Shown: positions 1-64,000 of the stretch, piece by piece
Layout of the letters: each line of letters opens with the position of its first letter
Numbering within the stretch: the stretch's first letter is position 1
NCBI RefSeq assembly: GCF_001038505.1
Contig: NZ_LDPY01000006.1
Location: forward strand, 42,386-106,385
Direction: 5' to 3'
Source: Puniceibacterium sp. IMCC21224
GTDB lineage: Bacteria > Pseudomonadota > Alphaproteobacteria > Rhodobacterales > Rhodobacteraceae
Length of the DNA stretch: 64,000 nt
Notes under the pieces: model-generated
The model's input: the letters and a program-made list of their open reading frames with translations, nothing else
The model's database searches: none
What the model was told of the DNA's origin: nothing
Translations under genes and position numbers: made by a program

Positions 1-1267
1 GGCGGATACCTTTGTGTTGCGCCCGGACGGGCAGCGCGATGTGATCGCGGATATCGACCCTGCACAGGATGTTCTGGACCTGTCGGGCTGGGCGTTTCTG
101 TATTCTGCGGACCAGATCACAGTGCAGACCACAAGCTGGGGCGCAGTATTGCGCTTTGGCGACGAAGAGTTGGAATTGCGCGGCCATGACGGCCGCGGTC
201 TGGATGCCGGGGCGGTCGCGCAGCTGTTGCCGCCGTTGTTGTCCCACGTCCGGGTGGTGACCGGTCCGCTGCTTGTCGCTGCAGCCGAGGTTGATCCTGA
301 TCCGTTTCCCGACACGGTGCCGGGGTCCCCCGCTCTGCCCGTACCCGCCCTGCCCGTCAATGTCGATCCCGATCCCACCCCGGTGCCAGACCCTGAACCG
401 CAGCCGGACACCACGCCCAAGCCACAGGCCGGCGGCACTATGGTCGAAGGCAGTGACAGCGACGATACACTGACTGGTGGGTCCGGGGCGGATATCATGC
501 TGGGGCGCGACGGGCACGACCTGTTGCGCGGCAATGCCGGGAACGACAATATCGCCGCCTCGGGTGGAAACGATGCCGTCTGGGGCGGCGACGGTCATGA
601 CAATATCGGCGGTGGCACCGGCAATGACACGATCAAGGGTCAGGACGGCAATGACACGCTGGGCGGCGGGCAGGGCAATGATGAAATCGAAGGGGGCGAT
701 GGCAAGGATGTGGCCAGTGGTGGCCCCGGCGACGACCTGATCGAAGGTGGAGCAGGTGACGATGTGCTAGCGGGCAGCTTTGGCAACGACACCGTGCAGG
801 GTGAGGACGGCAACGACAACATCGGCGGCGGCTCCGGGCGCGACCGGCTGACCGGAGGGCCCGGCAATGACACGCTGGGCGGCGGCGAAGGAGACGACAC
901 CGTCAAAGGCGGCGAAGGTCACGATTTCCTGGCTGGTGGCGGGCGTCACGACCTGCTGCTGGGCGAGGACGGGCAGGACACCCTGAACGGCGGCACCGGC
1001 AATGACACGCTGACCGGCGGCGCGGGGGCGGACGTCTTTGTGTTTAATCAGTTCATCGCTGGTGAAGTCGATGTGATCACCGATTTTGGCACTGGCGCTG
1101 ACGTTCTGCGCCTGTCGGGGGTGGCGGGCGCGACCAAGGCGGCGCGGTTCGACGCGCTCGATATCACGGATGCAGGCGATGGTGTCGAAATCCGCTATGG
1201 CGGGCATCTGATCGTGCTGGACGGGATGTCGGCCGATGACCTGGACCTCAGTGACTTTCTGTTCTGA
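1..1267 (+). CDS. RTX calcium-binding protein, 3' part (5' end outside window)
   Basis: The reading frame is already open at base 2 and reads ADTFVLRPDGQRDVIADID, a typical RTX C-terminal start, so the gene begins upstream of the window; an internal GTG at 14 is not a credible start. The visible part has a first hemolysin-type C-terminal-like module (to about base 290), a Pro/Asp-rich linker (about 290-430), then about 20 nonapeptide repeats of the GGxGxDxUx type. It ends in the cassette shared by the next five genes, with the FLAGGGR block near base 930 and the terminal module ADVFVFNQF...DFLF. Such repeats bind calcium in parallel beta-rolls after type I secretion (family knowledge). Role unknown; a matrix or adhesin protein is likely. 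It is followed after 114 bases by another RTX gene. Confidence 0.9.
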   Translation, partial: ADTFVLRPDGQRDVIADIDPAQDVLDLSGWAFLYSADQITVQTTSWGAVLRFGDEELELRGHDGRGLDAGAVAQLLPPLLSHVRVVTGPLLVAAAEVDPDPFPDTVPGSPALPVPALPVNVDPDPTPVPDPEPQPDTTPKPQAGGTMVEGSDSDDTLTGGSGADIMLGRDGHDLLRGNAGNDNIAASGGNDAVWGGDGHDNIGGGTGNDTIKGQDGNDTLGGGQGNDEIEGGDGKDVASGGPGDDLIEGGAGDDVLAGSFGNDTVQGEDGNDNIGGGSGRDRLTGGPGNDTLGGGEGDDTVKGGEGHDFLAGGGRHDLLLGEDGQDTLNGGTGNDTLTGGAGADVFVFNQFIAGEVDVITDFGTGADVLRLSGVAGATKAARFDALDITDAGDGVEIRYGGHLIVLDGMSADDLDLSDFLF

Positions 1268-1381
1268 ATGTGACGTCTTTCGCAGCGAACGCCAGCCGGG
1301 GTGCTGCGTTGCGGGTGTGGTCAGCGCAGCCTATTCCGGGTAGGACTTGATCCGATATCATCCAAGGCAGGCGTCCCCATA

Positions 1382-4261
1382 ATGTGTGTTCTTTGTACTT
1401 CTCTTGATCAGGTGATGCTGCGCGCTGCCACTGACAAACCGCTGCCCGGCCTGGCTGGCTCTGAGGGGTCAGGGTTGGTGGCGCATGCCGTCTCAAAGGC
1501 GGATCTGAGCGAGGGGGCCGATGCTGCCGGGGGCACCAATACCGCCTATGTTGTCGCTGTCGGAGAGACGTTCGCGGGATCACTTAACACCGCCAGTGAC
1601 CGTGATTGGGTCGAAATCAGTCTTGAGGCGGGCGAAGAGTATGTTTTTGTCGCCTTCGGGGTCGATGGCGCCACGCTGGGGCTGGACGATACACTGCTGA
1701 CCCTGCGCAGCAGTACTGGTGGGCAGCTTGCCACCAATGATGATCTGGCATCGAGCCTGGGAAATTACTTTTCCGCCATCGAATACACCGCGTCGACCAG
1801 CGGCACCTACTACCTTGAGGTGCAGTCATTCAGCAGCACCGAGGCGGGCAATTACCACCTTCAGACCAGCACCGATGTCTTTAGCGTGGATCAGGTTGCC
1901 ACCTATATCACACAGATTGACTGGGGGGCCTCGGCCCCGATCCGGCTGGACGCGACATCCGGGGAACAGGTCAGCTATAATTTCAGCAATCTCACCTCTG
2001 CAGGCAAGCAACTGGCCCTTTGGGCCCTGGAAGCCTGGGAGATCGCCACCGGGCTGGAATTTATTGCCACCACCAGTCTGACGCCTGACATCTATTTTGA
2101 TGACAATCAGAGCGGCGCCTTTGCCGGACCGAACAACAACGATACTGACACCGGAATAAGCACGCCCGATTTTGCCAACAGATTGCCCGCCGCGTCGGTC
2201 AATGTCAGCACGGCGTGGCTGAGCCAGAACGGCACCACAATCGACAGCTATTCCTATCAGACCTATCTGCACGAAATAGGTCATGCGCTGGGTCTGGGAC
2301 ATGCCGGACCCTATGATGGTGTGGCGGTTTACGGCGACGACAACCTGTATCGCAACGACAGCACATTGCTGTCGGTGATGAGCTATTTCAGCCCCGAGGA
2401 CAATCCGACCGTGGCAGGCGGCGATCTGGCGATACTAACACCGATGCTGGCCGATCTGGTGGCGGTGAAGGATCTGTATGGCGTGACCCAAGCCTATCAG
2501 GGGAACACCGTCTGGGGCGCAAATTCGAACGTCGGCGGCTGGATGGGCACGCTTATGGGTATCCTGTTTGACGGCGACAGCGCCGGATCGGGGTTTTATG
2601 CCGGGGCGGATGTGGCGCTGACGCTGTTTGACACTGACGGCATCGATACGCTGGATCTGAGCCCGGTGAACGTGGCGCAGCGTATCGACCTGCGGGCGCA
2701 ATCCGTCTCGAACGTGGGCGGCGTCGTGGGTGGTCTGTCGGTGGCCCGCGGCACGGTGATCGAGGATGTGATCGGCGGCTCGGGGGCGGACAACATCATC
2801 GGCAACAGCGCCGACAACCGGATCACTGGCGGTACGGGCAATGACACGATCAACGGCGGTACAGGGACTGATACCGCAGTGATGAACGTGGCGTGGGCCA
2901 GTGCGACCGCAACGCAGCAAGGCACGTCGATCGAGGTGGTGTCGGGGCAGGGCACAGACAGCTACAGCAATATCGAGTTTTTTGAGTTCACCGACGGCAC
3001 CGTCAGCGCAACTGCGCTTTTGGGCCTGGCCGGCGTGCCCACGGCGGGGGACGACGACCTGACCGGAACCGATGGCGGGGATATAATTGACGGGCTTGCC
3101 GGTGATGACACGCTGCGCGGCGGTGGCGGTAGCGACCATCTGACCGGTGGTGCTGGCAATGATCTTGTCGACGGGGGCGAAGGGGATGACATCTTTGTCG
3201 AAGGAGCGGGCGATGATACCAGTCAGGGCGGTGCAGGCTCGGATACCGTGACGCTGGGGGTGACCCGGGCCAGTGTGACCGCCACGGCGCTGGCGGGCGG
3301 CGGCGTGCGCATCGTGTCGGCCCTGGGCACCGACGATTATACCGGAGTCGAGGTTTTTGTCTTTGCCGACAGCAGGGTCAGCGCCGAGGCGTTGCTGAAC
3401 CCCGAGGGCGGTGGTGGCATCCTGCAACAAGGGACGTCCGGGGCGGATACGCTGACCGGGACCAACGGACCCGATACGCTGGCGGGGCAGGGCGGCGATG
3501 ACGTGATCAACGGCCTTGGCGGTGACGATAATCTGGCCGGATCGGACGGAAACGACACTGTATCCGGCGGATCGGGGCGTGACGCCATCGGCGGCGGAAC
3601 CGGCAGCGATGTGATCGACGGCGGCGATGACAACGACACCATCGGCGCCGGGCAGGGTGACGATCAGGCCACGGGCGGCGCTGGCCATGATATTGTCAAC
3701 GGCGGTGCGGGTGACGATCTGATCCGGGGCGGTGACGGGGATGATACCATCGGCGCCGGTTTTAACAACGATACGGTTTTTGGTGAAAATGGGGACGATT
3801 CCCTCGGCGGTGGCACCGGCCGGGATTATCTGGACGGCGGCGCGGGCGACGATGCGATTGGCGCTGGTGAGGGGGACGATACCGTGCTGGGCGGCAGCGG
3901 TGACGATTTCCTGGCAGGCGGTGGGCGCGACGACGTGATTGAGGGCGGCACCGGTGCTGACCGGATCAATGGTGGCGCCGGGAATGACACGTTGTCGGGG
4001 GATGCGGGCGCCGATCTGTTTATCTTTAACGCGCTGGTGGTCGGGGAACGCGACGTGGTCACCGATTTTCAGAACGGCATTGACACGATCCGGCTGAGCG
4101 GTGTGCAGAACGCGCCGGGCTCGGGGCTCGGCGGGTATGTCGATGCGCTGGAAATCACTGGGACCGACAATGGCGTGCAGCTGGCCTATGGCGGTCATGT
4201 CATCGTGCTTGAGGGGGTGACGGCGGCGCAGCTGGACAGTTCGGATTTTATCTTTGTCTGA
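1382..4261 (+). CDS. Secreted metzincin (serralysin-like) metalloprotease with N-terminal PPC domain and RTX repeats
   Basis: This is a 959-residue secreted zinc protease. ATG 1382 was chosen because it precedes a plausible N-terminus; the frame extends up to 1301 without a better start, and ATG 1415 is an alternative. Residues about 46-165 form a bacterial pre-peptidase C-terminal (PPC) type beta-sandwich (GETFAGSLNTASDRDWVEI). The catalytic centre is HEIGHALGLGH starting at residue 297, the metzincin HExxHxxGxxH zinc motif, with a Met-turn SVMSYF around residue 333. RTX repeats begin near residue 465, interrupted by two short spacer domains (TATQQGTSIEVVSG.., TATALAGGGVRIVS..), and the protein closes with the shared RTX cassette and secretion-signal-like C-terminus. 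No Sec signal peptide is evident, fitting type I export. The PPC domain lying before rather than after the protease is unusual. Substrate unknown. Confidence 0.9.
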   Translation: MCVLCTSLDQVMLRAATDKPLPGLAGSEGSGLVAHAVSKADLSEGADAAGGTNTAYVVAVGETFAGSLNTASDRDWVEISLEAGEEYVFVAFGVDGATLGLDDTLLTLRSSTGGQLATNDDLASSLGNYFSAIEYTASTSGTYYLEVQSFSSTEAGNYHLQTSTDVFSVDQVATYITQIDWGASAPIRLDATSGEQVSYNFSNLTSAGKQLALWALEAWEIATGLEFIATTSLTPDIYFDDNQSGAFAGPNNNDTDTGISTPDFANRLPAASVNVSTAWLSQNGTTIDSYSYQTYLHEIGHALGLGHAGPYDGVAVYGDDNLYRNDSTLLSVMSYFSPEDNPTVAGGDLAILTPMLADLVAVKDLYGVTQAYQGNTVWGANSNVGGWMGTLMGILFDGDSAGSGFYAGADVALTLFDTDGIDTLDLSPVNVAQRIDLRAQSVSNVGGVVGGLSVARGTVIEDVIGGSGADNIIGNSADNRITGGTGNDTINGGTGTDTAVMNVAWASATATQQGTSIEVVSGQGTDSYSNIEFFEFTDGTVSATALLGLAGVPTAGDDDLTGTDGGDIIDGLAGDDTLRGGGGSDHLTGGAGNDLVDGGEGDDIFVEGAGDDTSQGGAGSDTVTLGVTRASVTATALAGGGVRIVSALGTDDYTGVEVFVFADSRVSAEALLNPEGGGGILQQGTSGADTLTGTNGPDTLAGQGGDDVINGLGGDDNLAGSDGNDTVSGGSGRDAIGGGTGSDVIDGGDDNDTIGAGQGDDQATGGAGHDIVNGGAGDDLIRGGDGDDTIGAGFNNDTVFGENGDDSLGGGTGRDYLDGGAGDDAIGAGEGDDTVLGGSGDDFLAGGGRDDVIEGGTGADRINGGAGNDTLSGDAGADLFIFNALVVGERDVVTDFQNGIDTIRLSGVQNAPGSGLGGYVDALEITGTDNGVQLAYGGHVIVLEGVTAAQLDSSDFIFV

Positions 4262-4274
4262 GGGCGGGCCCTCA

Positions 4275-4294
4275 CGCCGCGGGATTTCGCGGCG
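4275..4294 (+). terminator. Stem-loop after the metalloprotease gene
   Basis: A perfect 7-bp stem CGCCGCG / CGCGGCG with loop GGATTT starts 14 bases after the stop codon, preceded by a second small hairpin at the stop itself (GAGGG / CCCTC). There is no T-run, so it may slow or stop transcription only with Rho. Confidence 0.4.
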
Positions 4295-4557
4295 AAACAG
4301 GCACTGACAGAATGGCTGGGCGGCGTTGGCATGTTGTGCGGGATGCACTGGGTTGGCGGTACGCACGTGAGCCACGCGCTGTGGCCGGGGGGAATCGCTC
4401 TGCCGCTTTCGTTCCGGCCCGGCGCTTTGGCGTTTGACAGCCGGGCCCTACTCTCCCTACGATTTCCGCAACAAAAAAACACACTCTTGTGTCACAGCAG
4501 GGGTGAGGGAAGTGTCCCGGCAAGATTTCTGCCGGACGGTTGAGAAAAGAGAGCAGC

Positions 4558-7500
4558 ATGTCGATGATTCAAAAGGGGATGATCCCCGATGCCGAAACCC
4601 AGCCCGATGCCAAACCCGCAGACCCGGCCGCGCTGGTGCGGCAGCAGCAGGTGGTCAACGGCACGGATGGCAATGATACGCTGAACGGGTCATCGGATGT
4701 CGACCTGATGTTTGGCAATGGCGGCAACGATCTGCTGCTGGGGCTTAGCGCGAATGATATTCTGCTGGGCGGCGCGGGCAATGACACGCTGGATGGTGGT
4801 GACGGCAATGATGGGCTGTTCGGCGGCGACGGGTCGGACACCCTGCTGATCAGCGCCGGCAGCGATACTCTGGCCGGATACCTGCTGGAGGATGCGGCGT
4901 CCGACAGTTCAATCGACACGCTGGATGCCAGCGCCGTGTCGCTGGATATCCTGGATACCAGCGGAATCACGGTGACTTATACCGGGGTGGGTGAGGGCAG
5001 TGTCGACTATGATGGCACCAGCCGGTTCTTCGGGATCGAGGCGGTGGTGGGCACGTTGCTGGGCGATGTGATGACCGGCGCTGCCGGCAACGAGATTTTT
5101 TCGGGTGGTCTGGGCAACGATACGCTGTCGGGCGGCGCGGGCAATGACCTGTTGCAGGGCGAGGGTGAAAACGACACCCTACTGCTTGGTTCAGGGGCCG
5201 ACACTCTGGTCGGTGGCACCGGGTCGGATACGCTGAGCGGGGCATCGCTGGGCAGCGGCATGTCGCTGGTCTTTGACGGGGTCGGATCTGGACGTGTCAC
5301 CGTGGAGTCAGACGTGTCGGAATTTTCCGGGATCGAGGCGGTGCAGGGGTCGGATCTGGCGGATACGCTCACTGGCGGCAGCGGCTCGGACAACCTGTCC
5401 GGCGGGCTGGGCAACGATGTGATCATCGGCGGGGCGGGCAGCGACACCACAACAGTGTCGGCCAGCCTGCTCGACACGACGATTTACAGCACCGATAGCG
5501 GGTTCCGCATTGTTTCGGATGATGGCGACGACAGCTTTGCCGGGATCGAGACGTATATCTTTTCCGATGTGACCCTAAGTAGCACCGAACTGGCGCAACT
5601 TGCCTCTCCCGAGCCCGAGGATACCATCACCGATGGCGGCACCGACACCGTCGACGGCGGTGACCCGGGTGAGACGCTGACCGGCGTCCGCTCGCCGGTT
5701 GGTGATGCCATTTCCAGCCGCAGCGATCCGGCGATTGGGGAGGTGCTGTTCGCCGGTGGAGGCGTCACGCTCAGCAGCATTGATTATGTCGGTGCCCCCG
5801 AGGCGATCGGCCTGCTGCCGGATGGCCATGTGATCACCGATGGCACGATCTCGGTCGGGATCGAAAACGGCGTATTCCTGTCCTCTGGCGGTGGCCCCGG
5901 TTCGGAAAACACCTCGGGCAGCTTTACCGTGAACCATGGCACGGCTGGCAACGCTCTGCTGGACGCGGCTGTGGCAGGGGCCTTTGACGATGCGGGCGGC
6001 ACCAACGACGCCGCTGTGCTGACGTTTACCTTTGACTCCAGCGAACTGGACGGGTTGACCACGCTCAGCTTCAACGTGTTCTTTGGTTCGGACGAATTTC
6101 CGGAATTTGCCGACAGCTCTTTTGTGGATATCGCGGCGGTCTATGTGAACGGCGTGAACTATGCGCTGTTCAACAACGACCCCGGCCAGCCGCTGGCCAT
6201 CGTCGGCGAAAGCATCAACACCGCCGGCAACTTCTTTTCCAATGGCGGTGACACATTCGACACCGAATATGACGGATTTTCGACCCTGCTGACGGTGTTG
6301 GCGCCGGTGCAGGATGGCACCAACACCGTGGTGATCGGCATCGCGGACACCGGGGACAGCGCCTACGATTCCGGTATCTTTGTCGGCAACCTCGCCGGGT
6401 CCGAGATCCAGGCCACCGGCAGTTTCGTCAATGTCTTTGGCACGGACGAGGATGATATCCTGTACCTCAACATTGCGCCGCAAATCGTCGATCTGGCGGG
6501 CGGGCGTGACACGATCACCGGCGATCTCGACGAGGTCGACAATGACGTGATCTATGGCTGGGGCGACAACGATCTGCTGATCTATCGCGAAAGCTTTGAT
6601 GTTTCGGCGTTCAGCGTTGTGGCCAATGCGACCACTGCGGTGCTGACGGTTGACACCAACGGGGACGGTGTGGCCGAGGCGGTGACAACGCTGTACGGCA
6701 ATTTCAGCGTGGCCGAATTTGTCGTCACGCAGGTCGGCAACACGGTTGAGGTGGTGACTGTCGGCACCCTGCCGGATCCGCCGGTTGTATTGACCGGTGG
6801 TGCGGATGACGAGACCCTGCGCGGTGGCTCTGGCGGTGACCTGATCCAGGGCGGCGGCGGTGATGACGTGATCGACGGCGGTGAGGGTGACGACCGGCTG
6901 GGCGGTGGCGCAGGCAATGACGATATCGAGGGTGACTTTGGCGAGGATCAGCTTGGCGGTGGTCCGGGCAACGATCTGGTCGACGGTGGCGATGGCAATG
7001 ATGCCCTTGGTGGCGGCACCGGTGATGACCTGATCTATGGCGGTGCGGGGACTGATACGATCGGCGGTGGCGATGGTGACGACTCTGTGCTGGCGGGATC
7101 GGGCAACGATATCGTCAACGGTGGTGCGGGCAATGATCTGCTGGACGGCATGTCCGGTGACGACACTGTCGGCGGCAGTTTTGGCCATGACGAGGTGTAT
7201 GGCGGTTCGGGCGACGATTCTCTTGGGGGTGGTGCCGGGCGTGACACGATCCATGCCGGCGAGGGCAACGATATTGTTGGCGGCGGTGAAGGCGACGATG
7301 TGATTTACGGTGTTGCAGGGTCGAATTTCCTGGCAGGCGGCGGGCGGAATGACCTGATTGTCGGCGGCCACGACGCGGACACAATCAACGGCGGCACCGG
7401 GAACGACACGCTTGCAGGCGGTGCCGGAGAGGATCTCTTTATCTTTAACGGGCTGCGGGTGGGCGAGGTTGACACGATCGACGATTTCACCATCGGCGAG

Positions 7501-7665
7501 GACCTGATCCGCCTGGTCGGTGTGCAGAGCTTTTCCGCCCTGAGTTTCGAGAATACCGAGATTTACGAGGGCGCCGGTGTCACCATGACTATTGCGGGCC
7601 ACACCATCATGATCGCAGGCGTGACCATGGCGCAGCTTGACGCGGACGACTTCCTGTTTGGCTGA
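4558..7665 (+). CDS. RTX protein with choice-of-anchor-L domain
   Basis: A 1035-residue protein; ATG 4558 follows the purine-rich stretch GAAAAGAGAG, better than the in-frame TTG at 4540. After about 35 residues come two blocks of RTX repeats separated by beta-rich spacers. Residues about 405-620 match the choice-of-anchor-L domain: NHGTAGN, FFGSDEFPEF, DSGIFVGN. That domain is found in many secreted bacterial proteins with varied anchors. A third RTX block and the shared C-terminal cassette (FLAGGGR at about residue 925; terminal DLFIFNGLRVGEVDTIDDF) follow. No Sec signal is visible; type I export and calcium-dependent folding outside the cell are inferred. A small hairpin CCGGCA / TGCCGG (4517-4535) lies in the leader just upstream of the ribosome-binding site. 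Function probably adhesive or structural. Confidence 0.9.
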   Translation: MSMIQKGMIPDAETQPDAKPADPAALVRQQQVVNGTDGNDTLNGSSDVDLMFGNGGNDLLLGLSANDILLGGAGNDTLDGGDGNDGLFGGDGSDTLLISAGSDTLAGYLLEDAASDSSIDTLDASAVSLDILDTSGITVTYTGVGEGSVDYDGTSRFFGIEAVVGTLLGDVMTGAAGNEIFSGGLGNDTLSGGAGNDLLQGEGENDTLLLGSGADTLVGGTGSDTLSGASLGSGMSLVFDGVGSGRVTVESDVSEFSGIEAVQGSDLADTLTGGSGSDNLSGGLGNDVIIGGAGSDTTTVSASLLDTTIYSTDSGFRIVSDDGDDSFAGIETYIFSDVTLSSTELAQLASPEPEDTITDGGTDTVDGGDPGETLTGVRSPVGDAISSRSDPAIGEVLFAGGGVTLSSIDYVGAPEAIGLLPDGHVITDGTISVGIENGVFLSSGGGPGSENTSGSFTVNHGTAGNALLDAAVAGAFDDAGGTNDAAVLTFTFDSSELDGLTTLSFNVFFGSDEFPEFADSSFVDIAAVYVNGVNYALFNNDPGQPLAIVGESINTAGNFFSNGGDTFDTEYDGFSTLLTVLAPVQDGTNTVVIGIADTGDSAYDSGIFVGNLAGSEIQATGSFVNVFGTDEDDILYLNIAPQIVDLAGGRDTITGDLDEVDNDVIYGWGDNDLLIYRESFDVSAFSVVANATTAVLTVDTNGDGVAEAVTTLYGNFSVAEFVVTQVGNTVEVVTVGTLPDPPVVLTGGADDETLRGGSGGDLIQGGGGDDVIDGGEGDDRLGGGAGNDDIEGDFGEDQLGGGPGNDLVDGGDGNDALGGGTGDDLIYGGAGTDTIGGGDGDDSVLAGSGNDIVNGGAGNDLLDGMSGDDTVGGSFGHDEVYGGSGDDSLGGGAGRDTIHAGEGNDIVGGGEGDDVIYGVAGSNFLAGGGRNDLIVGGHDADTINGGTGNDTLAGGAGEDLFIFNGLRVGEVDTIDDFTIGEDLIRLVGVQSFSALSFENTEIYEGAGVTMTIAGHTIMIAGVTMAQLDADDFLFG

Positions 7666-7684
7666 GTACTGGGGGTAATTCCCC

Positions 7685-7717
7685 GGGGCCGTCTGGGGGG
7701 CTCCGTCGGCCTTTCTC
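7685..7717 (+). terminator. Possible terminator after the choice-of-anchor-L RTX gene
   Basis: GGCCG (7687-7691) can pair with CGGCC (7707-7711), followed by TTTCTC. A second hairpin GGGG / CCCC lies just upstream. The stem is short, so this is tentative. Confidence 0.35.
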
Positions 7718-7862
7718 AGGGGGCTGTTGCGAGCTGAAACAGAGGTTGCTGCCCTGATTGCTTAGGGCGGCTTATGACCCTTGTATCGGTCACGCCCTTT
7801 TTCGAACCTCCGTCCCTTTTGACCCCCGCCACTTTTCGAACCAATGCAGGCCGAGGATTGCC

Positions 7863-10283
7863 ATGACCACCTACACGCTTGATGCTTATTTCTATCGCCC
7901 TGTGACGGGGGTGCAGGATTTCGCCTTTTCTGAGCTGGCGATTGTGATGGCGCCTGCGGTCAACAGCGTGACCTATAGCTACGCCGACCCGCAGGGGACG
8001 GGGATGGCGACGCCGGTGACGCTGGCGGGCGCGGGGTTGTATACCCTGTTGCTGGGCGGGGCGGTGATCCCTGAGAGCACACGCAGCGACAGTGTGGTCA
8101 CACTCAACTGGGGGGCGGGGCAGACCAGCGTCGCCTATCAGATTGATCTGGGGCCGGATCTGGGCCGTTATCTGGTGCCGCTGGGGGGGGATCCGATCGG
8201 CGTGGCTGACGCGGCGGGCTTTGCCACCTTTCTGGCCAGCATCACCGCGGTGCGTGACGTGACCTCGGGCGGTTTTGCCGCCGGAGCCGAAATCGCTCTG
8301 GGTGGCCTGCCGGGGGTGCGACTGACGCAGAACGATATCATCGTTGGCAGCACCGGCAACGACACGCTGTCAGGGGCGGCGGGCGCGGACCTGATCACAG
8401 CCCTCGATGGTGACGATCTGTTGAATCCGGGCAGTTGGGCCCACAGCGGGATGGGCTCCGACAGCCTGCTGGCGGGGCCGGGGAATGACACCATTGCGCT
8501 GCCTGGAACCGGTAGCCTGGACATCGCCTTGCTGCATTACGATCTGGATGCCGGGATCAGCGTCAACATCGGCGGGCCGGGGACCAACGGCATCATCGAC
8601 AAGGGTGTCAACGGCATCACCACCGTGGCGGATATCCGGCCGATGAACCTGCTGATTGGCGGCACCTTCAGCGATGATGTGATCACTGCGACAAATAGCT
8701 TTGCGGGCAGCATCACCGTGGTCGGGCTTGAGGGCAACGACACCTTTCACCTGCCGACAACCGGCAGCGCCAGCGTCGGGCTGGATTACAGCGACCCACG
8801 CAGCACCAGCGGCATTGTCGCTGATCTGGGCAGCGGTATCATCGCCAATGACGGCTTTGGCTTTTCTGACATTCTGACTGGCCGTGTCACGCATCTGATC
8901 GCCACCATGCAGGCCGACGACATCACTGGCCATGGCCCGGCCGAGCAGTTTTACACGCTGATGGCAGGCGATGACACGCTGGACGGCGGGGCGGGGCGCG
9001 ATTGGGTGCACTACGATGATCCCGCAGCAGGCGCGGTGACTGTCGATCTGGGGCTGGGCACCGCCACAGGCACCTGGGCTGGTCAGGCCTTTGTTCACAC
9101 CCTGATCAATGTCGAAGGTATCTATGGCTCGGCGCGGGGGGACAGCCTGACCGGTGGCGCCGGGGGCGACACTCTTTATGGCGAAGGCGGCGATGACACC
9201 CTGACCGGTGGTCTGGGGGATGACAGCCTGATCGGCGGCGGTGGAACTGATACCGCGATCCTTGGTGTGATGCTGGCGGATGTGGTGATCACGATCCGGG
9301 GGGCATCGGTGCAGATCGTCTCGGCTATGGGCAGCGACGTTTATTCCGATGATATCGAGCGGTTCCAGTTCACCGATGCGCTGCTGGCCTATGGCGATCT
9401 GCCGATCGGTGGCCCGGGGCGGCCCGGTGTGCTGCGGATCGGCACTGACCGGGCGGACTGGCTGGAGGGCACCAGCAGCGATGACACTCTCGCCGGGGGC
9501 GCAGGTGATGACAGGCTGGAGGGGCACGAGGGGCACGACAACCTCTCGGGTTCGGATGGCAACGACAGGATCGACGGCGGCGGCGGTGACGACCAGATCG
9601 GTGGTGGCACCGGGAGCGACACACTGGACGGCGGGGCGGGCAATGACACCATCGGTGCCGGTCAGGGCGATGACAGTGCAGCCGGTGGCGAAGGCGATGA
9701 CATCGTCAACGGCGGCGCTGGCAACGACACGTTGGATGGCGGGGCGGGCAACGACACCATGGGCGCCAGCTTTGGCAACGATTTTGTCCGGGGCGGTGCG
9801 GGGGGTGACAGTCTGGGTGGCGGCGCGGGGCGCGACACGCTGGACGGTGGCACCGGGAACGACAGCATCGGCGGTGGCGAAGGCGATGACCGCATCACCG
9901 GCGGCGATGGTCGTGATTTCCTGGCCGGTGGCGGGCGCAACGACGATATCAACGGCGGCACTGGTCGCGACACGCTGAACGGTGGGGCTGGGGATGACAC
10001 GCTGACGGGCGGTGGCGGCGCGGATGTGTTTGTGTTCAACGCCTTTGTGGCCGGAGAATATGATTTGATCACCGATTTCACCGCCGGATTAGACAGTTTC
10101 CGCATGACCGGGGTGCAGAACGCCCCCGGAACCGGGCTTCAGGGCCGGGTCGATGCGCTGATGATTACTGATGCACTGATCGACGGCCAGGCCGGGGTGA
10201 CACTGACCTGGGAGGGGCATGTGATCGGGGTTGTGGGCGTGGCTGCGGCTGATCTCGGGACCGGTGATTTTGTCTTTGTCTGA
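7863..10283 (+). CDS. RTX calcium-binding protein
   Basis: An 806-residue protein starting at ATG 7863, with GAGG about 8 bases upstream; the frame extends to 7758 but gives a less plausible N-terminus. Residues 1-160 are an unrecognised N-terminal region (MTTYTLDAYFYRPVTGVQDF). Residues about 160-520 mix isolated RTX repeats with longer beta-rich segments (for example DYSDPRSTSGIVADLGSGI and TVDLGLGTATGTWAGQAF). The last 280 residues are the common cassette ([28 protein letters not shown], then ADVFVFNAF and GRVDALMITD). The middle spacer is related to that of the next gene (TATGTW motif), so the two are paralogues in more than the cassette. Expected to be secreted by a type I exporter. Role unknown. 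Confidence 0.88.
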   Translation: MTTYTLDAYFYRPVTGVQDFAFSELAIVMAPAVNSVTYSYADPQGTGMATPVTLAGAGLYTLLLGGAVIPESTRSDSVVTLNWGAGQTSVAYQIDLGPDLGRYLVPLGGDPIGVADAAGFATFLASITAVRDVTSGGFAAGAEIALGGLPGVRLTQNDIIVGSTGNDTLSGAAGADLITALDGDDLLNPGSWAHSGMGSDSLLAGPGNDTIALPGTGSLDIALLHYDLDAGISVNIGGPGTNGIIDKGVNGITTVADIRPMNLLIGGTFSDDVITATNSFAGSITVVGLEGNDTFHLPTTGSASVGLDYSDPRSTSGIVADLGSGIIANDGFGFSDILTGRVTHLIATMQADDITGHGPAEQFYTLMAGDDTLDGGAGRDWVHYDDPAAGAVTVDLGLGTATGTWAGQAFVHTLINVEGIYGSARGDSLTGGAGGDTLYGEGGDDTLTGGLGDDSLIGGGGTDTAILGVMLADVVITIRGASVQIVSAMGSDVYSDDIERFQFTDALLAYGDLPIGGPGRPGVLRIGTDRADWLEGTSSDDTLAGGAGDDRLEGHEGHDNLSGSDGNDRIDGGGGDDQIGGGTGSDTLDGGAGNDTIGAGQGDDSAAGGEGDDIVNGGAGNDTLDGGAGNDTMGASFGNDFVRGGAGGDSLGGGAGRDTLDGGTGNDSIGGGEGDDRITGGDGRDFLAGGGRNDDINGGTGRDTLNGGAGDDTLTGGGGADVFVFNAFVAGEYDLITDFTAGLDSFRMTGVQNAPGTGLQGRVDALMITDALIDGQAGVTLTWEGHVIGVVGVAAADLGTGDFVFV

Positions 10284-10353
10284 CGCCCCGGTTGCCGCGT
10301 CACACCCCGAACCTTAGACACCGGGCCTGCTCAGCGGCGGGTTCAGAGGTGCG

Positions 10354-10382
10354 CCCTGCGACGGGCATTTCAGGGATTTTTT
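10354..10382 (+). terminator. Weak candidate terminator with T-run
   Basis: CCCTG (10354-10358) pairs with CAGGG (10371-10375), followed by ATTTTTT. The stem is only 5 bp, but the T-run stands out in this GC-rich DNA. Confidence 0.3.
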
Positions 10383-10474
10383 CCTTGCGACCGAAGTCGC
10401 GATATGAATTCATGCACCTGTAAAACTCCCCCGTTATATCGGGGCGGTCAAATGCAGTTTTGGAGGAAATGATT

Positions 10475-13400
10475 ATGAATATCACCTATTTTGGCACCAA
10501 TAGCGATTTCCTTTCGGATGGATTTTTTCAGCCCGGTGATGGGGACCTTGATGTCATCAGCGCGTCCAGTACGGAAATCGTGGTGCGCAATCCGGATACC
10601 GGGGTGCTGACGACCCTGACCGGGACGGGTTTTGCGCTTCAGAACGGCGAACCCGCCGGTGGCACGATCACCAGCATGACCATCCGCGAAGGCACGAACA
10701 CCCTTGCCACCTTTAGCAACATCGCCTGGTCTCTGGTTGCATTTGAACAAGCCGCTGTCGCGGCAACCGAGGACGATAATTTTGCCCCGCTGGGCGCGCT
10801 GATGTCGTCATCGGGGAATATCATCATCGACGCCAGTGGTGCGACCGATCCGTTCGAGATGGACGATTTCGAATATTTTTCGCAATTCCTGACCACGTCG
10901 GTGATCCTGACCGGGACAGGGGGCGACGATGAGCTGATCGGCGGCAACAACGCCGACACGATCAACCCCGGCGCCAATGACGGCTATGACCGGATCCACG
11001 GCACCCAGGGCAATGACACGATTGTCTTCGGCGGGGCCGACAGCAACAGCTATTACGAGATCGAATATGATCGCGTGGCGGGGCCGCTTACCGTGACCGC
11101 AGATACCGGCGCGGGCAGCGTCAGCGTTGTGGGGGCGGGCTTTACCGACACTTACCAGAATGCGGCAGCGGCCCTGACCGCGCCGGATGGCGGTCTGGGG
11201 ATTGTCGGATCGCGGGGCAATGACGCGTTCAACATCACCACAGCCCTTGGCACCTGGATCACGATTGGTGGCGGTGCGGGGCGCGACGTCTACAACCTGA
11301 CCCTGAACGAGAGCATGCGGCTGTTTTTTAACTGGGATGGGGTCAACGGGGCCAATCAGGGTCTGGTGATGAACCTCGCCACCGGCGTGGTCAGCAATGA
11401 CGGGCTGGGCTTTACCGACCAGATCAACGTCAGCGGCCCTGCCCGGCTGGAAATCCGCGCCACCGATTTTGCCGACCGTCTGACCGGCAGCGACCGCGAC
11501 GAAAGCTTTATCACCGAACGGGGCAACGACACCGTGGACGGCGGCGGCGGGTTCGACCGCGTGCGCTATGACCGCAGCGGAGTGGATGCGGTTACGGTCG
11601 ATCTTGTCGCAGGCACCGCCACCGGCACCTGGGACGGCTTTGGCTTTACCGATACGCTGACCAGCATCGAATATATCCGTGGCTCGCGCTACGGCAACGA
11701 CGTGATCCTGGGAACCGGCGCGGACGAACGGTTCGAAGGCGAGGGCGGCAACGACAGCCTCGTCGGGCGCGGTGGCGATGACCGGCTTGAGGGGGATTCA
11801 GGCAACGATACGCTGATTGGCGGCGACGGGCGCGACCGGCTTGATGGCGGGGATGGCAATGACCTGCTCGACGCTTCGGGCGGGGATGCCGCGACACAGG
11901 GGTATGGTGACTACATCCGCCCCGGTCTGGGCAGCGACACCATCCTCGGCCATGCCGCACTTTATGCAAACGATGCCGGACTCGACATCAGCTATGGCCC
12001 GCTGTCGGGCATTGGCGGGCTTACCATTGTTGTTGGGGCCAACGGCACCGGCACCGCTGTCAGCGGGACGGCAGGCGCTGTGAACGACACCTTCACCTAT
12101 GCCAATTATTTCGAAGGCTCCGGCGACGGCGACCTGATCACCGGCTCTGACGCGGATCATTACGAAGGCTATGCGCCGCTGGGCGGGGCCGACACGGTCC
12201 ATGGCGGCGGTGGCTTTGACGAGCTGAACTACAGCTACGAGGCCGAATACTATGGCGGCAATGGCAGCGGCATCACGGCCAACATGGGGGCCGGCACGGT
12301 GATCGACACCCAAGGCTTTACCGACCGCTTTAGCGGGATCGACCAGATCCGCGGCTCGGCCTTTGCCGACAGCATGGCGGCGGGCGGCGTTGCCGGTGGC
12401 GTGCGGTTCTATGGCGAGGCTGGCAATGACACGATTGTCGGCGGCGCGGGCGATGATTACCTGAACGACGGCGCAGGCAACGACAGCCTGACCGGCGGGG
12501 CCGGCAACGATTTCTTCGTGAACGAGGGCGGCACCGATGTCTTTGACGGCGGGGCCGGGGTCGATACGCTGTTCACCGATGTTACGGGCACGGCCGCCGA
12601 CGCTTATACGCTTGTCGCCAACCTGACCACGGGCGAACAATACGGTCTGGAGTTTGCCGACCAGAATGTCGACACGCTGGTGTCGATCGAAAATTACCAG
12701 CTGGTCGGCCTGGTCTCGGCGCTGGTGACCGGGAATGCCGACAACAACCGCCTGACCACGGATGCGGGCGACGACACCATCACTGGTGGTCTGGGCAATG
12801 ACACCGTTGATGCCGGGTTTGGCACGGATACCGCAGTGCTGGCGGTGAACCGCACCGACGCCACCGCGACCGAACAGACTGACGGGTCGATCCGCATCGT
12901 CTCTTCGCAGGGTACGGATATCTTTGTGGCTGTGGAGTTCTTTGAATTCAACGACGGCACGGTGGCTGCGGCAGACCTGTTCGAGGAAGAGGAAGAAAGC
13001 AACGATGCCCCCGGCGAACTGGTCCCCGGCACCGATGGTGACGACACGCTGACCGGCACCGCCAACAACGACACGGTGGCGGGGGGCGCTGGCAATGACA
13101 CGCTGAACGGCGCAGGTGGCAACGACAACATCTCGGCCTCGGATGGCGATGATGTGGTTGATGGCGGTGCGGGCAACGACAGTATCGGCGGTGGCACCGG
13201 CAATGACACCATCCTTGGCGGATCGGGCAATGACGTCATCGGCGCGGGTCAGGGTGATGACGATGCCGATGGCGGCACCGGCAATGACGTGGTCAACGGC
13301 GGCCCCGGTAACGACACGCTGATCGGCGGCGAAGGCGACGACACCATGGGGGCCAGCTTTGGCAATGACCGGGTCGAGGGCCGTGGCGGCGACGACAGCC

Positions 13401-13870
13401 TGGGTGGCGGTACGGGCCGCGACACCCTGCTGGGCGAAGGCGGCGATGACGCCATCGGCGCGGGTGAGGGCAACGACAGCGTGGATGGCGGCGCGGGCAA
13501 CGACTTTCTTGCTGGCGGCGGGCGCAACGACGTGGTGCTGGGTGGCACCGGCAATGACACGATCAATGGCGGCGCGGGGAATGATACACTCGATGGTGGC
13601 ACGGGATCGGATGTCTTTGTGTTCAACGATTTTGTCAGCGGCGAAGTCGACCGGATCCTGAATTTCGAGGATGGCAGCGACAGTTTCCGCATGACCGGGA
13701 TTATGAACGCACCGGGCACCGGGCTTCAGGGCCGGGTTGATGCGTTGAACATCACCGATGTCACCATCGAAGGCGAAGCCGGGGTCAGCATGACCTACGC
13801 GGGTCACGAGATCCTGCTCACCGGCGTCAGCGCCGCCGCTCTCGGGGTCGAGGACTTCACCTTCCTCTGA
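10475..13870 (+). CDS. Large RTX calcium-binding protein
   Basis: An 1131-residue protein. ATG 10475 is placed by a perfect GGAGG at 10462-10466, 8 bases upstream; ATG 10469 is too close to it. The N-terminal 150 residues (MNITYFGTNSDFLSDGFFQPGD) are unrecognised but resemble the N-terminal domain of other roseobacter-type RTX proteins in composition. The centre alternates RTX repeats with longer Asp/Gly-rich segments and twice carries the DLVAGTATGTW / NMGAGTVIDTQGF type spacer seen in the preceding gene. Near residue 840 an acidic linker EEEEESNDAPGELVPG leads into the shared cassette (FLAGGGRND, ADVFVFN-like [22 protein letters not shown]). Type I secretion and calcium binding are inferred. 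A strong hairpin follows the stop codon. Confidence 0.9.
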   Translation: MNITYFGTNSDFLSDGFFQPGDGDLDVISASSTEIVVRNPDTGVLTTLTGTGFALQNGEPAGGTITSMTIREGTNTLATFSNIAWSLVAFEQAAVAATEDDNFAPLGALMSSSGNIIIDASGATDPFEMDDFEYFSQFLTTSVILTGTGGDDELIGGNNADTINPGANDGYDRIHGTQGNDTIVFGGADSNSYYEIEYDRVAGPLTVTADTGAGSVSVVGAGFTDTYQNAAAALTAPDGGLGIVGSRGNDAFNITTALGTWITIGGGAGRDVYNLTLNESMRLFFNWDGVNGANQGLVMNLATGVVSNDGLGFTDQINVSGPARLEIRATDFADRLTGSDRDESFITERGNDTVDGGGGFDRVRYDRSGVDAVTVDLVAGTATGTWDGFGFTDTLTSIEYIRGSRYGNDVILGTGADERFEGEGGNDSLVGRGGDDRLEGDSGNDTLIGGDGRDRLDGGDGNDLLDASGGDAATQGYGDYIRPGLGSDTILGHAALYANDAGLDISYGPLSGIGGLTIVVGANGTGTAVSGTAGAVNDTFTYANYFEGSGDGDLITGSDADHYEGYAPLGGADTVHGGGGFDELNYSYEAEYYGGNGSGITANMGAGTVIDTQGFTDRFSGIDQIRGSAFADSMAAGGVAGGVRFYGEAGNDTIVGGAGDDYLNDGAGNDSLTGGAGNDFFVNEGGTDVFDGGAGVDTLFTDVTGTAADAYTLVANLTTGEQYGLEFADQNVDTLVSIENYQLVGLVSALVTGNADNNRLTTDAGDDTITGGLGNDTVDAGFGTDTAVLAVNRTDATATEQTDGSIRIVSSQGTDIFVAVEFFEFNDGTVAAADLFEEEEESNDAPGELVPGTDGDDTLTGTANNDTVAGGAGNDTLNGAGGNDNISASDGDDVVDGGAGNDSIGGGTGNDTILGGSGNDVIGAGQGDDDADGGTGNDVVNGGPGNDTLIGGEGDDTMGASFGNDRVEGRGGDDSLGGGTGRDTLLGEGGDDAIGAGEGNDSVDGGAGNDFLAGGGRNDVVLGGTGNDTINGGAGNDTLDGGTGSDVFVFNDFVSGEVDRILNFEDGSDSFRMTGIMNAPGTGLQGRVDALNITDVTIEGEAGVSMTYAGHEILLTGVSAAALGVEDFTFL

Positions 13871-13875
13871 AGAAC

Positions 13876-13910
13876 TTTGCCCGGCCGTCAGGCATGTCCG
13901 GCCGGGCAAA
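13876..13910 (+). terminator. Strong stem-loop after the large RTX gene
   Basis: TTTGCCCGGCC (13876-13886) pairs perfectly over 11 bp with GGCCGGGCAAA (13900-13910), 5 bases after the stop codon. No long T-run follows, but the stem is the strongest in the RTX cluster. Confidence 0.7.
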
Positions 13911-14035
13911 ACAATCGTGCGTCCTATTGTGGACCGGTATTTTGCGCCAATTCATAAAACGATCAATTGACTTGGATCGCGGCCTATTCCTTTCTGGAGG
14001 CGTTGAAGCGCGAATCTTTTGGAAGGTATATTGAA

Positions 14036-16327
14036 ATGGCAGATATTCAGGAAACCACCGACGCTCTGGGCAGTCTGGGCACGCAATACATAATTTCACC
14101 GGGCGACAGGTTTCTGGGGGATATCTCGCCCAGCGAAGACCGCGATTTTCTGCGTGCCGATCTGGATCTCGGTTTTGGCTATTTCTTCCGGATGAGTGGC
14201 GCAGGCGGGGCAGGCAGCCTGAACAGTAATTTCCTGAACCTGTTCAACGACGCAGGCGCCTATTTGAAAAATTCCGGAAACAATAACAGCCAGACAGCAA
14301 TTCTGGACGTGACGCCGTCAGAGACGCAAACGTATTTCATTGATGCGAACCCCGTAGGCAGCCCCACCGGAAGCTATCAGCTGGAACTGATCCAGGAGAT
14401 TGCCAACGGGTTGACCACCAACGTGATGCTGGGGGGCGGGGAAACGATATTCAGCCAGATTGACTACGATGGGGACCGTGATTTTTTCGAGGTCGAGCTT
14501 GAGGTGGGGTCGGGCTACTTTTTTCGGATGAGCGGCGCAGGCGGGGTTGGCAGCCTGAACAGCAACTTCCTTAATCTTTTTGATGACGCAGGCGCCTATT
14601 TGAAAAATTCCGGAAACAATAACAGCCAGACAGCGATTCTGGATGTTTCGCCGTCAGAGACGCAGACGTATTTCATTGATGCGAACCCCGTAGGCAGTCC
14701 CACTGGCGCATACAAAATTGAAATGATTGAAGAAATTTCAAATTCCTTGGCCACGGATTCGACCCTTGCAAACGGTCAACTGGTCGAGAGCAGCATTGAC
14801 TACGACTCTGACCGGGATTTTTTCGAAATCAGCCTGAATACCGGGGTCAGTTACTTGTTCCAGATGGCTGGTGATGGCGGGGTTAGCAGCCTGAATAACA
14901 ACTTCCTGAATCTTTTTGATGGCGCGGGCGCTTTCCTGGATGATTCGGGAAACAACAACCAAACGGTGGCGTCGATTATCTACACGCCCACCGTCGCGGG
15001 AACCTATTATTTGGATGCCAATCCAGTGGGTAGCCCCACCGGCGACTACAAGATTGGTTATATCGAGGAAGTGTCCAACACCTTTGGCAGCGCCACGGTC
15101 GAGCTGAGCACCACAGCCCCCGTCGTCAGCGAACTGGATTACGAGACGGATATCGACGTGTTCCGCATGACGCTCGAGGCCGGGGCGATTTATACCGTCA
15201 CGATGGCGGGTGACGGCGGCCCCGGTGCCATCGGGCGCACCGATATGCGAATCTATGACGGTGACCGCAATCTGCTGCGCGACGTAGACACAAATACATC
15301 CTCGAACGACATCACCTTTCTGGCCAATGAGGGCGGGCTTTATTACGTTGCCGTTGGGTCGAATTTCAGCGGCACCTACAGCCTAAACCTGACCTCATCC
15401 TCGGGCACTGGCGGCAACGATACGCTGATCGGGACCGATGGCAGCGACACCCTGCTGGGGCTGGGCGGCGATGACCGGCTTGAGGGCGGTGACGGCAATG
15501 ACCGGCTAGAGGGCGGTGCTGGCGATGACGGTCTGCTGGGCGGCGATGGCAATGACACGTTGCTGGGCGGTGACGGCGACGACAACATGGCCGCGTCAAG
15601 CGGCGATGACAGTCTGCTGGGCGGCGCGGGCGACGACCAGATGGGCGGCGGTCTTGGGGATGATACGATGGACGGCGGCGCGGATGATGACCGCATGGGC
15701 GGTGGTCAGGGCGATGACGTGATGTCGGGCGGTGCCGGCGACGATACGGTCAACGGCGGCGCGGGGAATGATGTCCTGGATGGCGGTGCCGGCAATGATG
15801 TGATGGGCGCGTCCTTTGGCAATGACACCGTGACGGGCGGTGATGGCAATGACGACATGGGCGGCGGTGCTGGCCAGGATGTGATCGAGGGCGGTGCCGG
15901 CAATGACAGCGCTGGCGGCGGTGAGGGGAATGATACCATCGACGGCGGCAGCGGCGACGATTTCCTTGCTGGGGGTGGTCGTGACGATGACATCATGGGC
16001 GGCACTGGCGATGATACGATCAACGGCGGTGCTGGCAACGATACCATGTCGGGCGGCAGCGGCGCGGACGTCTTTGTGTTCAACGCCTTTGCGGCTGGCG
16101 AAGCCGACCTGATCACCGATTTCGAGGATGGCAGCGACATGTTCCGCATGTCCGGCGTAACCGGAGAGCCGGGGTCCGGCCTTCAGGGGCGGGTCGACGC
16201 GCTGGGGATCACCGACGTCACGCTGGACGGGCAGGCGGGGGTCAGCATGAGTTATGATGGCCAGACAATCACTGTTCTGGGGGTTGCCGCTGCGGATCTG
16301 GGGCTTGAGGACTTCAGCTTTTTCTAA
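14036..16327 (+). CDS. RTX protein with four tandem PPC-like domains
   Basis: A 763-residue protein starting at ATG 14036, 9 bases after GGAAGG; the longer frame from 13967 lacks this signal. Residues about 29-455 are four copies of a pre-peptidase C-terminal-like beta-sandwich, each about 112 residues, with hallmarks [34 protein letters not shown]. Copies 1 and 2 are nearly identical in DNA as well as protein, copy 3 is close and copy 4 diverged. Residues from about 460 are RTX repeats and the common cassette ([41 protein letters not shown]). PPC-like domains are usually accessory binding domains of secreted enzymes; here no catalytic domain is present, so a binding or adhesive role is likely. 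Type I secretion inferred. It converges on a sulfotransferase gene 10 bases downstream. Confidence 0.9.
14120..15410 (+). repeat. Four tandem 336-bp repeats inside the PPC-RTX gene
   Basis: The segment coding GYFFRMSG recurs at 14177 and 14513, and its counterpart at 14849, exactly 336 bases apart each time; a fourth, diverged copy follows at about 339. Bases 14251-14370 and 14587-14706 differ at only a handful of positions, which points to a recent unit duplication or gene conversion. Confidence 0.85.
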
Positions 16328-16337
16328 GGGGGCAGGC

Positions 16338-17177
16338 CTATCCGGCCCGCTTTGGAGGGGGCACCAGAGACTGACTGAGCAGCGCCTGCATCCGGTCGCG
16401 CAGGGTTGGGCGTAACCCCTCCGGCGCGGTCGGATAGCCAAAGGTGTCAAAATCGCCGCCATAGATCCTGCGGATCCGGTGCAGGGTCTGCGGGCGGATG
16501 AAGTTACGGTAGCCAAAGGCGTGATCCGCCACATGGCGTGCCTCGACCTGACCCAGATACCCCTTGTGCCCGCGCTCGGTGACTTTGGTGCGGTTCATCG
16601 TGCGGGGCTGGAATTGCAGATCCAACTCAGCCGCCAGCGCGGTCATCTCTGAGTCAAAGTTTTCCAGATGCAGGATGTGGTCATACCGGAACCCCGGCAT
16701 TCCGACCATAAAGGGCGGGATCTGCGTATCCCAATGGCCGTTGATCGGCTGGCGCGGCTGCGGTCGGGTGGCGTGCAGGTGCGCCACTGTGTCGAGGAAC
16801 TGTTCAAAGCTCATTATATTGTTCTGCGTCTGCGCCCCGTGCAGATCGCAGAAACTATCGTGCAGCGCCTGGGCAAACACCTCTAGATCGGCGCGGACCC
16901 GCAGTTTTTTGCCGTTATAGAGACAGAATTTGTTGAAATAGGCGCTGATCACCCGGGTTGCCGGATGGCGCACCAGAATGACCGATCGATAGCCGCGCTG
17001 CCGGATTGCCGCCAGACAGATTTGGTGCGGCTGACTTTGAGTGTGAAAGAACTTCTTCTGTTCCGGGCGTTCGGGGATGTTCTCGGCCAGGATGTTGAAC
17101 AGCGTGGTGCAGGCCGCCTTTTGCGACCAGAAGAACACGGTTTTGCGTGTGTCGTCGATATAGCCGCGCCAGCCCAT
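16338..17177 (-). CDS. Sulfotransferase (family 2-like)
   Basis: A 279-residue enzyme predicted to transfer sulfate from PAPS to a carbohydrate. The 5'-phosphosulfate loop is SQKAACTTLF (residues 18-27) and the 3'-phosphate loop is RHPATRVISAYFNKF. ATG at 17177 was chosen because a GGAAA lies about 10 bases upstream and because any longer form would run into the divergent gene starting at 17333. The two sulfotransferase genes diverge from a 155-bp spacer that must contain both promoters. Length and motifs fit the sulfotransferase family 2 / carbohydrate sulfotransferase group. Cytosolic location is expected in bacteria. The acceptor is unknown; the capsule genes next door suggest a polysaccharide or its lipid-linked precursor. 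Confidence 0.85.
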   Translation of the reverse strand: MGWRGYIDDTRKTVFFWSQKAACTTLFNILAENIPERPEQKKFFHTQSQPHQICLAAIRQRGYRSVILVRHPATRVISAYFNKFCLYNGKKLRVRADLEVFAQALHDSFCDLHGAQTQNNIMSFEQFLDTVAHLHATRPQPRQPINGHWDTQIPPFMVGMPGFRYDHILHLENFDSEMTALAAELDLQFQPRTMNRTKVTERGHKGYLGQVEARHVADHAFGYRNFIRPQTLHRIRRIYGGDFDTFGYPTAPEGLRPTLRDRMQALLSQSLVPPPKRAG

Positions 17178-17332
17178 GCCCGTTTGTTTCCGCTTGCCCG
17201 TTTCTGCGCGTCCAGCATAGGGCCGCGGGCGGGCCTTGGCCAGCGATGGCACGGCAGATGCGGGGTGTTTGTGGCTTGCCTGTGGCGCAGGGGGATGCGA
17301 CACCATCCGGGCATCAAGGGGCGCACAAACGC

Positions 17333-18373
17333 ATGAGCAGAACGGTTTTCTTGCATATCGGCATGCCGAAATGCGCCACGACCACCATCCAGGATTATCT
17401 GAAGGACAACACCGACGCCCTGCGCACGGCGGGGCTGCATTACGGTTTTCACCCCGACGACACGACAACGGATCAGGGCAATTGTGCCCTGTTGGTGGCC
17501 GCGCTGTACGGCGAAAAATTTGACCGGGTCGAGGTGTTGCTGGATCATCTTCTGGACGGTGACGGCGATGTCATCCTGTCGAGCGAGCTGTTCATCGGTC
17601 TGGGGCGCAGTCTGCTGGGGCAGCGTCTGATCCAGAGCATCCGCAGCCGTGGCTTTGATGTGCGGATTATCTGCTACATGCGGCGTCAGGATCTGTGGAT
17701 CGAATCCGACTATAAACAGCATATCAAGGGCGGCGGCCCCTGGCTGGACGATATCCAGACGCTGATGGACTTCCGCGCTGAGAAAAAGGTGCTGAACTAT
17801 ACCTGGGCGCTCAAGACCTGGGCCCGCTACATTGATGAATCCGCGATTATCGTCGAGCCGCTGGTGCCCGGCCGACCCGAGGATGCTGCGGTGCGCCGCT
17901 TCCTGATCCATGTGGGCGCCACAGCGCTGGCGGCGGGGCCGATCACGGTGACCTCAAGCAATGTCAGCCCGCCCACTGGGCTGATCGAACCGGCGCGGTT
18001 TCTGAAACGGGCGTGGCTGCATCGGGGGTTGTCGCTTGAGGCGGCGACTGTCCGGATTCATGAATTTTTCGACACCGCGCCCGGCGTGATCGAGGTGCCG
18101 CAGCGCCGCTTTCTGCTGCCGCATCGCAAGCGGGCCCGGCTGGTGCGCATCCATGCACGGATCAATGCCGCTCTGGCGCAGGATTTTCTGGGCGGGCAGG
18201 CGCCCTTTGAAGATGTGGTGCAGGAGGATGCCGCCAGCGAAGTGGATCTGGCCCAGGAGGCGGGCGATCTGCTGGCGCAGTACCTGTTGGCAACCGAGGC
18301 GCCGTCGCGCTACCGCGACCTTCTGCAAAGCGGTTTGCGCCGGGTGTCGCGCAGCCTGCCGCGCCGCAGCTGA
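17333..18373 (+). CDS. PAPS-dependent sulfotransferase-like protein
   Basis: A 346-residue protein starting at ATG 17333, where the N-terminus immediately gives the nucleotide loop HIGMPKCATTTIQ (residues 8-20). A second conserved segment, CYMRRQDLWIESDYKQH near residues 112-128, matches the 3'-phosphate binding RxxxxWxxSxY pattern of this bacterial sulfotransferase-like family. The frame is open further upstream (to 17147) but that part overlaps the divergent sulfotransferase and lacks family features. It ends 24 bases from the convergent kpsM stop, with a shared hairpin between them. Together with the neighbour it brackets the exporter genes, so it probably modifies the exported polysaccharide. 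Acceptor unknown. Confidence 0.82.
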   Translation: MSRTVFLHIGMPKCATTTIQDYLKDNTDALRTAGLHYGFHPDDTTTDQGNCALLVAALYGEKFDRVEVLLDHLLDGDGDVILSSELFIGLGRSLLGQRLIQSIRSRGFDVRIICYMRRQDLWIESDYKQHIKGGGPWLDDIQTLMDFRAEKKVLNYTWALKTWARYIDESAIIVEPLVPGRPEDAAVRRFLIHVGATALAAGPITVTSSNVSPPTGLIEPARFLKRAWLHRGLSLEAATVRIHEFFDTAPGVIEVPQRRFLLPHRKRARLVRIHARINAALAQDFLGGQAPFEDVVQEDAASEVDLAQEAGDLLAQYLLATEAPSRYRDLLQSGLRRVSRSLPRRS

Positions 18374-18391
18374 GCAGAGCTGTCGCGGCGC
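18361..18391. terminator. Bidirectional hairpin between sulfotransferase and kpsM
   Basis: GCGCCG (18361-18366) with CGGCGC (18386-18391) and inner CAGCT / AGCTG form one stem with a 3-base bulge, overlapping the stop codon of the plus-strand gene and lying just past the stop of kpsM. It could serve both convergent genes. Confidence 0.5.
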
Positions 18392-18396
18392 AGGGA

Positions 18397-19230
18397 TCAC
18401 ATATTGATAATGTCGCGGTGATAGCGGCGCAGCAGCATCAGGCCAAGCGCCAGAACCGCCCCCGACACCGTAAACACAAACAGCGGTGACACATAAGACG
18501 CGTCATAGGTGGCATAGATCCCCGCGCGGGTCTGACCCACCACATGCACCAGCGGGTTCCACCACAGCCAGTCCTGATAGGGCTGTGGTACGGTGTCAAA
18601 CGTGAAGAAAATGCACGAGATCAGGAACAGCGGCCGGTTCAGGATCGCCCAGGATCGTTCCCACAGCGGATAAACCGACAGCAGATAGCAGTTCAGCGTG
18701 CCGATTGATATCGCCAGACTGAACGCCATGGCATAGCCTAGGGCGATACTGGGCAAGTTCAGAATCACATTAAGGTCAAAGGCCTGGATGATCCCGGCGA
18801 ACAGGATTGTGGAAATCAGGATCTGGGTAATCACGTTCAGCAGCACCCGCGCGATCAGCGCATCGACAAAAGTCACACCGGGATAGAACAGCAGCGGCTT
18901 GGAAAACCGCACTGCCACCGACACCTTGCCATGCAGGTCCATATAGGCACTGAACGGCAGGATGCCCGAGGCAAAGAACAGCGCAAAATTGGTACCAATG
19001 CTGGGAGAGCGGAATCCAAAGGCGAACAAAAAGCTCATCAATGCGATCCCGGCCACTGGTTCGAGGATGGCCCAGAGATACCCCATGAACGACCGCCCGT
19101 AGGTGGTGGACATCTCGCGCAGCATCAGGGCGACGATCACCCGCAACGTCACGAAATGCCGCGGCGGGCGGGCCGCGCGGTTGGGCAAGGGGGGGGGGGC
19201 ACTCAGGTCGGTCATCACGATGACTGGCAT
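18397..19230 (-). CDS. kpsM: Capsule polysaccharide ABC transporter permease
   Basis: A 277-residue ABC-2 type inner-membrane permease of the KpsM family, with about six hydrophobic segments and the family signature around LREMSTTYGRSFMGYLWAI near residues 38-56. It should form the channel that exports a lipid-linked polysaccharide together with the ATPase KpsT at 20718. ATG 19230 is preceded by GGAAGG 6 bases upstream; ATG 19215 is possible. It is divergent from kpsE with a 70-bp spacer, unlike the usual kpsMT pair where permease and ATPase are adjacent. No kpsD, kpsC or kpsS is in the window, so the outer-membrane and linker-synthesis parts must lie elsewhere. Confidence 0.85.
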   Translation of the reverse strand: MPVIVMTDLSAPPPLPNRAARPPRHFVTLRVIVALMLREMSTTYGRSFMGYLWAILEPVAGIALMSFLFAFGFRSPSIGTNFALFFASGILPFSAYMDLHGKVSVAVRFSKPLLFYPGVTFVDALIARVLLNVITQILISTILFAGIIQAFDLNVILNLPSIALGYAMAFSLAISIGTLNCYLLSVYPLWERSWAILNRPLFLISCIFFTFDTVPQPYQDWLWWNPLVHVVGQTRAGIYATYDASYVSPLFVFTVSGAVLALGLMLLRRYHRDIINM

Positions 19231-19300
19231 AGCGCCTTCCGGTTTGCTAGGACAGCCCTAACGCAGACCCATCTGCGTGGTAGTGTCGGAGAGTTCTGAG

Positions 19301-20665
19301 TTGGAAGACGCAAAGCAGGTTCAGCAGGCCGCCCCGGGCGCTGCTTCGACGACATCACCCGCCGAGAAGGCCGCGGCACCTGCGCCCAAGCCGGGTCCCG
19401 CGCCCGCGCAACCCGGAGCGGCAGCGGCCAAACCCGCCGCAGGCAAGCCTGCCCAGCCGGCGGCCGCCAAACCTGCCCCGCCCGCTCCGACTGCTGCGAA
19501 ACCGGCAAGTCTGCCGCCACCCGCACCCTATGCGACCCCGCGCAAACGGCACTGGATGTTGCTGCTGGTCTTTGTGATCTGGGTGCTGGCACCGATGGCC
19601 GGGGTCGGCTGGTATCTCTACACGGTGGCCAAAGATCAATATGCCAGCCATGTCGGTTTTTCGGTACGCACCGAGGAAATCGGCTCGGCGATCGAGCTGC
19701 TGGGCGGCATCACCCAACTGTCGGGGTCCAGCTCCTCCGATACCGATATTCTGTTCGAATTCATCCAGAGCCAGCAGATGGTTCGCGCTATCAACGCCGA
19801 ACTGGATCTTGCCGCGATCTACAGCGCGCCTGAGGATCCGTATTTCGGTCTTGGGGATGACACGCGGATCGAGGCGCTGGCCGAGTACTGGCAGCGCATG
19901 GTCAAGGTGTTCTACGACCGTTCCAGCGGGCTGATCGAGGTGCGGGTTGTGGCCTTTGACCCGGTCAATGCACAAAAGATCGCGCGGGCGATCTTTGCCA
20001 CCAGCAGCGCGATGATCAACCAGCTCTCGACCATCGCGCGCTCTGACGCCACCCGCTATGCCGAAGAAGAGCTGGAGCGCGCCCAGGAGCGGCTCAAGGC
20101 GACGCGCCAGGCCACCACGGCGTTTCGCAACCGCACTGGCATCATCGACCCGCAGGCCGACATCCAGGGCCAGATGGGTGTGGTCAACGCCTTGCAAAGC
20201 CAGCTTGCCGAGGCGCTGGTGTCGCGTCAGACCCTGCTGGACAGCGCCACCAGCGCCAGTGATCCGCGGGTGACGCAACTGGATGGCCGCATCGAGGCGA
20301 TCCGCAAGCAGATCACCGCCGAGCGCAGCCAGTTTGGCGGTGCCAGCGGACCCGCGCCCGGAGAAGCGGTCGGGGATGGCACAAGCGAGTCGGCCTATTC
20401 CACCCTGCTAGAGGAATACGAGTCGCTGGAAGTGGACCGTGAGTTCGCTGAAAAAAGCTTTTTGTCGTCGCTGGCCGCACGGGATGCCGCGGTGGCCGAA
20501 GCACAGCGGCAGTTGCGCTATCTGGCCAGTTATATCGACCCGACTTTGGCTGAAACCCCGGAATATCCGCGCCGGATCGAGCTGCTGCTGATTATCGGCG
20601 GCATCCTGTTCCTGACCTGGTGCGTTGGCGCGATGATCTATTATTCGCTGCGCGACCGGCGGTGA
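19301..20665 (+). CDS. kpsE: Capsule polysaccharide export inner-membrane protein, KpsE/Wzz-like
   Basis: A 454-residue polysaccharide co-polymerase/export protein spanning the periplasm. The start is taken as TTG 19301 because GGAGAG (19288-19293) is 7 bases upstream; GTG 19277 gives 8 more residues. The first 80 residues are an Ala/Pro/Lys-rich disordered tract, followed by a transmembrane helix (HWMLLLVFVIWVLAPMAGVG), a large periplasmic region with SSSDTDILFEFIQSQ and long coiled-coil helices (YAEEELERAQERLKAT), and a C-terminal membrane helix (IELLLIIGGILFLTWCVGAM). This two-helix plus coiled-coil plan is typical of KpsE/BexC proteins. It is followed by kpsT after 52 bases, so these two are likely one operon. 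The N-terminal tract is longer than in enterobacterial KpsE. Confidence 0.85.
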   Translation: MEDAKQVQQAAPGAASTTSPAEKAAAPAPKPGPAPAQPGAAAAKPAAGKPAQPAAAKPAPPAPTAAKPASLPPPAPYATPRKRHWMLLLVFVIWVLAPMAGVGWYLYTVAKDQYASHVGFSVRTEEIGSAIELLGGITQLSGSSSSDTDILFEFIQSQQMVRAINAELDLAAIYSAPEDPYFGLGDDTRIEALAEYWQRMVKVFYDRSSGLIEVRVVAFDPVNAQKIARAIFATSSAMINQLSTIARSDATRYAEEELERAQERLKATRQATTAFRNRTGIIDPQADIQGQMGVVNALQSQLAEALVSRQTLLDSATSASDPRVTQLDGRIEAIRKQITAERSQFGGASGPAPGEAVGDGTSESAYSTLLEEYESLEVDREFAEKSFLSSLAARDAAVAEAQRQLRYLASYIDPTLAETPEYPRRIELLLIIGGILFLTWCVGAMIYYSLRDRR

Positions 20666-20717
20666 GGACAGCCATGGTAACGGCAACGGCGGCGGGTCAC
20701 AAAACGGATTTGGGCAG

Positions 20718-21380
20718 ATGATCGAGTTGCGCAACGTCAACAAGACGTATGTGATGGACGGCCGCCGCAAGGTGGTCGCCGACAACCTCAACGTCATCTT
20801 TCCAACCAGGACCGCCGTGGCGGTGCTGGGACGCAACGGCGCAGGAAAATCCAGTCTGCTGCGCATGCTGTCGGGAGCGATGGAGCCTGACAGCGGCGAA
20901 ATCATCCGCACTGGCACGATCTCATGGCCGGTGGGGTTTGCAGGCAGTTTTCATCCGGATCTGACCGGCTTGCAGAACACCCGCTTTATTGCGCGGGTCT
21001 ATGGCGTGGATTCCGACGCGCTGGTGGAATTTGTCGCCGACTTTGCCGAGCTGGGCCAGCATTTCAACCTGCCGGTGCGGACCTATTCCTCGGGAATGAA
21101 ATCGCGGCTGGCTTTTGGCGTGTCGATGGGGATCCCGTTCGATACCTATCTGGTGGACGAGGTGACGGCGGTGGGCGACGCGTCGTTTCGGCACAAGAGC
21201 GAGGCCCTGTTTGCCGCCCGCATGAAAAACAGCGCCGCCGTGATGGTGACCCACGCCCTGGGACAGGTCAAACGCCTGTGCAAACACGCCTCGGTGCTCG
21301 AAGAGGGCATCCTGCATTACTATGGCACCGACCTCGACGGCGCGATCGAGCATCATACAGAGCTGATGAAGGTGCGCTGA
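20718..21380 (+). CDS. kpsT: Capsule polysaccharide ABC transporter ATP-binding protein
   Basis: A 220-residue ABC ATPase. Walker A is GRNGAGKSS (residues 38-46), the signature is YSSGMKSRL around residue 123 and Walker B is YLVDEVTAVGD around residue 143. The short length, the GTISWPVGFAGSFHPDLTG segment and the KVR end match the KpsT/BexA polysaccharide-export subgroup. It powers export through KpsM, encoded on the opposite strand 1.5 kb away. It lies 52 bases after kpsE and is followed by a 158-bp convergent spacer. Confidence 0.9.
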   Translation: MIELRNVNKTYVMDGRRKVVADNLNVIFPTRTAVAVLGRNGAGKSSLLRMLSGAMEPDSGEIIRTGTISWPVGFAGSFHPDLTGLQNTRFIARVYGVDSDALVEFVADFAELGQHFNLPVRTYSSGMKSRLAFGVSMGIPFDTYLVDEVTAVGDASFRHKSEALFAARMKNSAAVMVTHALGQVKRLCKHASVLEEGILHYYGTDLDGAIEHHTELMKVR

Positions 21381-21497
21381 GGGGGGCGCGCCATGAATGC
21401 GCCGAAACCTTGGGTCGTTTGTCCATGCAAGGTCTGTCGTGGCTTACTTATCGCTAACCTGCTGACGTCGTTGCGACGCCTCAAACGGACACAAACT

Positions 21498-21511
21498 AGG
21501 GCTTTGGCCCT
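21498..21511. terminator. Hairpin in convergent spacer after kpsT
   Basis: AGGGC / GCCCT with loop TTTG lies midway between the convergent kpsT and glycosyltransferase genes; a T6 run follows at 21535 on the plus strand, 23 bases later. Function for either direction is tentative. Confidence 0.4.
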
Positions 21512-21538
21512 GGCTCCTTCGGTAAATATCTCGGTTTT

Positions 21539-24500
21539 TTATACGGTGCAGGCGACCTGTTCCGGCAGGCGGTTGTCGTAGCCGAAGGTTTCGAGCAGGG
21601 CCTGGTTCTGCGGCGCATAATGGCGTTCGATCCGCGCGGTGCGAGTCTCGGTGCGGCCTGAATCCGTATCACCTGCGTGGTGAAAGGCGGCGCGGAACAT
21701 TTCGCGAATTTGTTCGGGTGGTATGGCGGGGTCCTGCATGGCGGCGGCAATGCGGTCACAATCCTCGACCCGCAGCGACGGGTTGGCGTGGTGATGCGGG
21801 ACTGTCCAGTTCAGATCGGGCAGCGGCGTGCCGGGCCGCTGCAGTAACCCGGTCATGACCGGGCGGATCTGACTGTGCGGCGCGAGGACCACGGGTGTGG
21901 CGGGGAACAGTTTCTGCCAGTTGGTCAGGAACACCGCCGGGCGCAGCGATTCCGTCCGGCGGGTGGCAAAGGCGTGAAAATCCTTGCCGCCATAGGGTTT
22001 GCGGGTTTCAAGAAAGCTCTCGAAATGTTGCTTCATGAATTGCGAATAATCGCTGTAGAAGAAGTCGCTGAACGGTCGCAGAAAGGCCACCACCTGCACG
22101 TCGATCCCGGCGGCTTGGGCGGCCTTGGACAGTTCCAGCCCGGTGCGGGCCTTGGAATACAGATCCTCGTGGCTCAGCATCACTGTATGGATGTCCCCGG
22201 CAAAAAGCGCCTCAAGCCGGGCGGCGTCAAAGACGCTTAGGTCCGGGGCATTGCCGGGATGGTCGTCACCGTCATAAGGATAACGGATGCCCGCGCCCTC
22301 AAGGGTGTCGCGGTTTTGCTGCATCACCCGTTGCAGATAGGTCGATCCGCACTTGGGGGACCCGATGTGCAGGAGGATGCGGCGCTGGCCCGCGCCTTGC
22401 GGGTCTAATCTGCGGGTCAGCCGCCGTGCCAGCCGGTCAATCATCACCTCGGGCGGCAGGCCCAGTTCGGTCAGGTCGATCTGGCGTTCCTGCGCGGTGA
22501 CGGGGGCGGCGGTCCAAGCCTGCGACAGCGCAGCGGCGATATCCGGTGCTGTCGGTGGCGCTGACAGGATCGCGGGGCTGAGGCGGCTCAGATCCTTGGG
22601 GCCAAAGCTGTTGGTCACCACCCGCACGCCCGAGGCGGCCATTTCAATCGGCGGATGGCTGGGATGCGGCGAATACATCAGCGACAGACCCAGATCGGTG
22701 TTCAGCAGGAAGGGGGGGTAATCCTCCATCGGCAGCTTGCCCTGCGAGTCCAGCAGCAGCCCGTTCGGCATCTTCAGCGGCGCATGTGGCAACCCGACTG
22801 AGACCAGTTCGATATCGTCGGGGCCAAGGTTGTGTTCACGCACAAACATCGCCAGCGCCTCGACTGCGGTGCCGTACATGTTGCGTGGCACTTCGGGACG
22901 GCCATAAAGCGCCAGTCTGCGCGGCCCTGTGCGATCGGGGCGCGCCCCGCTGGCATAGCGTTCGACGTTGATCGAGGGGTGAAAGGCCAGCGCGTCCGGC
23001 GTGGCAAAGTCAAAGCCGCGTTCGGCGAAATAGTCGCGCAGCAGGGCGGTGTTGAACACCGGCTCAAAGTCAAAATGATAGCTGGCCATGGCGTCGGCAT
23101 ATTCCACGCCCCAGGCGTAGAAATTCGGCTCAAAATCCTGAATCAGATACCAGAACCGGGTCTGAGTATAGCCAAAGTCGCGGATCAGCCCGTCGGCCAG
23201 ATGCGCGCTCCACCAGGCGGTGGCCAGAAACAGATCGTCTTTGTGGGCGGGGACGGTGCCGTCCTTGACGCCGCAATGCAGCGATACGCGACCCTGGGCA
23301 CCGCTCTCGGCACCTGCTTTGCTCAGACGGTGCAGCAGAAAGGCACGGCTGGTGCCGGGGGACGAGATCGGCAGGTCGGTGGCGATGAACCGCACGTGGT
23401 GCCCGCGCGCCGCCAGTCCCAGCCCGATATCGAGTGCTGTGTTGATGCCGGCAAAAATCTCGGAGGGGTTCAGCGTCGGGACCAAGATGGTCAGTGCAGG
23501 GCCGGGGGCGTCGAACCCGGGTTCCCAGCGGCGCACCTTGCGGATGTCGATCTGGCCTTCGTGGTTGTGCGGCTTGATCTTTTCGCGGGTGGCAATCTGC
23601 GGCGGGCGCGGCCGCACACCGGGCGACATCGAATAAAGCCGTGTGTCAAAGGCGTCGATCGCGGCGTTGAGCCCCGGTCCCAGCGCCTCGCGCAAGGTCC
23701 AGACGTTGCGCCCGGCGCTGACAACCATAAAGCCAAAGGCGATCCGCGCCAGCGTCATATGCCCGGTCAGCGCCAGTTTGATACAATCGCCCAGATGGCT
23801 GCCCCAGCCGCGCATCCGGCGCAGGAACGGGCGCAGCGGCGCGGTTCGGGCCTGATCTGGGGGCAGGCGTCCGTCATCCACCGCCTCGACCATGCGGTTT
23901 TGTGCCGAATGCGCCAGGAACCGGGCCAGGGCATAGCCCGCCGCCTCGCGTCGAACCCACATGGCATCGGGCAGGCAGCGGCCCGTGTTCTTGCCATTGC
24001 GCAGATAGCCGGCCTGCCGGTCTACAGCGCCGATAGCGTTCGCGCCGTGCTGGCGGTAATCGACCAGCGGCGCCTTGATCAGTGCGACCCCGCCGGTGGC
24101 GGCAGCAATCAGGCCAAGCCAGAGGTCGTGATAGTAATGCACGCCCGACTGCGCCGGGAACGGCACCGCGATGCGCGCGACCCGCGCCCGCGCCAGCAGC
24201 GTCATGCCGGTGATGTTGTTGCGATAAAGCAGCCCGCGCAGCCCCGGATTGCGGTGCCGCCGCTCGAACCGGAACATCGATGGCTGGAGTTGCGTGGTGC
24301 CGTCGCCAGCCACCAGCCGTGCGTCGCTGTGCACCATCTGGGCCTTGCTCGATTGCAGCACCGCCACCCCGCGCGCCAGCCGGTCCGGGTGCCAGATGTC
24401 GTCCTGATCCGACAGGGCGATCAGGCAGGTGTCATCGTCCAGCCCCTCGGCGTCGATCAGCCGCAGCACTTCGGCCAGCCCGGCCTCAAAGGCGCGCACC

Positions 24501-24754
24501 GCGTCCAGTTCAACGTCGCTGGGCACCAGATGTACGGCGATCCCGGCCTCTTGGGCGGTCTGGGTCATCAGATCTTCGGAGTGGGTATCGGCGATGACCG
24601 CGATCAGCCGCAGGGCAACACCGGACTGCCCGGTAATCGAGGCAATCTGCGCCGCCAGATGCGCAGGATCGGGCCGGAACACGGCCAGAACAACAAAGAC
24701 GGTCGGCGCCATATCCGCAAGCGCGTCAGATGAAGGTACAGTCTTGTGCGACAT
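21539..24754 (-). CDS. Three-domain glycosyltransferase-glycosyltransferase-sulfotransferase fusion
   Basis: A 1071-residue protein with three enzyme-like domains. Residues about 15-330 are a GT-A family 2 glycosyltransferase (FVVLAVFRPDPAHLAAQI, DxD-like ALSDQDDIWHPDRL). Residues about 418-780 resemble GT-B glycosyltransferases of the WsaF/rhamnan-synthesis type (LTILVPTLNPSEIFAG near 420; SLMYSPHPSHPPIEMAASG). Residues about 790-1071 are a sulfotransferase with the PAPS loop LLHIGSPKCGSTYLQRVM. It therefore probably adds two sugars, or one, and sulfates the product in one polypeptide. It lies 38 bases downstream of ugd and likely shares its transcript, giving the activated uronic acid donor. 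Domain assignments are from motifs only; the middle domain is least certain. Confidence 0.85.
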   Translation of the reverse strand: MSHKTVPSSDALADMAPTVFVVLAVFRPDPAHLAAQIASITGQSGVALRLIAVIADTHSEDLMTQTAQEAGIAVHLVPSDVELDAVRAFEAGLAEVLRLIDAEGLDDDTCLIALSDQDDIWHPDRLARGVAVLQSSKAQMVHSDARLVAGDGTTQLQPSMFRFERRHRNPGLRGLLYRNNITGMTLLARARVARIAVPFPAQSGVHYYHDLWLGLIAAATGGVALIKAPLVDYRQHGANAIGAVDRQAGYLRNGKNTGRCLPDAMWVRREAAGYALARFLAHSAQNRMVEAVDDGRLPPDQARTAPLRPFLRRMRGWGSHLGDCIKLALTGHMTLARIAFGFMVVSAGRNVWTLREALGPGLNAAIDAFDTRLYSMSPGVRPRPPQIATREKIKPHNHEGQIDIRKVRRWEPGFDAPGPALTILVPTLNPSEIFAGINTALDIGLGLAARGHHVRFIATDLPISSPGTSRAFLLHRLSKAGAESGAQGRVSLHCGVKDGTVPAHKDDLFLATAWWSAHLADGLIRDFGYTQTRFWYLIQDFEPNFYAWGVEYADAMASYHFDFEPVFNTALLRDYFAERGFDFATPDALAFHPSINVERYASGARPDRTGPRRLALYGRPEVPRNMYGTAVEALAMFVREHNLGPDDIELVSVGLPHAPLKMPNGLLLDSQGKLPMEDYPPFLLNTDLGLSLMYSPHPSHPPIEMAASGVRVVTNSFGPKDLSRLSPAILSAPPTAPDIAAALSQAWTAAPVTAQERQIDLTELGLPPEVMIDRLARRLTRRLDPQGAGQRRILLHIGSPKCGSTYLQRVMQQNRDTLEGAGIRYPYDGDDHPGNAPDLSVFDAARLEALFAGDIHTVMLSHEDLYSKARTGLELSKAAQAAGIDVQVVAFLRPFSDFFYSDYSQFMKQHFESFLETRKPYGGKDFHAFATRRTESLRPAVFLTNWQKLFPATPVVLAPHSQIRPVMTGLLQRPGTPLPDLNWTVPHHHANPSLRVEDCDRIAAAMQDPAIPPEQIREMFRAAFHHAGDTDSGRTETRTARIERHYAPQNQALLETFGYDNRLPEQVACTV

Positions 24755-24792
24755 CGGTTACTGCGCGTCCCTGGTCGCCCCGTGCACCACTG

Positions 24793-26124
24793 TCATGCGG
24801 TATCTCCTGCGGGATGGCCGGTCCGGCCGATGCTTTCGTAGGCCGCAAAACCCGCCTCGCTGGCGTCATTGACGGAATAGATATTGCGCAGATCGGCCAT
24901 GTGCGGCGTGGCCATGGAGGCCGCGACGCGTTTCAGATCCAGCGCGCGGAATTCGTTCCATTCGGTCAGGATCACCAGCAGGTCGGCACCAGTTGCCGCA
25001 GTATAGGGATCGGTTTCCCAGATGACGCCGGGCAACAGCGCCTCGCCCTCGTGATGGCCCTGCGGATCGGTCACGCGGACCTTTGCACCGCCGCCCACCA
25101 GGGCGGGCACGATGGTCAGGCTGGGGGCGTCGCGCATATCGTCGGTGTTGGGTTTAAAGGTCACACCCAGTATCGCGACCGTCTTGCCGTTGAACGAGCC
25201 GTCGCAGAGATCGCGCAGCTTGTCGATCATCCGGCGCTTGACCTCCTCGTTGACCTTGATCACGGCCTCGGTGATCTGCATCGGCACGGCATGTTCCTGA
25301 CCGATGCGGGCCAGCGCCTTGGTGTCCTTGGGAAAGCACGACCCGCCATAGCCGGGGCCGGCGTGCAGGAACTTGTTGCCGATGCGCCCGTCCATGCCCA
25401 TCCCACGCGAGACCTGTTTGATATCCGCGCCGACCTTTTCGCACAGGGCGGCAATTTCGTTGATAAAGGTGATCTTGGTCGCAAGAAACGCGTTGGCGGC
25501 GTATTTGATCATCTCGGCCGATTCCAGATCGGTGGTGACAATCGGGAAATCGCGCAGATAAAGCGGGCGGTAGATGTCGGACATGACGGCGGCGGCGCGG
25601 TCGGTCTGCACGCCGACAACCACGCGGTCGGGCTTCATGAAGTCGTCAATCGCCGCGCCTTCGCGCAGGAATTCGGGGTTGCTGGCGACGTCGAAATCCA
25701 GATCCGGGTTGGCGGCGGCAACGACGGCCTGCACCTTGCGGTTGGTGCCCACGGGGACGGTCGATTTGGTGACGATGACGATATAGTGGTCTGATGCGCG
25801 GGCGATTTCCTCGGCGGCGGCCATGACATAGGTCAGATCCGCATGGCCGTCACCGCGCCGCGTCGGCGTGCCCACGGCGATGAATACCGCATCGGCGCCG
25901 TCGATGGCGCTCTTGAGGTCGAGCGTAAAGCTCAGCCGCCCGGCCTCAACGTTCTTGGCCATCAGCGTGTCGAGACCCGGCTCAAAGATCGGCACCTTGC
26001 CGTTTTCCAGCATCTCGATCTTGCGCGGATCCTTGTCGACGCAGATCACTTCGTGACCAAAGTCCGAAAAACAGACCCCCGAGACAAGGCCCACATACCC
26101 GGTACCGATCATTGCAATTTTCAT
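24793..26124 (-). CDS. ugd: UDP-glucose 6-dehydrogenase
   Basis: A 443-residue NAD-dependent enzyme that oxidises UDP-glucose to UDP-glucuronate in the cytosol. The N-terminal Rossmann motif is MIGTGYVGLVSGVCFSDFGH, with VGTPTRRGDGHADL and TKSTVPVGT; the catalytic cysteine lies in GGSCFPKDTKAL at residue 263, and SNPEFLREG is also conserved. Length is normal for the family. It lies 46 bases after the phosphohexomutase stop and 38 before the fused glycosyltransferase, so the three look like one operon feeding a uronic-acid polymer. The UDP-glucuronate 4-epimerase at 61078 could convert the product to UDP-galacturonate. Confidence 0.95.
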   Translation of the reverse strand: MKIAMIGTGYVGLVSGVCFSDFGHEVICVDKDPRKIEMLENGKVPIFEPGLDTLMAKNVEAGRLSFTLDLKSAIDGADAVFIAVGTPTRRGDGHADLTYVMAAAEEIARASDHYIVIVTKSTVPVGTNRKVQAVVAAANPDLDFDVASNPEFLREGAAIDDFMKPDRVVVGVQTDRAAAVMSDIYRPLYLRDFPIVTTDLESAEMIKYAANAFLATKITFINEIAALCEKVGADIKQVSRGMGMDGRIGNKFLHAGPGYGGSCFPKDTKALARIGQEHAVPMQITEAVIKVNEEVKRRMIDKLRDLCDGSFNGKTVAILGVTFKPNTDDMRDAPSLTIVPALVGGGAKVRVTDPQGHHEGEALLPGVIWETDPYTAATGADLLVILTEWNEFRALDLKRVAASMATPHMADLRNIYSVNDASEAGFAAYESIGRTGHPAGDTA

Positions 26125-26170
26125 GGCCGTGCTCTTTCGTTGCTATTGGTCTGCGGCGGGTTTTCGGGCC

Positions 26171-27655
26171 TTAGAACGTCTGGTCATAGGCGCCGACGCC
26201 GGGTTCCTCGCGGATCACCGCATCGGTGGCGGCAAAGAGTGCGCGCAGCTCTTCTTCGCTCTGGCTGCTTTCGCAGACGACCACAAGGTTGGGTGTGTTG
26301 GAAGAGGCCCGCACCAGCGTCCAGGAGCCATTTTCCAGGATCACCCGGGCACCGTTGACCGTGACCACCTCTTTGACCGGCACGCCTGCAAATTCGGCGA
26401 GCGGTTTCAGACGCGCCACAATGCGGTCCAGGATGTCGTATTTTTCGGTATCCGAGGCATAGGGCGACAGGGTCGGCATCGACCAGGTGCGCGGCAGGGC
26501 ACGGCGCAGGTCCGACATCGAGGCGTCGGGGTTACGGTCCATCAGCTTGCAGATCTCGACCGCGACGCGCATGCCGCAGTCGTAGCCGCGCCCGATCGGC
26601 TCGGCCAGAAAGTAGTGGCCGGATTTTTCAAAACCCGCCAGCGCGCCCAGATCACGCACCCGGCGTTTCATGTGGCTGTGGCCGGTCTTCCAATAATCGG
26701 CGGTGACGCCGTTGGCCTTCAGGACCGGGTCAGAGGCAAAGAGCCCGGTGGATTTCACATCCGCCACAAAGGTGGCACCCGGGTAGATCGCGCTCAGGTC
26801 GCGGGCCATGATCACGCCAACCTTGTCGGCAAAGATTTCCTCGCCCTCGTCATCGACCACACCGCAGCGGTCGCCGTCGCCGTCAAACCCCAGCGCCAGA
26901 TCGGCACCCGAGGCTGTCACGCTGGCGGACATGTCGTGCAGCATTTCCATCGCTTCGGGGTTGGGGTTGTAGTGGGGAAAGGTGTAGTCGGGGGTGCAAT
27001 GGCTCTCGACCACTTCGACGCCGATGCGACGCAGCAATTCAGGGGCAAAGGCGCCCGCCGTGCCGTTGCCGCAGGCGCAGACCACCTTGAGCTTGCGGGA
27101 CATTTTGAAGTCCCCGGCCAGATCATCCAGATAGGCCTCGCGTACACCATCGACAAATTCATACGATCCGCCCGGGCGGGGTTGCCCACGTCCCTCAAGC
27201 ACGATGTCGCGCAGTTCCGACATCTCGTCCGGGCCGTGGGTCAGCGGGCGGTCAAAGCCCATCTTGACGCCGGTCCAGCCGTTGGGATTGTGCGAGGCGG
27301 TGACCATGGCCACGGCCGGTACATCCAGATGGAACTGTGCGAAATAGGCCATCGGCGACAGGCAGGGACCGATATCCTTGACGTTGATGCCCGCCTGCAT
27401 CAGGCCCAGGATCAGCGCATTCTTGATCGACAGCGAATAGTCGCGGTAATCATTTCCCACGGCAATGACCGGGTCGATGCCGCGCTGGATCATCTGCGTA
27501 CCCAGCCCCAGACCCAGCGCGGTGATGCCGGGCAGGTTGATGGCCTCGGGATATTGCCAGCGCGCGTCGTATTCGCGGAACCCCGTCGGTGCGATCATCG
27601 CGTCGCGCAGAAAGGACCATGTGTTGGGGGTGACTTCGGGCAGGGGTCTGGTCAT
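26171..27655 (-). CDS. Phosphomannomutase/phosphoglucomutase
   Basis: A 494-residue alpha-D-phosphohexomutase that interconverts hexose 6- and 1-phosphates for nucleotide-sugar synthesis. The phosphoserine loop is TASHNPNGW with Ser 121, the metal-binding loop is GFDGDGDRCG near residue 257, and the sugar-binding ESG-type loop appears as GFEKSGHYF. The C-terminal phosphate-binding part contains RASSNTPNLVV. ATG 27655 (MTRPLPEV) is chosen since the longer frame adds an unlikely basic leader. It precedes ugd by 46 bases and so supplies glucose-1-phosphate or mannose-1-phosphate for the same pathway. Which sugar it prefers cannot be told from sequence alone. Confidence 0.92.
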   Translation of the reverse strand: MTRPLPEVTPNTWSFLRDAMIAPTGFREYDARWQYPEAINLPGITALGLGLGTQMIQRGIDPVIAVGNDYRDYSLSIKNALILGLMQAGINVKDIGPCLSPMAYFAQFHLDVPAVAMVTASHNPNGWTGVKMGFDRPLTHGPDEMSELRDIVLEGRGQPRPGGSYEFVDGVREAYLDDLAGDFKMSRKLKVVCACGNGTAGAFAPELLRRIGVEVVESHCTPDYTFPHYNPNPEAMEMLHDMSASVTASGADLALGFDGDGDRCGVVDDEGEEIFADKVGVIMARDLSAIYPGATFVADVKSTGLFASDPVLKANGVTADYWKTGHSHMKRRVRDLGALAGFEKSGHYFLAEPIGRGYDCGMRVAVEICKLMDRNPDASMSDLRRALPRTWSMPTLSPYASDTEKYDILDRIVARLKPLAEFAGVPVKEVVTVNGARVILENGSWTLVRASSNTPNLVVVCESSQSEEELRALFAATDAVIREEPGVGAYDQTF

Positions 27656-27766
27656 GCGGGGTATCCGGATCTGGAGTGGAGCGGGGATTCCTGTTCCGCG
27701 CAGGGTTAGGGGCTTTTGCAGGGGGATCAACCGCTCGGGCGGGGTCCTGCTGTGTGTGTTGCACGT

Positions 27767-30700
27767 TCAGCCCGCGCGGCGCAGATGATAGAGCGCATCT
27801 GCCTCCAAAGGACCCATAATTGCGGTTTCGCTGCCATCTGCCCAGCGGATCCGCAACTGTGTGACGCGCCGGGCCGCACCCAGGCCGAAATGCACCCGGG
27901 GCGCGTCGAATGACATGAACCCGCCGCCCAGCTGCACCTCGCGGGTCATGGTGCGGCCCAGATCGTCGGTGATCTCGACCCGTGCGCCGATGCCGTCGCG
28001 GTTGCCGGCCATGTCGGTTAGTTGGAATGCGATGGCATGGCCGCTCTGTGTGTTGTTGCGAAACAGTGCCATCGGCCCGTTTACCGGATGGCTCAGAATA
28101 TCCAGATCGCCGTCGCCATCCATGTCGAACGCGGTGGCGGCGGCGGTCATCAGATAATCCTCAAGCCCCATCGGACCCGACGCCTCGGTAAAGGTGCCGT
28201 CGCCATTGTTGTGGAAATAAAGGTTCGAGGGGCTGACCTCGTTGGGGACCCAGGTGCCGTTGACGATATAGACATCCTGCCAGCCGTCCTGATCGAAATC
28301 CGCCACCTTGGTGTCCCAGCTCCAGCCCCCAACCTCGAGCCCGTGCGCACCTGCGGTGTCGGTAAAGGCATCACCCGCCGCGTCATGTTCCAGCAGCACG
28401 TTCGAGCGCAGGACCTGCTGCACGGACTCTTCGGCCTCGACCGCCGTGACCGCGCGGATCGGCAGGAAATGCAGCTCGCAAAAGCTGCGCGGGCGCGGCT
28501 GGCCATTGGGGATCAGCTTGCAGATCGACGGGTCGTTGCGCTGGATCGCCAGATCCTTGACCAGCATCGCCTTGCATTCTGCCTGTAGTCGTCCGGTCAG
28601 ATCCTGACATTTGCCGGCATAGGTCGGATCGAAATTATTGCCTGACTTGTACCAGGTCTTGATCTGCATGTTCTGTGCGCAGGCCGCTTTGGCCTGCGGG
28701 TCCGCGATGCCATCACAATAGCGCCCCAGCGGCTGCATCTTCAGCTTTTTTGACACGCCGGATGAGCGCCCGGCGATCTGGGCGAAATAGATCTCGGGCA
28801 CACCGTCATTCATCAGATCGGCGGTCTTGATTGCCATGGTGGTGGTGGTGGTGTGCGGCAGAAGATTGTCCGCATGGGTGATGGCGCTGAACCCACCGGC
28901 CCCATCGCCACGGTAAAGGTAATCGGGGATCTCGAAATCATTGCCCACCAGCAGGTCGGTCTGCCCGTCATTGTCGAAATCCGAGAACAGCACCGAAAGC
29001 GTCTCACCGGGGATGCCGGGCAGGTCGGTAAAATTCTGACCCGTCAGGGCGCCCGCGTCGTTCCAGACCACGCGGTTGCGGCTTTCTTCGCCCGGCACGC
29101 GGCGGTACCAGCCCGAGGTCCAGTTGCCGAGGGCGAGGTCCAGATCGCCGTCGCGGTCCGGGTCACCCAGACTGAGGGCAAGCGACAGCACAGCGTCGTC
29201 GCGGTTGAGGATCGGTTCGGGCGCGCCGACAAAGCCATCCGCCGAATTGCGCCACAGATAATTGCCCTGCCGGTAGGTGGCCAGGATCAGGTCGCGCCAG
29301 CCGTCATTGTCGATATCGGCGATCACCGCGTTGAACACGGCCATGTCGGCCAGCGGGCCGGGGTTGGCAGCCATCCGGGTGAACTGCCCCGCGCCGTCAT
29401 TGGCATAGAGATAAAGGCCCTGTTCCGTCGAGGCGACCGCCAGATCCAGATCGCCGTCATTGTCGATATCGCCGCTGGCGACGCTGCGCCCCTCCCAGAA
29501 TGGCGGCCACATATCCGCCATCGAGAACTCCAACGGCTTGTCGATGCCGGCCTCTGCGGCCTCGACCCGGGTGAACCCGGTTTCGGCAGCGGGCGAGGGC
29601 GGGGCAAACGGCGTCGCCTCGATTGTGATGCGGGTGGCATCGTCGCTGACCACCTGCCACGGCACGGCGTCTGCGGCCTGCGCCGCCCAGAGCAGGCGGG
29701 GCGGAGTTTCGGGCACGGCCTCTCCGGTCAGCATCTTCAGGGCGCGGTCGGTCTGGTACTGGTGCCAGCCCTGCGCGCCGAGCCCTGCCAGCACGCCGCA
29801 GACCAGCACCGTCGCCGCCAGCATCCAGGCCGCGCGCGGCCCCACCGATTGCGCCACGATGAAGTGTGAATAGACACTGAAACTGCCCAAAGTGAACAGA
29901 AGCGCCATGACATAGCCCTGCTCCAAACCGCTCGCCAGCAGCACCCCGGCCATCACCACATCGAACCCGATGGGCACCGGCAGGAACACCCCGACCGCCG
30001 CGATCCCCACCAGCATCAGCAGCGAAAACGGCAATCCCATGATCAGCCCCGTCGGCAGCAGCACCGCCGCCACCGTGCCCAGAAACCCGGCCAACAGCAT
30101 CAGCGGCACGGTTAGCCGGATGATGTACCACAGGTTCCGGGCATAGCTTTTTGCCACCTCCCAGACCGCCATGTGCAGCCCCTCGGGGCGGGCCTCACCT
30201 GCGGTCAGATCGGCGGCGCTCCAACCGGTCTGGATGCGGTGCTCGGGCGCGATTTCAGTGCGGGGCAGGGTGCGGCAGATCAGCGGCACCAGCACGAGGA
30301 TGATGAGCAGACTCAGCGCCACCTTGGTCAGCGCCATGTAGACCGGCACCAGCGAAAACAGCATCGTCAGCACCACCATGTTGAGCGTGGGCGAGGCGAT
30401 CATCGCGCTGAGCGTGGTTTCGGCCCGCAAGCCGCTGGAATACATCCCGCGCGCAATCGGCGCGGCGCAGTTGACACAGACCCCCAGCGGCGTGCCGATC
30501 ACCAGCCCCAGCAGCGAATTCGAGAACCGGCCGCGAAAGCTTTTGGTCTTGAGGTATCCCGCTGCCGTCAGGAACGCGGCGGCAAACAGCACACCGAATG
30601 TCATGCCCTTTTTGTTGGTATTGATCCAGTTCATCGTCGACCAGAAGATATGCTCAAAGATGTTCATATCAGCGGTGACGGGGAATTTCGCCTCAAAGCT

Positions 30701-30865
30701 CAGCGCATCCTCAAGCTGGATCGCGCCGGACATCATCGCCTTTTCATTCAGCGCCGGATAGCGCGATCCGGTCCAGAACAGATAGGCCAGCACCGCGACG
30801 ATCAGCGCAGCAAGGAAAAATCGTTTTTGAAACGGGCGGTGGATGAGCGTATCGAGCATGTGCAA
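27767..30865 (-). CDS. YraQ/DUF318-like permease fused to FG-GAP and ASPIC/UnbV repeats
   Basis: A 1032-residue membrane protein. Residues about 15-390 hold about nine hydrophobic helices with the conserved VCVNCAAPIARGMYSSG and ASPTLNMVVLTMLF segments, matching predicted permeases of the YraQ/DUF318 type. Residues about 445-720 contain FG-GAP/VCBS-type repeats with calcium-loop motifs DIDNDGDLDLA, DRDGDLDLA and DFDNDGQTDLL. A Cys-rich insert at about 713-798 has seven cysteines. More FG-GAP repeats (DFDQDGWQDVY, DMDGDGDLDIL) and an ASPIC/UnbV domain (GIGARVEI, VQLGGGFMSF, LRIRWADG) complete the protein. The beta-propeller part is expected in the periplasm. Substrate is unknown; the cysteine-containing permease motif hints at a thiol-liganded or metalloid solute, but this is speculation. 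Confidence 0.82.
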   Translation of the reverse strand: MHMLDTLIHRPFQKRFFLAALIVAVLAYLFWTGSRYPALNEKAMMSGAIQLEDALSFEAKFPVTADMNIFEHIFWSTMNWINTNKKGMTFGVLFAAAFLTAAGYLKTKSFRGRFSNSLLGLVIGTPLGVCVNCAAPIARGMYSSGLRAETTLSAMIASPTLNMVVLTMLFSLVPVYMALTKVALSLLIILVLVPLICRTLPRTEIAPEHRIQTGWSAADLTAGEARPEGLHMAVWEVAKSYARNLWYIIRLTVPLMLLAGFLGTVAAVLLPTGLIMGLPFSLLMLVGIAAVGVFLPVPIGFDVVMAGVLLASGLEQGYVMALLFTLGSFSVYSHFIVAQSVGPRAAWMLAATVLVCGVLAGLGAQGWHQYQTDRALKMLTGEAVPETPPRLLWAAQAADAVPWQVVSDDATRITIEATPFAPPSPAAETGFTRVEAAEAGIDKPLEFSMADMWPPFWEGRSVASGDIDNDGDLDLAVASTEQGLYLYANDGAGQFTRMAANPGPLADMAVFNAVIADIDNDGWRDLILATYRQGNYLWRNSADGFVGAPEPILNRDDAVLSLALSLGDPDRDGDLDLALGNWTSGWYRRVPGEESRNRVVWNDAGALTGQNFTDLPGIPGETLSVLFSDFDNDGQTDLLVGNDFEIPDYLYRGDGAGGFSAITHADNLLPHTTTTTMAIKTADLMNDGVPEIYFAQIAGRSSGVSKKLKMQPLGRYCDGIADPQAKAACAQNMQIKTWYKSGNNFDPTYAGKCQDLTGRLQAECKAMLVKDLAIQRNDPSICKLIPNGQPRPRSFCELHFLPIRAVTAVEAEESVQQVLRSNVLLEHDAAGDAFTDTAGAHGLEVGGWSWDTKVADFDQDGWQDVYIVNGTWVPNEVSPSNLYFHNNGDGTFTEASGPMGLEDYLMTAAATAFDMDGDGDLDILSHPVNGPMALFRNNTQSGHAIAFQLTDMAGNRDGIGARVEITDDLGRTMTREVQLGGGFMSFDAPRVHFGLGAARRVTQLRIRWADGSETAIMGPLEADALYHLRRAG

Positions 30866-31047
30866 TGACCGGGTCCGGGAACAGGGAAAATAAGGTTGTG
30901 CCGGGGCAACACGCGCCGACGAGGAACAAAGACGATTGTGCGCGAGTCTAGCATCGGTGCCGTGGCAAGAAAAGCGTTCCGGGGCGCGCGGGTGGATCGG
31001 AATGCTTCACGTCTGTCACTGGACCGCCAGCGCGTCGCAGACGGCGT

Positions 31048-32697
31048 TTAGCGGGGGTCAAAGCGCGGATCAAAGAGCGGTCGCCCACTGCCCATATCGG
31101 TGATCATTTGCGGCGTCAGACGGCGTGCGCGGTCTGCCACCGCGCGAAACCAGGTCTGGCGCGGATGGAACCAGGGCAGGCGCTGTGCCTGCAGCCCGGC
31201 AGGGGCGCAGATCGCCTGTACCTCGTCCTCGTCAAAGGTGACGCATCCGGGATAGATCCAGCCCTCGGCCTGATCGCCGCGCGGGATATTTGCGGTGTTC
31301 GGCATGTCGCGCAGGATCGCCGTGAACAGGAACTGCCCCCCCGGGGCCAGCACTGCCGCTGCCGCCGCAATCGACTGGCGCAGCATCGCGGTCCCGGTAT
31401 GGGAATAGATCGACTGGGCGATGATGAAATCCACGCCTGAGGGTCCGATATCGGCGGGGCTGAAATCGGGGTTGGCCAGAATGCGCGGGCGTTTGATCCG
31501 GGCGATGTCGGCGCCGATCTCGGTCTCGAGCGCGTTCTGCCACAGCCAAGTGTTGGGCTCGGTGCCAGTATAGCGGTCGGGCAGCAGATAGTGCAGCAGG
31601 AACTTGCCCGCCCGCAGCGACCCGCAGCCGATATCCAGCACCCGGTGTTCTTCGCGCAGACCCAGCCCGGTCAGCAGGCGAAACTGGGTGGCGCCCATGA
31701 AATCGTACTGGTTGGGCGGGCCGACATAGGCACGGTAATGCTGGCCCCCCGCGCGCATCTTGCGGGTGCGCAGGATTTCGATTTCCAGCGCGCCCTGCGC
31801 CGAGGCAGTTTGGGGCGCGGTTTTCAGGTTAGGGGGGGTCTGCTGCGGGGGGGTGGCCCCTGCGGTGGTCCCAACCGTGTCAAGCTGGGCGACATAAGCC
31901 AGATCCCGGGGCCGAAAGACCGACATGTCATGCGCCCGGTGCCGCCCGACTGTCTCAGGCGCAACGATCTGCGCCGCAAAGGCATCAAGCTGCCCCGGCG
32001 CAAGAGCAATCCCAAGAAAGCCGAACAGCCCGTCCAGAACTCCGGCAGGGTCATGCAGCATCCGGTCGTAATCCAGATGAAAGATCCGGTCGGGATACAG
32101 CGCCGCCAGCCGGGTCATGCGCTGGTGTACCGCGACCCAAAAGGCCAGCGCATCCCGTGGCCCCTTGGTGACATTGCGGTTGAGCAATACCGGGCCCCAT
32201 TTCAGCAACTGGTTCTGGTTGGCGCTATAGGCCATGTCAGGTCCGTTGCGGCTGATGTGGACATAGCGCAGATCCGGCTGCAGGGTCAGAAGCCGGTCGA
32301 TCAGGATATGGGTATAGGGCACCTTCCAGCCCCAGACCGGGGCCGGTCGGCCAGTCTGGCCATGCTGTTTCAGGCTTTGGGCCCAGGTCTGCAACCGTTC
32401 TGGCTGATGCTGAATTCGGTGCTGCGCCGCAAGTGTATCGACCAGCCGGATCTGCGCGTCATTCATCGGTTGCGGTGTCGACATCTGGCGAAAGAACAGC
32501 TGTGCCAGGGTCTCAAAGCGGGCATTATCCTCGACCAGCACCTCGCGGCGGCCAAACAGCAGCGCATACCATAGGTTGTCGCGGGCCTTGCCCATGTCGG
32601 CCCCCAGAAAAACGCCCAGTTCTTCGAGAAAGCCGGCAATCACCCGTGTGCCGCTGCCGCCGATGCCGCCCACGGCGATTGGTCCTGTTGTTGTCAT
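31048..32697 (-). CDS. Sulfotransferase-methyltransferase fusion protein
   Basis: A 549-residue protein from ATG 32697 (MTTTGPIAVGGIGGSG). Residues 1-265 are sulfotransferase-like, with a Gly-rich nucleotide loop GGIGGSGTRVIAGFL and a second segment YVHISRNGPDMAYSANQNQ that fits the 3'-phosphate site. After a Pro/Ala/Gln linker (about 275-310), residues 320-549 form a class I SAM-dependent methyltransferase with motif I VLDIGCGSLRAGKFLL near residue 349 and post-motif segments FIIAQSIYSHTG and LAPGGQFLFT. Such a pairing could sulfate and methylate the same glycan or lipid. It lies downstream of the secreted-fibre family with a strong terminator between, so it is probably a separate transcript. 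Acceptors unknown. Confidence 0.85.
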   Translation of the reverse strand: MTTTGPIAVGGIGGSGTRVIAGFLEELGVFLGADMGKARDNLWYALLFGRREVLVEDNARFETLAQLFFRQMSTPQPMNDAQIRLVDTLAAQHRIQHQPERLQTWAQSLKQHGQTGRPAPVWGWKVPYTHILIDRLLTLQPDLRYVHISRNGPDMAYSANQNQLLKWGPVLLNRNVTKGPRDALAFWVAVHQRMTRLAALYPDRIFHLDYDRMLHDPAGVLDGLFGFLGIALAPGQLDAFAAQIVAPETVGRHRAHDMSVFRPRDLAYVAQLDTVGTTAGATPPQQTPPNLKTAPQTASAQGALEIEILRTRKMRAGGQHYRAYVGPPNQYDFMGATQFRLLTGLGLREEHRVLDIGCGSLRAGKFLLHYLLPDRYTGTEPNTWLWQNALETEIGADIARIKRPRILANPDFSPADIGPSGVDFIIAQSIYSHTGTAMLRQSIAAAAAVLAPGGQFLFTAILRDMPNTANIPRGDQAEGWIYPGCVTFDEDEVQAICAPAGLQAQRLPWFHPRQTWFRAVADRARRLTPQMITDMGSGRPLFDPRFDPR

Positions 32698-32801
32698 ACT
32701 GCCGTCTCTTTGTTGGTCTTGCCGGTCCGGGGCGTGGCCCGCCCGCGGTTTCGCGGGTGACTGTGCCGCGCCTGTGCCACAGGGACAACCGCCAAACGGC
32801 A

Positions 32802-32833
32802 ATAGACCCCGGGTGGTTCATCCCGGGGTCTAT
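32802..32833 (-). terminator. Strong terminator downstream of the first fibre-family gene
   Basis: A perfect 12-bp inverted repeat, ATAGACCCCGGG / CCCGGGGTCTAT with loop TGGTTCAT, lies 37 bases past the stop of the minus-strand gene ending at 32870. It closes off the paralogue cluster from the sulfotransferase-methyltransferase gene. Confidence 0.75.
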
Positions 32834-32869
32834 CGTAGGTCGGATGCGGGCGATCAGCCCGCGTTGCGG

Positions 32870-34147
32870 TTATCTGGCTGCAAGCGCCGCCTCGACCGAG
32901 GCAAGGCGTGCGGTCAGAGTCGCGATGACGGCATCTGACTGGGCCTGTGTCCGGGTCTGGGACTGGTGCAGTTCGGCGATGTAGATATGCGCCTTTTCCA
33001 GTTCGTTCAGCATGCCGGCCATCTTTTGCGTCACGTTGAACGGGCCGTCTTCGGGTGTTGGGCCAACATTGGGCAGATGCCGGTCGGCGAACATCATGGT
33101 TGCCTGTTCGGTGATGCTGGGCAACGGGTAATCCGCATCGAACACCCGGTCACACCCGGCCGAGCAGACTCCGCCGGTGGTGAACAGATCACCCTCGATC
33201 GTCAGATCGCCCTGGGGGGTCAGGATCATCTCGATATCGCCGGCGCCGCCGGGCGCGGTGGTGACGCGGAATGTGCCGCCCTGGTTCTGGAAATTCCATG
33301 ACCGCCCGGTATCGTCGCCCGCCGCAATCGAGGTGTCTTCGAGCGTGAGGAAGGTGGTGCCGTTGTTGCGCAGGGTCAGCAGGCCGCGCGCGGCGACGGA
33401 GCTGCTGGCCTCTTCGACCAGCACGGTGGCGCTGCCGTCGGTCTGGCGCACATGCAACTGGGCCTCGGCCGTCAGGATGCCGATGCCGACATCGCCGTCG
33501 GTGTCGATGACCAGCGCCTGGCTGGGCGCGCTCGGGCGGATGCGGAACGGCAGGGTCGAGCCGTTGGTGGTGTCACGGATGAAAAAGCTGGTCTCGTTAC
33601 CGGCCATGTCCCAGGTCTGCGGCGCAAAGCCGGACGACCCGTCCTGCGCCAGCCGCAGCGTCGGGGTGTCGCCGTCGATCACATGCAGCTCTACCGACGG
33701 GGTGCTGGTGCCCAGACCGACCCGGCCGCCATCGTCGACATAAAGCGCGTTGCTGCCGGCCCCGGCCTCGACCGTGAACACATTGGCGGTCGGCGAACCG
33801 CAGCCGCCATTGTCCGAGGCGGTGCCGCAGTCAAGGATCGCGAACTGGTTCCTACCGCCGTTGTTCAGCTGGTTGGCCTCCAGCTCCCAGTCGCGGTTGG
33901 GGAAACTGCCAGTCGAGGTGTCGGCGAATTTGAGCCGGGTGTTGTTTTCCTTGAGGATGATCGTGCTGTCGTCAAACGCGATACCGGCCTGACAGTCGCC
34001 ACCAACGCACAGGCTGTTGCGCACGATGCCATTGGCCGTGGTCAGGACGGTCTGCGCGTCGGCAGTCTGGGCAGGCAGCCAAGGCAGCGCGACGCCCAAC
34101 AGCAGGACGGCCGGGTGGCGCAGGGCGGGAAACAGGGAATAACGCAT
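32870..34147 (-). CDS. Secreted fibre-like protein, CxGxxC family member 1
   Basis: A 425-residue protein with a Sec signal peptide (about residues 1-31, ending TADA). Just after it lies LCVGGDC (C47 and C52), the CxGxxC motif shared by the whole cluster, then FDDSTIILKENNTRLKFAD and SFPNRDWELEAN. The middle holds phage-tail-fibre-like units (NALYVDDGGRVGLGTSTP, VDTDGDVGIG-like) that usually make beta-structured shafts. The end has CSAGCDRVFDADYPLP, RHLPNVGP and a heptad-like helix MLNELEKAHIYIAELH, as in proteins carrying tail-fibre chaperone-like C-termini. Trimeric assembly is therefore likely but not shown. It probably crosses the inner membrane by Sec; release by the nearby type II system is a hypothesis. 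No enzymatic motif seen. Function unknown. Confidence 0.85.
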   Translation of the reverse strand: MRYSLFPALRHPAVLLLGVALPWLPAQTADAQTVLTTANGIVRNSLCVGGDCQAGIAFDDSTIILKENNTRLKFADTSTGSFPNRDWELEANQLNNGGRNQFAILDCGTASDNGGCGSPTANVFTVEAGAGSNALYVDDGGRVGLGTSTPSVELHVIDGDTPTLRLAQDGSSGFAPQTWDMAGNETSFFIRDTTNGSTLPFRIRPSAPSQALVIDTDGDVGIGILTAEAQLHVRQTDGSATVLVEEASSSVAARGLLTLRNNGTTFLTLEDTSIAAGDDTGRSWNFQNQGGTFRVTTAPGGAGDIEMILTPQGDLTIEGDLFTTGGVCSAGCDRVFDADYPLPSITEQATMMFADRHLPNVGPTPEDGPFNVTQKMAGMLNELEKAHIYIAELHQSQTRTQAQSDAVIATLTARLASVEAALAAR

Positions 34148-34257
34148 TCAAATGCTCCTTTGGTCTAAGAGGGCCGGAGAAAGGCGGCCCGCGGTAATAA
34201 TACGCAGCAGAGACGCACAGCGCCCCACCTGCATAGTCTATAGTTAAAACGCCCGAA

Positions 34258-34307
34258 GCGGCACCAATTTCTGGTGCCGCCCGGAAAGGTTCCGGAATCC
34301 GGGCGGC
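34258..34307 (-). terminator. Two overlapping hairpins between fibre-family members 1 and 2
   Basis: GCGGCACCA / TGGTGCCGC (34258-34266 and 34272-34280, loop 5) and GCCGCCCGG / CCGGGCGGC (34276-34284 and 34299-34307) share bases 34276-34280, so only one can form at a time. They follow the stop of member 2 by 33 bases on the minus strand and could be a terminator or an attenuator controlling readthrough into member 1. Confidence 0.6.
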
Positions 34308-34339
34308 AATACACCCCAGACCCCGCTGTTCAGATCCGC

Positions 34340-35590
34340 TTAGTTGCGGGTCTGTTCCAGCATATCGAGCCGGGCGCGCAGCGCGTCCATCTCGGACAGA
34401 CGTGTGCGCAGTTCGGCAACTTCTTCTTCCTGCGTGGTGACTTGGCCATGCAGCTCGGCGATGTAGATATGTGCCTTTTCCAGCTCGTGCAGCATGCCGC
34501 CGACCTTGGTTGTGATGTCGAAGGGCGCATTCTCCAGGGTGGGACCAACAGCCGGCAGATGCCGGTTGGCGAACATCATCTCTTTCTGCTCGGGGATCGT
34601 CGGCAGCACGCTGTCGGCATCAAAGATCCGGTCGCAGCCGCCGCCGCCGCAGGTGGTGCCACCCGTGGTCAGGCTGCCCGAAATGGTCAGATTGCCCTGT
34701 TCCGTCAGGGCGAATTCAGGCCCCGCCACCGCCGATGTGGCAAAGCGCAACTCATTATCTTGGTTCTGCAGGTTCCATTGCACAGAGCTGTTGTCGAGGG
34801 TCATGAACACGGTGCCGTTGTTCTTGAGGCTCATCAAACCACGCGCGGTATTGGTGCCGCTGGTCTCGTTGATGGTCAGCTTGGACGTACCGGCCGAGCT
34901 GGTCACCAGCACGGTACCATCACCACCTGCCACATGCAGGTTGGCCGTGGGGATGTCCGTTCCCAGGCCGATATCTCCGTTTGCTTTGATGAATATGGAG
35001 TCTTCCGGGGCACCCGGCTTGATCCTAAACGACAGGGCCGAGCCGTGGGTGACGTCGCGGATAAAAAAGTTGGCCTCGTTGCCGGCGATATCCCAGGTCT
35101 GGGCGGAAAAACCCGACGATCCGTCCTGTTCCAGCCGCAGGGCCGGGCTATTGCCGTCCGTTACATGCAGTTGCACCACCGGATTGCTGTTGCCCAGACC
35201 GACATTGCCATTGTTTTTTACATAGAGCGCATTGTTGCCCGCGCCCGCCTCAACACGGAACGGGATCCGGCCTGCGGTGCTGTCCTCAATGGCAAGGTAG
35301 TTTGCGCCACCGTTGTTGCTGTCATTGGCGATGATACGCCAGTCGTTGGCAGGGAAGCTGCCCGAAGACGACGTGTCATCGAAATGGATGCGCAGGTTGT
35401 TTTCCTTGAGTCGCAGCGTGTCAAAACCAAAGTTTTCGCCGCTGTTGCAGTCAAAGCCGGTACAGGTCGACCCTTGGACGATCAGATCGGTGGCAAAGAC
35501 CTGGGCGGCCTGTGCGGTGCCGGAAATCGCGCAGAGTGCGGTGGCCCCCAAAAGGGCTGCTCCGATCCGGTTGTGCAGCGTGATACTCAT
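34340..35590 (-). CDS. Secreted fibre-like protein, CxGxxC family member 2
   Basis: A 416-residue paralogue of the gene at 32870. The signal peptide ends near residue 28 (GTAQA). CTGFDC (C43, C48) is the family motif, followed by FGFDTLRLKENNLRIHFDD and SFPANDWRIIAN. Tail-fibre-like units NALYVKNNGNVGLGNSNP and IKANGDIGLGTDIP follow, then a C-terminus with CGGGGCDRIFDADSVLP, RHLPAVGP and a longer predicted coiled coil (EEEVAELRTRLSEMDALRARL). The stretch SSGFSAQTWDIAGNEANFFIRD is nearly that of member 1, showing recent common origin. It lies 46 bases downstream of the small exported protein at 35637, with which it likely shares a transcript. No function can be assigned. Confidence 0.85.
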   Translation of the reverse strand: MSITLHNRIGAALLGATALCAISGTAQAAQVFATDLIVQGSTCTGFDCNSGENFGFDTLRLKENNLRIHFDDTSSSGSFPANDWRIIANDSNNGGANYLAIEDSTAGRIPFRVEAGAGNNALYVKNNGNVGLGNSNPVVQLHVTDGNSPALRLEQDGSSGFSAQTWDIAGNEANFFIRDVTHGSALSFRIKPGAPEDSIFIKANGDIGLGTDIPTANLHVAGGDGTVLVTSSAGTSKLTINETSGTNTARGLMSLKNNGTVFMTLDNSSVQWNLQNQDNELRFATSAVAGPEFALTEQGNLTISGSLTTGGTTCGGGGCDRIFDADSVLPTIPEQKEMMFANRHLPAVGPTLENAPFDITTKVGGMLHELEKAHIYIAELHGQVTTQEEEVAELRTRLSEMDALRARLDMLEQTRN

Positions 35591-35636
35591 TATTTGGAAC
35601 TCCTATATTTTCATTACTTTGCTGATCCCAGCAGGC

Positions 35637-36059
35637 TCAGCCGTCTTCTTCCTTGATCTCTTCGGGGGTGATGATCACCCCGCGTTCGACCACAAAAAAA
35701 CCGGTCGAATAGTATGGCTTGGCCATAGTGCCGTCATCGCTGCTGTCACCGCGGCCGTTGTCCACCTGGTTGACGATCTCGACCTTTTCGTCGGTCGCGG
35801 CGCGCAGTTCGAACCGGTAGACGCCATCCTGTGCCTCGGCGCGGTCAAGCTCGAACACCGGGGTGCCGGATTCGGCGTAAACCGTGGACATCTTGCCATT
35901 GGGTGCGGCGACCACCAGTGTGGCATTGGTCAGCCCGACCCAGTTTTCAAACCAGACGGCGTTTGAATTGTGCTGTTGCACCGGATCAGCGGCCAGAGCG
36001 GCACCCGCGCCAAACCCCATGAGCATCGTCGCAACAAAAACAGTTCTTAGAATATGCAT
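35637..36059 (-). CDS. Small exported protein of unknown function
   Basis: A 140-residue protein starting at ATG 36059 (MHILRTVFVATMLMGFGAGA), with a clear signal peptide cleaved near AALAAD. The mature part is acidic and beta-rich (NATLVVAAPNGKMSTVYAES, YRFELRAATDEKVEIVN) with no cysteine and no motif I recognise. It opens what looks like an operon with fibre-family member 2, 46 bases downstream. A TATAAT box on the minus strand (36144 to 36139) lies about 80 bases upstream in an AT-rich patch. It could be an accessory or assembly factor for the fibres, by context only. Confidence 0.75.
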   Translation of the reverse strand: MHILRTVFVATMLMGFGAGAALAADPVQQHNSNAVWFENWVGLTNATLVVAAPNGKMSTVYAESGTPVFELDRAEAQDGVYRFELRAATDEKVEIVNQVDNGRGDSSDDGTMAKPYYSTGFFVVERGVIITPEEIKEEDG

Positions 36060-36138
36060 GCTCAAGTCTCTTGTTGTCTTTACCGGATTTCGTGCCGTGC
36101 CGATCCGTTTTGGCACAGGCGTTCATATACATATTAAC

Positions 36139-36144
36139 ATTATA
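36139..36144 (-). promoter_or_regulatory. Candidate -10 box upstream of the small exported protein
   Basis: A perfect TATAAT reads on the minus strand within a markedly AT-rich stretch (about 36118-36175) in otherwise GC-rich DNA. No convincing -35 hexamer was found at the usual distance, so it may need an activator. Confidence 0.45.
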
Positions 36145-36205
36145 GTAAGCATGTTTCTTTTTTAAGAGAAAACTTGCAACATTACGGCGCAGGTGTGGCA
36201 TTCAA

Positions 36206-36236
36206 GCGGTGCTCGGGGGGAAATCCCGAGCACCGC
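36206..36236 (-). terminator. Strong terminator after fibre-family member 3
   Basis: A perfect 12-bp stem GCGGTGCTCGGG / CCCGAGCACCGC with loop GGGAAAT lies 41 bases past the stop of the gene ending at 36278. It isolates that gene from the promoter region of the small exported protein. Confidence 0.78.
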
Positions 36237-36277
36237 AAGCTCAGCACGACCAGTATTATGGTTGCCCGGCTTGTGCG

Positions 36278-37543
36278 CTATTTGCGGGATGCCGGTGACT
36301 GGCGCGCTCCAAGGCCCTCGACCAAGGCCTCCAGCCGGAGTATGCGGGCTTCGCGGTTCGCGGCCTGGTCATGCAGCTGTGCGATATACAGATGCGCCTT
36401 TTCCAGCTCGTTCAGCATGCCGCCGACCTTTTGCGTCACGTTGAACCGGCCCTGTTCATCGGTCGGGCCGACATTGGGCAGATGCCCTGTGGTACGCATC
36501 ATCGCGGCCTGCTCGGCCATTGTCGGCAGTGGGTAATCGGCGTCAAACACCCGGTCGCAGCCCGCCGCGCAGACGCTGCCGTTGGTGAAAAGGTCGCCGC
36601 CGATGGTCATGTCACCGCCGGGTTCCAGCACCATCTCGATGGCGCCGCCGCCGCCCGGTCCGGGTTTGGTGGTGACGCGAAAGGTGCCGTTCTGGTTTTG
36701 AAAATTCCACGCCCGGCCGTTGAAATTGGTATCGGCGCGCGAGGTATCTTCGAGTGTGAAGAACGTGGTGCCGTTGTTGCGCAGGGTCAGCTGCCCCAGG
36801 ATGCCCGCGCCAGTCTCTTCGATCAGCAGGGCGGCGGTGCCGTCGGATCTGACCACATGCAGGGCGGTTGCCGGATCGTCGGTGCCGATGCCGATGTTGC
36901 CGGTGGCTTCGACAAAAAGACTGTTGTCCGGCGCTGTCTTCTCGATCTGCAGGGGCGTCTGATTGTTGGTATTGTCATGGAAGCGGAGCGTGTTGCCGCC
37001 GATGAACTGCCAACTTTGCGCCCCGACGCCTATGGAATCCATCTGAATGTTCGGTTTGACGATGTTCCCGACGATATGCAGATTGGCGGTCGGTATCGAG
37101 GTCCCGATGCCGATGTTGCCGAAGTTGCTGATCCAGAGGGCATTGTCCGGCGTACCCGCCTCGATGGTGAAGGGGATCGTGCCCGCCGACAGATCCTCGA
37201 CCGAAAACCGGTTCATACCGCCGCTTGCCAACAAACTGCTTTCGTTGACGAGGAGCCGCCAGTCGTTGCCGGGATAGGTGGAGCTAGCGCTATCCTGAAA
37301 TTCGATGCCGGTGACAGGGCCATTCAACTTGAGCAATGTATCGGTGGCGAATGTCTCGGTCAGAACGCAGGAGTTGCCGATACAGACCTTGTCATCCAGA
37401 ACGGATGGCCCCTCCACATACAGGTCGGCATTCGAGATATTGCTGTCGAATATGGTGATGCCACCGGCATGGGTGTTCTGCGCCAGAACAGGCATCCCTG
37501 AAAGAGCACAGACAATCGTTGCAAAAAGCATTTTCGAGAACAT
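36278..37543 (-). CDS. Secreted fibre-like protein, CxGxxC family member 3
   Basis: A 421-residue paralogue with a signal peptide (MFSKMLFATIVCALSGMPVLA). The N-terminal mature segment is longer than in the other members, placing CIGNSC at C54-C59. Then come FATDTLLKLNGPVTGIEFQD, YPGNDWRLLVN, two or three tail-fibre-like units (NALWISNFGNIGIGTSIP; SLFVEATGNIGIGTDDP), VRSDGTAALLIEETGAG and WNFQNQNGTFRVTTKPG. The C-terminus has CAAGCDRVFDADYPLP, HLPNVGPTDEQ and the helix MLNELEKAHLYIAQLH. It stands alone between a strong terminator and a 130-bp upstream gap. Function unknown; secreted fibre subunit proposed. Confidence 0.85.
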   Translation of the reverse strand: MFSKMLFATIVCALSGMPVLAQNTHAGGITIFDSNISNADLYVEGPSVLDDKVCIGNSCVLTETFATDTLLKLNGPVTGIEFQDSASSTYPGNDWRLLVNESSLLASGGMNRFSVEDLSAGTIPFTIEAGTPDNALWISNFGNIGIGTSIPTANLHIVGNIVKPNIQMDSIGVGAQSWQFIGGNTLRFHDNTNNQTPLQIEKTAPDNSLFVEATGNIGIGTDDPATALHVVRSDGTAALLIEETGAGILGQLTLRNNGTTFFTLEDTSRADTNFNGRAWNFQNQNGTFRVTTKPGPGGGGAIEMVLEPGGDMTIGGDLFTNGSVCAAGCDRVFDADYPLPTMAEQAAMMRTTGHLPNVGPTDEQGRFNVTQKVGGMLNELEKAHLYIAQLHDQAANREARILRLEALVEGLGARQSPASRK

Positions 37544-37673
37544 GGGTCATACTCCGTCCACCGCCGCGAAACCGGGGGCGCGGGGGAAATGAAGTGAAAT
37601 GATGCAGCGCCGCATCCCCCCGGGGGGCGACGCCCAAAGCTATGTGGCACGACCGCATTCTGTCAATTTCGGG

Positions 37674-38883
37674 TCATTTGGCGGTCTTCTGGCCAAGCCC
37701 AAGGACCAACGCGCGCAATTCGGCGATCTGCGCCTGCTGGTCGGCACGGGCCTGCTCCAATTCCAGCGTATACAGCGTCAGTTCCTCGACCTTTTGCAGC
37801 AGGGTCATCTGCATCCTGCTCAGGTTGTGGCTGGTATCTGCGATCTGCGCCGCCGAGGGCACATCGGGCAGATGCCGGTTGGCGGCGATGAAACTGGCCA
37901 CCTCGCTCAGCGGCCGCAGGGCATAGGCATCGTCAAAGACGTAATCCGGCACCGGCGAGCCGCCGTTGGAGAAGTAATCGCCCGAGATTGTCATGTCGCC
38001 GGTGGGTGTCAGGATCATCTCGATGCTATTCGCGCCGCCCGGCGGGGTGGTGATGCGAAAGGTGCCGTTCTGGTTCTGAAAGTTCCACTTGCGGCCCGAA
38101 TTGGCGGTGTCGGGGCGCGAGGTATCCTCGAGCGCGAAATAGGTGATGCCGTTGTTCTTGAGATGCAGCTGGCCCAGGGTGCCGGGGGATGTCTCCTCGA
38201 CCAGGATTGCGGCGCGGCCGTCACTGCGTTTCACATGCAGGCCGGGGTCAGGGTCCCCACCCCGACCCCCGGCGCGCCGACCACCAGCGCATCGTTGAGT
38301 GCCCCGGACAAGACCCTGAACGGGGCCACGGTTCCGCCCGTGGCGTCGCTCCGAGTGCGGTTCAGCAGGGCAACTCGAATTCGTAGCCATACATGTCCCA
38401 GGTATATGGCGTCCGCCCGCCAGCGCTGGTCTGGTCGAACTTCATCCCCGGAAAGGCGGGCGACGCGATGTGCAGCCGGGATGCCGGCAGCGCCGTGCCG
38501 ATGCCGATATTGCCGTCTCCGGCGACATAGAGCGCATTTGTCGGCGCGGCGCCCTCGATTGCAAAGGGCATCCGGTTGAGGGTCAGGTTGTTGACCGCAA
38601 AGAGGTTGCGCCCGAACTGGTCCGCGTCGTTCACCAGCAATTGCCAGTCGTGAAAGGGATAGCCGCCGGTGTTTGACGACAGGTCGTCGAAGCTCAGGCG
38701 CGGCGAGATTCCTTTGACCTTGATCTGTTCGGTGCCATAGACCTCTCCGTCGATGCAGTTTGTACCGGCGCAGAGCTTTGGCGTGGCGATGGCGTCCGCG
38801 ATGACAAAATCGGCGCTGGCGCCGGTGACGGCGGAACTCCAGAGGGCGGCGGCCAGCGGCAGGCTGAGAGAAATGGAGCGCAT
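37674..38883 (-). pseudogene. Fibre-like protein, family member 4, broken by two frameshifts
   Basis: Three consecutive frames together encode a full family member. From ATG 38883 the first frame gives a signal peptide, LCAGTNC (C38, C43), NALYVAGDGNIGIGTALP and DMYGYEFEL, then stops at 38362. A second frame carries VALLNRTRSDATGGTVAPF to GVGVGTLTP. The third gives GLHVKRSDGRAAILVEE through to DYVFDDAYALRPLSEV, RHLPDVPS and a coiled coil (LLQKVEELTLYTLELEQ) ending at 37674. Inserting one C near 38376 and one in the G4 run at 38244-38247 (plus strand) would restore the frame exactly. Both are single-base losses at short C/G runs, so sequencing error is as possible as real decay. The C-terminus is of the PDYVF...ELTLY subtype shared with member 5. 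Confidence 0.8.
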
Positions 38884-39159
38884 CGGTCAGATCCTTGTGA
38901 AAAATACAGGCAAAAATAGATACCTCCACAGGGGGAAGGCCGCAGACGAAACGGACGTGCAGGGGCCGTTTCCGGGCGGCGATCCATCGCAAAGGTTCAG
39001 TCCGGGAAAACGGACAGTGCACGGGATTAACAGTGCAGGCTGGCCCGGTCTTGTCGAGTTTTTCCGGCCTTGCCGGGCATTTTGCACCCCCCCGCGCGTG
39101 CCCGCACCGGCAGGCACACGCGGCCCAGAAGGCGGCTCTGCATGCAGGGCGCCGGGGCC

Positions 39160-40374
39160 TTACCGGGTGATCTGCGCCTCGATCCCGGCCAGACGCGCGG
39201 TCAGCCCGGCAATGGCGCCGGTCTGCGCCGCATTGGTCTGTTCCAGCTCAAGGGTATACAGCGTCAGTTCCTCGATCTTGCGCAGCAGGGCCATCTGCAT
39301 CCGGCTGACATTATGCCCCTCTGCCGCGACCTGCGCCGCCGACGGCACGTCGGGCAGGTGGCCGTTAACGGCGATGAAATCCTGCACCTGATCTAGCGGC
39401 CGCAGATCATATCCGGCGTCAAAGACATAATCCGGCACTGGCGTGCCACCATTCGAGAAATAATCGCCCTCGATGGTCAGATCGCCGGCGGGCGTCAGGA
39501 TCATTTCGATATCGCCCGCCCCACCCGGCGCGGTGGTGACGCGGAACGTGCCGCCCTGGTTCTGGAAATTCCACGACCGCCCGGTGTCGTTGCCCGCGGT
39601 GATCGAGGTATCCTCGAGCGTGAGATAGGTGATGCCGTTGTTGCGCAGGGTCAGCTGGCCCAGGGGGCCTGCCCCCGTCTCTTCGATCAGCAGCGCGGCG
39701 GTGTTGTCGCCGCGCTGCACATGCAAGGCCGCATCCGGTGCGGAGGTGCCGAGGCCGATATCGCTGCTGTCTGAAATGACCAGACTGCCATCGCCTGCCC
39801 CGGCGCGCACCACAACCGGCACCCGATTGGTCGTCACGTTCTTCAGGAACCAGTTGAACCGGTTGGCCAGCATGTCCCAGTTGTACGGGGTGCTGCCGGT
39901 CGACTGCTGCCGGATGCCCGTGGTTGACCCGCCAACCACGTGCAGGGCCTGCTGCGGCAGCATTGTGCTGATGCCGACCCGGCCGTTGCCGCCCAGGACC
40001 AGGGTGTTGGTCAGGGCGGTGTCGTCGATAAAGAACGGGATTCTGCCGTCGGTGACGTTCCGGATGGCGAAATGTTCGCTGGAGGTTAGGGTGTCGTTGG
40101 CCTGTAGCGCCCAGTCGGTGGTCGGAAGACCGGACGAGGTTGAACTGTCCTGAAACCGGATCTCGAGGTCACTCGCATCCAGCAGGATCTGGGTGGCGGT
40201 GTCAAAGGGCTCGCCATCGGCGCATTGAAACCCGACGCAGAGCTTGGCGTCGACGATGACATTCTGGGTAAACACCTCATCAGCCTGTAGCGGAGCGGCG
40301 ACAAAAGCACCGAGCGCGGCAGTGAGCAGGCCGGAGCAGAGGGCGGGTGTCGGGGTGTATCGGTGCAGGTGCAA
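39160..40374 (-). CDS. Secreted fibre-like protein, CxGxxC family member 5
   Basis: A 404-residue paralogue. The start is taken as TTG 40374 since AGGAGA lies 6 bases upstream and the result is a clean signal peptide (MHLHRYTPTPALCSGLLTAALG). CVGFQC (C46, C51) is followed by FDTATQILLDASDLEIRFQD and LPTTDWALQAN. Tail-fibre-like units (NTLVLGGNGRVGISTMLP; LVISDSSDIGLGTSAP) and a long block nearly identical to member 1 (DTGRSWNFQNQGGTFRVTTA, IEMILTPAGDLTIEGD) follow. The C-terminus is PDYVFDAGYDLRPLDQV, GHLPDVPSAAQV and MALLRKIEELTLYTLELEQ, the form widespread in proteins with tail-fibre-like ends. It lacks the second cysteine pair found in members 1, 2, 3 and 6. Function unknown. Confidence 0.85.
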   Translation of the reverse strand: MHLHRYTPTPALCSGLLTAALGAFVAAPLQADEVFTQNVIVDAKLCVGFQCADGEPFDTATQILLDASDLEIRFQDSSTSSGLPTTDWALQANDTLTSSEHFAIRNVTDGRIPFFIDDTALTNTLVLGGNGRVGISTMLPQQALHVVGGSTTGIRQQSTGSTPYNWDMLANRFNWFLKNVTTNRVPVVVRAGAGDGSLVISDSSDIGLGTSAPDAALHVQRGDNTAALLIEETGAGPLGQLTLRNNGITYLTLEDTSITAGNDTGRSWNFQNQGGTFRVTTAPGGAGDIEMILTPAGDLTIEGDYFSNGGTPVPDYVFDAGYDLRPLDQVQDFIAVNGHLPDVPSAAQVAAEGHNVSRMQMALLRKIEELTLYTLELEQTNAAQTGAIAGLTARLAGIEAQITR

Positions 40375-40550
40375 AACGTGTCTCCTGATAAAAAGCGCAT
40401 TGGGTCGAAATACGCGGCACAGGCCGAAATGGCCTGACGATGGGTCGTCACATGAGGGCATGCGCGACACAGGGCAACCGCGCCCCGCCGATTGGGGCAG
40501 GACGGGTGCGTTAACTTTTGTGAATGTCGGCCTGACCTGTCAAGCCAATG

Positions 40551-41552
40551 TCAGGGCGGGGCCGATTCAAGTGAGGTCAGTCGCGCGTCAAGATCCGCCA
40601 GCCCGGCCAGCCGGGTACGCAGCTTGGCAATTTCGACCGTCCGGGCCTGATTGTCCCGGTCCTGCGCTTTTTCCAGCTCGTTCAGCATGCCGCCGACCTT
40701 TTGTGTGACATTAAAGGGGCCGTCCTCATCCGTTGGGCCAACATTCGGCAGATGGCGGGCGCTGCGCATCTGCGCCGCCTGTTCGGCAATTGTCGGCAGC
40801 GGATAGTCGGCGTCGAACACCCGGTCGCAACCGGCCGCGCAGACCGAGCCGTGGGTGAAAAGATCACCCTCGATGGTCAGGTCGCCGGTCAGGATCAGAT
40901 CGTCGTTGCTGATCTGCACGACGCCGTGATCGGCGCTGCTGAGGATGGTCAGCAGAGACCTGAAGGTGGGGTTGGTCACGTTCCGGCCCGTGGCCTGGAA
41001 ATTCAGCCCAAAGGCATTGGCCGACAGCCGGAATGCGGCGCTGCCGTCGCTGCCCGCGATCCCCATCCGCAGGCTCGAGGTGCTGCCGCCCTGAAGATGC
41101 AGGTCGTCCTGCGGCAGCGACGCGCCGAGGCCGACATCGCCATTCCCGGCGACATAGAGACTGTTAACCGGCGCCGGCCCTTCGATGGTGAAGGGGGTGG
41201 TGTTCTCGCTCCGGTTCATAATCGAAAAGCGGTTGATCGCCGCGGCGCTGTTGCCGACGTCATTGGCCAGGATCTGCCAGTCGTTGGTGGGGCCGCCATC
41301 GGACGAGACGTCGTCAAAGCGGATGGCGGTGTCGGTGCCGCGCAGCAGCAGGGTCTCGGTCAGGAACCCCTGCGTCGTGCCGCAGGGGACGCCGACACAA
41401 AGCTTGCCCTGCACCACGGCGTCGGTGGTGCTGAGCACGGTCTGCGCGCCCGGCGACGTGGCCAGTGCACAAAGCGTGGCGGCGATCAGGGCAGCGGCAG
41501 GCGCGGCTGTGTCATGTCGGCGGGGAAAGAGAGCAAAACGGATCAAGGTCAA
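40551..41552 (-). CDS. Secreted fibre-like protein, CxGxxC family member 6 (short)
   Basis: A 333-residue paralogue, about 80-90 residues shorter than its relatives because part of the central shaft is missing. The signal peptide (ending near ATSPGA) is followed by CVGVPC (C52, C57), LTETLLLRGTDTAIRFDD, NDWQILAN and NSLYVAGNGDVGLGASLP. After a diverged segment come LTGDLTIEGDLFTHGS, CAAGCDRVFDADYPLP, RHLPNVGPTDEDGPFNV and a helix MLNELEKAQDRDNQARTVEI. It is the most upstream intact copy, 65 bases from a remnant of yet another copy. Function unknown. Confidence 0.82.
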   Translation of the reverse strand: MTLIRFALFPRRHDTAAPAAALIAATLCALATSPGAQTVLSTTDAVVQGKLCVGVPCGTTQGFLTETLLLRGTDTAIRFDDVSSDGGPTNDWQILANDVGNSAAAINRFSIMNRSENTTPFTIEGPAPVNSLYVAGNGDVGLGASLPQDDLHLQGGSTSSLRMGIAGSDGSAAFRLSANAFGLNFQATGRNVTNPTFRSLLTILSSADHGVVQISNDDLILTGDLTIEGDLFTHGSVCAAGCDRVFDADYPLPTIAEQAAQMRSARHLPNVGPTDEDGPFNVTQKVGGMLNELEKAQDRDNQARTVEIAKLRTRLAGLADLDARLTSLESAPP

Positions 41553-41617
41553 TTCTCCAATAGGGCGGCCGGGACCGGGGAAAATCCGGCCCGCACTCCA
41601 TGCTGAGAATAAGTGCG

Positions 41618-41905
41618 TTAATGATTGTTAATCGGGGAGGGCGGGTCAACCCGCGTCGCCTCGATCACGGCCAGACGGGTCTGGAGGGTGGCGATCATTT
41701 CCCCCTGCCGCGCAATCGTACCAACCTGCCGGTCGATGTAGAGGCTCCAGCGCTTTCAGCATCCGCCCCAGCTTGTCCGAAACAGTGATCGGCGCGCCTT
41801 CGGTCGCAGGACCGGCCTGCGGCATCACCGGATAGTCCGCACCGAACAGCCGGTCCGGGCGCGCGACGCGCGGCATCCCCCGGGACAGCCGTACCCCAAA
41901 CAAGC
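41618..41905 (-). pseudogene. C-terminal remnant of a seventh fibre-family gene
   Basis: The frame read from about 41905 gives DRLFGADYPVMPQAGPATEG and ITVSDKLGRMLKALE, matching the DRVFDADYP...NVTQKVGGMLNELE end of the family. A one-base shift then continues as LYIDRQVGTIARQGEMIATL and LQTRLAVIEATR to a stop at 41618-41620, which is the expected coiled-coil tail. The N-terminal three quarters, including signal peptide and CxGxxC motif, are gone. The remnant abuts the Sel1 gene ending at 42016. Confidence 0.65.
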
Positions 41906-42015
41906 GGAAAGAGCCGTCCTGCGGCTTCTTCTCTTTGCAAATACGCCCCTTTTGGCGGCCCCCCCGCAGCCGGCGCGGCGGACGGGCGTGCGGGGGCGGT
42001 TGCAGCCGGGGGCCG

Positions 42016-43275
42016 TCAGGGCTGCCCGCCCGCCGGGTCTTCTGGCCTCTGCAACCCGCCCTGCCACAGCGCCTCGGCGCGGGCCTGCGCCTCGTTGATC
42101 TGGGCGGGTGTCATGCGGGTGGCCAGCGCCGCGCCGCGCTCGGCCGCCTCGGGCAGCCCGGCAGAGCCTGCCAGCACCAGCCACATCTGCGCCAGCACGT
42201 AATCCTGCGGCACGGCGCGGCCCAGCACATAGAGCTGCGCCAGATTGGCCATCGAGGCGGCGTGCCCCTTGGTGGCGGCGGCGGCGAAATAACCGGCGGC
42301 GGCCTGCCAGCTGACCTGCGTCGGCTCAGCGAGGTTCGCCAACAGCCAGCCCGTCTGGATCTGCGCCACCGGATCGCCGGCCTGCGCCGCCGCCTCAAGC
42401 GTTTGCAACGCCTCTGCGTCCTGTGGTGGGGGGGCCAGGCGCGGATCATAGACGAAATCCGCTGTCGTTGGCTCCGTGGCTTCGGCGCCGCCCTGTCCGC
42501 CCATGCGGTAGAGGCTGGCGGCGCGGGCCTCATCATGTGGCACGCCAAAGCCGTTTTCGTACATCACCCCAAGGTTGGTCATCGCCAGGGTCAGCCCCTG
42601 ATCGGCGGCGGCGGTGAACAGGGCCACTGCGCGTTCGTAATCCTGCGGCACACCCGATCCGCGTGCATAAAGCAGGCCAAGGTTGTTCTGTGCCCGGGCA
42701 TTGCCTGCTTCGGCGGGGCCTGCGTACAGCGCGCGCGCGCGCTCGAGGTCCTGCGCCACGCCGCGCCCGTTCTGATACAGCACCCCCAGGCTGACGGCGG
42801 CGTCCTCATGCCCGGCATCGGCGGCCCGTTGATAAAGGACTGCGGCACTGGCCAGCGCTTCGGGTGAATCAGGATCCTGTTCCAGCACAGAGGCGTAATC
42901 AAAAAGGTATTGCGGATTGCCGCTGTCGGCAGCAGCACCAAGCCAGCGCAGGGCGGCGGCGCGGTCCGCTTTGACACCCAGCCCGGCGTGGGCATAGCGC
43001 CCCAGCGCGTTTTGGGCCTGCGGGTCGCCAGCCTGCGCGGCACGGCTGTACCAGGCGGCGGCCTCGGCATAGTTCTGCGGCACGCCCGTGCCGGTGTGAT
43101 AGCGTTCTGCCAAGGCAATCTGGGCGGCGATATCACCTCCGGTCGCGGCCTGTTGCAGGCTGGCAATATCGGTCTGGCCCAGATCCTGCGCGGCCAGCGG
43201 TGTGGTAACTATCAGCGCCAGCAGCACCGCCCGGTACACGCGCCGTGTCAGGCCCGAAAACGCGCCCGCTCTCAT
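42016..43275 (-). CDS. Sel1-repeat exported protein
   Basis: A 419-residue protein with a signal peptide (VYRAVLLALIVTTPLAAQ) and at least eight Sel1-like repeats of the form AxxxLGxxYxxGxGVxQDxxxAxxxYxxAAxxG, for example AQIALAERYHTGTGVPQNYAEAA near residues 50-70. An Asp/Pro-rich break (TTADFVYDPRLAPPPQDAEA) splits two repeat blocks, and the end resembles the MTPAQINEAQARAEALW tail common in alphaproteobacterial Sel1 proteins. Such solenoids mediate protein interactions, often in envelope processes. Its start overlaps the stop of the upstream Sel1 gene by 4 bases, so the pair is translationally coupled. Specific partner unknown; its place between the fibre family and the type II system suggests an envelope role. 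Confidence 0.88.
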   Translation of the reverse strand: MRAGAFSGLTRRVYRAVLLALIVTTPLAAQDLGQTDIASLQQAATGGDIAAQIALAERYHTGTGVPQNYAEAAAWYSRAAQAGDPQAQNALGRYAHAGLGVKADRAAALRWLGAAADSGNPQYLFDYASVLEQDPDSPEALASAAVLYQRAADAGHEDAAVSLGVLYQNGRGVAQDLERARALYAGPAEAGNARAQNNLGLLYARGSGVPQDYERAVALFTAAADQGLTLAMTNLGVMYENGFGVPHDEARAASLYRMGGQGGAEATEPTTADFVYDPRLAPPPQDAEALQTLEAAAQAGDPVAQIQTGWLLANLAEPTQVSWQAAAGYFAAAATKGHAASMANLAQLYVLGRAVPQDYVLAQMWLVLAGSAGLPEAAERGAALATRMTPAQINEAQARAEALWQGGLQRPEDPAGGQP

Positions 43276-44891
43276 TGCCCTGTCACCACACTCTGTTCGG
43301 TCTGCGGCATCATCTTTGCCTGCGCTGCGTACAGATCGCGGGCGCGGGTCTGCGCCTGGGCAATCTGTTCGGGGGTCATCAGGGCGGCGATCACATCGCG
43401 TGTCTCGCTTGCCCCTGCATTGCCCCCCGCAGCAGCGAGGTTGAGCCAGCTGTGCGCGGTGACGTAATCCTGCTCCAGCCCGTAATCGCCTGTGGCCCAG
43501 GCCTGCCCCAGCAGCGCCTGGGCGGCGGTCTCTCCGGCCTCGGCGGCGGCGGTCAGCAAGGCGATGCCGTCTGCAGAGCGGTCAGGATCGGACAGCAGTT
43601 CCTGCCCCAGAGCGAGCTGCGCGGTGCGCATCCCCTCGTCCGCGCGGCTTTGCAGCCAGTCCCCGGCGCCGTCCTCATCCTGCTGCATCGCCAGCAGCAC
43701 CCAGGGCACCGCCCGTTGCGGCGCGACTCGTCCGTCAAGCAGGCCCGCCACCGCCATCTGCCCCAGCCGCAGCCGGGCACTTGGTTCTTCGGCTGTGGCG
43801 GCGCTGCGATACAGTTTGATCGCGGCGTCCAGATCCTGCGGCAGACCGCGACCTTCTTCGGTCAGCTGGCCCAGTGCGGTCATGGCGCGGGGGATTTCAG
43901 CCTGTACACCGCGCCGGTACCATTGCACTGCCAGCGCGTCATCCTGCGCAAGGCCGGTGCCGTTGGTATAGGCCGAGCCCAGATTGAGGATCGCGCCCGG
44001 CTCTCCGGCCTTGGCTGCGGGTTCGAGCCAGCGCAGCGCCTCGTCCGGGTTGGCGTCGACGCCGTCGCCGGTCAGATAACGGGTGCCCAGGATGCGCTGT
44101 GCCCGCGGCATCCCGGCCTCGGCGGCGCGGCGGTACCAGCGCAGCGCCGCGACGCGGTCCTGCGCAACCCCCCCGCCGGTCTCGAGCGCATTGGCCATAA
44201 AATACTGCGCCTCGATATGGCCCGCATCGGCGGCCTTTTCGAGCCAGCGCAGCCCCTCTTCGTTGCTCTGTTCGGTGCCGGTGCCGCTGGAATAGGCCTT
44301 GGCCAGCTCGTATTGCGCGGCGACATAGTCCTGTTCAGCGGCGGCAAGGAACCAGTTGAACGCGGCCTGCGGATCCTGTGGGGTGCCGGTGCCGCTCTGG
44401 CTGAGCTGGGCCAGATAATACTGCGCCTCGGCCTGACCGCGTGCGGCGGCGCTGGCCAGCAGGGTGGCGGCGCGTTCGGGATCGTAAGGCGCGCCGACGG
44501 CATCGCCGCGCAGCAGCAGCCGCGCCAGCAGGGTGGCGGCCTCGGAGTGGTTCTGCGCCACGGCCTTTTGCAGCCACTCAAGCGCGGCAGTCATGTCACG
44601 CGGTCCGCCGCGTCCCTCGACCAGCACGCGGGCATAGCGGTACTGGGCCAGGGGGGTTCCGGTCTCTTCCGCCAATTGTTTGAGCCCGTCGCGCACAAAG
44701 ATGAAATCGCCGCGTTGCCAGGCTTGCTCGACCTCGGCCATCGACGGCAGGGCACTGGCGTCCCCGGCTGTGTCGGCATCGACCTGCGGTTCTGGGGCCA
44801 CAGTTTCGGCGGGCACCTCCTGAGCGGAGAGCGGTATGGAAAGGCTGGTCAGCAGCAGCGACAGGGGCAACAGAGGCAGGCGAAAACGCAT
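43272..44891 (-). CDS. Sel1-repeat exported protein (larger partner)
   Basis: A 539-residue exported protein starting at ATG 44891 (MRFRLPLLPLSLLLTSLSIP), with signal peptide cleavage near LSAQE. About eleven Sel1-like repeats follow (AQYRYARVLVEGRGGPRDMT, AQYYLAQLSQSGTGTPQDPQ, AQYFMANALETGGGVAQDRV and others), and the C-terminus TPEQIAQAQTRARDLYAAQ is similar to that of the downstream paralogue, which it overlaps by 4 bases (ATGA). The two probably arose by duplication and may work together as a periplasmic scaffold. The divergent neighbour is not immediate: the prepilin peptidase gene lies upstream in the same direction, 90 bases away. Confidence 0.88.
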   Translation of the reverse strand: MRFRLPLLPLSLLLTSLSIPLSAQEVPAETVAPEPQVDADTAGDASALPSMAEVEQAWQRGDFIFVRDGLKQLAEETGTPLAQYRYARVLVEGRGGPRDMTAALEWLQKAVAQNHSEAATLLARLLLRGDAVGAPYDPERAATLLASAAARGQAEAQYYLAQLSQSGTGTPQDPQAAFNWFLAAAEQDYVAAQYELAKAYSSGTGTEQSNEEGLRWLEKAADAGHIEAQYFMANALETGGGVAQDRVAALRWYRRAAEAGMPRAQRILGTRYLTGDGVDANPDEALRWLEPAAKAGEPGAILNLGSAYTNGTGLAQDDALAVQWYRRGVQAEIPRAMTALGQLTEEGRGLPQDLDAAIKLYRSAATAEEPSARLRLGQMAVAGLLDGRVAPQRAVPWVLLAMQQDEDGAGDWLQSRADEGMRTAQLALGQELLSDPDRSADGIALLTAAAEAGETAAQALLGQAWATGDYGLEQDYVTAHSWLNLAAAGGNAGASETRDVIAALMTPEQIAQAQTRARDLYAAQAKMMPQTEQSVVTGQ

Positions 44892-44981
44892 GATATCAGG
44901 TCTCTTTTCAAAGGGCATGGGCGTAAATGGCGGCTATTTCTGCCAGAGCCTAACGCGGTTTGCGGCGCGGCGCGAGGGGGG

Positions 44982-45752
44982 TCAGCCCACCACGACCGAG
45001 AGCCGCATCAGCCAGAGGCCCGCCGCCGCCGCCGCCAGCGCCGCGCCAAAGGGCAGCGGGCGGCTGGCCCGCAGCGCGGCGCGACCCCGGCCCGACATCA
45101 GCGCGCCCCCAAGGGTCGCCGCCAGCGCCGCAAGGGCGGCGAGCAGCACCAGCAGCGGCAGATCCCAGGGGCCCAGCAACGCCCCCAGTCCCGCCATCAG
45201 TTTGACATCGCCCAGCCCCAGCCCCTCGCGTCCGCGCAGAGTCCGGTAGCCCAGCCGCAGGGCGGCAAAACTGCCCGCCCCCAACGTCGCCCCAATCAGC
45301 GCGCCGCCGGGATTCCCATCCACGCGCAACGACCACAGCAGCGCCAGTGCCAGCAGCGCTCCGGTCATCACATCCGGTAGGCGGAACCACAAAAGATCCG
45401 CCACCCCCAACCCCAGCAGCAGCCAGAGCAGTGCGGCAATCATTGCCATCGCCACCATATCCTGCCCGAGGATCACCGCGATACCCGTCGCGCCGGTGGT
45501 GGCGATCTCAATATACAGCAGCCAGGGCGGGATGGTGGCACCGCAATGGCGGCAGCACCCGCGCGACAGCGCAAACGACAGGATCGGCACCAGATCGCAC
45601 GGACCCAGCCGCTGATGGCAGGACCGACAGGCCGATCCGGGCCAGACCACGTTTTGACCACGCGGCAACCGGTCGATCAGCACACCTAGGAATGACCCCA
45701 TCACCGGGGCCAGCAGCAGCAGAAGGACGGCAAAGACAGCGGTGTCTGACAT
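44982..45752 (-). CDS. gspO: Type IV prepilin peptidase of the type II secretion system
   Basis: A 256-residue inner-membrane aspartyl protease that cleaves and N-methylates prepilin-like proteins such as GspG-K. It has the N-terminal APVMGSFLGVLIDRLPRGQ segment, a zinc-binding pair of CxxC motifs (CRSCHQRLGPCD and CCRHCG), the first catalytic Asp in GVADLLWFRLPD and the second in GLGLGDVKLMAGLGALLG. About eight hydrophobic helices follow the family plan, and the length is normal. It is transcribed divergently from gspG with a 164-bp spacer containing a good promoter for the gspG side. All its likely substrates are encoded in the next 3 kb. Confidence 0.93.
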   Translation of the reverse strand: MSDTAVFAVLLLLLAPVMGSFLGVLIDRLPRGQNVVWPGSACRSCHQRLGPCDLVPILSFALSRGCCRHCGATIPPWLLYIEIATTGATGIAVILGQDMVAMAMIAALLWLLLGLGVADLLWFRLPDVMTGALLALALLWSLRVDGNPGGALIGATLGAGSFAALRLGYRTLRGREGLGLGDVKLMAGLGALLGPWDLPLLVLLAALAALAATLGGALMSGRGRAALRASRPLPFGAALAAAAAGLWLMRLSVVVG

Positions 45753-45833
45753 GCGGGCTGGTGTAGGGCTGTGCGGCGGGCCTGTCCATGGCGGCGCGGC
45801 GGCGGCACACGCTTGTCTTTGACCCCTTGCCGA

Positions 45834-45862
45834 TTGTCAGCGCCCCATGCGCTGCCTATCAT
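45834..45862 (+). promoter_or_regulatory. Sigma-70-like promoter for the gspG operon
   Basis: TTGTCA (45834-45839) and TATCAT (45857-45862) are separated by exactly 17 bases, each one mismatch from consensus. Transcription would start near 45869, giving a leader of about 48 bases before gspG. Confidence 0.6.
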
Positions 45863-45916
45863 GCGATCCGAGCGGACGGCCCGAACAGAAGGCCGCAACA
45901 ATAGGATTGATCTGAA

Positions 45917-46408
45917 ATGCATAAGACCCTTCCAAGCCCGACGCAGTTTGGCGCAGATTTGCCCCCGGACCGCGGCCCGACCGCAGGGCAGGGTGGGCAG
46001 GCCGGTTTTTCGCTGCTGGAACTGATGGTGGTGGTGGTGATCCTGTCGATTCTGGCGCTGGTCATTGTGCCGCGTGTCATCGACCGACCCGATCAGGCCC
46101 GAGCGGCACGGGCGCGATCAGATATCGCGGCAATTTCGAGCGCGGTGAACCTGTATCGGCTGGACAATTTCCGCTATCCGACCACCGAACAGGGGCTTGG
46201 GGCGCTGGTCAACCGGCCCACCGCCGCACCGCCGGCACCGAACTGGGCGGCCTATATGGACCGGCTGCCGATCGACCCCTGGGGACAACCCTATCTTTAT
46301 CTTGCCCCCGGCGTGCATGGGGATTTCGACATCTTTTCCTATGGCGCCGATGCCGCGTCGGGCGGTACCGGGCCAGATGCGGATCTGGGGTCATGGGACA
46401 CAGAATAG
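45917..46408 (+). CDS. gspG: Major pseudopilin of the type II secretion system
   Basis: A 163-residue major pseudopilin. The prepilin cleavage site is G30|FSLLELMVVVVILSILALV with Glu at +5. The leader is unusually long (30 residues; usual leaders are about 6-10). The rest has the GspG hallmarks YRLDNFRYPTTEQGLGALV, DPWGQPYLYLAPG and a calcium-binding end GDFDIFSYGADAASGG. It polymerises into the periplasmic pseudopilus after processing by the prepilin peptidase encoded divergently. The stop overlaps the start of gspH by 16 bases, opening a tightly packed G-H-I-J-K-L-M operon. Confidence 0.95.
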   Translation: MHKTLPSPTQFGADLPPDRGPTAGQGGQAGFSLLELMVVVVILSILALVIVPRVIDRPDQARAARARSDIAAISSAVNLYRLDNFRYPTTEQGLGALVNRPTAAPPAPNWAAYMDRLPIDPWGQPYLYLAPGVHGDFDIFSYGADAASGGTGPDADLGSWDTE

Positions 46409-46872
46409 AGCCTGATACAGCCGGAAACGGCACGATCCCACGCGGATTCACCCTGATCGAGCTGCTGGTCGCGGTGGCGGTTCTGGCGGTTCTGGCGGTG
46501 GGTGCCAGTCTGGCCGCCACCCGCCGGGGCGCGGGTGAGGATGATGCAGACCGCTTTGCCCGGCTGTATGCCGCGACCCGTCAGCAGGCGGTGCTGGCGC
46601 AGGGCTGGCGTGGCATTGCGCTGGACAGTGGCGGCAGTCGCACGGCGCAGCGTCTGCGCGGGATCTGGCAGATCACCGAGCGGGCCGAACCCTGGCGCGG
46701 GCGCATGGTCTTTCAACCCGAAGGGCCACCTCTGGCGGGAAATGCGCCGGGGATCGTGGCGCTGCCCAACGGTCAGACCAGCGCCTTTTCCGTCAGTTTC
46801 AGCCCTCGGGGCGAGCGAACGGTGCGGTGCCATACCGATGGTTGGGAAGCGCTGCAATGCACCGGCGGATAG
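46393..46872 (+). CDS. gspH: Minor pseudopilin GspH
   Basis: A 159-residue minor pseudopilin with cleavage site G18|FTLIELLVAVAVLAVLAVG and Glu at +5. After the hydrophobic helix come the short GspH-type globular domain features FARLYAATRQQAVLAQGW and GIVALPNGQTSAFSVSF. Two cysteines occur near the end (RCHTDGWEALQC), possibly a disulfide. It overlaps gspG by 16 bases and gspI by 16. It would sit near the pseudopilus tip with GspI, J and K. Confidence 0.88.
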   Translation: MGHRIEPDTAGNGTIPRGFTLIELLVAVAVLAVLAVGASLAATRRGAGEDDADRFARLYAATRQQAVLAQGWRGIALDSGGSRTAQRLRGIWQITERAEPWRGRMVFQPEGPPLAGNAPGIVALPNGQTSAFSVSFSPRGERTVRCHTDGWEALQCTGG

Positions 46873-47273
46873 GGCGCAGACCGACCGCGCTGCGGCGGGG
46901 TCACCGGGCCATGGCGGGCCTGAGCCTGCTGGAGCTGGTGGTGGCCATCGCGGTGTTGTCGATCGGGACGTTGGCGGCACTGCGGGCCAGCGATCAGGCC
47001 CGGCTGGTCATTGGCGGGGCAGAGCCGCGGGTACTGGCGCAGCTGGTGGCACAGAACCGCGCCGAAGAACTGCGCCTGCTGGGCTCGGCTGTGGGGCGTA
47101 GTCTGCCGGAGCATGTCACCATGGGGCCGCAGGGCTTTGTCGTTGCCACAACATATGAAACGACAGCTGCGGGCTTGGTTCGGGCCGAAATCACCGCCCG
47201 CGCCGATTCTGGCATGCGCCCCGGACCGGGAGCGCTGGTGGTGACCTGGCTGCCCCGGGCCGGCGTCAACTGA
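46857..47273 (+). CDS. gspI: Minor pseudopilin GspI
   Basis: A 138-residue minor pseudopilin. ATG 46857 is within the end of gspH; ATG 46911 is too close to the cleavage site to be likely. The processing site is G21|LSLLELVVAIAVLSIGTLAA with Glu at +5. LVAQNRAEELRLLG after the helix is a GspI hallmark (the A-x-N-x-A-E motif). Its stop codon overlaps the start of gspJ by one base (TGATG), indicating translational coupling. Confidence 0.9.
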   Translation: MHRRIGRRPTALRRGHRAMAGLSLLELVVAIAVLSIGTLAALRASDQARLVIGGAEPRVLAQLVAQNRAEELRLLGSAVGRSLPEHVTMGPQGFVVATTYETTAAGLVRAEITARADSGMRPGPGALVVTWLPRAGVN

Positions 47274-47977
47274 TGGCCCGCCTGATCCCCTGCCGCAGCC
47301 ACAGCACCAAGGGTCTGACCCTGATCGAACTGGTCGTATCCATGGCGATCTTTGCGTTGGTGGCGACGATGGGGTTGCAGGCGCTGACCGGGGCGCTGCG
47401 GATGCGGGATCGGCTGATCGCCACCGAGGCAGGCAGTGCCGAACTGGCCTATGCTCTTGGTTTGTTGCGGCAGGATCTGGCGGCGCTGACGCCGATGATC
47501 TTTCACCCACCGGGCGCTGGGGGGCCACGATCGTCCATCGATCTGACACCGGGGGGCCGGATGCTGAGCCTGTCGCTGTCGGGCCAGCCGGATCTGCCGC
47601 CGCTGTCGGGGCCGGGCCTGCACCGGGTCGACTGGCGGCTTGTGGTTGCACCGGGGCAGGACACCGGCCAGCTCACCCGTCAGGTCTGGCCTGCGCTGAA
47701 CCCTGCCAGCGCCGCCGTGGTGCAGCCCGAAATCACCGTTCTGGACGGAGTGCGCAGCCTTGGCCTGCGGACCTTTTGGCCCCGGATCGGCTGGATCACC
47801 GGCAGCACCAGCGCTCAGGTTCAGCAGAGCCGGTCAGTTACCGGCAGCCCGGCCGATGGTGACGCGGCGCAGGGGGTGACCTTCAACGGCTACTCCAGTC
47901 AGCTGCCCGACGGTGTGGAACTGACGCTCGACACCGCCCGCTTTGGCCGCCTGGTACTGATCGAGTCCCTGAAATGA
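47273..47977 (+). CDS. gspJ: Minor pseudopilin GspJ
   Basis: A 234-residue minor pseudopilin with cleavage at G14|LTLIELVVSMAIFALVATM and Glu at +5. The mature domain contains the GspJ-type segments LLRQDLAALTPMIF, HRVDWRLVVAPGQD and LPDGVELTLDT. Its size, larger than GspH and GspI, is usual for GspJ. It begins at the gspI stop and overlaps gspK by 4 bases. Confidence 0.9.
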   Translation: MARLIPCRSHSTKGLTLIELVVSMAIFALVATMGLQALTGALRMRDRLIATEAGSAELAYALGLLRQDLAALTPMIFHPPGAGGPRSSIDLTPGGRMLSLSLSGQPDLPPLSGPGLHRVDWRLVVAPGQDTGQLTRQVWPALNPASAAVVQPEITVLDGVRSLGLRTFWPRIGWITGSTSAQVQQSRSVTGSPADGDAAQGVTFNGYSSQLPDGVELTLDTARFGRLVLIESLK

Positions 47978-48903
47978 GCTGGCGCGGCGGTACATCATCG
48001 CGCGGGTTTGTGCTGGTCAACGCGCTGGTGCTGGTGGCTGCGCTGGCGGGGATCGCGGTGCTGCTGCTCAGCCGGGCCGAAGCGGCGCGGGTGCGCCAGC
48101 TTGAGATCCAGACCTCGGCGCAGCTGGGTCTGTATCTTGATGCTTTCGAGTCGCTTGCCCTGACGCTGCTATCGTCTGATCGTGCCGGGGCCCCCGTCGA
48201 CCACCTGGGTGAGAGCTGGGCGCAGGCTGACTATGACGTGCAACTGGATCGGGGGCGGGTCACAGGGCAGATCACCGATCTGCAAAGCCGGTTCAACATC
48301 AACTGGCTGAGCAATCAGAACGACACTCTGGCCGAAGAGGGGTTTGCCCGCCTGACCGCCCGGCTGGGGATTTTGCCGCAAGCGGCTGACGCAATTTCCG
48401 GGTTCCTCGGCCCCGGTGGCCCTGACAATGCCACGCCGTACGCCCGGCTGAACCCGCCGATCCGTCCGGTGGGGGGGCCGGTGCTGATACTCGATCAGCT
48501 GGCGACGATTGTGCAGCTCAGTGCCCGCGACCTTGACCGGTTGCGCCCCTTTATCGCGGCGCTGCCGGGGGGCAGCAAACTGAACGTCAACACCGCCTCT
48601 GCCACCGTTCTTCAAAGCCTGATCCCCGGTCTCAGCGCGGCATTGGCGGACCGGCTGGTGCAGCTGCGCAGCATCACGCCATTTACCTCGGGTGGTGAAT
48701 TTGTCGAACGGTTGACCGAATTTGGCGGCGTGGCCTTGACCGAGGATCTGGATCCCGCCCGGCTGGACGCGGGCAGCAAATGGTTCGAGGTGCGGATGCA
48801 GGCCGACCTTGATGGGCGTCAGCGTGGCCGTGTTGCCGTGCTGGAGCGCAGACCGCTTCCCGAACCGGTGCGGGTGGCCTATCGTCGCGATATCGTTGAA
48901 TGA
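47974..48903 (+). CDS. gspK: Minor pseudopilin GspK
   Basis: A 309-residue GspK. The prepilin site is G11|FVLVNALVLVAALAGIAVLL; position +5 is Asn rather than Glu, and lack of Glu5 is a known trait of GspK, which caps the pseudopilus. The large domain has DLQSRFNINWLSNQND, a typical GspK core, and a helix-hairpin-helix-like LNVNTASATVLQSLIPGLS. It overlaps gspJ by 4 bases, and gspL follows after 10 bases. Confidence 0.93.
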   Translation: MSWRGGTSSRGFVLVNALVLVAALAGIAVLLLSRAEAARVRQLEIQTSAQLGLYLDAFESLALTLLSSDRAGAPVDHLGESWAQADYDVQLDRGRVTGQITDLQSRFNINWLSNQNDTLAEEGFARLTARLGILPQAADAISGFLGPGGPDNATPYARLNPPIRPVGGPVLILDQLATIVQLSARDLDRLRPFIAALPGGSKLNVNTASATVLQSLIPGLSAALADRLVQLRSITPFTSGGEFVERLTEFGGVALTEDLDPARLDAGSKWFEVRMQADLDGRQRGRVAVLERRPLPEPVRVAYRRDIVE

Positions 48904-48913
48904 AACCGCAGGC

Positions 48914-50128
48914 ATGACCAGACAGAAAAAGAGGGCAGGGGTGGCACGGCAAAAGACCCTACAGGATACGGCATTATTTTCGCTGACCGGTGGTACGGAT
49001 GCGCCCCGGGGGCGATATGTGGCGCTGGTGCCGGGGGCCGAGGTGCCGTTGCTGGCGCTTGATTTGCCAAGAGGGTTGCGCGGCCCTGCCCGCGAAGAGG
49101 TGGCCCGGCGTCAGCTGCGCGACCGCATCGGCCCGCAAGGTGATCGGGTCGAGATGCGGCCCTTTGTTCTGACGGGTGACGGTGATGGCTGGAGCAGGGC
49201 ATTGGTCGCGGATGCCGGTCTGCTGGCGGGCTGGCGCACTCGGACCGGGGCGGCCTGCCGTGCCGTGCTGCCGGATTATCTGGCGTTGCCCACAGGGCCG
49301 TCGCTTTGGACGCTGCAGATCGAAGCCGGCTCGGTTCAGGCCCGGCTTGGTCCCGGGGATGGGTTCAGCGCCGACCCCGATCTGGCCCGGGTGATGGTAA
49401 GTCGCGCACTGGACGCGGCTGCCGCGACGCCCCCCAAAGCTGTGCTGGTGCTGAAGGCCGACAGGGAAGTCACAGAACTGCCCTGGCTTGCGCCGCTATT
49501 GGCAACGCAGGACATTGCCCTGCTCACCAGCCTTGATGCGGTCGAGGCGGCAGGTCTGGCGCGCCCGCAGGTGCTGGCGCATGGTGAATTGCGGCTGGAT
49601 CTGCGCACTGACCCACGCGCGGCGCGGGCGCGGCTGCGGGCGCGGGTGTTGCCCTGGCGCTGGCCGCTGCTGATCGGGCTTTTGGCGGCCGGTCTGTGGG
49701 GGACGGCCCAGATCCTGGCTATTCAGGCTCTGACACAGGCGCAAATGGCGGAACGGGGCCGGGCGATGGCATTGGTGCGCGACCATTTTATCCCGGTGGG
49801 GCCGGTGCTGGATATCCGGGTCCAGGTTGCCCGTGCGCTGGCCGAACGCGAAGCGGCGGCGCAGAACTGGCGCGGGCGGACCTCGCCGCTGCTGCTGTTC
49901 GGACAGGCGGCCGAGGTCATCGCAGCTCAGGGGGCCCAGCCGCAAGAGCTGCGGTATGACCGCTCCGAAGGGCTGCGCGTGGTGCTTGATGTTGCGGATT
50001 TCGCCGCCGCCGAACAGGTGGCCGGGGCCTTGCGAGAGGTCGGCCTGCAAACCGACGTGGTGGAATCCCGCGTCAGTGACACCGGCCCGGGTGTGCGCAC
50101 CGAATTGCGGCTGAGGGAGGCCCCATGA
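48914..50128 (+). CDS. gspL: Type II secretion inner-membrane protein GspL
   Basis: A 404-residue bitopic inner-membrane protein that recruits the GspE ATPase. ATG 48914 (MTRQKKRAGVARQKTLQDTA) is the credible start; the frame runs further upstream inside gspK. The first 240 residues are the actin-like cytoplasmic domain (ALVPGAEVPLLALDLPRGL, AVLPDYLALPTGP), then one membrane helix (WPLLIGLLAAGLWGTAQILA) and a periplasmic ferredoxin-like domain (YDRSEGLRVVLDVADFAAAE). Sequence conservation in GspL is low, so the call leans on architecture and on its place between gspK and gspM. Confidence 0.88.
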   Translation: MTRQKKRAGVARQKTLQDTALFSLTGGTDAPRGRYVALVPGAEVPLLALDLPRGLRGPAREEVARRQLRDRIGPQGDRVEMRPFVLTGDGDGWSRALVADAGLLAGWRTRTGAACRAVLPDYLALPTGPSLWTLQIEAGSVQARLGPGDGFSADPDLARVMVSRALDAAAATPPKAVLVLKADREVTELPWLAPLLATQDIALLTSLDAVEAAGLARPQVLAHGELRLDLRTDPRAARARLRARVLPWRWPLLIGLLAAGLWGTAQILAIQALTQAQMAERGRAMALVRDHFIPVGPVLDIRVQVARALAEREAAAQNWRGRTSPLLLFGQAAEVIAAQGAQPQELRYDRSEGLRVVLDVADFAAAEQVAGALREVGLQTDVVESRVSDTGPGVRTELRLREAP

Positions 50129-50616
50129 GCGCGCGTCTGATCGACCTTTTGCTGAAACTTGCGCCGCGTGAACGCTGGCTTCTGGCGCTGCTGGTGCTGG
50201 TGGCGCTGCCTGCGGCGCTTGGCTTTGGCTGGTTGCTGCCGTTGTCTGAACGCCGCGCCGCCGTCGAGGTGGCGCTGCAAGAGGCCCGTGCGGTCACTGG
50301 CTGGGTTTCGGCCCGCGCTGCTGATCAGGCCTTGCTGGCCCCGGCCCAGAGCAGCGGTCCCTCTGAGCCGATCGGCCTGTCCGGGCTGGAACAGAGCCTG
50401 ATTTCTGCCCGCTTGCGGCCATTGCTGAGCGAGCTGGCGAACGGTTCAGATGGTGGTATCGCGCTGCGGTTCGATGCGGTGCCGTTTGGTGATCTGGTGC
50501 GCTGGCTTAGCGCGTCAGATCCCGGCTGGGGCTATGATATTGTGGATTTCCGGCTTTTGCGCAGTGACGATCCCGGGATCGTGTCCGCCGAATTGCGGCT
50601 GGTGCCGCAGGGCTGA
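50125..50616 (+). CDS. gspM: Type II secretion inner-membrane protein GspM
   Basis: A 163-residue GspM: short cytoplasmic start with APRERWLLALLVLVALPAAL forming the single membrane helix, then a periplasmic domain with GIALRFDAVPFGDLVRWL, which is typical of GspM C-terminal halves. It overlaps gspL by 4 bases (ATGA) and is the last gene of the first gsp operon. No gspN follows; the next gene is on the other strand 11 bases away. Confidence 0.88.
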   Translation: MSARLIDLLLKLAPRERWLLALLVLVALPAALGFGWLLPLSERRAAVEVALQEARAVTGWVSARAADQALLAPAQSSGPSEPIGLSGLEQSLISARLRPLLSELANGSDGGIALRFDAVPFGDLVRWLSASDPGWGYDIVDFRLLRSDDPGIVSAELRLVPQG

Positions 50617-50627
50617 GTCACGCCGTC

Positions 50628-51152
50628 TTAGTCCTGCGATTTGAGCCGCACCCGGATGCTGGCCTGCCGTCCGGCCAGCGCACCCAGCGGATCAAGCGCG
50701 GGATCGCTGCCCAGCACCTCGCTGATCGCACTGTCGGCCTGCTGCAACAGCGACCGGCCGGTGTTGCGGTCGCCCGCATCAATCGCCGCCAGACCCAGTT
50801 CGTGCTCCGCAGTGGCCTGCACCGCCAGCGCCGCGGCGCGTGCTGTGCCGTTCTGGCTGCGCGCCAGTATCCGGGCCTCACGCGCGGCCTCGGCGTATTT
50901 TTCACCGCGCAGCAGGGAATGGGCGTATTCCAGACGGATGCGCGGCTCGAGCGGGCCTGCGCGGGTCAGCAGCCGCAGGTAGGTGCGGCTGGCGCGGTCG
51001 TATTTGCCCGCCTCCAGCGCGTCGCGCGCGGCAAAATACTGGGCGCGGAATCCCGAACTGTCAGCCGGGGACACCGCCCCCTGTTCGCAACTGACCAAAG
51101 CCAGCGTGGCAAGGGCAAGGACCCCCGCACGGAGTGAATGAAATCGTTGCAT
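50628..51152 (-). CDS. TPR-type lipoprotein antisense within the gsp locus
   Basis: A 174-residue predicted lipoprotein: signal peptide with lipobox LALVSC and lipidated Cys 22. The mature part is helical with TPR-like repeats (FRAQYFAARDALEAGKYDRA, YLRLLTRAGPLEPRIRLEYA, LRGEKYAEAAREARILA). It lies between gspM and gspC on the opposite strand, its start facing gspC. Helical TPR lipoproteins can act as secretin pilotins (the PilF/PilW type in type IV pili), so a pilotin-like job for GspD is a reasonable guess; no gspS-type gene is otherwise seen. This role is inference from context. Confidence 0.8.
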   Translation of the reverse strand: MQRFHSLRAGVLALATLALVSCEQGAVSPADSSGFRAQYFAARDALEAGKYDRASRTYLRLLTRAGPLEPRIRLEYAHSLLRGEKYAEAAREARILARSQNGTARAAALAVQATAEHELGLAAIDAGDRNTGRSLLQQADSAISEVLGSDPALDPLGALAGRQASIRVRLKSQD

Positions 51153-51206
51153 TGCCTGCCTGCCCGCTTTTTTGTATTTATGCCTTCTTTTAGCATCAAC
51201 GCGGTT

Positions 51207-51235
51207 TTGCGTCTACTTATTCAGGCTGGTATCAT
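51207..51235 (+). promoter_or_regulatory. Possible promoter for gspC
   Basis: TTGCGT (51207-51212) and TATCAT (51230-51235) are 17 bases apart. The -35 is weak, the -10 good; start of transcription would be about 30 bases before gspC. Confidence 0.38.
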
Positions 51236-51272
51236 TCCGGCACTGCCCGCCCCGCGCCACAAAGGATCTGCC

Positions 51273-51758
51273 ATGCGGATGATCGCCGTTGTCTTCAGCC
51301 TGCTTGCCCTGGCCGCCACGGCGCTGGCCGGGCAGGAGCTGTGGCAGGTCTGGCAACATCCGCTGCCCTCGGTGAGCGGGTTGCGCGCCGCTGCCTCCAG
51401 CGCAACCCCGGCAGGCGCCGAACCACAGCCCCCCAGCCCCCCACGCCGCTGGCCCGCCCTGTTCGGAGAGTTGCGCCCCCCCGAACCGCAGCCCCCCAAA
51501 CCGCCCGAGCCGCAGGCCGAACCGCAGCCCCCCGCGCCGCGTGCGCCGCCACTGGCGAGCCTGGGGTTTTCCCTGCGTGGCATGGTCAGCGACGGCGCCA
51601 GCCGCTGGGTCATCGTGGCGCATCCGACCGGTGATCAACTGTTCAAGGTGGGGGATGCGCTGACCCCCGACTACACCATCGCGCGGATCGACGAAGAGGG
51701 CCTCTGGGCTGTGACCGCTCCGGGAGCCGAGCCGCAACTGCTGGGCTTTGCCGAGTAA
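51273..51758 (+). CDS. gspC: Type II secretion protein GspC (short, without PDZ)
   Basis: A 161-residue GspC-like protein from ATG 51273, 7 bases after AAGGA. It has an N-terminal membrane helix (MIAVVFSLLALAATALAG), a very Pro-rich linker (about residues 45-95, repeats of PPxPP and PEPQ) and a homology-region domain (LGFSLRGMVSDGASRWVIVA, FKVGDALTPDYTIARIDEEG). It should connect the inner-membrane platform to the GspD secretin through that HR domain. It is much shorter than enterobacterial GspC because no PDZ or coiled-coil domain follows. GspD, its normal downstream partner, is displaced by 1.7 kb by a transporter gene. Confidence 0.85.
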   Translation: MRMIAVVFSLLALAATALAGQELWQVWQHPLPSVSGLRAAASSATPAGAEPQPPSPPRRWPALFGELRPPEPQPPKPPEPQAEPQPPAPRAPPLASLGFSLRGMVSDGASRWVIVAHPTGDQLFKVGDALTPDYTIARIDEEGLWAVTAPGAEPQLLGFAE

Positions 51759-51898
51759 GGGACGAAGCAGTTGTTTTCAGTGGAAGGGGATCGGCGAGGT
51801 GCCGTGTTCGCTGTGCGGACAGAGCCGCCGTTCGCGTCATTAATTCGATTGTCCGCTTTGGCAATGACAGCAAGCCAACACCGTCCTAACGTCTAAGC

Positions 51899-53161
51899 AT
51901 GAAACCTAAAATTCTCACAATCCTGCCCGACTACACACGGGTGCTCTTGGTTCAAGACGCAATAGCGGGCGTGACCGTGGCCATGGTGGCCTTGCCGCTC
52001 AGTCTTGCCATTGCCATCGCATCTGGAGCCGACCCTTCAAAAGGTCTGATAACGGCAATTGTAGCAGGCTTCCTGATCTCGCTTCTGGGGGGCAGTCGCG
52101 TGCAGATCGGCGGCCCGACCGGGGCCTTCATTGTTGTTGTGTTCGGTGTGGTTGCGGAACATGGATACGACGGCCTGGTCCTGGCCACCTTCCTAGCGGG
52201 GCTCATTCTGCTTGTCGCGGGCTATTTCCGAGCCGGAAACCTAATTCGAATGATACCGGAACCGGTCATAAATGGCTTCACAATCGGGATCGCCGTCATC
52301 ATTGCGACAAGTCAGCTCAAGGACCTACTTGGGCTCTCGGTTGACACGGTCCCAGCCGAGTTTCTTGCGAAGATTGAAGTGCTTTGGGCGGCGCGTCCGA
52401 CTTTGTCGGCAGCGTCGGCGCTGATCGGCCTTGCTACAATGTTCTTGATCGTGCTGTTTCGCCGCGCTGCGCCAAAACTTCCGGGACTAATCGTTGCTGT
52501 TGCCGCCACGTCGGCCATCGCCTCATTGATCGATTTGCCGGTGGATACGATCCAATCGCGGTTCGGCGATTTTCCCAACACCCTGCCTTGGCCCACGACG
52601 CCTGAAATAGGCTTCGACAGGATCGTCGAATTGCTGCCTTCTGCGCTGATAATCGCGTTTCTTGCTGGTGTCGAATCTTTGCTGTCTGCCATGGTGGCCG
52701 ACCGTATGATCGACGGTAGGCACCGCCCAAATGCCGAGCTGTTGGCGCAAGGTGCTGCAAATATCGGATCATCTCTGTTCGGCGGGATGCCTGCAACTGG
52801 GGCGATTGCCCGAACTGCGACCAACATCAGGGCTGGTGGCAAGACCCCGGTGGCTGGAGTGGTCCATGCGCTGACAATTCTGATCGTCATGCTCTTGGCA
52901 TCAAAGCTTGTTGGATACATGGCCATGCCAGCCTTGGCGGGGTTGCTGATCTTGACCGCTTGGAACATGAGCGAGCCGCATAAGTGGCGAAGTTATGCGG
53001 CGGAGCGCAAATCCGACGTGGTCCTTTTGATGTTAACTCTGGTTCTGACGGTTCTAGCCGATCTGACCGTCGCAATTGGGGTCGGTGTGATATTGGGTCT
53101 GGCTTTGCGGATGCTGCGCCGCGATGTGCCGCCGTCCGATTGGTCCGAACCTGATCGTTAG
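51899..53161 (+). CDS. SulP-family anion transporter without STAS domain
   Basis: A 420-residue membrane transporter of the SulP/SLC26 family, which carries sulfate, bicarbonate or other anions. Features: DAIAGVTVAMVALPLSLAIA at the start, GPTGAFIVVVFGVVAEHG, FTIGIAVIIATSQLKDLLG, GVESLLSAMVADRMIDGRHR and NIGSSLFGGMPATGAIARTA, all conserved in the core. It ends about where the C-terminal STAS domain would begin, so that domain is absent. The DNA is visibly less GC-rich than the flanking gsp genes, and no Shine-Dalgarno precedes ATG 51899. It splits gspC from gspD, suggesting acquisition. Sulfate import would suit the many sulfotransferases here, but bicarbonate is equally possible. Confidence 0.88.
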   Translation: MKPKILTILPDYTRVLLVQDAIAGVTVAMVALPLSLAIAIASGADPSKGLITAIVAGFLISLLGGSRVQIGGPTGAFIVVVFGVVAEHGYDGLVLATFLAGLILLVAGYFRAGNLIRMIPEPVINGFTIGIAVIIATSQLKDLLGLSVDTVPAEFLAKIEVLWAARPTLSAASALIGLATMFLIVLFRRAAPKLPGLIVAVAATSAIASLIDLPVDTIQSRFGDFPNTLPWPTTPEIGFDRIVELLPSALIIAFLAGVESLLSAMVADRMIDGRHRPNAELLAQGAANIGSSLFGGMPATGAIARTATNIRAGGKTPVAGVVHALTILIVMLLASKLVGYMAMPALAGLLILTAWNMSEPHKWRSYAAERKSDVVLLMLTLVLTVLADLTVAIGVGVILGLALRMLRRDVPPSDWSEPDR

Positions 53162-53346
53162 TTTGCGAAATACTCTGCTCATCTTGGGAAAGCTGTCTTT
53201 GGCGCTCTCCGCAGCATCTGATAATTTGGGCTCTGTGCTGGCATTCGCTGCGCGGCAGATTGATCGATCTCTGTGCGCCATGACCTCCGGGCCAAATAGA
53301 CCACAGGTCATGAAAAGCCTTGCATCGCGGCACGACAGAGATGCCA

Positions 53347-53377
53347 TTTGCGCCACAATGGTCTAGAGTGGCGCAAA
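53347..53377. promoter_or_regulatory. Perfect inverted repeat upstream of gspD
   Basis: TTTGCGCCAC (53347-53356) and GTGGCGCAAA (53368-53377) are perfect 10-bp inverted repeats with an 11-base centre, 73 bases before the gspD start. It could be an operator or a hairpin at the junction left by the transporter insertion. The rest of the 289-bp gap shows nothing recognisable. Confidence 0.5.
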
Positions 53378-53450
53378 AGCGGAGCAAGACGTCTGGCCAC
53401 ACCCCCACAAACGGGGCAGGAACCGGGCGCGGGTGGTGAGAGAGCAGAGC

Positions 53451-55409
53451 ATGATTTTTGGTATGGCACGGCGGGTCTGTTTGGTCCTGATGCTGGTGAT
53501 GGCACTGCCCATGCTGGCACCAGGCACTGGGCGCGCCCAGGTGGCACTGGATCTGCGCGAGGCGGATCTGCGCAGCTTTGTGCAGATCGTGTCCGAGGCG
53601 ACAGGGCGCAATTTTGTGCTGGATCCGACGGTGCGCGGCACGGTCACGGTACTGGCCCCCGGCACGATGTCGCCCGCGGCCCTCTATGAGGTGTTCCTGA
53701 ATGTGCTGGAACTGAACCGCCTGACCATTGTCGAGGGGGTCGAGGCAGACCGGATCGTGCCACTGAACACCGCGCGCGAACTGGCACCGGGGGGTGGCGG
53801 TTCGGGGGGGTACGAGACGCGGGTGATCCAGACCCGCAACATGACACCCGACGAGGTGGTCAACGTCATCCGCCCGCTGCTGCCCGCCGAGGCGGTGGTG
53901 TCGGTGGTGCCGGGCACCCGCATGCTGATCCTGTCGGACCGGGTCGGAAACCTGCGCCGGATCACCGATCTGATCGACCGGCTGGACACCCCCAAGTCCG
54001 AGCCGATTGAAATGGTGCGCCTGCGCAATGCCGATGCGGGGGACGTGCTGCAGGTGGTGCAGTCGATGAACCTGATCCCCGAAGGCGCCAGTGTCACCGT
54101 TGATCGGCGCTCAAACGCATTGGTCGTGTCGGGGTCCGAGGGGCTGCGCTCTCAGGTCCGGGCGCTGGCCGGGCGGCTTGATGCGCAGCAGAACACGCTG
54201 GCGTCTAGCGTGGTGCAGCTGAACTATGCCGATGCGGCGACGCTGTCGGATGTGGTTCTGCGCAGCTTTGCCAATGCTTCTGTTGATGGCGCGCCGGACA
54301 GTGGCAACACCATCCGCATCGTGTCGGAGCCGCAGACCAATTCGCTGCTGATCACCGCGCCGCAGGAACGCATGGGCGATATCGTCGCGATGATCCGCCA
54401 TCTCGACCGCAGGCCCACGCAGGTGTTGGTCGAGGCGGTGATCTTTGAGATGTCGGTCGAGGGGTTCTCGGACCTGTCGGCCCAGTTCGGCGCCATCGTC
54501 AACGAGGCGGTGGTGGGTGGCGTGCAGTTTTCGCTTGAGGGGCGGCCCAGTCTGACTGGTCTGGTGTCGTCGGTGCTGAACGGCGATTCCGTCGATGTGG
54601 GCAGTGGCGGCGTGATCGGCGGTGTTCCGGGGCAGGGGACGCGTGGCTTTGCCGGGTTCCTGTCGGCGATTGCCCAGACCAACTCTACAAGGCTGCTGTC
54701 GACCCCGTCGATCCTGACCCTGAACAGTCAGGAGGCCGAGATTGTCGTGGCACAAAACGTGCCGTTTGTGACCGGGTCGTTTGCCACGGTGGGCGACACC
54801 GCGCTGCCGGAAAACCCGTTCCAGACGATTGAGCGGCAGGATGTCGGCCTGACCCTGAACGTCACACCGCAGATCAATGCCGACGGCACGGTCAAGATGG
54901 TGATCAAACAGGAAGTGTCGAACCTGACCAATTCGCAGGCCTCGTCGGGGGGTGAGATCACGGCGCGGCGTGCCCTGTCGACAACCGTTCTGGTGCGCGA
55001 CGGCAATGTAATCATGCTGGGCGGTCTGCTTGAAGATGGCTTTGGTTCGGTCAGCCAGCGGGTGCCGGGTCTGTCGAACCTGCCGGTGCTGGGCGGGTTG
55101 TTCCGGGGCAAGAACCGCTCAAAGGATCAGCGCGTGCTGCTGGTGATGCTGCGCCCCCGGATCGTGCGCGACGACAAGGATGCCGCCAAACTCACCCGCG
55201 AAGTCGCCAGCGCCGCGCGCAAGGCAAGCCTTGCCATTGAGCCGGTGGACGCGGAACAATACCCGCGCACGCCCTCGGCGGCGTTTCCGTTCGACGGGGC
55301 GGATCTGAACCAACCTTTTGATGCCGGATTCATTGATGACGTTGCCCAGGACCGCAATTTTCCCCCCCTCCCGACCCGGCTCCGCTTCAACGGTGCCGCC
55401 AGTCGCTGA
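53451..55409 (+). CDS. gspD: Type II secretion outer-membrane secretin
   Basis: A 652-residue secretin forming the outer-membrane channel. ATG 53451 follows GAGAGAGCAGAGC; a signal peptide (ARRVCLVLMLVMALPMLAPG) is present. Domains in order: N0 (LREADLRSFVQIVSEATGRN), N1 (VIQTRNMTPDEVVNVIRPLL), N2 (MVRLRNADAGDVLQVVQSM), N3 (VVQLNYADAATLSDVVLRS), and the secretin core with FSDLSAQFG, LLSTPSILTLNSQEAEIVVA, VGLTLNVTPQIN and VPGLSNLPVLGGLFRGK. The end lacks an obvious pilotin-binding S-domain but has an acidic tail. Its 3' end overlaps gspE by about 90 bases in another frame. Confidence 0.95.
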   Translation: MIFGMARRVCLVLMLVMALPMLAPGTGRAQVALDLREADLRSFVQIVSEATGRNFVLDPTVRGTVTVLAPGTMSPAALYEVFLNVLELNRLTIVEGVEADRIVPLNTARELAPGGGGSGGYETRVIQTRNMTPDEVVNVIRPLLPAEAVVSVVPGTRMLILSDRVGNLRRITDLIDRLDTPKSEPIEMVRLRNADAGDVLQVVQSMNLIPEGASVTVDRRSNALVVSGSEGLRSQVRALAGRLDAQQNTLASSVVQLNYADAATLSDVVLRSFANASVDGAPDSGNTIRIVSEPQTNSLLITAPQERMGDIVAMIRHLDRRPTQVLVEAVIFEMSVEGFSDLSAQFGAIVNEAVVGGVQFSLEGRPSLTGLVSSVLNGDSVDVGSGGVIGGVPGQGTRGFAGFLSAIAQTNSTRLLSTPSILTLNSQEAEIVVAQNVPFVTGSFATVGDTALPENPFQTIERQDVGLTLNVTPQINADGTVKMVIKQEVSNLTNSQASSGGEITARRALSTTVLVRDGNVIMLGGLLEDGFGSVSQRVPGLSNLPVLGGLFRGKNRSKDQRVLLVMLRPRIVRDDKDAAKLTREVASAARKASLAIEPVDAEQYPRTPSAAFPFDGADLNQPFDAGFIDDVAQDRNFPPLPTRLRFNGAASR

Positions 55410-56910
55410 GTTGGACGCCGTCCCGGCGTCTGCGGGGCTGGCGACCGATCCGGTGTCAGGCACAGTATTGGCGCGCCTGCCCTTTGCCTTTGCCCGCGAC
55501 AATCAGGTGGCGATTGAGGGTGCGCGGCTGATCGCGGGCCCCGGTGCCACCCTGACTGGCCTGCGCGAGGCGCGCAGGCGGGCAGGCCACACGCTGGAGA
55601 TCACGCAGGAGGACGCGCCGGGATTCGAGATGGCGCTGGCGCGGCTGTATCAATCCGGCGACGAGGGCGCGGATGATGACACGCTGCTGTTCGACCTTGA
55701 GGACACCAACCGCCCCAACCGCGAACGCGATCTGCTGGACGAGGCCGAGGATGCCCCGGTGATCCAGCTGGTCAACCAGCTGCTGCGCCGTGCGGTGCTG
55801 GCGGGTGCGTCGGATCTGCATGTGGAACCTTATGAGGGGGGGCTGCGCGCCCGGATGCGGATCGACGGATTTTTGCAGCCGGTGCTGGACCGCGCCGACG
55901 TGCCGGTGAAACGCATCGTCTCACGGCTCAAGGTGATGGCGGGGCTGGATATCGCCGAAACCCGCCTGCCGCAGGACGGGCGCATCCCGCTGCGGCTGGG
56001 GGGCCGGCTGATCGACACGCGGGTCAGTTCGCTGCCCGGCAATTACGGCGAACGGGTGGTTTTACGGATCCTCGACCGGCAGGCGGGGCTGATGCCGCTG
56101 GACGGTCTGGGGCTGTCGCCCGATCAGATCGTGTTGCTGGAACGGCTGTCGCGCCTGCCCAACGGCATCATCCTCGCCACCGGGCCGACCGGATCGGGCA
56201 AGACAACAACGCTTTATTCGCTGCTCAAGCTCGCCAATCGGGAAGAGCGCAATATCGTCACGGTCGAAGATCCGATTGAATATGACCTGCCAGGGGTCAG
56301 CCAATCCCAGATCAACGCCGAGATAGGGATGACCTTTGCTGCCGGTCTGCGCGCCACCCTGCGCCAGGACCCGGATGTCATTCTGGTGGGCGAGATCCGC
56401 GATGGTGAAACCGCCGGTGTCGCGGCGCAAGCGGCACTGACCGGGCATCTGGTGTTCTCGTCCCTGCACGCCAACGGATCGGTGGGCGCGGTGGTGCGGC
56501 TGCGCGACCTCGGGCTTGATAACTTCCTGATTGCCGCGACTCTGCGGGGGGTGATCGCGCAGCGGTTGTTGCGCAGGCTTTGCCCGGAATGCCGCCATCC
56601 GCATGCGCCCAGCGTGTCCGAGGCGGCGTTTTTTGACAAACATGCCTTGCCACTGCCGCTGCGGATCTATGACGCGGTGGGCTGTCCGGCTTGCAACGGC
56701 ACGGGCTATTCGGGCCGCGTCGGTATCTTTGAGATGCTGGAAGTCACCGAAGAACTGCGTGCCGCCATCGACCGCAACCTGCCCGAGACCGAGCTGCGCC
56801 CGATGGCGCTGAGCGCGCGCGAGACGCTGGCCGGGCAGGGGTTGGCCGAGGTGGCAGCGGGCCGCACAGCATTGGCCGAGGTGCTGCGCGTGGTGGGCGA
56901 CGTGGCGTGA
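55321..56910 (+). CDS. gspE: Type II secretion ATPase
   Basis: A 529-residue cytoplasmic ATPase powering pseudopilus growth. It starts inside gspD; ATG 55321 and ATG 55336 are both possible and neither has a strong ribosome-binding site, so coupling to gspD translation is likely. N1E-type domain to about residue 140, then LLRRAVLAGASDLHVEPYEG, Walker A GPTGSGKTTT (from residue 288), Asp box VTVEDPIEYDL, Walker B PDVILVGEIRDGETA and His box GHLVFSSLHANG. A four-cysteine zinc module is present (CPECRH and CPACNGTGYSGR). All key residues are intact. It overlaps gspF by 4 bases. Confidence 0.95.
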   Translation: MPDSLMTLPRTAIFPPSRPGSASTVPPVAELDAVPASAGLATDPVSGTVLARLPFAFARDNQVAIEGARLIAGPGATLTGLREARRRAGHTLEITQEDAPGFEMALARLYQSGDEGADDDTLLFDLEDTNRPNRERDLLDEAEDAPVIQLVNQLLRRAVLAGASDLHVEPYEGGLRARMRIDGFLQPVLDRADVPVKRIVSRLKVMAGLDIAETRLPQDGRIPLRLGGRLIDTRVSSLPGNYGERVVLRILDRQAGLMPLDGLGLSPDQIVLLERLSRLPNGIILATGPTGSGKTTTLYSLLKLANREERNIVTVEDPIEYDLPGVSQSQINAEIGMTFAAGLRATLRQDPDVILVGEIRDGETAGVAAQAALTGHLVFSSLHANGSVGAVVRLRDLGLDNFLIAATLRGVIAQRLLRRLCPECRHPHAPSVSEAAFFDKHALPLPLRIYDAVGCPACNGTGYSGRVGIFEMLEVTEELRAAIDRNLPETELRPMALSARETLAGQGLAEVAAGRTALAEVLRVVGDVA

Positions 56911-58142
56911 AGGCCTATAGCTACACAGCATATACTGACACCGGCCGCAGGCGCACCGGCACCGTGGTCGCCGAGACCGAGGCCCATGCCGCGCAGGAGC
57001 TGGCCGCCAAGGGGCTGTTTGTATCGGAACTGGCCGACCGGGGGACTGCAGGTCGCAAACCCGGGGGCGGGCGGGCCCGGGGCGGGTTTCTGACCCGCAG
57101 CACCCGGCTGAATGCTGATCTTCAGGCGGTCTTTACCCGGCAGATGGCGGTTCTGCTGGGGGCCGAACTGCCGATGGAGGCCGCGCTGGAAGCCGTGCGT
57201 GCCGGTGGTGCCAGCCCTGCAATGGATGCTGTGGCAGCGCGCGCGCGGGCGGCGCTGCTCGAAGGGCAGGCGCTGTCGGATGCACTGGAACACTCGGGGG
57301 CGGGCTTTGCGCGGGCCTATATCGCCGCCCTGCGCGCGGGTGAACGATCCGGCGATGTCGGCACTGTCATGGCCGAACTGGCGGACTATCTGGACACCCA
57401 GGGCAACGACCGGGCACAAATTGGGGCTGCGCTGGTCTATCCGGGTTTTGTCGCTGCCGTGGCGGTGCTGGTCTGCGGTATCCTGATGGTCAATGTCGCC
57501 CCCGAAATCGTGGCGATGTTCGAACTGTCGGACCGCCCGCTGCCTGACATTACCCGGGTGGTGCTGGGAATCAGTGACTGGATCCGTGGCAACCTGCTGC
57601 TGATCGGTGCAGGGATCGCTGGATTGGTGGTGCTGGGCATCACGAGCGGGCGGGTGCCGGTGTTGCGCAATGCCCGCGACCGAATGGTGTTGCGCCTGCC
57701 AGTCGCGGGGCGGCTGATGCGGTTATCATCCGCAGTGCAATATCTGCGCACGCTGGCGCTGGTATTGGGCAGCCGCCATGCGGTGCTGTCGGCGGTGGAT
57801 TCTGCGGGCGAGGTTCTGAGCGTCGCGCGGTTCCAGCGCGAGGCGCAGGCGGTGTCCGAGGCGGTACGCCAGGGCGAAAGCCTGTCCACGGCGCTGGACC
57901 GGCTGTCGTTCATCCCACCCGTTGCGCGGCAACTGGTCAGCGCGGGCGAGATGTCGGCCAAGCTGGCGCGCATGGCCGAACGATCCGCCGTGCTGGTGGA
58001 AAATGGCCTGAGCCTTGAGCGCAAGCGCATCGCCGCACTGCTGGAGCCGATGCTGATGATGCTGGTGGGCGCGCTTGTGCTGACCATTGTACTGGCGGTG
58101 CTGCTGCCGATCTTTGATCTGCAATCGGTGGTCGCGGGGTGA
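56907..58142 (+). CDS. gspF: Type II secretion inner-membrane platform protein
   Basis: A 411-residue platform protein starting with GTG 56907, which overlaps the gspE stop (GTGA). It has the usual N-terminal YSYTAYTDTGRRRTGTVVAE domain, two homologous T2SSF domains (FTRQMAVLLGAELPMEAAL and YLRTLALVLGSRHAVLSAV) and three membrane helices, the last being LMMLVGALVLTIVLAVLLPIF. It binds GspE and the pseudopilins. It ends the gspD-E-F operon; the convergent gene on the other strand stops 39 bases away. Confidence 0.94.
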   Translation: MKAYSYTAYTDTGRRRTGTVVAETEAHAAQELAAKGLFVSELADRGTAGRKPGGGRARGGFLTRSTRLNADLQAVFTRQMAVLLGAELPMEAALEAVRAGGASPAMDAVAARARAALLEGQALSDALEHSGAGFARAYIAALRAGERSGDVGTVMAELADYLDTQGNDRAQIGAALVYPGFVAAVAVLVCGILMVNVAPEIVAMFELSDRPLPDITRVVLGISDWIRGNLLLIGAGIAGLVVLGITSGRVPVLRNARDRMVLRLPVAGRLMRLSSAVQYLRTLALVLGSRHAVLSAVDSAGEVLSVARFQREAQAVSEAVRQGESLSTALDRLSFIPPVARQLVSAGEMSAKLARMAERSAVLVENGLSLERKRIAALLEPMLMMLVGALVLTIVLAVLLPIFDLQSVVAG

Positions 58143-58181
58143 CACCGCAACCCGCGCACCCGGGCGACCGCAGACTGCAGG

Positions 58182-59150
58182 TCAGCTGCGCGCCTGCGCC
58201 GCGATCTGGTCCCACCAATAGGCCAGGCCCAGACGGTTCATCAGCTCTGTGCGCGATGCGGGGGCGTCCTGGACCGGGGCAAAGGTATCGCGCCAGCGGG
58301 CCAGACGCTCAGTGCTGAGGTCGCATTCGTGCCAGGTGTCGACAAAGGCCACAGGCAGTTGTGTGTAGGCGCGGCCCGTGGCTGTGGCGCGGATGATCGG
58401 GATCGACCCATGCAGCATCGTCTGCCAGGCCTTCGGTGACGGATCAAACCCACCCCCCTCGGCGCAGAGAACAAAGGCGTGGCTCTGCATCAGGGACAGG
58501 AATTCCGCCTCGGGCACCTCGGTGTCCAGAACGGTGCAGACCCCGCCCCAGTCGCTGCGGGCGCGGTCGCTGATCTGGCGGCGCAGATCCCATTGCGGAC
58601 CGGGGCGTACCCGATGGCCGACCAGAATCCGCAATGGCCGGTCCCGCAGGGGAACAGAGGGGCCAACGGGAACGCCTGTGTCGGGCGGCCCATCGCGAAA
58701 GACCATCCCGGTGGGCAGGGAGGCAAAGCGGGGATCAGCGCCATCGGACAGGTTCTCGGCAAACCAGCGGATCAGATGCGGATGGTCCAGAATGGCCTGA
58801 ATGTGACCCTGTTCTATGGCAGTATAGCCGCGCCAGCGCTGATCGCATTGCCGTGGCAGGGTCACATCCTCGGACCCTGAGACCAGCACAAATGGCTGCT
58901 TCAGGTCGGGCAGGATCCGTGTGGCAAATTCGGTCAATGCGTGAAACGGATCGCGCAGCGACAGAAAGATATGCCGTGGTGCCGGGGTCGCATCATTGCG
59001 ATGCAGGTGAATCCGGGGGGCCTTGCCATCACTAAGGACAACCCAGTCGCAGCGCGCCGCGATGCCGGTGATCCGGTATGCATCCGCCCCGGCCCCGCGG
59101 GGAAACAGGCGGATATTGTGGGGGTCATCCAGGGTCTGTGGTGGGGTCAT
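58182..59150 (-). CDS. Exostosin-like putative glycosyltransferase
   Basis: A 322-residue cytosolic protein. The C-terminal half has HAFVLCAEGGGFDPSPKAWQ, then TMLHGSIPIIRATATG and PVAFVDTWHECD, resembling the donor-site half of exostosin-type (GT47-like) glycosyltransferases, where a C-P-x-G-x-x-x-D-x-x-R/K-x-W-E pattern is followed by GCIPVI and D-W. The N-terminal half is not recognised. It lies 41 bases downstream of the glycosyltransferase-sulfotransferase fusion gene, so these minus-strand genes may form one unit with the 4-epimerase. If the call is right it adds a sugar, possibly uronic acid or hexosamine, to the surface polymer. Only moderate certainty. Confidence 0.6.
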   Translation of the reverse strand: MTPPQTLDDPHNIRLFPRGAGADAYRITGIAARCDWVVLSDGKAPRIHLHRNDATPAPRHIFLSLRDPFHALTEFATRILPDLKQPFVLVSGSEDVTLPRQCDQRWRGYTAIEQGHIQAILDHPHLIRWFAENLSDGADPRFASLPTGMVFRDGPPDTGVPVGPSVPLRDRPLRILVGHRVRPGPQWDLRRQISDRARSDWGGVCTVLDTEVPEAEFLSLMQSHAFVLCAEGGGFDPSPKAWQTMLHGSIPIIRATATGRAYTQLPVAFVDTWHECDLSTERLARWRDTFAPVQDAPASRTELMNRLGLAYWWDQIAAQARS

Positions 59151-59191
59151 CGCCGCTATACTCTGTCTTTGGTCGCGCCGCCTGTCGCGGG

Positions 59192-61042
59192 TTAGCGAGG
59201 TTTTGGGTCAGGCCTGCGGCCATTGGTGAGGATCGGCGCAAATACCGGAACGGCGTCGTCGAATTCGGCCCGGATGGCATCCAGACGGGTCAGGTCAGCG
59301 GCGTCATCAACACCCGCCGCCAGGCGCTCGAAAATGGCGTAGCTGTCGCGATACCACCTGGCGAGCAGTCCGGCCCCCGATCCCGCAGTGGTGCGATGGT
59401 TGCGCAGTCCGGCCGACAGGAACCCTTCCATGTCCTGTGCCGCCGTGTCGGTGTACAGCGGCAGACCAAAGGTTTTGGCGATGCCGGCAACCACGGCGGG
59501 GGCGGTCTCCAACAGCCGGTCATAGCTGGTGAAATGGCGGGGCAATCCGCGACACGCCGCCTCGGCCTCGAGGGTGTGACGCAACCAGAGCAGGTGGGTA
59601 AAGGCCGGTTCAAAGCGATAGCGGCTGGCCAGAGACCCCGCCACCTCTTGTGGATTGCGATGGGTCAGCAGCGGCAAAAGCCGGGTGCCACGCTTTTCCA
59701 GCACGGCGTGCCAGAACGGCAACAGGCGACAGATCCGCGGATCTTTCAGCACAAAAAGTCCGGTGGTGCCGAATTCGCCGTCCAGCACCCTAATGGCGGC
59801 ATCATGCTTGGCGCGCACTTCGGGTGTGGTGAACCAGTCCGGGTCGATCGGGCGCCAGTCCTTCCAGCTGCTGCCCGCAGAGGCCAGCAGCGCATCGTTG
59901 AGATCGCGCACCGGGATGGATTCAAAGAACCCTTTGGGATTGCTGAAATGCGGCTCCATCTGGGTGCCGGGCGGAGTGGCCCCCAGCAGCGTCAGCGCCC
60001 CCGCCAGCGCCGAGGTACCAGACCGGTGCATCCCCAGCACCATGAGACAGCTTTGCTGTGGGTTGGTTGGCTTTGCGGCCCTCACCGTCAGAGTCGGCTC
60101 TGTTTTGGCGATTTCATTGCGGGCCTGATCCCGGTCTGACATCTCACCAAGAGGTCCGCCGATACGGCGGGCCAGCCGGGCGCGCAGATCCCGCCCGCCG
60201 GACCAGTCCAGACTGCCGCGCGGATGATACTGCAACCCCATGAGGCTGTGAAACTCAAGCTCTTTGAGCGGCAGCAGATTCCACCCGGTCTTGAGAAAGA
60301 CAAGTTCGAACGGATGCGGGGTCAGGCCGAAATAGGCCCCTCTGGTCTGCGGGTGCCCGTTCTGGGTCGCCGGATTGATATCGCTGTGCGGCTGACGGTA
60401 ATCCAACGCGCCATAAGGTGGCAGCCAGCACGAGATGTTCCAGCCATTGCCACGCACCAGCGCGCTCATCCGCAGCTCGCAATCGGACACGGCGCCGTTC
60501 TTGTCCAGCCCAGGCGCATTGGCATAAAGGTTCTGCGCCTTGAGCAGGTCAAAGCAGTCCCCGGTCATCGCATGGGCCGAGCTTTGGACATGCGAATAGG
60601 GCGTGGGATCGTTCGGATGCCGATCGCGATAGGCTGCATGCGCCGGGCGGTTGTCATGCAGGATGTTGATCGTCGCACCGCACAGATGCACGTCACCCGT
60701 CAGCTGATTCAGAAAGGGCACGGTCCAGCTTTGATCGGCGTAGTGCGGCAGAAACGGGCCGCGCACGGTGCAATTGACAAAGATCAGCCGGTCATAGGTA
60801 TCCAGCGCACCGCTGGCAGCAAGCCCGGCATAGCTGCCAAAATCATGGCCGAAATTGCCGGTGTGAATGTAGCGAATATTGTCACGCTGGGGCAGATCGA
60901 CGCTGTGTTCCCCCGCGATCACGATGAAAAATTCGAGATCCGGCTGCCAGCCCCGGGCCAGAAAGTAGATCAGGTTGTCACGGTAGCCCGGTGTTTTTTC
61001 AAAGTAGTGATAGACCACTGCGATCTTGCCATGCTGGCCCAT
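59192..61042 (-). CDS. Glycan-synthesis domain fused to sulfotransferase
   Basis: A 616-residue protein from ATG 61042 (MGQHGKIAVVYHYFEKTPGY). Residues 1-270 resemble the rhamnan-synthesis/RgpF-like family: IHTGNFGHDFGSYAGLAASG, YDRLIFVNCTVRGPFLP and GDVHLCGATINI. Residues about 325-616 are a sulfotransferase with PAPS loop LMVLGMHRSGTSALAGALTL and the segment LVLKDPRICRLLPF-like FVLKDPRICRLLPFW, common in bacterial sulfotransferase family proteins, plus LLTHRNPQEVAGSLASRY for the 3'-phosphate. It lies 35 bases after the UDP-glucuronate 4-epimerase stop, suggesting an operon. It is the second protein here that joins sugar transfer and sulfation in one chain. Acceptor unknown. Confidence 0.82.
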   Translation of the reverse strand: MGQHGKIAVVYHYFEKTPGYRDNLIYFLARGWQPDLEFFIVIAGEHSVDLPQRDNIRYIHTGNFGHDFGSYAGLAASGALDTYDRLIFVNCTVRGPFLPHYADQSWTVPFLNQLTGDVHLCGATINILHDNRPAHAAYRDRHPNDPTPYSHVQSSAHAMTGDCFDLLKAQNLYANAPGLDKNGAVSDCELRMSALVRGNGWNISCWLPPYGALDYRQPHSDINPATQNGHPQTRGAYFGLTPHPFELVFLKTGWNLLPLKELEFHSLMGLQYHPRGSLDWSGGRDLRARLARRIGGPLGEMSDRDQARNEIAKTEPTLTVRAAKPTNPQQSCLMVLGMHRSGTSALAGALTLLGATPPGTQMEPHFSNPKGFFESIPVRDLNDALLASAGSSWKDWRPIDPDWFTTPEVRAKHDAAIRVLDGEFGTTGLFVLKDPRICRLLPFWHAVLEKRGTRLLPLLTHRNPQEVAGSLASRYRFEPAFTHLLWLRHTLEAEAACRGLPRHFTSYDRLLETAPAVVAGIAKTFGLPLYTDTAAQDMEGFLSAGLRNHRTTAGSGAGLLARWYRDSYAIFERLAAGVDDAADLTRLDAIRAEFDDAVPVFAPILTNGRRPDPKPR

Positions 61043-61077
61043 TGTCTGTCCTTTTATCCCTGGCACAAGATCCGGCT

Positions 61078-62091
61078 CTATTTGCCCGAATAGTCCCGAT
61101 ACCATTTGATGAACTGCGCAATCCCGTCATGCACATCGGTCTGCGGGCAATATCCGGTCAGCGTCTTGAGCAGCGACGCATCCGCCCAGGTGGCCGGAAC
61201 GTCGCCGGGCTGCATCTCCATCATGTTGCGCTGTGCTGTCACGCCCAGGACATCCTCGATCGCCTCGACAAAATCCAGCAAGCGGACCTTGTCGGAATTG
61301 CCGATATTCACCACCCGCCAGGGGGCAACGGCAGACAGGCTGTCACCCGGCGCAATATCGTCAGGTGTCTCAGGGCGCACCGGCACAGCGTCGATCAACA
61401 GGCGGATGCCCCGCACAAGATCATCGACATAGGTAAAGTCACGGTACATCTCGCCGTGATTATAGATGTCGATCGGGCGCCCTTCGAGGATGGCATCGAC
61501 AAATTTGTAGAGCGCCATGTCGGGGCGTCCCCAGGGGCCGTAGACGGTGAAAAACCGAAACATCGTGGTTGGCAGGTCGTACAGATGCGCATAGGCGTGG
61601 CCCATGCTCTCGGTCGCCTTTTTGGTGGCGGCGTAGATCGTCAGCTGGCTGTCGGCCTTCTGCGTCTCGATATAGGGCATGGCGGTTTCCGCACCATACA
61701 CCGACGAGGTCGAGGCCATCAGCAGATGCGATACGGCATGCCGCCGCGCCGCCTCGATCACGTTGAAGCTGCCCACCACATTGGCGTCGATATAGGCGCG
61801 GGGGTTTTCGAGGCTGTAGCGCACTCCGGCTTGCGCCGCGAGGTGCACGATCACATCCGGCGCAAAGGCGTCGATGGCATCGTCCAGCGCCGCGCGATCT
61901 TCGAGCATGGCCTCGGTTGCGGTGAAGTTGGGGGATTGCAGCAGGATCTGATGGCGGCGCTGTTTGAGCGCGACATCATAGTAGTCTGTCATGCCGTCGA
62001 ACCCCGCCACGATCAGGCCTTCGTCCAGCAACAGCCGGGCGAGGTGAAATCCGATAAACCCGGCGGTCCCGGTGATAAAAATACGCTGCAT
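61078..62091 (-). CDS. UDP-glucuronate 4-epimerase
   Basis: A 337-residue NAD-dependent SDR epimerase. The Rossmann loop is [18 protein letters not shown], followed by [15 protein letters not shown], the catalytic YAATK (Tyr 153, Lys 157) and [19 protein letters not shown], features of the UDP-glucuronate 4-epimerase (LspL/Cap1J) branch rather than GalE. It would turn the UDP-glucuronate made by Ugd into UDP-galacturonate. It heads a minus-strand cluster with the sulfotransferase fusion and exostosin-like gene. Upstream lies a 236-bp divergent spacer toward the ArsR regulator. Confidence 0.9.
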
Positions 62092-62270
62092 GACGCCCCC
62101 GTTGCGACCAGATTTCGGCCTTGCCCGGTGATAGTCGCCCAGCCTGTCAGGAACAAGGGAGGGGTGGCCTCAGGAATATCTGGCAGGCGTTCACGTGTCC
62201 GGTGCGAGCCCATGTTGCTCCTTGGTGTGAGTGCGACAAATGTTTGCTCTTCTTGGTTGTATGCCATCAG

Positions 62271-62337
62271 TTAGGATATTTCCTAAGTATTATTGACATC
62301 TGCTCTTGCGTGATGTTACTTAGGGAGATGTCTAAGT
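62271..62337. promoter_or_regulatory. Two inverted repeats at the arsR-type promoter, likely operator sites
   Basis: TTAGGA-TATT-TCCTAA (62271-62286) and ACTTAG-8-CTAAGT (62318-62323 and 62332-62337) both contain the half-site CCTAAGT. The second spans the regulator's start codon. A TTGACA hexamer at 62293-62298 lies between them, with a poor -10 match near 62316. Such spacing suits autorepression by the ArsR-type protein. Confidence 0.55.
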
Positions 62338-62669
62338 TTGATCCCAACCTCGATCAGTGCTTTTCCGCTCTCGGCGATCCGACGCGGCGCTTGATCCTGC
62401 AACGCCTTGCGCAAGGCGAGGCGAGCGTCAGCGAATTGGCCGAGCCGCATGACATGGCGCTGCCGTCCTTCATGGAGCACTTGAAGAAGCTGGAATCGGC
62501 TGGCCTCGTCACATCGAAAAAGCAAGGTCGAACACGAACCTGCGAACTTGCCCCCGATGCTTTTGCGCCCGCCAAAGACTGGCTGAGCGAGCAAAGCGCG
62601 ATCTGGGATGCGCGGCTCGACCGCCTTGATGATTACGTCACCAATTTGATGAAGGAACGCAAAAAATGA
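62328..62669 (+). CDS. ArsR/SmtB-family transcriptional regulator
   Basis: A 113-residue winged-helix repressor. The DNA-binding core is CFSALGDPTRRLILQRLAQG, ASVSELAEPHDMALPSFMEH and LESAGLVTSKKQGRTRTCEL, ending with the DWLSEQSAIWDARLDRLDDY helix typical of the ArsR subgroup that accompanies SRPBCC (AHSA1) genes. It lacks the metal-binding cysteines of arsenic sensors. ATG 62328 has GGGAG only one base upstream; if transcription starts from the TTGACA at 62293 the message could be leaderless. ATG 62313 is an alternative start. It overlaps the next gene by 4 bases. The DNA is less GC-rich than the rest of the window. Confidence 0.9.
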   Translation: MSKFDPNLDQCFSALGDPTRRLILQRLAQGEASVSELAEPHDMALPSFMEHLKKLESAGLVTSKKQGRTRTCELAPDAFAPAKDWLSEQSAIWDARLDRLDDYVTNLMKERKK

Positions 62670-63133
62670 ACCTCGATCCCAAAACCGATCTGACCTTCAC
62701 CCGCACAATCAATGCGCCAGTTTCTTTGCTTTGGGAGTGCTGGACCACACCTAAACACATCAAGAATTTCTTCGTTCCCAAACCGCATTCCGTTGACGAT
62801 TGCGAAATCGACCTGCGAGTCGGTGGTCGCTTCAATACCGTCATGAACGTCGATGGCAATCAAATGGTGAATGAAGGCGTTTATCTTGAGGTTGAGGAAG
62901 GTAAGCGTCTGGTGTTCACCGATACCTACAGTGAAGATTGGAAGCCCGCCGCCGATCCGTTCATGACCGCTATTATTGAGTTTGAAGACGATGGAAATGG
63001 CGGGACCACTTACACCGCAACTGCACGACATCGCACATCTGACGCCCGCCAAACTCATGAAGAGATGGGGTTTTTCGATGGATGGGGAACTGTGGCAACC
63101 CAGCTGGAAGAATATGCAAAAACGCTTGAATGA
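62666..63133 (+). CDS. SRPBCC (AHSA1-like) domain protein
   Basis: A 155-residue START/Bet v1-like protein: FTRTINAPVSLLWECWTTPKHIKNFFVPKPH at the start (split here: the ligand-cavity helix is WTTPKHIKNFF), VGGRFNTVMNVDG in the middle and EEMGFFDGWGTVATQLEEYA at the end, all family hallmarks. Such proteins bind hydrophobic ligands or act on chaperones; a specific ligand cannot be read. ATG 62666 overlaps the regulator stop (ATGA), so the two are coupled. Its expression is probably controlled by the ArsR protein. Confidence 0.88.
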   Translation: MNLDPKTDLTFTRTINAPVSLLWECWTTPKHIKNFFVPKPHSVDDCEIDLRVGGRFNTVMNVDGNQMVNEGVYLEVEEGKRLVFTDTYSEDWKPAADPFMTAIIEFEDDGNGGTTYTATARHRTSDARQTHEEMGFFDGWGTVATQLEEYAKTLE

Positions 63134-63168
63134 GTGCAGCGGATGAAACGCGAAGAAAGGGAAATCCC

Positions 63169-63687
63169 ATGACTGGACACATCAAGCAAGAGACCTCGGA
63201 CTGGGCATCGTGGCCTTTGAACCGGGAAATCGCCATTGCACGTGTCGTTGACGCTGATCGCGAAACTGTTTTCCAAGCATGGACTGATCCGGCGCATATT
63301 GTGCAGTGGTTTGGACCCGATGGGTTCCGTATCGAGACACATGAGATCGACATTAGCACGGGCGGCCTATGGCGATTTGATATGGTTGCGCCGGACGGAA
63401 CCCGTTTCTCTAATCGAATGGTGTTTTTACGCATCAAAGCACCGGAGTTGATAGAATCCAACCACGGCGCGGACAACGATAATGATCCTGACTGCTTCCG
63501 GCTCCTAGTTACTTTCGATGAACAGGATAACGGCAAAACCGTTGTCACCTTACGTCAAATGCATCCGACGCCAGAACGTCGCGCCATCGTCATTGGGTTT
63601 GGTGCTGTCGAATTTGGCGCGCAAACGCTGGGAAAACTCGCCGATTATGTCGCCAAAAATTTCGACGCCGCATCCGCCAAAGGCTGA
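63169..63687 (+). CDS. Second SRPBCC (AHSA1-like) domain protein
   Basis: A 172-residue paralogue: [56 protein letters not shown] and [22 protein letters not shown] 63169 follows a strong AAGAAAGGG signal 8-9 bases upstream; ATG 63130, which overlaps the preceding stop (ATGA), would add 13 unconserved residues. It is a different SRPBCC subtype from its neighbour. A small GTGCG / CGCAC hairpin follows the stop at 63693-63705. These three genes form a compact operon of likely foreign origin next to a recombinase remnant. Confidence 0.87.
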
Positions 63688-63879
63688 CCGTTGTGCGTTG
63701 CGCACGCCCCACGTAAGCGGACGTTCGTCCAGACAATACCAACTCCGGCTTTGTTTAAGGTTTTTCGATGCGGGCCCGAGCGCGGCTTTTCCTCTTGTTG
63801 CGACTGTGGCCCGCGTTGGGAAACATGACTAGGAGGAAGCCCTGGGGTCTGGGCGCGTGCTATGGAGAAAACTCCAATC

Positions 63880-64000
63880 CGGTTCAGCCGAGGGTACCGC
63901 GCGGCGGTGCTCAACTTTGCGTGGCCGAGCAGTACCTGGATGACCCGCACGTCGATATTGGCTGCCAGCAGGTGGGTCGCGAAGCTGTGGCGCAGCGTGT
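63880..64000 (-). pseudogene. C-terminal fragment of a tyrosine recombinase/integrase
   Basis: Read on the minus strand from the window end the frame gives [39 protein letters not shown]: the box II R-H-x-x-H and the GH...Y pattern of tyrosine recombinases, with the catalytic Tyr present. Similarity stops just after that Tyr (near 63885); the frame then stays open to 63645 with unrelated sequence, so the 3' end looks broken or recombined. The 5' part lies beyond the window. It is similar in form to recombinases that accompany transposons and integrons. Confidence 0.7.

Follow-up and report, generated by a model that had tools for sequence, protein, structure and literature searches.

A conserved gene row beside a type II secretion locus suggests a system for placing exchangeable MAT-related fibres outside the cell

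The window, by which we mean the whole 64,000-nucleotide stretch of Puniceibacterium sp. IMCC21224 DNA that was analyzed, contains a row of related genes for fibre-like proteins predicted to be secreted. A family profile run over it retrieved seven fibre frames and one remnant, all on the minus strand, at 32870-41825. This search bears out the original prediction of five intact copies, one frameshifted copy, and one remnant. The start given there for the array (32870) stands; its end, placed at 41905, does not, since the remnant occupies about 41651-41825 and the array therefore ends near 41825. The original prediction also missed that one small ORF within the array (35637-36116) encodes not a fibre but a different conserved partner protein, termed ND. 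The genes of the array are as follows.

32870..34147, minus strand: F1, intact fibre, 425 aa, tip type A
34340..35590, minus strand: F2, intact fibre, 416 aa, the copy adjoining ND
35637..36116, minus strand: ND, free-standing Ig-like N-domain protein, predicted to be secreted, directly upstream of F2; likely start 36059, 140 aa
36278..37543, minus strand: F3, intact fibre, 421 aa, tip type A
37674..38390, minus strand: F4, C-terminal piece of the frameshifted fibre, tip type B
38362..38883, minus strand: F4a, N-terminal piece of the frameshifted fibre
39160..40470, minus strand: F5, intact fibre, tip type B; ORF read from GTG, true start unsure
40551..41552, minus strand: F6, shorter fibre, 333 aa, lacking a mid-shaft segment, tip type A
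41651..41825, minus strand: remnant of a fibre C-terminus in two frames, found by the family profile

The other window copies, both F4 pieces included, share 35-52% protein identity with F1, and a further fibre copy lies elsewhere in the genome (C1:352846-353955). In the family loci compared, 17 fibres lie outside the array, and F2 is the best window match for 15 of them. An ORF adjoining the array (31048-32802) combines sulfotransferase and methyltransferase domains in one frame.

The Sec signals originally proposed for the fibres were recovered in F1, F2, F3, F4a, F5, and F6 with a simple n-h-c rule, in every case without a lipobox. A CxGxxC motif lies in the head of 6/6 window fibres, 38-54 residues into the translated sequence (counted from an assumed starting point in F5). 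The motif is present in 117 of the 120 homologues listed and a second Cys pair lies close to the tip in 116 of them; the CxGxxC pair of the head is near-invariant and might, as originally proposed, anchor or cross-link the fibres. Each of F1, F2, F3, F4a, F5, and F6 carries one or two capping-loop repeats of the form [VI]G.[GNSR]xxxPxxxL, against 0.007 per shuffled protein. An AlphaFold2 monomer model of F1 (pLDDT 81.0, pTM 0.56) displays a beta shaft and a C-terminal helix (372-424). Two C-terminal module types, A and B, are found among the window fibres, and an S74 tip (PF13884) is joined to the same head in the relatives P0121-P0123. In the seven window fibre frames, neither PF13884 nor a YadA-like C-terminal membrane anchor was matched by Pfam search up to E=1, and the window copies matched no Pfam or NCBIfam model above its cut-off. 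The wider fibre family is large: of 8,000 candidates scored, 2,761 clustered proteins belong to it at E<=1e-3.

Comparison with the mosaic adhesive trimer (MAT) fibres on the surface of the predatory Bdellovibrio relates this family to a known one. The fibre profile matched Bd2133 (E 6.2e-13), Bd3182 (1.8e-4), and Bd1334 (7.6e-4), F5 alone matched Bd2133 (E 6.6e-8), and structure comparison to known fibres gave matches at middling Z. On sequence grounds, the fibre shaft is homologous to that of the MATs, and in its shaft, its caps, and its Sec signal the family conforms to the MAT superfamily, with a trimer and surface display predicted. The phage-like shafts noted at the outset are supported, but the nearest relatives of known structure are the cellular MATs of Bdellovibrio. 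To call the surface system undescribed was too strong where the shaft family is concerned.

The partner protein ND is a candidate counterpart of the conserved beta-rich domain of about 130 aa that directly follows the signal peptide in MAT fibres; the window fibre chains have no such domain, and ND is encoded here as a separate protein. Related loci were compared as a set of 76 named loci, the best of 441 stretches, and in these ND is fused to the fibre in 13 and free-standing directly upstream of it in 48. Within the host family, ND is present in 13/13 genomes with strong fibre matches, and 11 of the 14 genomes with a strong ND have a single ND match (a match in G001, 1.9e-4 and inside a 12,521-aa frame, was left out as weak). 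In four genomes (G099, G126, G133, and G064), ND lies beside Sel1 genes and the fibres are on other contigs.

Flanking the array are a locus for a type II secretion system (T2SS) and several conserved neighbors:

27767..30865, minus strand: ArsP-type permease fused to FG-GAP repeats and UnbV/ASPIC, conserved fibre neighbor
42016..43275, minus strand: Sel1a, Sel1-repeat protein with a signal-like N-terminus, conserved neighbor
43272..44918, minus strand: Sel1b, Sel1-repeat protein with a signal-like N-terminus, conserved neighbor
44982..45752, minus strand: gspO, prepilin peptidase, assigned from place and sequence; no NCBIfam match
45917..50616, plus strand: gspG-H-I-J-K-L-M
50628..51152, minus strand: TPR lipoprotein, a conserved member of the T2SS locus; resembles a pilotin in position only
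51270..51758, plus strand: gspC-like gene, weak GspC match
53433..55409, plus strand: gspD, secretin, above the TIGR02517 cut-off
55318..56910, plus strand: gspE, ATPase, 543 bits, below the cut-off of 630
56907..58142, plus strand: gspF, 310 bits, below the cut-off of 424

Judged by NCBIfam cut-offs, D, G, K, and L score above, while E, F, H, and J are best-matching yet below; M exceeds its Pfam cut-off, and I and C are weak. The counterpart of gspO at the equal place in Roseovarius faecimaris is annotated as an A24 family peptidase. By these matches the locus holds the T2SS gene set, namely gspD together with gspE, F, G-K, L, M, and O. A SulP-type transporter gene (51899-53161, named from sequence) lies between gspC and gspD and found no match among the other family loci compared.

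The T2SS genes, gspO, two Sel1 genes, ND, the fibre, and the permease/FG-GAP gene recur as a cluster in relatives. Seven of these keep the order T2SS, gspO, Sel1b, Sel1a, ND, fibre. One of the seven is G200, whose contig is identical to a circular record of 103 kb and joins across its ends. The window departs from this order in that F3-F6 lie between Sel1a and ND and F1 lies beyond F2; in G098, gspO is elsewhere within the locus. The stretches examined in G187, G098, G210, and G200 contain the permease/FG-GAP gene. Among the 76 named loci, at least three gsp genes lie within 10 kb in 21 and at least one gsp gene is found in 28, with none within the stretch examined in 48; an FG-GAP partner above 70 bits accompanies 41 and Sel1 accompanies 34. 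Six loci from Maricaulis and relatives keep gspD, FG-GAP, Sel1b, Sel1a, ND, and fibre. The permease-FG-GAP fusion is kept in the three Alphaproteobacterial loci compared in full; in the nine remaining loci of that comparison, which include an unclassified proteobacterial MAG, only the FG-GAP half was matched.

A survey of 248 genomes of the host family identified a strong fibre match (E<1e-100) in 13, and all 13 carry gspD above cut-off, a gene found in only 34/248 (P=6e-13, with genomes treated as independent; partial gspD pieces were scored above cut-off when joined with neighbors in frame). These 13 exclude G138, G230, and G242, whose fibre matches are weak and partial (E 2.5e-9 to 1.3e-4) and which have no gspD above cut-off; with them included, gspD is present in 13/16. 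In a gspD tree, for which the program warns of long branches, a single 100/100 clade unites the 13 fibre genomes, G152 (which has ND but no fibre), G222, and G040. The fibre is thus found in 13/16 genomes inside that clade versus 0/18 outside it (Fisher p=6e-7), and fibre and one T2SS lineage are co-inherited in the host family. In the host phylum (398 genomes), gspD is present in 210 and the fibre in 4, too few for inference.

The association has limits. Thirty-eight fibre-bearing genomes were chosen from the 76 loci, favoring those outside Rhodobacterales and loci without T2SS genes nearby; gspD is above cut-off in 24, a proportion that does not describe a random sample because the genomes were picked by hand, and in 14 none is above it. 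Those 14 comprise six Acidobacteriota with matches of 199-212 bits, two with fragments only, and six with at most 140 bits or nothing. One of the Acidobacteriota matches, when checked, proved to be PilQ: in an Acidobacteria MAG (L167, 9425-17388), a fused ND-fibre lies directly upstream of a pilM-pilQ type IV pilus operon, whose pilM has no match in any other of the 76 stretches. One of the last six, an uncultured Amylibacter MAG (L129) that includes a 2.75-Mb chromosome contig, carries an ND-fibre pair with gspD not above cut-off, and a scan of nine neighboring ORFs retrieved no secretion gene; it is a counter-example to strict T2SS dependence of the fibre. The proposed tie to type II secretion is non-random, as the 13/13 co-occurrence and the single gspD clade indicate. 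Members away from secretion genes, which were to count against that tie, were in part found (14/38 without gspD and 48/76 without a nearby gsp gene).

The window contig (106,385 bases) encodes a RepA-type initiator (PF10134, 331 bits, C6 34009-34692) and, at about 1520-6255, dTDP-sugar genes named from sequence. Given the initiator, the contig is probably a RepA-type plasmid, likely of the biofilm type. It thereby resembles roseobacter biofilm plasmids (PMC13386836, PMC5513947, PMC10090131) in having both features on one contig; the passages citing those plasmids do not describe the fibre cluster. The fibre occurs on nine plasmid records, of which eight are roseobacter-type and all nine are typed non-mobilizable, and the fibre-bearing plasmids belong to marine bacteria, of which some come from biofilm or algal cultures. 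In Sulfitobacter, passages of PMC13386836 (2026) report that about 8% of the plasmids taken to be non-mobile encode a T2SS, and suggest roles in host interaction. The relevant passages of PMC10090131 report no rhamnose operon on plasmids of its own 54 strains, describe strain M382 as mutable and grown as a biofilm, and find biofilm-formation proteins, discussed with the general secretory pathway, to be more abundant in thiosulfate-treated biofilms; the fibre cluster is not discussed in them. The circular 103-kb plasmid of M382, CP081099.1, encodes both Sel1 proteins, ND, and a single fibre, and the contig that matches it has the T2SS; the fibre frame there is short (296 aa, with a stop within the profile match) and may lack the cap. 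A plasmid of Roseovarius faecimaris MME-070 combines T2SS, fibres, and ND. The window contig also encodes a long protein in which coiled-coil-like repeats, nearly identical to one another, recur many times (L059 15189-17219).

Comparison of array members revealed mosaic copies. DNA identity between F1 and F5 is 46-57% over head and shaft, 71-87% over codons 231-322, and 37% just after, a profile that points to a cap change on a shared neck. Thalassococcus profundi (L102, 382-19661) has 14 tandem fibres, eight with cap A and six with cap B, and neck identity exceeds head identity in 89/91 pairs, as it does in 15/15 pairs of a Marimonas array. By comparison, the same holds in only 1/153 pairs among 18 T2SS-linked, ND-adjacent fibres from different loci, in 4/10 pairs of window fibres, and with mixed outcome in smaller sets. 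The idea of interchangeable variants is thus supported by the swap of C-terminal modules (A, B, and S74), but the two largest arrays examined, L102 and L116, vary more in the N-terminal half. These data fit a head that is constrained on the ND-partner fibre and diversified in large arrays, with gene conversion of arrays as an alternative to head diversification.

The family with its shaft homology, the splitting and fusion of ND, the conserved cluster, the co-inheritance within the host family, and the mosaic copies are seen in the sequences; trimerization, T2SS export, ND-fibre binding, and adhesion we infer. The reading that we favor, and hold to be rather probable, is that these are homotrimeric fibres of the MAT kind, exported by the T2SS, with ND as a shared base or adaptor and the tandem copies as a repertoire for attachment. 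Each fibre would have a head, in which the CxGxxC pair probably forms a disulfide, and a short beta-helical shaft that bears capping loops. At the C-terminus would stand an exchangeable cap, helical and with a coiled coil (A or B here, S74 in some relatives), which probably drives trimerization. The fibres would reach the periplasm by Sec, fold there, and exit through the neighboring, co-inherited T2SS; unproven as it is, this export is the best-supported step of the scheme. The Ig-like ND, as the counterpart of the N-domain in the single-chain ND-fibres of other phyla, may bind F2, the T2SS-linked fibre, at its conserved head and aid export or surface retention. The tandem copies may have arisen by duplication and recombination on the probable RepA-type plasmid with its dTDP-sugar genes, and the fibres most likely serve attachment.

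The 14 chosen genomes without gspD above cut-off, the array fibres of L102 and L116 without a nearby T2SS gene, and the pilus operon in L167 would all suit MAT-like surface fibres that leave by another route, the T2SS exporting other cargo (e.g., ND or enzymes) and the cluster being merely shared. We regard this as unlikely, as every genome with a strong fibre match in the family survey has gspD, from one clade only, and in many genera the ND-fibre pair keeps gspO and the Sel1 genes as its neighbors. Hitch-hiking, in which the T2SS-fibre linkage reflects only joint carriage on roseobacter biofilm plasmids, would draw on the plasmid records and on the initiator and dTDP-sugar genes of the window contig. 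It appears distinctly improbable, given that the linkage extends from T2SS to fibre on a chromosomal-looking contig in Shimia (964 kb) and from gspD to fibre on two in Maricaulis (670 and 857 kb). In Hoeflea (600 kb, likewise chromosomal-looking), FG-GAP, Sel1, Sel1, ND, and fibre stay together with no gsp genes in the stretch examined, and a Phaeobacter plasmid keeps the ND-fibre pair with no T2SS gene in 37 kb examined.

That fibre and ND are instead periplasmic scaffold parts of the T2SS, not substrates, could account for the single ND match in most family genomes with a strong ND and for the adjoining Sel1 and TPR proteins, which are periplasm-type scaffolds; 14 divergent fibre genes in one array and the MAT homology better fit exported adhesins, which leaves this reading very improbable. 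An origin of the genes as tail fibres of a prophage or tailocin remnant seems extremely remote. PHROG tail-fibre profiles do match the window fibres (E 6e-9 at best) and pipelines annotate some relatives as "tail fiber domain-containing protein". However, a two-pattern scan of viral_contigs confirmed no relative, and F2 had no match at 1e-5 in 50,697 phage records. F1 had 25 matches there at E<=1, and the 20 matches listed are mostly to the shaft (26-35% identity, E 2e-5 to 0.8). The Sec signals and the conservation beside the T2SS also speak against a phage origin.

Returning to MAT-type fibres exported by the T2SS, a more specific version can be put forward tentatively: a dedicated T2SS lineage would export MAT-type trimers through a detachable ND base, one base per exchangeable repertoire, with large arrays the reverse of Bdellovibrio MATs in pairing a more constant, recombining C-terminal half with a diversified N-terminal recognition head. 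If ND-based T2SS export holds true, this would be, as far as searched, the first secretion route assigned to MAT-type fibres, and the T2SS would gain a new class of candidate substrates. Since the fibre family co-occurs with one T2SS lineage, the crossing of the outer membrane by MAT-type fibres becomes testable. Given the plasmids and cultures in which the fibre occurs, it may be an important attachment system of marine bacteria. The window thus holds a fibre system that is related to the MATs and richer than originally described, with ND as its new partner protein and, within the host family, a co-inherited T2SS lineage, and a gene row kept in many relatives beside a secretion machine and its helpers suggests an undescribed system that places exchangeable fibres outside the cell.

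Several known systems bear comparison. The T2SS exports biofilm matrix proteins in Vibrio cholerae, and the likeness lies in the logic of Sec followed by T2SS and in the link to attachment; the difference is that the genes for the candidate substrates are tied, in the present case, to a single T2SS lineage. Adhesins of the trimeric autotransporter (YadA) type are secreted fibres with coiled coils, whereas no C-terminal membrane anchor domain was matched in the window fibres. Phage tail fibres with the S74 endosialidase chaperone (PF13884), and other phage fibres such as T4 gp34, resemble the family in the shaft, and the S74 cap is shared with P0121-P0123; window fibres differ in their Sec signals, their cellular loci, and the lack of S74 in the window copies. 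The closest likeness is to the MAT fibres of Bdellovibrio bacteriovorus, as described in PMC10769870, a paper whose main text does not contain the word "secretion" or say how MAT fibres pass the outer membrane. Both have a Sec signal, capping loops on a beta-helical shaft, C-terminal modules of S74 and other types, a multigene repertoire, and chimeric members. In contrast to the MATs described there, which span 626 to 1,151 aa, the window family is about 330-450 aa long and possesses the CxGxxC head, a separate ND gene, helical A/B caps, and a linked T2SS cluster; two of its large arrays have a variable N-terminal half and a more constant C-terminal half. As far as searched, what is new here lies in the head, in ND as a partner, and in the cluster with the T2SS.
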